Source: a virus. From it: 29,269 nucleotides of DNA. The notes beneath the pieces are model-generated. The model had not been told where the DNA came from, searched no databases, and saw nothing but the letters and a program-made list of their open reading frames with translations. Every line of letters starts with the position of its first letter. The first letter of the stretch is position 1. The position numbers and the translations under genes were made by a program. Location: the IMG/VR virus record IMGVR_UViG_3300020131_000008, positions 1 through 29,269 of that record, one strand, 5' to 3'. This document shows positions 1 through 29,269 of the stretch, one piece after another.

Positions 1-28
1 TCAGCGGAATGACTTTATCTTCATGCAT
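1..28 (-). CDS. Start of an unidentified gene running off the left edge
   Basis: On the minus strand an ATG at 28 opens a frame that stays open to the window edge (M-H-E-D-K-V-I-P-L). A purine-rich GAGAGGAG lies about 10 bases upstream. The other ATG at 24 hits a stop after seven codons, so the 28 start is the only useful one. Nine codons cannot identify a family. Confidence 0.3.
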
Positions 29-365
29 GGCGTATTCGCTCCTCTCAACAGGAATTGATGACCTCGAAGACCATCAAGAATACGCCGCCTACCTCAGCCC
101 CTCATCCACAACTTTCGAGCATAACTCGACACAGAGATTTGGAAGGCAGAATTTGCACTGAATATTGCGTTATGCGGCATTTGGAGCACCAAGGTTGTCG
201 ATTAGCAATGAGAGAGAGGAACCTAAGGTGCAAAGTTCAAATACCGTGATTGGCTACGCTGGCAGAAGTGGGCGCCAGTTATTATTGCTTCCAGTTGATA
301 TCCCTTCTGCCGCTTCGCGATTCCAAGGGTGAGGCGAGGCATTAGGCGATACGGAGATGCCTAGC
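29..365. other. Intergenic stretch without a convincing gene
   Basis: This stretch separates the outward-reading frame on the left from the small-gene cluster. A 64-codon plus-strand frame begins with TTG at 55, but it has no ribosome binding site and no family-like features, so I do not call it. The stretch probably holds divergent promoters; I could not pick a convincing -35/-10 pair. Confidence 0.4.
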
Positions 366-953
366 ATGCTCGATGAAGATTCCAAAAAGCAGCTTCGGTC
401 ATACCGAATGGACGCTCTGACCGCAAAGCATCTACACCATGGCAGATTAAGCCGCAGGCGGAAGGCTTCACTAATTGTGGATTTCCTGGCTGTAGGTGTT
501 CCCGTTCTCTACTTCGCTTTTCGATTTACGGCTAAAGGTACTCGGGCTCAGGAAGTAACTGAGTTTATCTGGGAATTTCTCGCGGCCGCTCTGTCGGTCC
601 TGGCAATTCTCAAGTTGTCTTTCAGGTGGGAAGACTACATTGAGAAGCATTCAAAGCTGATGGCGGAAAATAACTGGTTGGCAGTCAAAGCAAGGAAACT
701 GCTTGATGCTGCAAACAGTGCGCAGCGCAAAGATTACGACCAATTTATTGAGCAAGCGCTCGAGTTGGAGGATGAAGATCGGCGTGCACTCGGAGATGTT
801 CCAGAACAGAAAAAGCAGCGGGCATACCGTGAGGCGTTGAAGGATTTTGATCCCGATGGGCCGGCACACTGCCCTGTTTGCGGTAGTTCCGCCTACTCGT
901 TCAAACCTGGCAGTTGTCAAGTATGTGGTAACACACCAGCGAAACGAGGTTAA
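366..953 (+). CDS. Two-helix membrane protein with C-terminal CxxC-x11-CxxC zinc ribbon (mobilome family)
   Basis: Counting from the upstream ATG at 357, two hydrophobic helices lie at about residues 38-56 and 69-88. A charged helical region (about 95-165) follows, then a zinc ribbon with C172, C175, C187 and C190, exactly 11 residues between the two CxxC pairs. This matches the family that databases name after this motif and find on mobile elements. The two-helix plus soluble-helix layout resembles SLATT-type proteins, which are predicted membrane effectors in bacterial conflict systems; that link is inference. I prefer the ATG at 366 because GGAG at 353-356 is correctly spaced for it and abuts the ATG at 357. 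It is the first of four closely spaced plus-strand genes, all lower in GC than the phage operon. The molecular function is unknown. Confidence 0.75.
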   Translation: MLDEDSKKQLRSYRMDALTAKHLHHGRLSRRRKASLIVDFLAVGVPVLYFAFRFTAKGTRAQEVTEFIWEFLAAALSVLAILKLSFRWEDYIEKHSKLMAENNWLAVKARKLLDAANSAQRKDYDQFIEQALELEDEDRRALGDVPEQKKQRAYREALKDFDPDGPAHCPVCGSSAYSFKPGSCQVCGNTPAKRG

Positions 954-958
954 TTAAT

Positions 959-1165
959 ATGCAATTAGTTGAGTTTCCTCTCAGTAACGAGGCACGCACC
1001 GTCATTAACGCAATCGATGCACTCGCCCCTAGTGTTCGAGCGGAAGTATTGGCTTTCCTCCAATTCAGGGCAGTCCGATTCGGTGGGTACAAGCAAGGCC
1101 CAGCTCCAATGCAAGTATCCCAAACGGGGACACAAGCCTGCCCAACTTGTGGCAGACCTATGTAG
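959..1165 (+). CDS. Small protein with C-terminal CPTCGRPM motif
   Basis: A 68-residue protein starts 5 bases after the previous stop, so the two are probably co-transcribed. The N-terminal half is predicted helical (about residues 8-40), a Gly/Gln-rich linker follows, and the protein ends in a single CxxC (CPTCGRPM), which is half a zinc knuckle. The missing second pair could come from dimerisation or from the neighbouring zinc-ribbon proteins; this is speculation. ACGAGG lies about 12 bases upstream of the ATG, a weak binding site. An overlapping frame at 969-1178 is less plausible because it lacks the Cys motif and the spacing. I do not recognise the family. Confidence 0.55.
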   Translation: MQLVEFPLSNEARTVINAIDALAPSVRAEVLAFLQFRAVRFGGYKQGPAPMQVSQTGTQACPTCGRPM

Positions 1166-1202
1166 CCATATCTCCTAGTACGTCCAGTATGGAGGTGAAA
1201 GT

Positions 1203-1514
1203 ATGACACCAGTAATTCGGTTTTCCGGTAATGCCGCAGGTAACCTTAAAGAAGCTATGAGGCTTGTAGGTGTCTTGAATCAGTATTTGCCAATGCTGAC
1301 ACAACTCATAAACAGCGGCTTAGATCATTGGTCAGCTTGGCAACGGGTGCTTCAAACCTTCAATGCTCAACATGGTCAAGACGCACAACTTCACCAAAAT
1401 GTGCCTCCTGCGGCGAGAACACCAGTCTATTGGTATGCGTGGGATCCATATAGTAGACGACTTAGAGTCGCGACTTATGGCCCAAACGGTATGCCGGTCT
1501 GGGCTTCTCAGTAA
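1203..1514 (+). CDS. Hypothetical small protein, 103 aa
   Basis: A strong binding site (GGAGGTGA at 1191-1198) precedes the ATG with good spacing. The N-terminal half contains a probable amphipathic or weakly hydrophobic helix (about residues 14-40), then a polar region, and the C-terminal third is rich in aromatics and arginine (VYWYAWDPYSRRLRVATYG), suggestive of a small beta-rich domain. No Cys motif, signal peptide or catalytic motif is visible. It lies between two small Cys-motif genes in the same orientation, so it probably belongs to the same unit. I do not recognise the family. Confidence 0.6.
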   Translation: MTPVIRFSGNAAGNLKEAMRLVGVLNQYLPMLTQLINSGLDHWSAWQRVLQTFNAQHGQDAQLHQNVPPAARTPVYWYAWDPYSRRLRVATYGPNGMPVWASQ

Positions 1515-1537
1515 ACAACAAATAGGAGGAAATCGTA

Positions 1538-1765
1538 ATGAGTAAACAAATTCGTTGCTCAAAATGTAAGAGCACTGAATTAATGCAGACAAACACGAAA
1601 AATTGTTTTCAGTGTAAACGATGCGGGACTGTCACTGATATCCGAGGCTGGGAAAAACATGTCGGTCCAATAGTTGGAGGATTTTTAGGTATTGTAACGG
1701 TAGGATTACTTCCAGACGAAGTTTATGACGAGGTATCTGATTTTTTTGATGATTTGTTGAGTTAA
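1538..1765 (+). CDS. Small zinc-ribbon protein with hydrophobic segment
   Basis: This 75-residue protein has C7 and C10, then C23, C26 and C29, a typical short zinc ribbon. A hydrophobic Gly-rich stretch (about residues 43-58) could insert in or contact a membrane, and an acidic tail (about 60-73) follows. AGGAGG about 8 bases upstream of the ATG is a near-perfect binding site. It is the last gene of the AT-rich cluster that starts with another membrane protein bearing a zinc ribbon. Its function is unknown; the shared membrane-plus-zinc-ribbon theme suggests it interacts with the first gene product. Confidence 0.65.
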   Translation: MSKQIRCSKCKSTELMQTNTKNCFQCKRCGTVTDIRGWEKHVGPIVGGFLGIVTVGLLPDEVYDEVSDFFDDLLS

Positions 1766-1848
1766 GTTCTGTGTCTAATATTTTGCTCCAGCCGACCGGC
1801 TGTCATATCGGCGGCTGAGTTGTTCGTCAAATGTTTCTAAGTGCCGTG

Positions 1849-2012
1849 GGGCGGAATGGCGTACTCGCGTATTCCGCCGCATGGGTAGGCATTTCATTCG
1901 GCGCAATACGCTGACGCTAAGCGTCCTACGCGGGCTGGGTTGAGGCACGAAACCCAGCTCTTTGACACGTGGATTCGCTGGGTTTTCGCTATCGCTACAA
2001 CCCAGCCTACGG
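1849..2012. repeat. REP/BIME-type palindromic repeat cluster, copy 1
   Basis: Three inverted-repeat units lie in tandem: a GGCGGAAT...ATTCCGCC palindrome around 1850-1880, a unit carrying GGCGCAATACGCTGACGC near 1900-1935, and an AACCCAGC/GCTGGGTT unit at 1934-2008. The first two recur at 4630-4724, and related palindromes occur near 5075 and 6941. The cluster fills the gap between the small-gene cluster (plus) and the convergent gene 2024-2968 (minus), a normal place for REP elements; it may act in mRNA stability or as a terminator. Confidence 0.75.
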
Positions 2013-2023
2013 TCCTGGATAGA

Positions 2024-2968
2024 TTAAGGATTCCGCCTGGTGGGAATTGGCGTTTTTTGTAAAATCGCTGACACATGCTTTCGCAATCCGTCTTCAAATC
2101 TACGTTTTCCTGCAATGGAGTTTTCGTAAAAAAGCGCTCGGAATCCAGAAATATCGAATGGCAGTTTTTCGAGATTTGAATCAGCTAGAAGAATAGTTGG
2201 CTTGTTGGTCGCATGAGCATAACCAATTTCGTAGTATACATTGGGATTTGCAGGGGTGATTTCGGCGATAACGAATTCGGAGTCAGCTATTTCGCGTACC
2301 ACATCGGCAATAATTAGTCCTGGACCATACGTTTCGTCCGCACGGTGTGCTTCTATCCCAAATTCTCGACATACGCCTTTAATAACCTCTTCGTAAATTT
2401 CATTAAATGGACTGCTAAATTGCATTACTACAAACGCTCTACCGGGTGTAGTCAAGACTGCAAAGTCTGATATTTTGATATCGTGGTTATCTATACAATG
2501 AATTCCGGTCTGGCTCGGAGGAAGCGAGAACGGCAGCGTTGTAGCAAGTACTTCAACTCCGTCAATTGAGAGTTCAACGTGACTGCCCCGAAATCTAACT
2601 TTTAAATCGTATCGTCTATTTGGTAGTAAATTGGATTTGCTTCCCGCGCTAGCATCTACTACCCACTGCCCATTCCAATGGCGAATAAAATATCCATGAT
2701 GTGGGCCGCCGACACCTGCGGATGCAAACCATCTCTGCGCAGGGTCGTAGTAGAAAATTATTTCACACGCATTTGTTTCTCCAATCTTGGAAAATTCAAT
2801 GGCGGCTGTTATTTCTCCTCCTGCGAAATACTGATTATTCATGATAAGGCCGACTTTATTGCCAATTTGTTGGCGGCCTTGATTGTCAATATATGGAGTA
2901 TCAGCTCCTTTAAATGTGATTTGTTGTTTTCGTACCTCAAAGTCACCTTCGATGACGATCCATTTCAT
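2024..2968 (-). CDS. LamG-like / TIR-NDT-like fusion protein, candidate defence effector
   Basis: From the chosen start the protein has 314 residues. Residues about 1-172 look like a beta-sandwich of the concanavalin/LamG type (ligand-binding folds with WNGQW and ELSIDG segments). Residues about 177-305 match the nucleoside deoxyribosyltransferase/TIR-like superfamily: a FVVMQF strand at 179-184, RADE at 209-212, an IAEIT strand at 234-238, and NPNVYYEIGYAHA at 241-253, with E247 in the expected catalytic Glu position. Proteins with this domain often act as NAD or nucleotide-degrading effectors in phage defence; that role is inferred here. A longer ATG start exists at 2995, but GAGAGG spaced 6 bases before the ATG at 2968 favours the shorter form. 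It stands alone on the minus strand between a REP cluster and a phage immunity leader. Confidence 0.7.
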   Translation of the reverse strand: MKWIVIEGDFEVRKQQITFKGADTPYIDNQGRQQIGNKVGLIMNNQYFAGGEITAAIEFSKIGETNACEIIFYYDPAQRWFASAGVGGPHHGYFIRHWNGQWVVDASAGSKSNLLPNRRYDLKVRFRGSHVELSIDGVEVLATTLPFSLPPSQTGIHCIDNHDIKISDFAVLTTPGRAFVVMQFSSPFNEIYEEVIKGVCREFGIEAHRADETYGPGLIIADVVREIADSEFVIAEITPANPNVYYEIGYAHATNKPTILLADSNLEKLPFDISGFRALFYENSIAGKRRFEDGLRKHVSAILQKTPIPTRRNP

Positions 2969-3128
2969 TCTTGCCCTCTCTGACCTTTTAAGCATAACAA
3001 GTGATTAAATCGATCTATACATCCTGCGTTTGGCGATATTCGGAAAGCCGCGCACTGATTATGCAATAGAGGGCTTCAGAATCGTCACTCTTTCGTGACA
3101 TATTGTCGATAAAGCGCCAGTAATAGCT

Positions 3129-3168
3129 TGTAAGCCTAGTCTGATTTTTATGTAAGCCAAAGCTTACA
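3129..3168. promoter_or_regulatory. Operator-like repeats TGTAAGC
   Basis: TGTAAGC at 3129-3135 and 3151-3157, and its inverse GCTTACA at 3162-3168. The last two form a perfect 7-bp palindrome with a 4-base spacer (CAAA). The half site at 3129 is 22 bases upstream, about two helical turns. The arrangement fits a dimeric phage repressor controlling the leader and antirepressor just downstream. No repressor gene is visible in the window. Confidence 0.5.
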
Positions 3169-3237
3169 AATGGGCGTGCGAAAAGCTGTTCTAGCGGTGT
3201 TTAAGCCATCAGGCGGGCAGCGGAATAAGCATTCACG

Positions 3238-3267
3238 TTGACGCCCTCCTAACCTTACGACTATCCT
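3238..3267 (+). promoter_or_regulatory. Sigma70-type promoter for the C4-like RNA and KilA-N gene
   Basis: TTGACG at 3238-3243 and TATCCT at 3262-3267, separated by 18 bases. The predicted transcription start falls near 3273-3276, where the C4-like RNA structure begins. It lies 70 bases downstream of the TGTAAGC palindrome. Confidence 0.55.
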
Positions 3268-3272
3268 TCTTA

Positions 3273-3360
3273 CGCCCCGACGAAAACCGGGGCCGGGCGT
3301 GACAACCCGTGGCATTCGAAAGGTGCGCAAGCGCCCCGATTCACCGTGAGCGCTTTTTTT
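3273..3360 (+). ncRNA. C4-type phage antisense RNA
   Basis: The leader resembles the C4 antisense RNA of phages P1/P7, which represses a co-transcribed antirepressor by pairing with its mRNA. The sequence contains the GACGAAAACCGGGG and GGCGTGACAACCCG elements typical of such leaders. The stretch 3293-3309 is nearly complementary to 3431-3445 downstream (GTGACAA against TTGTCAC), as the antisense model requires. It ends with an AAGCGC/GCGCTT stem (3329-3334 with 3350-3355) running into seven T (3354-3360), a possible attenuator. Promoter position and the KilA-N gene downstream agree with this. Confidence 0.65.
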
Positions 3361-3473
3361 GCGCCCATGGTCCAAGTCTATGGCGGATGGTGCGCGGGCA
3401 GCCTTCGGGCTGGCCGGTGTCCTTTCGAGCCGGTTTGTCACCCCGTGCATCGTCCGTCGCCCATTCCGCGTGA
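3309..3473 (+). CDS. Ash-like leader ORF overlapping the C4 RNA
   Basis: A GTG-started frame of 54 codons runs through the C4 RNA and beyond. Its translation contains FFCAHGPSLWRMVRGQPSGW, the pattern seen in Ash-type ORFs annotated upstream of phage antirepressors. Whether it is translated is unclear: the similarity may reflect conservation of the RNA rather than the protein. No good binding site precedes it. A second overlapping frame (3346-3606) occupies the position of icd in the P1 operon but is not called. Confidence 0.35.
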   Translation: MAFERCASAPIHRERFFCAHGPSLWRMVRGQPSGWPVSFRAGLSPRASSVAHSA

Positions 3474-3518
3474 CAACGGAACGCGACGGCTCCAAAACTC
3501 AATCGAAAGGAGCCTGCC

Positions 3519-4319
3519 ATGCACAGTCATACCCCTGGCGCGTCCACCGCGCTGGTCATTTCCGATATTTCCATCCGCCAAGATGCCGAAGGCCGGTACT
3601 GCCTAAATGATTTGCATCGAGCGGCTGGTGGAGAGCAACGACACCGGCCTAAATACTGGCTGAAAAACCAGCAAACGGTCGAACTTGTAAACGAAATTGA
3701 AAAAGGCGGAATTCCGCCTATTCAATTAAAACAACAACTTGGCACCTTCGTCTGCAAAGAACTGGTCTACGCCTACGCCATGTGGATCAGCCCCGCGTTC
3801 CACCTCAAGGTCATCCGCGCCTACGACGCGCTGATGACACAGCCGAAGCCGCTCGACCTCGACCAAACCGGGCCCTTCCAACGCATCAACGCCGCGGTGT
3901 TGGCGGGTCTTCAGAAAATGTCCAGGAGCCTCGCCAAGGCCTATCTGGTCGAATTGGGCATTACTCCCGGCTACGTCGCGGAGCTGGTCGCCGTGGCCGA
4001 CCGCGTTCCGGCTTCGCCGGCACTGCCGAGCCCGGCCCGCTATTCCAACGCCGCCCCGTTCGACCACCTGGCCCGCGAAGTGCCGGTCCGCGCCGATAAC
4101 GAGGACGAAAAATACTGGTACCTCAACAAGGCCACCTTCGAACAAATCTGCGGCGATTACGATCCCGGGGAAACCGCCCTGGCCCTCCGCGACCGCAAGC
4201 TGCTCCGCTACGACGACAAAAGCTTGACGGTTCGGCCGCCCCGTTCGCTGAGCGGCTTGCAGCTGAAGGTCTACGCCGTGAGCAAGCGCCTGGCGCAAGG
4301 AGGCCGCGATCATGGCTAA
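3519..4319 (+). CDS. KilA-N domain antirepressor-like protein
   Basis: Residues about 12-108 form a KilA-N DNA-binding domain: the (Y)CLNDLHRAAGG segment at 28-38, KYWLKNQQT at 45-53, and the helical end with ELVYAYAMWISPAFHLKVIRAY at 81-102. The remaining 160 residues are a variable C-terminal region of unknown fold. KilA-N proteins are often phage antirepressors. A good AAGGAG sits 7 bases before the ATG. The C4-type leader directly upstream is the arrangement of the P1 immI operon and supports an antirepressor role: without C4 RNA this protein would be made and antagonise the repressor. The next gene overlaps its end by 8 bases. Confidence 0.8.
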   Translation: MHSHTPGASTALVISDISIRQDAEGRYCLNDLHRAAGGEQRHRPKYWLKNQQTVELVNEIEKGGIPPIQLKQQLGTFVCKELVYAYAMWISPAFHLKVIRAYDALMTQPKPLDLDQTGPFQRINAAVLAGLQKMSRSLAKAYLVELGITPGYVAELVAVADRVPASPALPSPARYSNAAPFDHLAREVPVRADNEDEKYWYLNKATFEQICGDYDPGETALALRDRKLLRYDDKSLTVRPPRSLSGLQLKVYAVSKRLAQGGRDHG

Positions 4320-4623
4320 GAAAACGCCCGCGCATTCCCGCCAAGGCGCCTCCCGCAAGATTATCCCGTTCCCCGGAACGTCCGCCGAATACGACGCGGG
4401 GCGATCCGCCGAGCCGGTCGTTTGCGAGGAAAGCCGAGAGCTCCTGGAGAAGCTCAAGGAGTTGGTCGAAAACGGAGATATCGAAGGGCTCGTCGTTGTG
4501 GCCACCCTGCGGAACGGGTTCGAGCTGACGAAAATGTCGGGCTCGGCGCATACGGAACCCTTTGCCTATATCGCATCGGTCTCGCGAGTGCTCCACCTCC
4601 TGAATGAAGAGGCTCTTCGATGA
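4312..4623 (+). CDS. Small phage-associated hypothetical protein, 103 aa
   Basis: It overlaps the end of the KilA-N gene by 8 bases and is probably translationally coupled to it (AAGGAGG about 8 bases before the ATG). The N-terminus is basic and polar, followed by a helix (residues about 40-56) and a beta-rich segment, GLVVVATLRNGFELTKMSGS (about 59-78), ending in a helix. Short proteins with this VVATLR.G arrangement are common in phage immunity and early regions but have no known function. The coding sequence ends just before REP copy 2. Confidence 0.6.
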   Translation: MAKKTPAHSRQGASRKIIPFPGTSAEYDAGRSAEPVVCEESRELLEKLKELVENGDIEGLVVVATLRNGFELTKMSGSAHTEPFAYIASVSRVLHLLNEEALR

Positions 4624-4629
4624 GCAGGG

Positions 4630-4724
4630 CCGCGGGGCGGAATACGCGAGTACGCTATTCCGCCCCGCGGGGATGTTCCATTCGGCGCAATACGCTGACG
4701 CTAATGCGCCCTACGCGGGCTGGA
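4630..4724. repeat. REP/BIME palindromic repeat, copy 2
   Basis: A perfect palindrome at 4630-4670 has 15-base arms (CCGCGGGGCGGAATA) and an 11-base loop. It is followed by a unit with GGCGCAATACGCTGACGC and TACGCGGGCTGG (4684-4722) that matches copy 1 almost base for base. Its right edge coincides with the broken 5' end of the restriction-endonuclease fragment. Confidence 0.8.
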
Positions 4725-5028
4725 GGACAGCGAATTGGTCATGGCGTACGCCAAGAACGACCACCTGGGGTTTCAGGTGTATTACCTCTGGAATGGCAGC
4801 AAGCGGCGGTTCATTCCCGATTTCTTGATTCGGCTGACGAACGGTACGACCCTGGTGCTGGAGATCAAAGGTGAGGATTCGGAGCAGAACCGGGCCAAGC
4901 GATCGGCACTCGATGCCTGGGTTCGAGCGGTCAATGCCAAAGGTGGTTTTGGTGTGTGGGCGTGGGATGTCGCATTCGAGCCGGCGAAGATTCACGATAT
5001 TCTGCAGAAACATGCCGTAAGCGCATAA
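4720..5028 (+). pseudogene. C-terminal remnant of a helicase-type restriction endonuclease
   Basis: The frame from 4720 encodes about 102 residues: KNDHLGFQVYY, then RRFIPDFLIRL, LEIKGEDSEQN and GGFGVWAWDV. This is the PD-(D/E)xK-like C-terminal domain of large restriction endonucleases related to type III Res subunits; D in PDFL and E-x-K in LEIKG are the likely catalytic residues. Full proteins of this type are many hundreds of residues, and the helicase part is absent. The frame starts inside the REP unit, so the break coincides with the repeat. An ATG at 4741 and a TTG at 4735 exist but have no binding site. A functional stand-alone nuclease cannot be excluded. Confidence 0.65.
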
Positions 5029-5071
5029 GGAAGCATCTCACGAAAAAGAGAGTTGCGATCGCATTCCACCG

Positions 5072-5131
5072 CATGGAGCGGCCCGGAATGGCGCAATACG
5101 CGGGTACGCTATTGCGCTCTACGCGGGCTTG
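5072..5131. repeat. REP palindromic repeat, copy 3
   Basis: GGAATGGCGCAATACGCG, then GTACGCTATTGCGC and TACGCGGGCTT. It shares the GCGCAATA...TATTGCGC palindrome with copies 1, 2 and 4. It lies between the endonuclease remnant and the terminator of the CAP gene. Confidence 0.75.
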
Positions 5132-5140
5132 GGCTTAGTC

Positions 5141-5160
5141 AAAAAAACACTTCATGTGTA
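5141..5160 (-). terminator. Likely terminator of the CAP-domain gene
   Basis: On the minus strand a short ACAC/GTGT stem with a 5-base loop is followed by seven T, 14 bases after the stop codon. A second imperfect hairpin (CCTGT/ACAGG) lies at 5160-5190, overlapping the stop. The stem is short, so the strength is uncertain. Confidence 0.45.
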
Positions 5161-5173
5161 CCCCCTGTGAATG

Positions 5174-6688
5174 TTATAACAGGTGGGGGCAGTCGGTGAT
5201 ATGGCTGCATGCCCCGCCTCGGGTCGGGCATATAAACTCTCCGTGCGGACAGGTTGGGGTTGGTGGCGAATAGGGACAGGACATAGGCCCCAGCGTGGCA
5301 AAGAAACCCGCACCGCAACTCATCCCGCCGCTGTTTTTCGCGCATACCGCCAGCACAGCATCTCCTTCGCCCCAATACTCGGCATTGATGAGACCAATGT
5401 CGGAGACGACTCGAAACACCTCTGTTATAAAACCGCTACCGGCGGCGATAACAAACTCATCGGCGACGGGCAATGGGGCATTGCATACAATGCTCATATA
5501 GCTGCAGGTCGCGGTGCTACCCTCTGGGATATGACAGCCTATTGGAGCTGGTGGCGGGGAGGGTTGCTGTGTTAAGCCACCCGCTGTCGAGCCGAGCTGT
5601 TTTACATCCAAATGCACCGTGACATCGCCTTCATCGCTATTTTGATTTATCCGAATGTCATGTTTTCCAGATACCTGAATAGAAGCAGTGCTAGTGCCGA
5701 CGTGTTCCCATACGGGGTCATCGAAGAAAAAGAATGGACCATCGCGCTCCTTAACTGTACATGTAACAGAAACCGGCAGAACTCCGTCCTGAGTTAGCTT
5801 GTGATTAATGTCTCTATCTTTACCGGTATTGATCTCCACCATGGTAAAGAATTCTGTTTCCTGCTGGTTACCAAGCCGACAGGTAAGTTTCCAATCGCAT
5901 ATGCCAGCTTCCGGGCAGTCATTGACGTGCATTTTTGTAAAGGTAACTTCAACTCTCGTTTGCCCGTCAGGCGGGGGTGGAGGTGGAGGCTGCACTATGT
6001 AGGGACACGCGCCGAAATTCACGACGTAGGCCCCCTTTTCACTCTGCGCGTTCTGCGCCGGATCCTTATTCGCCACGTCCCCACGGACGCCGACGCCAAT
6101 CTCCTTGATCGCCGGATTTAGAATTGCCTCCCTGTGACCGGCCGTGCTTATATTCATCCACCAGTGGACGGCAAAGAATGGCGTCGAGCAGGCGCCAGGC
6201 GGACATTCGGTCACGTTGGTGCCCGCGCCATCTTTGGCGATCTCACTCACGAAGGTAGCGCCTTCCGGGCAGTATCCCGCGCGGTTTATGCGTGCCGCAA
6301 TCGCTTCGTTGCGTCCCAGTGGAATTGGAGGATTGGTCCCCGGTACGACGTCAACCTGCGGGTCGATGTGCGGATCGCTCTCACCCCACCATTTCAGGGT
6401 CACAGCCCGTTGCACGTGTCCATCGGCGGCGCTCGCCAATTTTGCGTTCGCGGACAACGCCGCCAGCCCGCGGCTGGTGCGTTCGGCATTAATAAGGCAA
6501 AGGATGGCATTACGTATTCGGTGACCTTGAGTTGCAAGGTCGATGGTGGACGGAGGGGTATTCACATCGGCGCCACATGTATCCTTACCTGCCAGTGGTT
6601 GCGCTCTGGCGGGAGTTACTACGGCACTCATAACGGTTGCGCAAAGGAGGATGAGCGCCATCGTGCCAGTCGGAGACAGTATTTTCAT
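5174..6688 (-). CDS. Secreted CAP (SCP/PR-1-like) domain protein
   Basis: From the chosen ATG (6688) the protein has 504 residues. Residues 1-29 are a signal peptide ending in ARA. Residues about 55-228 form a CAP domain: LINAERTSRGLAALS (65-79), H91 and H185 as the candidate cavity histidines, and GHREAILNPAIKEIGVGV (184-201). A run of eight prolines (about 233-240) links to a beta-rich region and a Cys-rich tail (several C-x(3-7)-C spacings) that probably forms disulfides outside the cytoplasm. GGAAGGGAAAA just upstream supports the 6688 start; the longer frame to 6868 overlaps the promoter. CAP proteins bind lipids or act in interbacterial or host contact; no precise role can be assigned. 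It is opposite to the phage operon and between REP copies, so it is probably cargo rather than a virion gene. Confidence 0.75.
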   Translation of the reverse strand: MKILSPTGTMALILLCATVMSAVVTPARAQPLAGKDTCGADVNTPPSTIDLATQGHRIRNAILCLINAERTSRGLAALSANAKLASAADGHVQRAVTLKWWGESDPHIDPQVDVVPGTNPPIPLGRNEAIAARINRAGYCPEGATFVSEIAKDGAGTNVTECPPGACSTPFFAVHWWMNISTAGHREAILNPAIKEIGVGVRGDVANKDPAQNAQSEKGAYVVNFGACPYIVQPPPPPPPDGQTRVEVTFTKMHVNDCPEAGICDWKLTCRLGNQQETEFFTMVEINTGKDRDINHKLTQDGVLPVSVTCTVKERDGPFFFFDDPVWEHVGTSTASIQVSGKHDIRINQNSDEGDVTVHLDVKQLGSTAGGLTQQPSPPPAPIGCHIPEGSTATCSYMSIVCNAPLPVADEFVIAAGSGFITEVFRVVSDIGLINAEYWGEGDAVLAVCAKNSGGMSCGAGFFATLGPMSCPYSPPTPTCPHGEFICPTRGGACSHITDCPHLL

Positions 6689-6839
6689 GGTTTTCCCTTC
6701 CTTGGGAGTGCGGAAGCCCGCGAGACTTAGAACAGCTATCGCCCCCAGACATACGATGTCGGCTGGCCGGAGTATCGCCACGGTGCCCTTTCGGTAGAGG
6801 CGAATAGAAACTTGAAACGTCCTGTTTTCCTTAAAGGCG

Positions 6840-6868
6840 ACGATATCGCTGGGCTGGTGAGTTGTCAA
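6840..6868 (-). promoter_or_regulatory. Sigma70-type promoter of the CAP-domain gene
   Basis: On the minus strand a consensus TTGACA (6868-6863) is followed after 17 bases by TATCGT (6845-6840). Transcription would start near 6833, giving a 5' leader of about 145 bases before the ATG at 6688. This makes the longer upstream reading frame unlikely to be used. Confidence 0.55.
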
Positions 6869-6940
6869 ACACGCGAATCTTTGGTCCCGGACAGGTTGAG
6901 TGCCGTAAGGTGGAATAAAGTATTCTCGGATCCCCCCGTA

Positions 6941-6996
6941 CGGAGCGGCCTCGGAATGGCGTAATACGCGCGCACGCTATTGCGCTCTACGCGCTG
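6941..6996. repeat. REP palindromic repeat, copy 4, in the 6689-7147 gap
   Basis: CGGAATGGCGTAATACGCG followed by CACGCTATTGCGC and TACGCG, the same unit as copies 1-3. The 459-base gap between the CAP start and the first structural gene holds the CAP promoter, this repeat, and the direct repeats at 7070-7122. No coding frame with family features is visible; in particular, nothing resembling a terminase is left. Confidence 0.75.
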
Positions 6997-7069
6997 TAAT
7001 TTCTCTTCGGCGTATTTTTAAAATCCGCCTGCCGCCTACCCGCCGTGCGTGGATCCATTCCCGCTCCCT

Positions 7070-7122
7070 AAAAATCGTCCCAAAAATCCCAAAAATCGTC
7101 CCATTTGCCGCTGAAATGGGAC
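7070..7122. repeat. Iteron-like repeats and 9-bp hairpin before the head operon
   Basis: AAAAATCGTCCC at 7070-7081 and 7091-7102, with a shorter AAAAATCCC between them (7082-7090). The second copy leads into a perfect palindrome GTCCCATTT-loop-AAATGGGAC at 7098-7122 (7-base loop). The element lies 26 bases before the gpW-like start. It could be a packaging or regulatory site or a protein-binding array; nothing in the sequence decides which. Confidence 0.5.
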
Positions 7123-7147
7123 AGCGCGGTCCGTAGCATCATGGACC

Positions 7148-7360
7148 ATGACGACCGCCGCCGAAATGCTGCAGAAATACCTGGACGCCGAAGCCGCCAT
7201 CCTGGAGGGGAAGACGGTGCGCTTCGGCGAGCGCCAGTTGACCCATGAGGATCTGCAATGGGTGCAGGCCGGCCGGCGCGAGTGGGAAGCCAAAGCCGCG
7301 GCCGAGACCGCCGCCGCGTTGGGCAAACCGGCGCGAAAACCCTTCCAGGTGGTACTGTGA
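7148..7360 (+). CDS. gpW-like head-tail joining protein (DUF6148-like)
   Basis: A 70-residue protein of the size and position of lambda gpW, directly before the portal gene. Features are an N-terminal helix (residues 3-20), a short beta hairpin (KTVRFGERQLTHEDL, 22-36) and a second helix (about 34-58), the alpha-beta-beta-alpha pattern of gpW-type proteins. gpW acts after DNA packaging to complete the head connector. Its stop overlaps the GTG start of the portal gene (GTGA), indicating coupled translation. It is the first gene of the structural operon; a terminase gene would normally precede it and is absent. Confidence 0.7.
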   Translation: MTTAAEMLQKYLDAEAAILEGKTVRFGERQLTHEDLQWVQAGRREWEAKAAAETAAALGKPARKPFQVVL

Positions 7361-8907
7361 GCCGGCTGCTGTCGCTGGTCAACAAAGTGGTGGGGCCGTC
7401 GCCCGAAATGGCCGACAGCGCCCATGCCGCCGCCTCCCGCTCCGACGCTAGGCTCGCCGACTGGATTCCCTCGCCCGGTTCCGCCGACGCGGACCTCCTA
7501 CCGGAACTCGATCTCCTGATGCCGCGCTCGCGCGACCTGGCCCGGAACTCGGGCCTCGCCGGCGGCTATCTCCAGACCGCGAAGGACAACATTATCGGCC
7601 ACCAGCTCCGGCTGATGGCGACGCCGGATTACAAGCTGCTGGGCAAACCTAAGGAATGGGCGCGGGAATGGGCCTTGAACACCGAGGCGGAATTCCGCAC
7701 CTGGGCCGAGACCACCGAGTGCGATGCCGCCAATACGATGACGTTCTGGGGCAAGGCCAGGCTCGCGCTCGGCGCAGCGCTCATGAACGGCGACCACGTC
7801 ACCCTGCCGATCTGGAAGCCGCGCGCCGGCGGCCGCTGGGCGACGCGCCTCCAGGGCGTCGAATCGGACCGCCTATCCACCCCGCCCGGCAAGAGCGCCG
7901 ATCCGCTGGTGCGCGGCGGTGTCGAAATCGATCCGGAAGGCGAGCCCGTCGCCTACTGGATCCGCAAGACCCATCCGGGCGACTACGGTTTCGTCCTGGC
8001 CGGCCTCGACCAGTGGGTGCGCGTCCCGGCGTTCACGCCCTGGGGCCGGCGCCGGGTGGTCCATCTCCACGACAAGGAGCGCGACGGCCAGAACCGCGGC
8101 GCGCCGATCTTCACCAAGGTGCTCCGGGAGTTCCGCGTATCGTCGGAATACGTCGGCCACGAGCTGCACGCCGCGGCCGCCAATGCATTGATCGCGGCCT
8201 TCCTCGAATCGGACTTGCCGCAGGAACAGGTGGCCGACCTGTTCGGCATCGACGACCAGACCGCCGGGAGCTATTGGAAAACCGTGTCCGAGCGGTTCCA
8301 CCGGAAGAAGCTGGAATCCGGCCTGTTCCTGAACCTGCCGATCGGCACCAAGCTGTCCGGGTTCAACCCATCCCGGCCCAACGTCGCGTTCGGCGACTTC
8401 ATCGCCCACATCTGCCGCTATCTCGCGGCGGGGCTGAACATCCCCTACGAGCTGCTGCTGAAGGATTTCAGCAGGACCAACTACTCCAGCGCCCGCGCCG
8501 CGCTGCTGGAAGCCTGGCGCTACTTCCAGGCATACCGCCGCCACTTCAAGGACCTTTACCTCGACCCGATCTACGACCTGTGGCTGGAAGAGGCGATCAA
8601 CCTCGGCCGCGTCGACGCCCCCGATTACTACCAAAACCGCTACGCCTACCGCCGCTGCCGCTGGATCTTCGCGGGGCGCGGATGGGTGGACCCGGTCAAG
8701 GAAAGCCAGGCCGCGCAGATCCGGATGGAAGCCGGCCTCTCGACGCTCGAAGCGGAATGCGCCGAGCAGGGGCTCGACTGGGAGGAAGTGCTGGAGCAGC
8801 AGGCCGTCGAACGGGCGCGCCGCAAAGAACTCGGGCTGCCCGATCCGAACGGCGCGGCGGGCCGGGGATTTACGGCGCCGACCGACCAGCCGCAGGAGGC
8901 CGCGTGA
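7357..8907 (+). CDS. Phage portal protein, lambda gpB family
   Basis: A portal protein of 516 residues from the GTG at 7357, close to lambda gpB (533). It forms the dodecameric ring at the capsid vertex through which DNA passes. Recognisable segments include RSRDLARNSGLAGGYLQTAKDNIIG near the N-terminus, the PREFRVSSEYVGHEL-type stretch (here LREFRVSSEYVGHEL) in the middle, and the conserved YELLLKDFSRTNYSSARAAL region, which is diagnostic for lambda-type portals. A longer frame begins at 7258 inside the gpW gene, but the N-terminal part there is a shadow translation; the GTGA overlap supports 7357. AGGTGG sits about 7 bases upstream. Confidence 0.92.
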   Translation: MSRLLSLVNKVVGPSPEMADSAHAAASRSDARLADWIPSPGSADADLLPELDLLMPRSRDLARNSGLAGGYLQTAKDNIIGHQLRLMATPDYKLLGKPKEWAREWALNTEAEFRTWAETTECDAANTMTFWGKARLALGAALMNGDHVTLPIWKPRAGGRWATRLQGVESDRLSTPPGKSADPLVRGGVEIDPEGEPVAYWIRKTHPGDYGFVLAGLDQWVRVPAFTPWGRRRVVHLHDKERDGQNRGAPIFTKVLREFRVSSEYVGHELHAAAANALIAAFLESDLPQEQVADLFGIDDQTAGSYWKTVSERFHRKKLESGLFLNLPIGTKLSGFNPSRPNVAFGDFIAHICRYLAAGLNIPYELLLKDFSRTNYSSARAALLEAWRYFQAYRRHFKDLYLDPIYDLWLEEAINLGRVDAPDYYQNRYAYRRCRWIFAGRGWVDPVKESQAAQIRMEAGLSTLEAECAEQGLDWEEVLEQQAVERARRKELGLPDPNGAAGRGFTAPTDQPQEAA

Positions 8908-8927
8908 TTTTGGACGGGAGAAAGACA

Positions 8928-8961
8928 AAACCCCTGTCGGACGGCCATCCGGCAAGGGTTT
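8928..8961. terminator. Strong hairpin between the portal gene and the small membrane gene
   Basis: Arms of 14 bases (AAACCCCTGTCGGA and TCCGGCAAGGGTTT) pair with one mismatch and one G-T pair around a 6-base loop. It has an A-run on one side and T's on the other, so it looks like a bidirectional terminator, though the plus-strand T-run is only three. Within an operon it may instead attenuate transcription or protect upstream mRNA. Confidence 0.45.
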
Positions 8962-9000
8962 CTGGTTCAACCCCTTATCGAGAGTAAGGAGCCGACTTGA

Positions 9001-9159
9001 GTGCAGTTTAACGTAAACCGATGGGCTTTCAAGATGTTTGAGGTATTGGCGGAACATCCCGCGCTGCAACGAAAGTTTTTCCGGCTCGTGCTCGCGGTAG
9101 CGCTGCTCATGAATCTGGCCGACATCATCAGGGCGGTTGCGGAGTTGGTAAAAGGCTGA
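9001..9159 (+). CDS. Small membrane-like phage protein, 52 aa
   Basis: A GTG-started frame with AAGGAG 9 bases upstream, ending 3 bases before the protease gene. The product (begins MQFNVNRWAFKMF) has a polar N-terminus and a hydrophobic helix, FFRLVLAVALLMNLADIIRA, at about residues 25-44. It fills an otherwise unexplained 255-base gap in the operon. An internal ATG at residue 12 gives 41 residues but lacks a binding site. I do not recognise the family; the position between portal and protease suggests a head-assembly or membrane-associated accessory role, which is inference. Confidence 0.55.
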   Translation: MQFNVNRWAFKMFEVLAEHPALQRKFFRLVLAVALLMNLADIIRAVAELVKG

Positions 9160-9162
9160 CCC

Positions 9163-10428
9163 ATGATCCGCAATCCCCTGATCGCCGAACGGCTCTTCAA
9201 CACGCCGCTGCTGGTCCACCCGGCCAAGCTCGACGCCATCATCGCAGGGCTCGCCCACCGGCTCGGCATCGCCCACTATCAAGCCCCAGAGCCGAGCGTC
9301 TTTACCTCGCAGAGCGGCAAACGATCCGAAAACGGGATGTACCGCATGGTCGGCGACATCGCCGTGCTCGACATCTTCGGCGTCTTGGCCCATCGCGGCG
9401 GGCTCCAGGCCGATTCCAGCTACATCCTCGGCTACCAGACCATCGCCCGCCAGCTCGACGCCGCCGCGAACGACGGCGCAGTCAAGGGCATCGTCCTCAA
9501 CCTGGATACCCCCGGCGGCGAAGTGGCGGGCGCGTTCGATCTCGCGCAGATGATCCGGGACATGCGGGGCGACATCCCGGTCCGCGCGGTGGCCGGCGAT
9601 CTCGCGGCCTCGGCCGGTTATCTCATCGCCTCCGCCGCCGGCACGCCGGCGGTCACCCAGACCGGCTACGCCGGCTCGATCGGCGTCGTCATGCGGCATG
9701 TCGATTTTTCGCAGGCGCTCGCCAATGAGGGCATCCGAGTCACCCACATTTTCGCCGGCGATCACAAGATCGACGGCAACCCTTATGCCCCCTTGCCCGA
9801 GGGCGTGCGGGAGCGGTTCCAGACCGAAATCGACGAGCTTTACCGGCTTTTCGTCGAGACCGTCTCGGCGAATACGGGGCTGAGCCAAGACGACATTATT
9901 GGCACGCAAGCGCGGGTCTATCGCGGCGTAGAGGCCGTAAAAGCCGGTCTCGCGTCCGGGATCGCCACGCCGGATCAAGTCATCGCCGAATTGCAGCAAT
10001 TCGTTTCCAAGCGGGCATCCGCTAACTCACGAAGGAGTACATCCATGAACACTCAACAAACCACGGATGCCGTGTTCACGCAATCCGATCTCGACCAAGC
10101 CCACGCCGACGGACATGCCGCCGGGCTCGAAAAGGGGCGCGCGGAGGGCGCCGAGAGCGAACGCACCCGCATTCTTGGCATCCTCACCCATGCCGAGGCC
10201 GAGGGGCGGATGCCGCAGGCCATCGCTCTGGTCGAAGCCGGCTTGAGCGTGGAGCAGGCCGGCAAGGTGCTGGCGACTTCGCCGAAAGCCGAGGCCGGCG
10301 GACAGAATCCGTTCGCGGCGCACATGAACGCCCTCGGCAATCCGGGCGTCGGCCCGGACCCGAAGGAAGAGGCGACGGATCACGACAAGATCCAGTCCGC
10401 CTGGGGCCGCGTTTTGGGCCACGTCTGA
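9163..10428 (+). CDS. Capsid maturation protease, S49 family, with C-terminal scaffold domain (gpC-like)
   Basis: 421 residues. The S49/SppA-type protease domain spans about residues 60-285: TPGG at 116-119, the nucleophile S150 in DLAASAGY, and the general base K202 in GDHKIDGNPY. The C-terminal part (about 295-421) is charged and helical and corresponds to the scaffold. In lambda, gpC carries the protease and shares its C-terminus with scaffold Nu3; this gene has the same layout. It acts inside the prohead, digesting scaffold and processing the capsid. It starts three bases after the small membrane gene. A nested start at 10045 is listed separately. Confidence 0.9.
   Translation: MIRNPLIAERLFNTPLLVHPAKLDAIIAGLAHRLGIAHYQAPEPSVFTSQSGKRSENGMYRMVGDIAVLDIFGVLAHRGGLQADSSYILGYQTIARQLDAAANDGAVKGIVLNLDTPGGEVAGAFDLAQMIRDMRGDIPVRAVAGDLAASAGYLIASAAGTPAVTQTGYAGSIGVVMRHVDFSQALANEGIRVTHIFAGDHKIDGNPYAPLPEGVRERFQTEIDELYRLFVETVSANTGLSQDDIIGTQARVYRGVEAVKAGLASGIATPDQVIAELQQFVSKRASANSRRSTSMNTQQTTDAVFTQSDLDQAHADGHAAGLEKGRAEGAESERTRILGILTHAEAEGRMPQAIALVEAGLSVEQAGKVLATSPKAEAGGQNPFAAHMNALGNPGVGPDPKEEATDHDKIQSAWGRVLGHV
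10045..10428 (+). CDS. Nested scaffold protein (Nu3-like) from internal start
   Basis: An in-frame ATG at 10045 (residue 295 of the protease) is preceded by GAAGGAG with 7-base spacing, a far better binding site than chance would give inside a gene. The product has 127 residues: a charged helical N-terminal region with LEKGRAEGAESERTRILGIL, then a linker and a C-terminal segment ending SAWGRVLGHV. This matches the lambda Nu3 arrangement, in which the scaffold is made separately from the 3' part of the protease gene. Confidence 0.75.
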   Translation: MNTQQTTDAVFTQSDLDQAHADGHAAGLEKGRAEGAESERTRILGILTHAEAEGRMPQAIALVEAGLSVEQAGKVLATSPKAEAGGQNPFAAHMNALGNPGVGPDPKEEATDHDKIQSAWGRVLGHV

Positions 10429-10465
10429 GCGCCATTCATAGAACCTCACTATTGGAGCCGAATCC

Positions 10466-11404
10466 ATGACCACCACGTCGTTTGCCGAAGGGAAACACCC
10501 CGGCGAATTCCTGATTTCCGAAGCGCCGATCAGCCAGTCCCGCGAGGTCGTCACCGTTCTCTCGGGGGAGAACCTCGACACCGGCGCCGTCATCGGCAGG
10601 ATCCTCCGCGCCCTGGCGGCCGCGCCGAACCCTTCGGTCGTCGGTACCGGCAACGGTACGATGACCAAGGTCCGCCCCGGCCCGTCCGTCCAGACCGGCA
10701 ACTACGTCGTGAAGTGCAAGACCGCCGTCGCCAACGGCGGGGTGTTCAGCGTGACCGCGCCGGACGGCACGACCTTGCCCGATCTCACCCTGACGGTAGG
10801 CGCGGGCGCGGCGACCAACTACACCTCGGACCACATCGACTTCGCCATCACCGACGGCGGCACCGATTTCGCGGTGGACGACACGTTCACCATCGCGGTC
10901 ACCGCCGGCGGAACGCCCACGGTGGTCGGCACCGGCAACGGAACCATCGGTTCGATCGCCATGGGGCCGGAAACGCAGCTCGGCACCTATCGGCTGGAAT
11001 GCATCGCGGCGGCCGCCAACGGGGGCACGTTCGCGGTCTATGCCCCGAACGGCGACCGCCTGCCCGACGCCGCGGTCGGAACCGCCTACGCCAACAAGCA
11101 GATCAGCTTCACGATCGCAGACGGCGCCACCGACTTCGCGGTGGGTGACTACTTCCACGTCGTCGTCGCCAACGGCTCCAAGAAGGCCAAGGCCTGGAAC
11201 CCGGCGGCCGTGGACGGCTCCGAGGACCCGGCGGGCATCCTCTATTACCCGGTGGACGCCAGCGCCGCCGATACGGCGGGGGTCATCATCGCCCGCAACG
11301 CCGAGGTCAGTCTCGACGATCTCGTCTGGGGCGCGGCCGTGACCGCCGCGCAGAAGAACGTGGCGATCGAGCGGCTCAAGGCGCTCGGCATCGTCACCCG
11401 CTGA
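10466..11404 (+). CDS. Head decoration protein (gpD-like) with two tandem insert domains
   Basis: 312 residues against about 110 for lambda gpD. The outer parts match the decoration family: HPGEFLISEAPISQSREVVTV near the N-terminus, and the C-terminal AKAWNPAAVDGSEDPAGILYY and ARNAEVSLDDLVW (about 241-332 of the fold order, here to 312). Between them lie two homologous ~95-residue repeats, each starting VVGTGNGT (58 and 153) and containing ANGG-F-V-APNG/APDG and TDFAV-D segments. The inserts look like small beta modules displayed on the capsid surface. gpD trimers stabilise the expanded capsid. It is preceded by GGAG and followed directly by the major capsid gene. Confidence 0.88.
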   Translation: MTTTSFAEGKHPGEFLISEAPISQSREVVTVLSGENLDTGAVIGRILRALAAAPNPSVVGTGNGTMTKVRPGPSVQTGNYVVKCKTAVANGGVFSVTAPDGTTLPDLTLTVGAGAATNYTSDHIDFAITDGGTDFAVDDTFTIAVTAGGTPTVVGTGNGTIGSIAMGPETQLGTYRLECIAAAANGGTFAVYAPNGDRLPDAAVGTAYANKQISFTIADGATDFAVGDYFHVVVANGSKKAKAWNPAAVDGSEDPAGILYYPVDASAADTAGVIIARNAEVSLDDLVWGAAVTAAQKNVAIERLKALGIVTR

Positions 11405-11440
11405 GCGCTCCCGAACCGTTAACCTTACGAGGATCATTCC

Positions 11441-12475
11441 ATGGCCGGTTTAGATATTTTCAACGCCAAGGCGTTTTCGATGGTGGAGATGACCGCCGCC
11501 GTCAACAAGACGCCGTACAAGCCCGGATTCCTGGGCTCTCTGAACCTGTTCGCGCCGAAGCCGATCCGCACCACGGCGGCGGCGATCGAGCTGAAGGACG
11601 GCACCCTCAACCTGATCCAGACTTCGCCGCGTGGCGCGCCGCTGGAAGAGGGCAAGCGCGACAAGCGCAACATCTACTACCGGGAGACCGTCCGGATCGC
11701 CAAGGGGTACACCATTCAGGCGTCGGAGGTCCAGAACGTGCGGGCTTTCGGTTCCGAGACCGAGCTGGAGTCGGTCATGGAGGTGGTCGCCGACGCGCTC
11801 AACGGCCCGACCGGGCTGATCGCCCAGGTCGAGTACACCTGGGAGAACATGCGCCTCGGCGCGGTCCAGGGCATCGTCACCGACGCCGACGGCTCGACCA
11901 TCGTGGACTGGTATTCGGTTCTGGGAGTCTCGCAGCCGGCCGAGATCGATTTCGACCTGGACAACGCCAATCCCGCCGAAGGCGCGTTGCGCAAGCGGTG
12001 CGACGACGTCACCCGCAAGGCGCAGCGCGAGCTGGGCGGGCTGTGGCTGGAAGGGAGCAGTTACTTGATGGCGCTGTGCGGCGATGCCTTTTGGGACGAT
12101 CTGAACGCCCACCCGGAGGTCCGCGACTGGCAGAAGAACTGGCCGGCCGCCGTCGGGCTGCGCGAGCGCACGGCCTGGCGGCAGATGGACTTCGGCGGCA
12201 TCGTGTGGCGAAACTACCGGGGCTCGGACGACAACTCCACCGTGGCGGTTCCCGCCGACAAGGCCAAGTTTGTGCCGGTCAACGTTCCGGGGCTGTTCGA
12301 AGTGGCCTATGCGCCGTCCGAATCGCTGCCGTTCGTGAACACCAAGGGCCTGCCGCTGTATTCCATGATCGTCCTGGACAAGGACCGGCAGATGTGGGCG
12401 CGCCCCGAGGTCTACAGCTATCCGCTGCACATCTGCACCCGCCCCGGCTCGCTCTTCCGCGCGAGACGGACCTGA
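11441..12475 (+). CDS. Major capsid protein, lambda gpE family
   Basis: 344 residues, almost the lambda gpE length (341). Landmarks are FLGSLNLFAPKPIRTTAAAIE near the N-terminus, SPRGAPLEEGKRDKR, the AKGYTIQASEVQNVRAFG stretch, and the C-terminal Y-P-L-HICTRPGSL. It forms the HK97-fold icosahedral shell. The position right after the decoration gene is as in lambda. GAGGAT sits upstream of the ATG. Confidence 0.92.
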   Translation: MAGLDIFNAKAFSMVEMTAAVNKTPYKPGFLGSLNLFAPKPIRTTAAAIELKDGTLNLIQTSPRGAPLEEGKRDKRNIYYRETVRIAKGYTIQASEVQNVRAFGSETELESVMEVVADALNGPTGLIAQVEYTWENMRLGAVQGIVTDADGSTIVDWYSVLGVSQPAEIDFDLDNANPAEGALRKRCDDVTRKAQRELGGLWLEGSSYLMALCGDAFWDDLNAHPEVRDWQKNWPAAVGLRERTAWRQMDFGGIVWRNYRGSDDNSTVAVPADKAKFVPVNVPGLFEVAYAPSESLPFVNTKGLPLYSMIVLDKDRQMWARPEVYSYPLHICTRPGSLFRARRT

Positions 12476-12497
12476 TCGGACTTACGGGGCTTTTGGC

Positions 12498-12815
12498 ATG
12501 GGCCGCTTTGACGCCGCTCTGAACCGTCTGAACCGGGCCGCCACCCGGAATTTCGGCCGCCCGTTCGTGGTCCGCGTCGGCGCCGCCGAGACCGCGCTGG
12601 ACGGCATTTTCCACGCGCCGTACCGGGACGAGTCCGTCGGCGACCTGGACGTCAGGAACCTCAGTCCCACCGTGGAATTCATCACCGCCGACTTCGCCCC
12701 CTTGGGCGCGGCCGAGCGGGACATCGTTATAGACGGCGCGACCGAGTACACCATCGTGGTCATCGAACCGGATGACGGCGGCATGACCCGGTGCCTGTTG
12801 AGGGCGTACCCGTGA
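12498..12815 (+). CDS. Head-tail joining protein, gpFII-like
   Basis: 105 residues, near lambda gpFII (117) in size and in the same place after the capsid gene. Pattern: N-terminal helix (FDAALNRLNRAATRNFG), then beta strands with a short PYRDE loop, LSPTVEFITADF, and a DGATEYTIVVIEPDDGGMTRCLLRAYP ending, which is typical of tail-attachment proteins. gpFII docks the finished tail to the head connector. Its TGA overlaps the next gene's GTG. An upstream binding site is weak. Confidence 0.7.
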   Translation: MGRFDAALNRLNRAATRNFGRPFVVRVGAAETALDGIFHAPYRDESVGDLDVRNLSPTVEFITADFAPLGAAERDIVIDGATEYTIVVIEPDDGGMTRCLLRAYP

Positions 12816-13330
12816 TCAAGCTGGACGTGGCGCTGGAGGGTCTGGACGCGGTGCTCGCGGAGTTCCGCGCCCTGCCGAAGCAGGTCGACCGGGCGGAAAA
12901 GCGGGCCGTCCGCAAGGCGACCCGGTTCCTGGCCGCCGAAGTGCGGCGGGAGCTGGCGAAGGCCCACGGCATTCCGCAGAAAGTCCTGCGTCAGCGCAAG
13001 CGGATCGCCCTGAAACCGAATCGCGGTCAGGTGTGGGTCGGAACCCTGCCCATCGCGGCCTCGCATCTCGGAACGCCGAGGCAAACCAGGTCGGGCGCAA
13101 GGGTAGGGCGGCGGCGGTACGACAAGGCGTTCGTGGCCCGCATGAGGTCCGGGCATGTCGGCGTATTCCGCAGAAAGGGCAAAAGCCGGCTGCCGATCGA
13201 GGAAGTCAGGGAGCCGCTGCCGCTGGCCCGGGCCGCGGCGGATGCGGCCCTGCGGAAGACCGAGAGCCGCTTGCCGGTGCTCTTCCTCCAGGAGCTCAAC
13301 TACGAGGTGAACGTCCGTGGCACTCGCTAA
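12812..13330 (+). CDS. Minor tail protein Z-like
   Basis: 172 residues from the GTG at 12812, which overlaps the preceding stop (GTGA) and has GAGGG upstream; an alternative GTG at 12791 adds 7 residues. The protein is Lys/Arg-rich with a long N-terminal helix (LDAVLAEFRALPKQVDRAEKRAVRKATRFLAAEVRRELAK), a middle beta region (GQVWVGTLPI) and a GVFRRKGKSRLPIEEVREP segment common to Z-type proteins. In lambda, gpZ is needed for proper tail maturation and sits at the same position between FII and U. Confidence 0.75.
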   Translation: MIKLDVALEGLDAVLAEFRALPKQVDRAEKRAVRKATRFLAAEVRRELAKAHGIPQKVLRQRKRIALKPNRGQVWVGTLPIAASHLGTPRQTRSGARVGRRRYDKAFVARMRSGHVGVFRRKGKSRLPIEEVREPLPLARAAADAALRKTESRLPVLFLQELNYEVNVRGTR

Positions 13331-13766
13331 TTTCTACGCCGCAGGGCCCCTGATCGTGGCGCGCCTCAAGGCGCAGGTTCCCGCGTTTCACACCGTGGCG
13401 TCGGGGTCGTTTCTCGCCGGCGCCACCGACGTTTCGAAATTCATCCAGCCGGCGGGCGCCTTCGTCATGCCGGGCGCATCGCCCAGGAAATCCGCCGCCG
13501 GCCGCGGCCAGGCCATCGAGATTCGCCAGACTTGGGACATCGTCGTCTGCGTGCCCCACGTCCTGGACCCCCAGGCGCTCGAAACCACCGAGGCGGCGGC
13601 CGGGCCGTTCGTGCTGGGCGTGGTCGCCGCGCTGGCGGGCTGGCAGCCATTGCCGGAGCTGGGCCGGCTGGTGTACGCCGAGGACCAGCCGGACCCGCAT
13701 TTCCTGCCGGGGCGCGCCGAGTTCACGGTCGTGTTCGAAACCGAATTCGTCATCAAGGGGAACTGA
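13317..13766 (+). CDS. Tail terminator protein, gpU-like
   Basis: 149 residues starting with GTG 14 bases inside the Z-like gene. Features are LIVARLKAQVP at the N-terminus, the RQTWDIVVCVPHV strand, and the C-terminal RAEFTVVFETEFV strand, a pattern shared by tail terminator proteins (lambda gpU is 131 residues). gpU caps the growing tail tube at the tape-measure-defined length. Gene order Z-U-V supports the call. Its stop overlaps the next ATG by one base (TGATG). Confidence 0.68.
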   Translation: MALANFYAAGPLIVARLKAQVPAFHTVASGSFLAGATDVSKFIQPAGAFVMPGASPRKSAAGRGQAIEIRQTWDIVVCVPHVLDPQALETTEAAAGPFVLGVVAALAGWQPLPELGRLVYAEDQPDPHFLPGRAEFTVVFETEFVIKGN

Positions 13767-14035
13767 TGGGCCTGGATCTGCAAACGGTCTTCAACGTCGC
13801 GTGCGCCCTGGTGGCCGCGTTGGGTGGATTCTTAATGCGGGTGCTGTGGGAATCGATGCGCCAGCTCCAGGAAAAGGACGCCCAGCTCGCCGAGAAGGTC
13901 CATTCCATCGAAACCATCGTCGCCGGCCAGTACGTGGCCAAGGACGAATTCAACCGGGTGGCGGACGCCATCTTCCGAAAGCTCGACCGCATCGAAGAGA
14001 AGGTCGACGGCAAGGCCGACAAAACCAAACCCTGA
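13766..14035 (+). CDS. Small membrane-anchored coiled-coil protein
   Basis: 89 residues. One transmembrane helix (about 8-26) is followed by a heptad-like charged helix (MRQLQEKDAQLAEKVHSIETI, 31-51, and VADAIFRKLDRIEEKVDG, 65-82). The start is fixed by the TGATG overlap with the U-like gene and AAGGGG upstream; the frame is open further upstream, but only as shadow. Such proteins resemble XhlA-type haemolysin/holin accessory proteins or small tail-assembly membrane proteins. Its place between U and V is unusual for a lysis gene, so the role is open. Confidence 0.6.
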   Translation: MGLDLQTVFNVACALVAALGGFLMRVLWESMRQLQEKDAQLAEKVHSIETIVAGQYVAKDEFNRVADAIFRKLDRIEEKVDGKADKTKP

Positions 14036-14044
14036 GAGGACACC

Positions 14045-15067
14045 ATGACTACCTTCGACAGAAGCACCAAGTATTTCCGCGGCAATGGCGTCGTGATGGT
14101 CGCCGAGCGGGACGCCGCCGGCCGGCCGAAGGGCTTCATCGCCCAGGGCAACTGCTCCGCCCTCGGCCTGACCCACGAGGTCTCGGTGATCGAGAAAAAA
14201 GAGTCCCAGTCCGGGCAAAACTCCGTCGACAAGCGCATCGAAACCGAGAAAACCGTCACCTTGTCCATGACGCTGGACAACCACGCCGCCGACGTCATCA
14301 AGCTGGCGCTCAGGGCGGACGTTACCGCCAAGAAGGCGGGCAGCGTGACGGGCGAAGCGCTGAAGCTCTACAACGGCAAGATCATGCCGTTCGCCAACAT
14401 CAAGGTATCGGCGGTGGCGGTCAAGCGAGGCGCGACCGCCTTGACCGCGTACGTGGACGACGCGACGCCCTACGACTACAAGCTCAACGCCGAAGCAGGC
14501 TCGATCCAGTTCAACGACGGTTCCGTCGCCGCCATCGACAAGCTCACCACCGGCGGCACCGCCCCGACAGCCATCACCGTCGGTGCGACCACCACTGTCA
14601 CCGTGGCGAACACCGCCAACGCGGGCGAGCACGTCGCCTTCACCGGCTTCACCGGAGCCGATGCCGCGCTGATCAACGGCAAGGCGCACAAGATCCTGTC
14701 GGCCACCCCGGCGCAGGTCGTGATCGATCTCGACACCACCGGCAAGACCATCACCCTCGGCACGCCCTTGTCGGCGTTCGACGGCATCGCGCTGACCGCC
14801 GATTACAGCTACGCCGCGCAAAACCGGATCGACGCCATGACCACGGGCGCGCCGGAACGGTATCTCCGCTTCGAGGGGCTGAACACGGCCGAGGAGAACA
14901 TCCCGGTCGTGGTCGAGGCGTTCCGGTTCCAGGTCGATCCCGGCAAGGAGTTCGGCCTGATCCAGGAGGGCGACAACCTGAGCAGCTTCGTGCTGGAAGG
15001 CAGCGTGCTCTTCGACGCGCTGCAGTCGAGCGGCTCGAAATACTACAAGGTCACACAGACGATCTAG
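14045..15067 (+). CDS. Major tail tube protein, gpV-like
   Basis: 340 residues. The N-terminal tube part includes KGFIAQGNCSALGLTHEVSVIEKKES and TVTLSMTLDNHAADVIKLAL. The last ~80 residues (RYLRFEGLNTAEENIPVVVEAFRFQVDPGKEF and SFVLEGSVLFDAL) close the tube fold. A ~75-residue Ala/Thr-rich beta module sits in between (TAITVGATTTVTV, INGKAHKILSATPAQVVI), resembling the surface add-on domains of other tail tube proteins. Strong GAGAGGA upstream. The position before the G/T chaperone genes is that of lambda gpV. Confidence 0.85.
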   Translation: MTTFDRSTKYFRGNGVVMVAERDAAGRPKGFIAQGNCSALGLTHEVSVIEKKESQSGQNSVDKRIETEKTVTLSMTLDNHAADVIKLALRADVTAKKAGSVTGEALKLYNGKIMPFANIKVSAVAVKRGATALTAYVDDATPYDYKLNAEAGSIQFNDGSVAAIDKLTTGGTAPTAITVGATTTVTVANTANAGEHVAFTGFTGADAALINGKAHKILSATPAQVVIDLDTTGKTITLGTPLSAFDGIALTADYSYAAQNRIDAMTTGAPERYLRFEGLNTAEENIPVVVEAFRFQVDPGKEFGLIQEGDNLSSFVLEGSVLFDALQSSGSKYYKVTQTI

Positions 15068-15069
15068 CC

Positions 15070-15507
15070 ATGGCTGACGTACTCCAAAACGAAACCGAGG
15101 TGCTGTTCCCGGACCGCGCCGTCACCGTCCGGGGCGAAGCGGTCGAGGTGCGCGAGCTGACCTTCCTGCAGGGGCTCGAAGCGGCGCCGCTCATCCAGCC
15201 ACTGATCGCCGACCTCTACGACCTGTTCCGGGACGGCGCGCTGGAGCCCGATCTCGCCGCGCTATCCGCCGTCCTCGGCGGCCACCGCGAGGCCACGGTG
15301 CGGCTGATCTCGCTGGCCACAGGCAGGCCGGCGGAATGGGTCGAAGGGCTGTCCGACTCGGAGGGGCAGGCGGTGCTCATGGCGTTCTGGCTGGCGAACA
15401 CCGGTTTTTTCGTCTCCAGGCTGGTGCAGCACCGCGCGTTCCTCGCGGCGGCGGACAAGCTGTACCGGCCAAGCCCATTGGCCTCGGACGGCTCTTCGCC
15501 GAGCTGA
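15070..15507 (+). CDS. Tail assembly chaperone, gpG-like
   Basis: 145 residues (lambda gpG: 140), with VEVRELTFLQGLEAAPLIQPL near the N-terminus, a helical body and LATGRPAEWVEGLSD, the pattern of siphophage G-type chaperones. It begins 2 bases after the V-like stop. The frame is also open far upstream, but that part is shadow of the U and V genes. A slippery heptamer at 15405-15411 (codons 112-114) and a -1 frame continuing to 15686 suggest a fused G-T product that helps load the tape measure. Confidence 0.75.
   Translation: MADVLQNETEVLFPDRAVTVRGEAVEVRELTFLQGLEAAPLIQPLIADLYDLFRDGALEPDLAALSAVLGGHREATVRLISLATGRPAEWVEGLSDSEGQAVLMAFWLANTGFFVSRLVQHRAFLAAADKLYRPSPLASDGSSPS
15405..15411 (+). promoter_or_regulatory. 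Predicted -1 ribosomal frameshift site TTTTTTC
   Basis: In the G-like frame the codons read GGT TTT TTC, so T-TTT-TTC forms a canonical X-XXY-YYZ slippery heptamer. Slipping back by one enters the frame that encodes the T-like extension. The site lies 32 codons before the G stop, earlier than in lambda, and the zero frame after it still looks protein-like for about 20 residues, so a later site remains possible. Confidence 0.45.
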
Positions 15508-15686
15508 TCGCCCACGGCCACGACGCGGAGAAATTGCCCCATTACACCCACCGGCAATTGCTCCTCTATTACCGCGAGGCGCAGCGGAAGGACCGCCGGA
15601 AACAGGCGGATTTCGTGGAGGGGATCGTCCAGGCCCTGGCCAACAAGCAGCTCGGCAAGTACCTGGACGGGCTCCGCCGGGAGTGA
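15412..15686 (+). CDS. Tail assembly chaperone extension, gpT-like (read by frameshift)
   Basis: The -1 frame relative to the G-like gene has no ATG, GTG or TTG with a binding site in the overlap, so it is probably reached only by frameshifting. Its distinctive part begins around GLGRLFAELIAHGHDAEKLPHYTHRQLLLYYREAQRKDRR and ends KQLGKYLDGLRRE, a short helical domain typical of G-T extensions. The first ~20 codons listed here overlap real G-like sequence and may not be translated in this frame; the exact junction is unknown. Confidence 0.6.
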
Positions 15687-15713
15687 AAACGAACTCATTA
15701 TGGAGGCAGCGCG

Positions 15714-15950
15714 ATGAAGGCATGGTATCGAAGCAAGGGCGTGGTCGGCTCGTTGATCGGCCTGCTGGTAGGGCTCATGGGGCTCGCCGGAATCGACATC
15801 GACACCGTCCACGTAGAGCAAGCGACCGATCTCATTACCGGCGAGTGTTCGCACGCGATTACCAGCGCGCTCACCATCGCCGGCGGCGCGGTTAGCCTGT
15901 GGGGACGGATCAAGGCGACGCACGCGATCGGCTGGAGAAAGGTCCGATGA
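15714..15950 (+). CDS. Holin-like small membrane protein
   Basis: 78 residues with two hydrophobic segments (about 10-27, GVVGSLIGLLVGLMGLAGI, and 48-64, AITSALTIAGGAVSLWG), a polar loop between them, and a basic tail ending GRIKATHAIGWRKVR. The KSK..VG start and GRIKAT end are common in small phage holins. GGAG lies 8 bases before the ATG. The stop overlaps the ATG of the spanin-like gene (ATGA). Holins time host lysis by making inner-membrane lesions. The site, between the tail chaperone and tape measure genes, differs from lambda. Confidence 0.68.
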   Translation: MKAWYRSKGVVGSLIGLLVGLMGLAGIDIDTVHVEQATDLITGECSHAITSALTIAGGAVSLWGRIKATHAIGWRKVR

Positions 15951-16213
15951 TGCTCCATGCCTGGGCCAGTGTCGTCATCGTCATCCTCGGGCTGATCGTC
16001 GCGCTGCAGGTATTCAAGGCGCGGGCGAAACAGGCCGAGGCGAACATCAAGCGCCAGGAGGACCGCGCCGAGTCCGCCGAGGCGGTAGTCGAGAGCAAAA
16101 CCACCATCGAGCGGGCTGTGGAGAGAATCGAAGAGCAGCAGCGGGAACGGCAAAAAACCGATGAAGAGGCGATTAAGACTGGCGATCGCAGCCAGCTTGA
16201 TAACGATTGGTAG
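15947..16213 (+). CDS. Inner-membrane spanin, Rz-like
   Basis: 88 residues with an N-terminal transmembrane helix (about 5-22, ASVVIVILGLIVALQVF) and a long charged coiled coil (24-75) exposed to the periplasm, the i-spanin layout. It overlaps the holin by 4 bases, and its 3' end overlaps a lipoprotein gene in another frame, as Rz and Rz1 do. Spanins fuse the inner and outer membranes in the last lysis step. It is shorter than lambda Rz (153), but short Rz-like proteins are common. Confidence 0.65.
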   Translation: MMLHAWASVVIVILGLIVALQVFKARAKQAEANIKRQEDRAESAEAVVESKTTIERAVERIEEQQRERQKTDEEAIKTGDRSQLDNDW

Positions 16214-16436
16214 CGGCTGCGCGCCGCGGATCGAAACGCGTTACGTCGTCGCGCCCTTGAGCCGCCCGGAACGGCCGGTGCTGCCGCGCGTCACGGCGGA
16301 CGAGCTGATGTGCCTGCAGCCGGACGTGTTCCGGCGCGTTTACGACCGCGGGCGGCTGTGCCGCGACTACGCCGAGACGCTGGAAACCATTATCGATGGC
16401 ACCAAAGCCCCGGAAGGGCAATCGAATGGCCGCTAA
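16161..16436 (+). CDS. Outer-membrane spanin lipoprotein, Rz1-like
   Basis: 91 residues beginning MKRRLRLAIAASLITIGSGC; C20 is the probable lipidation site, though the lipobox is slightly atypical (Gly at -3). A Pro/Arg-rich segment (VVAPLSRPERPVLPRV) and ADELMCLQPDVFRRVYDRGRLCRDYAETLE follow, a pattern found in Rz1-like proteins. It starts 53 bases inside the Rz-like gene in a different frame. Its stop overlaps the tape measure start by 11 bases. Confidence 0.7.
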   Translation: MKRRLRLAIAASLITIGSGCAPRIETRYVVAPLSRPERPVLPRVTADELMCLQPDVFRRVYDRGRLCRDYAETLETIIDGTKAPEGQSNGR

Positions 16437-18840
16437 CGAACAAGCGATCCTTCTCAAGATCCGCGGCGAAATCACCGACGCGCTGCGGGCGCTCGACCAG
16501 ACCACCGAGCGGCTGGACCGGCTCGGCCGGCAGGGGCGGAAGTCGGCGGCGGATCTCGACAGCATCGCGCGCTCGTCGCGGTTCACGGCGGCCAGCTTTG
16601 ACTTGATCCGCGGCGCCATCGCCGGGATCTCGATCGAGCGGTTCGTAACATCCACGGTCGGCGCGGCAAAGCAGGCCGAGAATTCCTTCAAGGGCCTCGA
16701 AGCCGTCGCCAACTTCGCGGGGATCGGCATCGGCCGCGCCTTTCAGGAAGCCGAAAAACTGGCGGCCGATGGCCTGATCACCGTCGCCGAGGCCTCCAAG
16801 TCACTGCAGAATCTGTTGAGCCGCGGCTACGACATCGATCAGGCCGTCACGACCATCCAGCGGCTCAAGGATGCGGCGGCCTTCAACCGGGCGGCTCATC
16901 TCGAACTCGGCGAAGCGGTGGTGACCGCGACCGAGGGTCTCAAGAACGAAAACTCGATTCTGGTCGACAACGCCGGCGTGACCAAGAACGTGTCGGTCCT
17001 CTGGAAGGAGTACGCGGCGCAGATCGGCAAAAGTGTCGACGATCTGACCGTCGCCGAGAAGATCCAGGCCGAGTACAACGGTATCCTCCTAGAGACCGAA
17101 GCGCAGCTCGGCAACGCCGCGAAAGCCGCCGCCGGCTGGCAAGGCGAGCAGGCGCGCCTGAATCAAGAGCTTTTCGCCTTCCAGGCGCAGCTGGGGCAAG
17201 CCTTGATCCCGGTATTGAGCGACCTCGCGCGATCCGGCACCTTCGTCATCGACAACTTCCTGAGGCCGTTCATCACCTTCGTGCAGGACGCGGGGCGGGG
17301 AACGGCGTTCCTGGTTCAGGCCATCCAGAATATCGGCTCGGGCGATTTCGACGCCCTGCGCCGGAATTATTTATTGCTGCTGCACGAACGCAAGATGTTC
17401 GAGCAGCAGGCCGCCAATACGCCGCAATCACCGACCGAAGGCGTGGACCCGGCCAAGCGGGCGGCGTTCGAAAAACGGCTGACGTTCGTGCCTCCCGAGC
17501 GCCCGAAAAAGCCGAAAGCCCCGAAGTCATCGGTAGTTGACGACGCCCGCCAGGCCACCCAGGCCCTCCTCGACTTGAGGCGAGCCGCCATCGGCACCGA
17601 GCTGGCCGACCAGCAAGCCGGGTTCGACCGGGGCGAAGCCGCCTTGAAGCGCCAGTTCGACCGCAACGTGATTGGGTACCGCACCTATTACGGCCGGCTC
17701 GCCGAACTCCGCCGGGCGGATCTCGACGCCCAGATCGAGGCTAAGCGCCAGGAAATCGAACTAGCCAACCAGTCGCTTGCCAATCTGCCCGCGGACCAGG
17801 GCCGCGCGGCCATCGACCAGGCTCGGATCCAGGGCGACATCGAACGGCTCGCGAGCGAGATCGGCCGGCTCGAAGCGCGGAAGTCCGACATCGTGCAGGA
17901 ATTCCAGGCGGACATCGCCGGCAAGGACCGGGAACTTGCCGACCAGCTCGACCAGTTCCGGCTCCGGCTGCTAGAAATCCAGGATCAGGCCAAGACTGAC
18001 GGCATCGACCTCGGCAACATCGTGCTGCCACCGGAAAGCCAACTGCTGTTCCAGCAGCGCCTCAAGGTGATGGAAAACCAATACCGGGAGTTTATCGCCC
18101 AGCTCCAGGCCTCGGGTAACCAGGAGGGCGTCGACCTGGTGCGGCAGGTGATCCGCGACGAAGCGGTGCTGGACGTCAAGACCAAGACCGATCAGATGAC
18201 CCAGTTCGCCCAGCGCTCGGCCGAAAACATGCAGGATGCCTTTGCCGACCTTCTGTTCGATCCCTTTCAGGATGATCTGTCCGGCATGGCGAAAAGCTTC
18301 TCGGACACGCTGCGCCGCATGGCGGCCGAGGCGCTGTCACAGGATCTTCTCGGGGCGCTTTTCGGGAACCAGTCGGGCGGCGCGGCGTCGTCCGCCGGCG
18401 GACTGTTGAGCGGTTTCGGCGACTTCTCGAAGGGCGGCGGCGGGATCGCGGGGTTCTTCTCCAACCTCCTGATGGCGTTCGGTTTCGACGAAGGCGGCTG
18501 GACCGGCCCCGGGGGACGCCGCCAGCCGGCCGGGGTGGTGCACGCGGGCGAATACGTCTTTTCGGCGCCCTCGGTCAACCGGTTCGGCGTCGGCTTCCTC
18601 GAGGCGCTCCATCACCTCACCAAGGGGCCGAGCGTCCCGAGTTTCGGCTATGCCAACGGCGGCCTCGTGGACCGGATGGCGGAGGCCTCCGCGGGCCACG
18701 CCCCGACCGGCTCGATCCGCATCATCAACACCGTCGATCCGAACCTGGTGCACGACTACCTGTCGAGCCCCGCAGGGGAACGGGTGATCGTCAACCACAT
18801 CCAGCGCAACGCCGGCGCGATCCGGCAGATAATCAAGTAA
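16426..18840 (+). CDS. Tail tape measure protein
   Basis: 804 residues from the ATG at 16426, supported by GGAAGGG at good spacing; an upstream ATG at 16396 adds 10 residues within the spanin gene. The N-terminal third is helical with SAADLDSIARSSRFTAASFDLIRGAIAGIS and a GLEAVANFAGIG hydrophobic region. The middle is a long charged coiled coil (RQEIELANQSLANLP, IERLASEIGRLEARK). The C-terminus carries GFDEGGWTGPGGRRQPAGVVHAGEYVFSAPSVNRFGVGFLEALH, a hallmark of tape measures. It sets tail length and is ejected with the DNA. Follows the G/T and lysis genes. Confidence 0.88.
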   Translation: MAANEQAILLKIRGEITDALRALDQTTERLDRLGRQGRKSAADLDSIARSSRFTAASFDLIRGAIAGISIERFVTSTVGAAKQAENSFKGLEAVANFAGIGIGRAFQEAEKLAADGLITVAEASKSLQNLLSRGYDIDQAVTTIQRLKDAAAFNRAAHLELGEAVVTATEGLKNENSILVDNAGVTKNVSVLWKEYAAQIGKSVDDLTVAEKIQAEYNGILLETEAQLGNAAKAAAGWQGEQARLNQELFAFQAQLGQALIPVLSDLARSGTFVIDNFLRPFITFVQDAGRGTAFLVQAIQNIGSGDFDALRRNYLLLLHERKMFEQQAANTPQSPTEGVDPAKRAAFEKRLTFVPPERPKKPKAPKSSVVDDARQATQALLDLRRAAIGTELADQQAGFDRGEAALKRQFDRNVIGYRTYYGRLAELRRADLDAQIEAKRQEIELANQSLANLPADQGRAAIDQARIQGDIERLASEIGRLEARKSDIVQEFQADIAGKDRELADQLDQFRLRLLEIQDQAKTDGIDLGNIVLPPESQLLFQQRLKVMENQYREFIAQLQASGNQEGVDLVRQVIRDEAVLDVKTKTDQMTQFAQRSAENMQDAFADLLFDPFQDDLSGMAKSFSDTLRRMAAEALSQDLLGALFGNQSGGAASSAGGLLSGFGDFSKGGGGIAGFFSNLLMAFGFDEGGWTGPGGRRQPAGVVHAGEYVFSAPSVNRFGVGFLEALHHLTKGPSVPSFGYANGGLVDRMAEASAGHAPTGSIRIINTVDPNLVHDYLSSPAGERVIVNHIQRNAGAIRQIIK

Positions 18841-19712
18841 TGGCGTACGAAACCGGCACCGTCACCGACGCCAGCGGCTCCTACGCGCTGGCGCATCAGA
18901 ACCTCCTTGAGCGGATCAAAACCCAAGTCACCAGCGCCGTGTTCATGGGTGCGGGCCAGGCCTGGGTGGCCGAGCGCTATGTCACCACGGGCGACCATGA
19001 ATTGATCCTGCGCGGGCCCGGTCTCTCCGGCACCGAGGAGATCTACGTCGGCATCAAGCTGTACCACGACGCCAATGCGGACTATTACAACTGCAAGGTG
19101 GCGGCGTTCACCGGCTATGTGTCGAGCAACACCTTCGAAGCCCAGCCCGGTGCCTCGGGAATGCTGGGGGTCCCCCTGCACAACCAGTCCATCACCTATT
19201 GGCTGATTGCGAATAGCCAGCGCATCGCCCTGGCGGCCAAGGTCGGAACCCCCGTGTACGAGAGCTTTTACCTTGGCAAGTTCCTGCCGTATGCGACGCC
19301 CTCCCAATATCCGTACCCGGTGATTGCAGCCGGGATGCTGACCTCGGCTTCCGCGACCCGGTTTTCGGAGACGACCCACTCGATGCCGTGCAAGGGTACG
19401 CGGGCCAACCTGCAAATGCGGTTCGTGGACGGGGTGTGGAAACAGCCGGACGCCTGGCCGTGGAACAACACCACGTTGGCCGGCAATACGTATCAGATGC
19501 GGGAGTCTCCGGGCGATCACTACCCGCTTCTGCCCGTTATCCTGAACGACTCAACCCCCAACATTTACGGGGAATTGGACGGGATCTATTACGTGTCCGG
19601 CTTCAACAATGCGGTCGAAAACACGATCACCGTAGGCGGTGACACCTATCTCGTGGTGCAGGATGTCTGGCGCACCTCCCACATCGACTATTTTGCTATG
19701 AAGCTGGCGTAA
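18840..19712 (+). CDS. Tail-tip structural protein, MAYETGT family (first copy)
   Basis: 290 residues; the ATG overlaps the tape measure stop (TAATG). Recognisable pieces: MAYETGTVTDASGSYALAHQNLLERIKTQV at the N-terminus, AERYVTTGDHELILRGPGLSGTEEIYVGIKLYHDANADYYN, and FLPYATPSQYPYPVIAAGML. Proteins of this pattern occur after the tape measure in many proteobacterial siphophages and are annotated only as tail or virion proteins. The gene that follows begins similarly (MAYQTGTANNASALKSIIETF), so the two may be diverged paralogues. A beta-rich tail-tip role is inferred from position. Confidence 0.7.
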   Translation: MAYETGTVTDASGSYALAHQNLLERIKTQVTSAVFMGAGQAWVAERYVTTGDHELILRGPGLSGTEEIYVGIKLYHDANADYYNCKVAAFTGYVSSNTFEAQPGASGMLGVPLHNQSITYWLIANSQRIALAAKVGTPVYESFYLGKFLPYATPSQYPYPVIAAGMLTSASATRFSETTHSMPCKGTRANLQMRFVDGVWKQPDAWPWNNTTLAGNTYQMRESPGDHYPLLPVILNDSTPNIYGELDGIYYVSGFNNAVENTITVGGDTYLVVQDVWRTSHIDYFAMKLA

Positions 19713-19716
19713 GACC

Positions 19717-20649
19717 ATGGCGTACCAAACTGGCACCGCGAATAACGCCTCCGCACTTAAATCGATCATCGAGACCTTCGCTACGGCCAATGGCTGGACG
19801 CTGGCCTCCGGCATTCTGAGTAAAGGCCAATCGAATGTGCGGCTGATCGCGATCAATACCGATCAGGGAATTCAGCTCGAAGGGGCGAATAGCGCCGATT
19901 TTTCGACCGGCGTCGCCCCGAACTGGGCACAAGTGTACGTTCCGACCGCGCAATGGCCCATTACCTATCATTTGTTCGCGCACGGGTCACCCGACACGTT
20001 CGTGTGCGTGCTCAATTACAACGTCAACTCGTTCCAGTACCTGGCCTTTGGGGACATTACGAAATTCGGCACCTGGACCGGCGGAAATTGGTTTTCGGCG
20101 ACGATGGGGCAAGCGTCGCTGGTGGTCCCCTCGATGACGGTCAGAGCGGCTATCGAGAATGTCACGCCCATATTGTCAGGTCAGACCACGACGACATCGA
20201 GTTATATCGAAAGCTCCTCTGGCGGCATCCTGGTCTATTCCACCAGTGGGTCAAGTACCCGCGCCGGCGGCTCCTTTATGCATGCCGAAATCGACGGGGT
20301 GATCTGGGCGCGGCCCCTTGATACCGATACGGTTCGCATCTCTGCGGGGGAGGGGACAGGGCGGTTGATCGGTCGTATGCCTAATGCCTGGAATGCCCAG
20401 GCCGTGCTGTTGCCGTATCTGTTGACGGCCAAACGGCCGTCCAACAAAATCAGCTTGATCGGGGAGATCGGCCATCTGCGGCATTTACGCATCGACAACT
20501 ACAACCCAGGCGACCTCATCACCTTGGGGGTGGACCGGTGGAAAGTGTTTCCCTGGATACAAAAAGACACCGATTCGAGGGATGGCGTTTTTTGGGACTA
20601 TCACAAGTCCGGTACGATGGGCTGGGCAATTAAGTACGACGGTCCGTAA
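19717..20649 (+). CDS. Tail-tip structural protein, MAYQTGT family (second copy)
   Basis: 310 residues. The N-terminus (MAYQTGTANNASALKSIIETFATANGWTLASGIL) parallels the preceding gene, and the PITYHLFAHGSPDTFVCVLNYNVNSFQYLAFGDI segment parallels its IYVGIKLYHDANADYYNCKVAAFTGY. The rest diverges, with Ser/Thr-rich strands (TTTSSYIESSSGG). It starts 4 bases after the previous gene with no strong binding site and ends directly at the next ATG. A tail-tip or adsorption-apparatus role is inferred from its place between tape measure and hub genes. Confidence 0.68.
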   Translation: MAYQTGTANNASALKSIIETFATANGWTLASGILSKGQSNVRLIAINTDQGIQLEGANSADFSTGVAPNWAQVYVPTAQWPITYHLFAHGSPDTFVCVLNYNVNSFQYLAFGDITKFGTWTGGNWFSATMGQASLVVPSMTVRAAIENVTPILSGQTTTTSSYIESSSGGILVYSTSGSSTRAGGSFMHAEIDGVIWARPLDTDTVRISAGEGTGRLIGRMPNAWNAQAVLLPYLLTAKRPSNKISLIGEIGHLRHLRIDNYNPGDLITLGVDRWKVFPWIQKDTDSRDGVFWDYHKSGTMGWAIKYDGP

Positions 20650-22356
20650 ATGGTCGCTTACGCCGGTTCCCGTCCCGGCTCCCCGATCCAGTCATCCGAT
20701 TGGTACTACCTGACGGATGCGCTGAATCAGTACGCGGTCGATTACTGGTTTCCGCACGCCTCGGTCACCGGTACCAGGGTTTCCGGGGCGTACACCAAGA
20801 ATTACCCGGTCAGCCAGGATAATATCCGCAGTCGGGCGGGAGTCCTAGGACATGGATTTAGGCGTGATTGGTACGACCGGGTCCACATTGTCCCCGCGAG
20901 CATCGACCTCGGCAACCTCTTGTCCAGCCAGACCCGTGAAATCGAGGTCTGGAATGCTCATTTCACAGACCAACTGTTGTCGGGAATTGCCGGCACCGGC
21001 ACCTCTGGCCTGACCCTGACCCCGCCCAGCGGGCTCAACCCGCCGACTACCTTCGCGCCCCTGGAATCCCGGTTTTATGAACTTAAGATCAACAACGACG
21101 GAGCGCCCCAGATCAATGCGGCTTATACCTTCTCGTTCCTGGCCGAAACCCCGAGGCTCCAAGTCACCGGCAGCCGCGTGACGATCTGGAAGACCCGCCC
21201 GAACTGGGTGCGGGACGTGATCGAGCGCTGGCAGTGGCTGACCGATGTCCTCACCGCCTACGATAACTCGGAGCAACGGGTCAAGCTGAGGGCCAAGCCC
21301 CGGCGCGAGTACGAATTCCAGGTCACGACCTGGGCGCGGGAGCGGCAGGAGATGGAGAATGCGCTGTGGGGGTGGCAGCATCGCCTGTTCGCCGTGCCCA
21401 TCTGGCAGGACCGGCGCCAGCTGCTCGCCGGGGCCTCGGCCGGGGGTTCCGCCTTGACCGTGGACACGACGAACACCGAGTTCGAGGCGGGGGGCCTGGT
21501 CATCCTGACCGATCACGAAGGATTGGCCGAGGCGCAAGAAATCTTGACGGTCTCCTCGGGGTCCCTCGCGCTGAAGCTCACCTTACAGAACGCCTGGCCG
21601 GAGGGGACCTATGCCTACCCTGCGCGGCTCGGTCGGATTGGCGACCAGCAGCGGCTGGCGCGGCTGACAGCGGACGTGGCCGAGCTGATCGTGACCATTC
21701 GGTTCGAGGACACCGGGACGGTTTGGGCGGCCCAGGATTCGACCCCCACCTACCGGGGGCTTCCGGTCTTGGAAGACAAGCCGAACTGGGCAGGCGATTT
21801 GGAGGCCGCGCTGTTCCACAAGATCCACGAGGTTGATTACCAGACCGGTGCGATTTTCGTGGAGTACGAGGGCACGGTCCCGAACCGGTTGCAGCAGTTC
21901 CGCTGGCTCCTCGACAGTCGGACCGAGATCGATCGGTACCGGAAATGGCTGTACGCCCGTGCGGGGCGTCTGATCCCGTTTTGGTTGCCGAGCCAGACGG
22001 TGGATTTCGTGGCGACCCAGCCCATCGGGGGCGGCTCGACCCAGCTCACCGTCCAGAACGTCGGCTACACCCAGTTCGCCCGTCAGCAAAATGGCCGGAA
22101 GGACCTCCGGATTCAGCTCAACACTGGCACGATCTACTATCGCCGGGTGCTGGACGCCGCCGTGTTGTCCACCGACGAAGAAACCCTGCAACTCGATACG
22201 GCCCTGAGTGCTTCGCCGATCCAGCCCTCGGACATCCGCCTGGTGTCGTTCCTGTCGCTGGCGAGGCTCGATCAGGACCAGCTTGAGATCGCCTGGCGCA
22301 CCGACCAGATCGCCGAATCGGCCCATAACGTAAGGACGCTTCACTATGACGTATAG
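20650..22356 (+). CDS. Large tail-tip protein, 568 aa, probable distal tail component
   Basis: The ATG directly abuts the previous stop. The sequence contains an N-terminal region with WYYLTDALNQYAVDYWFPHASVTGTRVSG, a beta domain around IEVWNAHFTDQLLSGIAG, and a long DTail-like region: VKLRAKPRREYEFQVTTWARERQEMENALWGWQHRLFAVPIW, then repeated beta strands. The pattern of WNA.F..Q and the R-x-E-Y-x-F-x-V region is seen in large tail-tip proteins that precede the BR0599-type hub gene. I infer that it links the tube to the hub; the fold cannot be confirmed by eye. It overlaps the next gene by 11 bases. Confidence 0.65.
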   Translation: MVAYAGSRPGSPIQSSDWYYLTDALNQYAVDYWFPHASVTGTRVSGAYTKNYPVSQDNIRSRAGVLGHGFRRDWYDRVHIVPASIDLGNLLSSQTREIEVWNAHFTDQLLSGIAGTGTSGLTLTPPSGLNPPTTFAPLESRFYELKINNDGAPQINAAYTFSFLAETPRLQVTGSRVTIWKTRPNWVRDVIERWQWLTDVLTAYDNSEQRVKLRAKPRREYEFQVTTWARERQEMENALWGWQHRLFAVPIWQDRRQLLAGASAGGSALTVDTTNTEFEAGGLVILTDHEGLAEAQEILTVSSGSLALKLTLQNAWPEGTYAYPARLGRIGDQQRLARLTADVAELIVTIRFEDTGTVWAAQDSTPTYRGLPVLEDKPNWAGDLEAALFHKIHEVDYQTGAIFVEYEGTVPNRLQQFRWLLDSRTEIDRYRKWLYARAGRLIPFWLPSQTVDFVATQPIGGGSTQLTVQNVGYTQFARQQNGRKDLRIQLNTGTIYYRRVLDAAVLSTDEETLQLDTALSASPIQPSDIRLVSFLSLARLDQDQLEIAWRTDQIAESAHNVRTLHYDV

Positions 22357-23161
22357 CGTTTACGAAGAATCGGCCTATTCCGGGCAGCCGGTCGAGTTGT
22401 ATGAATTCCAGCGGGGGGTCGATTATTGGCGTTTCACCTCGGCGGATGAGGACCGGACCTATAACGCCCAGACCTTTACCTGGACGCCGATCACCCGCTC
22501 GACGCTGGACGAAACTTCGGAACTGAACCGAACTAACCTCGAAATCACGGTGCAGCGGGACAACCCGGTGGCGGAGCTGTTCCGGCTCTATCCGCCCGGC
22601 GCGGTCGTGACGGTCAAGATTTGGCGACTGCACCGGGGCGATACGGACGCCGCCCTGGTCTGGATGGGGCGGGTGCTCAATTGCGAATGGCTCGCCGGCG
22701 GCGAAGCGGTCCTCCACTCGGAGCCCGCGTACACGTCGATCCGCCGCAACGCCCTCCGGCGGCACTACCAGCGGCAATGCCCCCATGTGCTCTACGGCCC
22801 CGCCTGTCGGGTCAATCAAGCGGCGTTTAAAGTCACGGGCACAGTGGCCGTCCTCAATGGGTCCTCCGTGCAGATCAATGCCGCTGGGGGTTATGACGAC
22901 GGTCATTTCGCCGGAGGGTTCATCGAATGGAACAGCTCGGCTGGGGTGTCCGACAACCGGCTGATTACCGACCACACGTCGGTCACCCTGGTGATGGCCG
23001 CGCCGATCATCGGCTTAGCCGTGGGGGATACGGTCAACTTGTACCCGGGGTGCGACCACACCTTGAACACCTGCAATACCAAGTTTTCGAATCACCTGAA
23101 CTACGGCGGATGCCCCTACATCCCGCTCAAGAACCCCTTCAACTTGCAGACCTTGTACTGA
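22346..23161 (+). CDS. Tail hub protein, BR0599/DUF2163 family (gpL-like)
   Basis: 271 residues. The N-terminal part (YEFQRGVDYWRFTSADEDRTYNAQTFTWTPI) and ELNRTNLEITVQRDNPVAELFRLYPPGAVVTVKI are characteristic of this family. Cys residues at 145, 154, 236, 243 and 256 (CPHVLYGPAC, CDHTLNTC, GGCPYIPLKNPF) resemble the C-terminal Cys set that binds an iron-sulfur cluster in lambda gpL and in gene transfer agent hubs. Cluster binding here is inferred from the spacing. The protein would sit at the tail tip between the distal tail protein and the J-like protein. Its ATG lies inside the previous gene. Confidence 0.85.
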   Translation: MTYSVYEESAYSGQPVELYEFQRGVDYWRFTSADEDRTYNAQTFTWTPITRSTLDETSELNRTNLEITVQRDNPVAELFRLYPPGAVVTVKIWRLHRGDTDAALVWMGRVLNCEWLAGGEAVLHSEPAYTSIRRNALRRHYQRQCPHVLYGPACRVNQAAFKVTGTVAVLNGSSVQINAAGGYDDGHFAGGFIEWNSSAGVSDNRLITDHTSVTLVMAAPIIGLAVGDTVNLYPGCDHTLNTCNTKFSNHLNYGGCPYIPLKNPFNLQTLY

Positions 23162-23162
23162 G

Positions 23163-23465
23163 ATGGACGCACAGGCTTTCGCCCACCAGCTCCTCGATCA
23201 AGTGCCCCTGATCCTCCTGGTCATGGGCTGGGACGACCTGATCTACATCGCCATCCTCCTGGCCACCACGGCCTTGTCGATGGCCTTGGCGCCCAAGCCG
23301 CCGAAGCCGAAACCGGCGGTGTTGAGCGATTTCGACGTGCCGACCGCCGAAGAGGGGCGGCCGATCCCGGTGGTGTTCGGAACCGTCACGGTCAAGGGGG
23401 CGAACGTCATCTGGTATGGCGACCTTGGGACCAAGGCCATCAAGAAGAAGGGGGGCAAGAAATGA
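23163..23465 (+). CDS. Small tail-assembly protein with membrane helix
   Basis: 100 residues, starting 1 base after the hub gene. A hydrophobic helix (about residues 12-46, with LILLVMGWDDLIYIAILLATTALSMAL) is followed by a Pro/Lys stretch (PKPPKPKPAV) and a region with ADEEGRPIPVVFGTVTVKGANVIWYGDL (here AEEGRPIPVVFGTV...), which is typical of the N-terminal part of J-type tail-tip proteins and of small genes just before J. It probably corresponds functionally to the K/I positions in lambda; this is inference from position. The basic tail overlaps the next ATG. Confidence 0.6.
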   Translation: MDAQAFAHQLLDQVPLILLVMGWDDLIYIAILLATTALSMALAPKPPKPKPAVLSDFDVPTAEEGRPIPVVFGTVTVKGANVIWYGDLGTKAIKKKGGKK

Positions 23466-23665
23466 TGATTAAAGTTCATCACGCCCGGAGCCTCTATGGC
23501 ATTAAGGGCTATTGCAGCCGGGGCATGAGGAGTTTCGCGGCCCGGCATAGGCTGGACTGGGAGAAATTCCTCACGGACGGCATCCCCGAAGAAGAGTTGC
23601 TCGCGACCGGCGACGACATGGCGCGTCAGGTGGTTGAGCACGCGCATCGGATGGAGGAGACCTAA
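23462..23665 (+). CDS. Small tail-associated protein, 67 aa
   Basis: The ATG overlaps the previous stop (ATGA) and its stop overlaps the J-like ATG (TAATG), so it is embedded in the operon. The protein has a short beta start (MIKVHHARSLYG), a Lys/Arg-rich middle (CSRGMRSFAARHRLDWEKFLTDG) and an acidic helix (EEELLATGDDMARQVVEHAHRME). Proteins of this size and pattern precede J-type genes in several siphophages without known function. Confidence 0.6.
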   Translation: MMIKVHHARSLYGIKGYCSRGMRSFAARHRLDWEKFLTDGIPEEELLATGDDMARQVVEHAHRMEET

Positions 23666-25839
23666 TGGGCTTCGGGAGCAAAAAGCAGACTGTTGGCTAC
23701 AAGTACTATATCGGGATGCACATGGCGGTGTGTTATGGCCCGGTGGACGAGGTGCAGCAGATCATTGTCGGGGATCGGGTGGCCTGGTCCGGGGCCGTCA
23801 CCAGCACCCAGGATGTGACGGTCAGCGCGGAGAGTCTCTTCGGGGGCGAGAAACGGGAGGGGGGCATCTCGGGTACGGTCGGCTTCAAATTCGGGGACGC
23901 CAATCAAGCCCAGGACAGTTATCTGGCCGCCAAGCTGGGGGCGAACTGCCCCGCCTTTAGGGGCATTCTGTCCTTCGTCCTGAAGAAGGTCTACATCGGC
24001 AACAACCCCTACCTCAAAAACTGGGCGTTCAGGCTCAAGCGCCTGCCGGCCAAGGGCTGGGACGACGCCAAACGGGACATTGGGGGACACGCCAACGCCG
24101 CGCACATCATCTACGAATGCGTTACCGATCCCGACTGGGGCATGGGCTACCCGGCGAGTTCCCTGGATGACCTTAAGTTCAAAGCGGTGGCGGACACGCT
24201 CTACGCGGAGGGCTTCGGGCTGTCCCTGCTCTTCAACCAGCAAGGACCGATTCAGGATTTCATCCAGCAGGTGCTCAACCACATCGGCGCGGTGTTTAGG
24301 CTCAACCAGACCACGGGGCTGTTTGAACTCAAGCTGATTCGGAGCGACTACACCCCGACGAGCTTGCCACTCCTCGATGAATCGAATGTCGTCTCGCTCG
24401 ACAGTTACCAGCGGGCGGCCTGGGGCGAGACGGTCAACGAGATCGTTCTCCAGTACACCACTGCCGACGAAAAGGACAGGTCGATCACGGTCCAGGATCT
24501 CGGGAATATCCAGATCCAGGGCGGAGTGGTCAGCGAGACGATCAGCTACCCCGGTATTCGGGACGATGCCCTCGCCCAGCGGGTGGCCCTTCGTGAACTT
24601 AAGGTCAGATCGACCCCCTTGGCGAAGATCCGCTTAACGATCAATCGCAAGGGCTGGAACCTCCACGCCGGGGACGTGTTCCGGTTTTCCTGGGCCAAGC
24701 TCGGGCTGTCCGAGGTGGTCTTCCGGGTCGGTCAGGTTCAGGGCGGAATCCTTCAGAACGGACGGATCACGCTGGAAGCCGTCGAGGACATCTTTGGTCT
24801 GCCCACCAACAGCTATGCCGCCCAGCAGCCGGTCGGCTGGACCAGCCCCAACAACGCCCCCGCCATTGCCCCTTACCGGCTGGTATACGAAGCGCCTTAC
24901 TGGGATTTGGTCCGCGCTTTTGGCGAGGCCGATGCCCAGGTGCTCCCGGCTGACGCCGGTTATCTGGTCGCGGCGGGGGTCCGGCCTTCCTCCGATGCGC
25001 TCAATTTCACCTTGATGACCCGAACCGGCTCAAATGCCTATGCGGATCAGGGCGTCGGGGATTTCTGCCCGACCTGCACGCTCGTCCAGGCCCTCGCGCC
25101 AGCGGTCAGCAGCACGATTGCCTACACCGGGGGCGTCGATATGGAGGATGTCGCGGTCGGGGATTACGCAGTCATTGGCGGCACGGAATGGGTGGCGGTC
25201 ACGGCACTCAATGTGGAGGCGGGGACGGTGACCGTGGATCGGGGCATTCTTGACACCGTGCCTACGGCCCACGCCGCCGGGACCCGGATGTTCTTCCCCT
25301 ACGACTTCAACGGCTTCGACCAGACCGAATGGCTGGTTGGCGAGACGATCAACGCGAAAATCCTGCCGACCACCGGGATGGGAACCCTGGCGGAGGCCTC
25401 GGCCCCCGCGGACAACCTGATCATGAACCGGCGCCAGGCACGGCCCTACCCGCCAGGCAACGTGCAAGTAAACGGCCAGCGCTGGCCGGTCGCCACGACC
25501 GGCACCCTGAGTCTGACCTGGTCGCACCGAGACCGCGTGCAGCAGACGGCGGGCTTCATCAAGCAGGACGCCGGCAACATCGGGCCGGAGTATGGCGTCA
25601 CCTACACCTTGCGCCTCTATGACGAGACCAACACGTTGCGAAGAACCGTGAATCTATCTGCGGCCAATTACGTCTGGTCGGTCGAGGAGGCAGACTGCGG
25701 ACTCGGACGGCTGAACGCCCATGTCCGCTTCGAGTTGGAGGCGGTACGGAGCGGCTATGTGTCTCTGCAACAGCACAACATCGAATTCGACCGGGCCGGC
25801 TACGGCCTGCACTATGGATCTTACTATGGAGGTATCTGA
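23665..25839 (+). CDS. Host-specificity/tail tip protein, J-like
   Basis: 724 residues. The N-terminal half has the J/TipJ landmarks: GYKYYIGMHMAVCYGPVDEVQQIIVGDRVAWSG, KKVYIGNNPYLKNWAFRLKRLP, DWGMGYPASSLDDLKFKAVADTLYAEGFGLSLLF, then a run of beta modules. The C-terminal third contains a FN3-like region (PGNVQVNGQRWPV, TLSLTWSHRDR) and ends GLHYGSYYGGI. It would form the central tail tip and contact the host receptor. Two internal stretches, GACCTTAAG at 24169 and CTTAAGGTC at 24598, recur in the decayed copy near the right edge. It overlaps both neighbours. Confidence 0.85.
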   Translation: MGFGSKKQTVGYKYYIGMHMAVCYGPVDEVQQIIVGDRVAWSGAVTSTQDVTVSAESLFGGEKREGGISGTVGFKFGDANQAQDSYLAAKLGANCPAFRGILSFVLKKVYIGNNPYLKNWAFRLKRLPAKGWDDAKRDIGGHANAAHIIYECVTDPDWGMGYPASSLDDLKFKAVADTLYAEGFGLSLLFNQQGPIQDFIQQVLNHIGAVFRLNQTTGLFELKLIRSDYTPTSLPLLDESNVVSLDSYQRAAWGETVNEIVLQYTTADEKDRSITVQDLGNIQIQGGVVSETISYPGIRDDALAQRVALRELKVRSTPLAKIRLTINRKGWNLHAGDVFRFSWAKLGLSEVVFRVGQVQGGILQNGRITLEAVEDIFGLPTNSYAAQQPVGWTSPNNAPAIAPYRLVYEAPYWDLVRAFGEADAQVLPADAGYLVAAGVRPSSDALNFTLMTRTGSNAYADQGVGDFCPTCTLVQALAPAVSSTIAYTGGVDMEDVAVGDYAVIGGTEWVAVTALNVEAGTVTVDRGILDTVPTAHAAGTRMFFPYDFNGFDQTEWLVGETINAKILPTTGMGTLAEASAPADNLIMNRRQARPYPPGNVQVNGQRWPVATTGTLSLTWSHRDRVQQTAGFIKQDAGNIGPEYGVTYTLRLYDETNTLRRTVNLSAANYVWSVEEADCGLGRLNAHVRFELEAVRSGYVSLQQHNIEFDRAGYGLHYGSYYGGI

Positions 25840-26192
25840 TGGCATCGACCGAGCCGCGCAGCGGACTCAAATATGCCTGGGGCACTGGCTTCAACGGGTG
25901 GGGAGCGGACATGGACGCCAACCTGCTCTTGATCGGCCGCTTCGGCTTTCACCTGAGCATCAAGGATCGCGACCTGACGGCTCCACCCGGCACGCCGATG
26001 ACCGGTGACACCTACATTTGCGCCGCCGGCAGCACAGGCGCCTGGGCCGGCAAGGATGGGCAGGTTGCGATCTACGACGGCGCGGCTTGGCAATTCGGCA
26101 CGCCACGCATCGGCTGGGTCGCCTACATCGAGGACGAGGAAAAGCTGAGCGCCTACAAGGCCGCGGGCTGGAGCGCGGGGGTAGCACTATGA
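25839..26192 (+). CDS. DUF2793-type phage protein
   Basis: 117 residues. GLKYAWGTGFNGWGADMDANLLLIGRFGFHLSIKDRDLTAPPGTPMTGDTYICAAGSTGAWAGKDGQVAIYDGAAW and the IGWVAYIEDEEKLSAYKAAGW ending are the pattern of the DUF2793 family, found at the tail-fibre end of phage operons. The family is thought to be a virion decoration or fibre component, but the function is unproven. Its ATG overlaps the J-like stop, and its stop overlaps the next ATG. Confidence 0.75.
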   Translation: MASTEPRSGLKYAWGTGFNGWGADMDANLLLIGRFGFHLSIKDRDLTAPPGTPMTGDTYICAAGSTGAWAGKDGQVAIYDGAAWQFGTPRIGWVAYIEDEEKLSAYKAAGWSAGVAL

Positions 26193-26629
26193 GCGCGAAA
26201 ACGAATTACGCTGAGAACAAGATCATCGATTGGCTGTTCCGCGGCCAACCCCTCACGCCGCCCGCTACCTGGTACGTCGGCTTGTTCCTCAGCAACCCGA
26301 GCGACGCCGGGAACGACAGCGTGGAGGCTACTGGCGGCAATTATGCCCGCGTCGCCGTGGCCAGCAACCTGACCAATTGGGCCGGCACTCAGGGCGCCGG
26401 TACGACGACCGCTTCGAGCGGGACCAGCGGCACGACCTCGAACAATGTGACCGTGACCTTCCCGACCCTGACGGCGGATATTGGAACGGCCGTGGGATTT
26501 GGATACTGGGACGCGCCGACCGGGGGGAATCTCTGGATCAAGGGGGCACTGGCCCAAGCGAAGCCGTTACTCACCGGCGACACCCCGGAATTCCCCCCAG
26601 GAACTCTACAATACCAAGAGGATGATTGA
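26189..26629 (+). CDS. Tail fibre-associated protein, 146 aa
   Basis: From the ATG at 26189 (ATGA overlap; the frame is open upstream only as shadow). The protein has KTNYAENKIIDWLFRGQPLTPPATWYVGLFLSNPSDAG, a recognised pattern of small phage tail-fibre proteins, then Thr/Ser/Gly-rich strands (AGTTTASSGTSGTTSNNVTVTFPTLTAD) and GTAVGFGYWDAPTGGNLWIKGAL. It probably attaches fibres or forms a short fibre; the exact role is unknown. Its stop overlaps the next start. Confidence 0.7.
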   Translation: MSAKTNYAENKIIDWLFRGQPLTPPATWYVGLFLSNPSDAGNDSVEATGGNYARVAVASNLTNWAGTQGAGTTTASSGTSGTTSNNVTVTFPTLTADIGTAVGFGYWDAPTGGNLWIKGALAQAKPLLTGDTPEFPPGTLQYQEDD

Positions 26630-27771
26630 TGACTACGAACGTCAAACTGTTTAAATCCACCAATGTCGGAGCCCCCGCCCTTACGGGCCAGGCGGGCTCC
26701 CTGATCGCCCTGCTCGACGCCATCCTGGTCAACGGCTACAACGCCGGATCGGTGACCTCCATCACCCGCAGCGGCTCAACCGCCACCGCGACCCGCGCTG
26801 GGCACGGCTTCCAGATCGGGGACTGCATTCTCAACGAAGGGGTGGATCAGGCCGAGTATAACGGCGAGTTCTATATTACAGCGGTAACGGCAGACACATA
26901 TCAATTTACCGTGTCTGGCACCCCGGTATCGCCCGCGACCGGCGTCCTGACTTCCAAGAAAGCACCCTTGGGCTGGACCAAATCCTATTCGGGCACTAAC
27001 AAAGCGGTCTATCGGCAGTTGGGCGGCAACCTCATGTACCTGCGCGTCGATGACGCCGGAACCTCCACTGCGCGGGTGGTGGGTTACGAATCCATGGTCG
27101 ATGTGGATACCGGCACAAACCCGTTCCCCGCTGGTACGCAGATCTCGGGCGGATTGTATTGGAGCAAAAGCAGCACCACCGATGCGACGGCGCGACCCTG
27201 GTTGCTCGTCGGCAACGACCGGCTGTTCTATCATCAAATCAACCCGAACAGTGATGGCACCGCCTCCAGTTCCATGGTGTTCAGCTTCGGTGACATCAAG
27301 AGCTACAAGGTCGGAGACGCTTTCGGCACCTGGATTGTCGGTGGTACCTCCGCTTCGGTGACTTCGAACAATCTCTTACACCATCTCGTGAACTCCATAG
27401 CATCGCCAAGCGCAGGCCACTTCCTGGGGAGGAGCTTCACTCAGGCTGGAAGTTCTCTGAATTTCGGCAAGCACAGCGATTATGTAAAAGGCCAAACGGC
27501 TTCCGCCATGGGTTCAAGCGGTATGAGCTACCCTAGTGGCCCTGACTCCAGCCTTTATCTGTCCCCGGTTTGGGTACATGAGCCGACCGGCCCGCATCTG
27601 CGGGGCGAGGCGGTGGGGTTGTGGAATCCGCTCCACGCCCGGCCTCTGTCGAATTGGGACACGTTTGAAGGTGCGGCAGGATCGGTCTTGGCAGGTAAGA
27701 AGTTCATAGCCGTGAACATGTACACCAGCGCTCAAGCGTTTCTTGAAATCAGCAACACCTGGAGCTTCTGA
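26629..27771 (+). CDS. Probable receptor-binding or tail fibre protein, 380 aa
   Basis: Starts with ATG at 26629, overlapping the previous TGA; a TTG one codon upstream is less likely. The N-terminal 30 residues (NVKLFKSTNVGAPALTGQAGSLIALLDAIL) may anchor it to the tail. A beta module follows (SITRSGSTATATRAGHGFQIGDCI, YNGEFYITAVTADTYQFTV), similar in style to FCCH-type add-on domains in phage proteins. The rest is a long beta-rich, Ser/Thr-rich region ending in FLEISNTWSF, which could be a receptor-binding domain. No catalytic motif is visible. Confidence 0.65.
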   Translation: MTTNVKLFKSTNVGAPALTGQAGSLIALLDAILVNGYNAGSVTSITRSGSTATATRAGHGFQIGDCILNEGVDQAEYNGEFYITAVTADTYQFTVSGTPVSPATGVLTSKKAPLGWTKSYSGTNKAVYRQLGGNLMYLRVDDAGTSTARVVGYESMVDVDTGTNPFPAGTQISGGLYWSKSSTTDATARPWLLVGNDRLFYHQINPNSDGTASSSMVFSFGDIKSYKVGDAFGTWIVGGTSASVTSNNLLHHLVNSIASPSAGHFLGRSFTQAGSSLNFGKHSDYVKGQTASAMGSSGMSYPSGPDSSLYLSPVWVHEPTGPHLRGEAVGLWNPLHARPLSNWDTFEGAAGSVLAGKKFIAVNMYTSAQAFLEISNTWSF

Positions 27772-28139
27772 TGGCGGATCTAGGACCCATCGGCGTTAGC
27801 CGTACTCAATCCTACGCTTCACGCTTGTGGGAGACCCCGGCGTTCTCGACGAAACGAAGCGGCGGCACTTACTCGCGCAGTTGGGATCTACCGGTGGGCG
27901 GCTCAGGCCAACTCAGCGGCGTCGTTAAGCAAGCCGGCACACCAGTGTCCGGCCGTTGGGTACGGCTTTATTACCGCAAGACTGGCGGTCTGATCGGCTC
28001 CGTCCAAAGCGGGGTCAACGGTGAGTTCTCGTTCGGCGGCCTCGATCCGGGCGCCCAATATTTCGTGATCGCGTTTGATGACCTGAATCAAGCGCCTGAC
28101 TTCAACGCCGTGATCTTCGATCTGTTGACGCCGGTATGA
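27771..28139 (+). CDS. Tail fibre accessory protein with carboxypeptidase regulatory-like domain
   Basis: 122 residues; the ATG overlaps the previous stop. Residues about 47-122 (GQLSGVVKQAGTPVSGRWVRLYYRKTGGLIGSVQSGVNGEFSFGGLDPGAQYFVIAFDD) form an Ig-like beta sandwich of the carboxypeptidase-regulatory type, often found in surface-exposed virion proteins. The first 45 residues are Ser/Thr-rich and polar. Its stop overlaps the next ATG. Confidence 0.7.
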   Translation: MADLGPIGVSRTQSYASRLWETPAFSTKRSGGTYSRSWDLPVGGSGQLSGVVKQAGTPVSGRWVRLYYRKTGGLIGSVQSGVNGEFSFGGLDPGAQYFVIAFDDLNQAPDFNAVIFDLLTPV

Positions 28140-28483
28140 GCTATACCCCACCGGTCGGCAACGCCGTCATTTGCGATTTTCAGGGCAGTTACACGCCGCC
28201 AGCCGGCAACTCGACGGTTCTGGAATTTAGCGTAGGGCAGCTAGGTCTGGCCGGCCTGGCAAGAGCCGCCAGTTCGGCACAGGCCGCGCTTTCCGTCCGC
28301 CGCTCGCTGGCGACCGTGGCGGCCAGCGTCAGCCTAACCACCGGCATCCTGGTGGCGCCGGTCCCGTTGCAGCTAGTTTGTACCACGGCATCCCGTAGCC
28401 GTCTTTCGACGGCCTTGCCGGTACGCCGGCCGATGACCGGCGTTTCCGCAGGCAGAAGCACGGCGTCGGCGAAATTGTATTAG
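28136..28483 (+). CDS. Tail protein with repeated YTPPxGN motif
   Basis: 115 residues. Two copies of the motif YTPPVGNAV/YTPPAGNSTV at about residues 3-11 and 19-28, each followed by a short strand ending F (CDFQG, LEFSVG), a motif seen in phage tail-fibre end proteins. The rest (about 35-112) is Ala/Ser/Leu-rich, low in complexity, and may be poorly folded or a stalk. It is the last intact structural gene; sequence after it is decayed. Confidence 0.6.
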   Translation: MSYTPPVGNAVICDFQGSYTPPAGNSTVLEFSVGQLGLAGLARAASSAQAALSVRRSLATVAASVSLTTGILVAPVPLQLVCTTASRSRLSTALPVRRPMTGVSAGRSTASAKLY

Positions 28484-28524
28484 CCGATCTGTGGGTCTTC
28501 AGAGACTGTTTAAGCCAGGCGCCC

Positions 28525-28664
28525 CTTAAGGTCCCCCGCGTGGACTGGGGGGCGATCTGACCTTAAGTTCAAAAGGAAAGCCCCGGAGAGACCTTCTTTC
28601 CTAAAATCAGGCCCCCTAAAAGTAGCACACCTTCAGCGTCTAGCTGGGCGGTGAACTTAAGGTC
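28525..28664. repeat. CTTAAGGTC inverted-repeat cluster after the last tail gene
   Basis: CTTAAGGTC at 28525-28533 and 28656-28664, and its inverse GACCTTAAG at 28559-28567. The first two flank CCCCC and GGGGG, giving a cruciform-like structure. The same nonamer occurs twice within the J-like gene (24169-24177 inverted, 24598-24606 direct). A further GGAAAG/CTTTCC hairpin lies at about 28573-28600. The stretch 28484-28652 holds no coding frame with family features. Confidence 0.55.
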
Positions 28665-29027
28665 AAATCGACGTCCCTCGCAAAAATAAGGCTAACGGTA
28701 AATCGCCAGGGATGGCATTTGCATTCTGGAGATGTGTTCCGTTTTTCTTGGGCGAAGCTTGGGCTCTCCGAAGCGGTCTTTCGTGTTGGTAAAGTCCAGG
28801 GCGGAACCTTGCAGGACGGGCGTATTACCATTGAGGCAGTCGAGGACATCTTCGGCTTGCCGACCAACACTTACGCTGCGCAGGAGCCGGTCGACTGGAC
28901 CACCCCGAACAACGCCCCGGCCGCGGCGCCGTACCGGCTGGTGTACGAGGCCCCTTATTGGGATACAGTCCGCGCTTTCGGTGAGGCCGACGCCCAGGTG
29001 CTGCCGTCCGATAACCGCTGTTCATAA
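28653..29027 (+). pseudogene. Decayed partial copy of the J-like tail tip gene
   Basis: From 28653 the frame reads ELKVKSTSLAKIRLTVNRQG and continues WHLHSGDVFRFSWAKLGLSEAVFRVGKVQGG, aligning without gaps to J-like positions 24594-24950 over about 118 codons, then diverges at VLPSDNRCS and stops. Most nucleotide differences are at third codon positions, so the two copies were both under selection before this one was truncated. The copy lacks the first ~300 and last ~300 residues of a J-like protein. Upstream scraps (GACTGGGG near 28543, GACCTTAAGTTCAAA at 28559) also occur in the J-like gene at similar order, implying internal deletions. Confidence 0.8.
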
Positions 29028-29053
29028 GTGATAAGAGAAAGCGGCCTTAGCGT

Positions 29054-29076
29054 GCGGCAACACGCCGCTGATTTTT
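29054..29076 (+). terminator. Rho-independent terminator-like hairpin
   Basis: GCGGC at 29054-29058 pairs with GCCGC at 29064-29068 around a 5-base loop (AACAC), and five T's follow at 29072-29076. It would end transcription of the late operon. The stem is short but GC-rich. Confidence 0.5.
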
Positions 29077-29078
29077 GG

Positions 29079-29112
29079 TGTGCCGTATTTGTGCCGAAAC
29101 CTCTGGGCACAC
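29079..29112. repeat. GTGCC repeats, possible integrase arm-type sites
   Basis: TGTGCCG at 29079-29085 and 29090-29096, spaced by 11 bases (one helical turn), and an inverted GGCACAC at 29106-29112 pairing with GTGTGCC at 29078-29084. Short repeats of this kind beside a tRNA attachment site often bind a tyrosine integrase. A hairpin function cannot be excluded. Confidence 0.35.
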
Positions 29113-29142
29113 CTTCGTAAATTCTATAAGTTATTGATTTTA

Positions 29143-29192
29143 TGGCGCCCCGGATACGATTCGAACGTACGACCTTCCCCTTAGGAGGGGGA
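29143..29192 (-). tRNA. 3' half of tRNA-Arg(CCT), attachment-site remnant
   Basis: On the minus strand the sequence shows the anticodon stem and loop (TCCCC, loop CTCCTAA with anticodon CCT, GGGGA), the variable region, the T arm (GTACG-TTCGAAT-CGTAT), the 3' acceptor strand CCGGGGC, G and encoded CCA. The 5' acceptor strand GCCCCGG and D arm are missing: bases beyond 29192 are unrelated and AT-rich. It is therefore a partial tRNA gene, as left when an element integrates within a tRNA. tRNA-Arg(CCT) is a known integration target (argW in Escherichia coli). Confidence 0.75.
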
Positions 29193-29249
29193 TAAAAGCG
29201 CCTTTTAGATCAAAAGGTTATCTAAGCTAATTTATAGATATCTATTATA

Positions 29250-29262
29250 AATCAATCGCTTA
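29250..29262 (+). promoter_or_regulatory. IHF-type site near the attachment remnant
   Basis: AATCAATCGCTTA matches the IHF consensus WATCAANNNNTTR at every defined base, in an AT-rich context 58 bases beyond the tRNA fragment. IHF sites are expected in the arms of tyrosine-integrase attachment sites. One match of this degeneracy could occur by chance. Confidence 0.4.
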
Positions 29263-29269
29263 ATATCAC

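Follow-up and report, generated by a model that had tools for sequence, protein, structure and literature searches.

Beyond the last tail gene of the virus DNA analysed here (all 29,269 nucleotides of the stretch taken from IMG/VR record IMGVR_UViG_3300020131_000008, called the window below and itself a genome fragment) lies a second, partial copy of a J-like tail gene. We regard it as probably a piece of recombination debris, namely an internal part of the J gene of a second related phage, situated where the tail operon ends and ahead of an attachment-type sequence from tRNA-Arg(CCT).

The intact J-like gene of the window (23665..25839, forward strand) encodes a predicted tail hub or tip attachment protein of 724 amino acids. 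It matches phrog_1101 (E 1.6e-303), carries a Phage-tail_3 domain at residues 192-358, and aligns over residues 1-724 with chain 8rk3_o of the JBD30 baseplate (phmmer, E 1.6e-136). By sequence match it is a member of the J-like tail hub family. The end-to-end match to one chain of that baseplate, within what PMC11445458 presents of it (PDB 8RK3), is a comparison with a different phage and concerns the intact gene only, the fragment being left out. The J search in viral loci took the best 80 of 127; in an annotated phage collection the whole J protein was placed 845 times in 759 records.

When the window is compared with itself, the fragment extends over 28651..29006 (forward strand) in the same orientation as intact J, with 277 of 356 bases identical (77.8%) and no gaps. 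Its 118 codons (28653-29006, E 5.9e-78) correspond to J residues 311-428, i.e., to the end of the Phage-tail_3 domain and the part that follows it; the C-terminal portion of J is not covered, and both ends of the 724-codon gene are missing. All 118 codons are free of stops and frameshifts. After them come a few codons without clear homology and a stop codon at 29025-29027. By itself, the open reading frame 28719-29024 matches no Pfam family at 0.01. The original prediction described, at 28525-29027, the decayed remains (118 codons) of a second J-like gene, located after the last tail gene and differing mostly by synonymous changes. The duplicate is real, its place 3' of the last tail gene (which ends at 28483) is right, and 48 of the 65 differing codons are indeed synonymous. 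The span was too long, as clear homology to J is confined to 28651-29006; positions 28484-28650 are not J, except for a 25-base inverted patch and perhaps 28634-28651. "Decayed" describes the loss of both ends and does not suit the 118 open codons.

The pattern of substitutions bears on the origin of the fragment. Compared with the J gene of the same window (own J), the fragment has 48 synonymous and 17 nonsynonymous codon differences, which gives dN 0.096 and dS 1.36 by the NG86 method. The same method gives dN 0.097 and dS 0.86 for own J versus the J gene of L005, the nearest longer relative, so the values of the fragment are within the range of intact genes. Changes private to the fragment, i.e., bases that differ from both own J and L005, comprise 27 synonymous and 11 nonsynonymous ones; the private ratios of the intact genes are 21:11 for own J and 17:12 for L005. 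With a further relative (L111) added as a reference the ratios become 21:10 for the fragment, 15:9 for own J and 7:6 for L005. If single bases of the fragment changed at random, 75% of the changes would be nonsynonymous, and the observed share of 11 of 38 is to be set against the approximately three quarters expected under unconstrained drift. The private-change ratios and the dN/dS values together indicate a lineage apart from own J, in which protein constraint acted on the fragment until recently. Judged from these sequence comparisons, it is probably a piece from a foreign lineage of the same phage group and not a decayed self-copy. Thus the suggestion that it is a trace of another phage's tail module gains support from the divergence (dS 1.36) and from the selection pattern (27 synonymous to 11 nonsynonymous private changes).

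Over its length the fragment is 78% identical both to own J and to the J gene of L005, and 73% or less to the remaining genes; no donor J was found among the genes compared. Its third-position GC content is 0.68, against 0.80 for own J and 0.90 for L005. The first five 60-base windows of the fragment are closer to own J and have a third-position GC of 0.40-0.55, and the last five are closer to L005 with 0.70-1.00; the donor may itself have been a mosaic. In a FastTree phylogeny the fragment and own J are joined with support of 0.97 and with long branches, and hence the donor may be a sister lineage. The same pairing, together with the presence of both copies in one window, could be read as the result of copying a part of own J, which has decayed since. 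The string GAACTTAAGGTC, common to the fragment and own J and lacking in six relatives, favors such a self-duplication as well. We consider this origin improbable in view of the 78% identity, the prevalence of synonymous differences and the low nonsynonymous share of the private changes.

The original prediction also proposed that a nonamer framed the copy and that recombination at it had produced the scrap. The nonamer GACCTTAAG/CTTAAGGTC does occur five times in the window, versus 0.12 expected: at 24169 and 24598 within J and at 28525, 28559 and 28656 outside the intact gene. It was said to lie at the start of the copy and at matching places of the gene. This holds for a single pair (28656 and 24598) and fails for 28525, which matches J across its nine bases only, and for 28559. 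The latter is a part of 16 bases shared in direct orientation between 28558-28573 and 24168-24183, with an E-value of 0.72 when the complete window is searched and of 0.001 when only J is, and a score of 16 versus a shuffle maximum of 13. This direct match is not independent, since 14 of its 16 bases lie within the inverted 25-base match described below; the overlap exists because the nonamer motif is nearly its own reverse complement. The fragment starts with a run of 15 identical bases. A run of at least 15 appears in 8702 of 10,000 mismatch shuffles, and one beginning at the first position in 234 of 10,000; the run is unremarkable and needs no special event.

The nonamer is missing from both corresponding places in the J genes of the six relatives, and on this ground it was rejected as a conserved site. 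Among the 83 records of the J search it was found in L004, a record nearly identical to the window, and once each, outside J, in L040 and L057; the 16-base form is present in 10 IMG/VR stretches, including L004. Two nonamers within own J arose in 4 of 2000 synonymous shuffles (the motif was picked post hoc), and exact inverted 14-base pairs are frequent in J (553 of 2000 shuffles). The homology of the fragment, as judged from its sequence, may moreover extend upstream past the nonamer. With the nonamer lacking in the J genes of the six relatives, we do not uphold nonamer recombination as the origin of the scrap.

What remains for this idea is the inverted patch of 25 bases at 28547..28571 (reverse strand), a near-copy of J positions 24618-24594 (24 of 25 bases, E 4e-4). 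Its score of 22 exceeds all 200 dinucleotide shuffles, whose maximum is 13. The patch agrees with own J wherever own J and the fragment differ inside it, and its right edge is the J position at which clear homology of the fragment starts. This points to some rearrangement that involved J close to this position, possibly by template switching. Directly 5' of the fragment (28634..28651, forward strand, one base out of frame) the peptide QRLAGR resembles QRVA[ML]R of the relatives and could be an upstream continuation; none of 5000 shuffles did as well in this post hoc test. Should this match be genuine, the start of the fragment would lie elsewhere than at the nonamer. Wider tests, which take in this stretch, gave nothing above chance: local alignment of 28572-28651 with six J genes was within shuffles (best L008, 195 of 1000), as was a global alignment restricted to the final 30 bases (best L005, 140 of 2000), and 7 of 60 shuffles were equally good in a frameshift-tolerant profile scan. 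Decayed J across the whole spacer was therefore rejected, the six codons adjoining the fragment alone having stood out, post hoc. A stable RNA structure in 28484-28680 was rejected too (z -1.49; 14 of 200 shuffles fold equally well), and Rfam had no match in the same interval.

On the left side the fragment is preceded by the last tail-region gene (28136..28483, forward strand, 115 amino acids), which has no Pfam or PHROGs match. A search with its product matched L004 alone; a relative exists in L005 and was missed by that search. DNA homology to L005, which does not carry the fragment, continues through this gene and stops at 28500 by BLASTN. At 28484..28504 there are, by eye, the apparent final codons of a gene on the reverse strand, the complete form of which is present in L005 (12818-13102), and this interval is the approximate junction to unrelated DNA. 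Beyond the region of homology L005 has this reverse-strand gene, a pilin gene and, farther on, integrase, primase and antirepressor genes. The pilin gene (L005 13278-13751, type IV pilin, PF00114) lies approximately 450 bases after the last tail gene. JBD30, from which the solved relative comes, uses the type IV pilus for attachment according to PMC11445458, so a pilin carried by a phage might alter receptor use.

On the right side, a terminator-like hairpin with a T-run (29020..29075, forward strand) resembles what follows the tail genes in L009 (11093-11140; E 1.2e-4, with 79% identity across 48 nt). A terminator scan gave 4 sites versus 1.8 in shuffles. In L009 the hairpin is followed by a gene that reads, by eye, like a DNA adenine methylase. 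Farther on, 135 bases from the end of the fragment, is the 3' half of a tRNA-Arg(CCT) (29142..29191, reverse strand) with no proper 5' half. It is 86% identical over 50 nt to a complete tRNA-Arg(cct) found by ARAGORN in L101 and also matches the annotated tRNA-Arg of two Vibrio phages. Its Rfam tRNA match is weak (23.9 bits, gathering score 29), and ARAGORN found no tRNA in the window. From its sequence the tRNA half is probably an attachment-site remnant or an attP core; its orientation fits neither a simple attL nor a simple attR of a prophage on its left. Positions 28505-29269 may be phage or host DNA. Neither the hairpin nor the tRNA half has an exact IMG/VR match. Six-frame peptides of 1-7200, 28484-28650 and 29007-29269 had no match at 1e-3 among 110 loci, a search in which a J segment served as the control and did match. 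A distant DNA search of the right end hit only the tRNA stretch, in 3 phage records and 9 plasmid records.

A relative, G005 (L008), is integrated in tRNA-Arg(CCT): a complete tRNA stands at its left end beside the integrase, and an exact 44-base repeat of it stands at the right end just after the J-like gene. This group thus does have a J gene next to tRNA-Arg(CCT), and a neighbor of that kind could be the source of the fragment. The ends are not equivalent, because at the place where G005 repeats the 5' part of the tRNA, the window carries its 3' half. The best word shared by the ends of another genome, G002, is an exact 18-base repeat (2397-2414 and 50141-50158), plausibly an att repeat. 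Two relatives of the J-like gene (L086 and L087) occur in the same contig (DYKZ01000001.1) of one MAG, separated by approximately 56 kb; a single host genome can thus contain two related J genes.

The left part of the window holds other features. A C4 antisense RNA (73.8 bits, above gathering) was found in the region 3261-4319, together with a1/b1-target-like and isrK-like matches below gathering. A KilA-N gene with matches to transcriptional-regulator and anti-repressor PHROGs follows the C4 RNA, and the region is presumably an immunity region of the P1/P22 type. Repeats of 40-101 bases, 81-88% alike and with inverted parts (1840-1938, 4626-4723, 5059-5129 and 6926-6993), are possibly a small mobile repeat.

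The same arrangement is found in L004 (IMG/VR 3300021066_000114, metagenome 3300021066), which matches window positions 17761-29027 with 6 differences in 11,267 bases: none in J, none in the fragment and one in the spacer. It has the same fragment junction up to 29027, and the record ends at the stop codon of the fragment, as would be expected of a provirus record trimmed to genes. L004 1-54 and window 17701-17760 diverge inside the tape measure gene, which reflects a fork in the assembly or, alternatively, a rearranged form. Since L004 comes from a metagenome, which also contains a second J-like phage (L006), one might think of two phage contigs joined in assembly. The presence of the joined sequence in L004 as well makes such an artefact very unlikely, with the reservation that L004 may be non-independent of the window.

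A present role of the fragment was considered in two forms. One is that the open reading frame 28719-29027 (102 amino acids, TTG start) is expressed as a functional small gene, e.g., as a decoy hub that hinders related phages. The frame is open and a terminator-like hairpin comes after it; yet the start falls inside the domain, and no sigma-70-type promoter-like site was found in 28100-29269 by a scan of this type only (0.4 expected by chance). The fragment protein also stands at a single place per record in all 637 matching records of the annotated phage collection, and at a single place in each of the 91 matching loci out of 110 (the loci of the window and of L004 left out). Given this, we hold a functional small gene to be very doubtful.

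The other form, raised by the original prediction as a donor for tail-tip exchange, is a store of a J variant that replaces part of the intact gene through an exchange, either homologous or site-specific, with the GACCTTAAG sites as its joints. It would account for a nonamer cluster above chance, for a fragment that is intact and in frame, and for the inverted J patch that adjoins it. Against these points, the window has no match to PF00239 (serine invertase), PF00589 or PF00078, although the window is a genome fragment and such genes may lie outside it; the reverse transcriptase family PF00078 is absent from all 7 records searched, the window included. The nonamers are lacking in the J genes of the six relatives, and the identity of own J to these relatives has no consistent step at the nonamers (24-codon windows, by eye). 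L004 has the same arrangement with zero differences inside J, so this one near-identical record provides no exchanged allele of the kind predicted for strains. The fragment corresponds to residues 311-428, which take in the end of the domain at 192-358 and the part behind it, and not to the C-terminal part. An invertible cassette would have its partial copy inverted; here the fragment is direct and the 25-base patch alone is inverted. The pattern of a diversity-generating retroelement is absent as well, the own-gene bases at the 79 mismatches being C 35, G 19, T 16 and A 9. Relatives of the fragment protein were found in 6 loci, with a second copy in L004 (as L110) alone. The window and L004 apart, the fragment protein has at most one match per record or locus, so nothing in the searched set hints at a donor arrangement that recurs. 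Although possible, a donor role is unsupported, and we rate the exchange cassette as very unlikely; a maintained hub-sequence donor, for which the clustered CTTAAG-centred sites and the inverted patch would be the places of strand exchange with J, seems to us still less credible.

The arrangement has parallels among known systems. Invertible tail-fibre segments of the Mu/P1 type have a partial second copy of a tail gene and inverted repeats nearby. The window likewise has a partial tail-gene copy and an inverted sequence; unlike those segments it has no PF00239 match, its inverted patch is only 25 bases long, and the fragment is oriented as J. A further parallel is the gene remnants that mosaic recombination leaves in defective or grounded prophages: the account given in PMC6379469 names, as causes of grounding, resected att sites and homologous recombination when a related phage superinfects. 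As far as that account goes, such remnants are like the window in that a gene from a related phage, cut short, lies close to attachment-type sequence of a tRNA, and differ in that here the partial copy lies near the intact copy of the same gene and is accompanied by a short inverted patch. PMC3945230 deals with temperate phages that recombine with defective prophages by a relaxed form of homologous recombination, in which prophage sequence can be the donor to a related phage. To the extent that this source describes the system, the fragment could in principle serve as a donor in the same way; unlike there, no exchange is seen for the fragment (J of L004). The fragment is likely a prophage gene remnant or recombination relic.

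We propose that two related phages or prophages most likely met at this locus, and that illegitimate joining (through microhomology or non-homologous) kept approximately 118 codons of the J gene of the second phage, the remaining sequence of that gene being lost. The order of these events and the role of the tRNA site in them are inferred, and the fragment presumably has no function at present; its open frame fits a recent truncation, and a selected function would fit too. Were the fragment a true donor, it would allow the hub to vary in a simple way, which the present evidence does not require. As debris, it records that related siphophages recombined in the neighborhood of a tRNA-Arg site, and it is a clear case in which the substitution pattern separates a foreign fragment from a self-duplicate.
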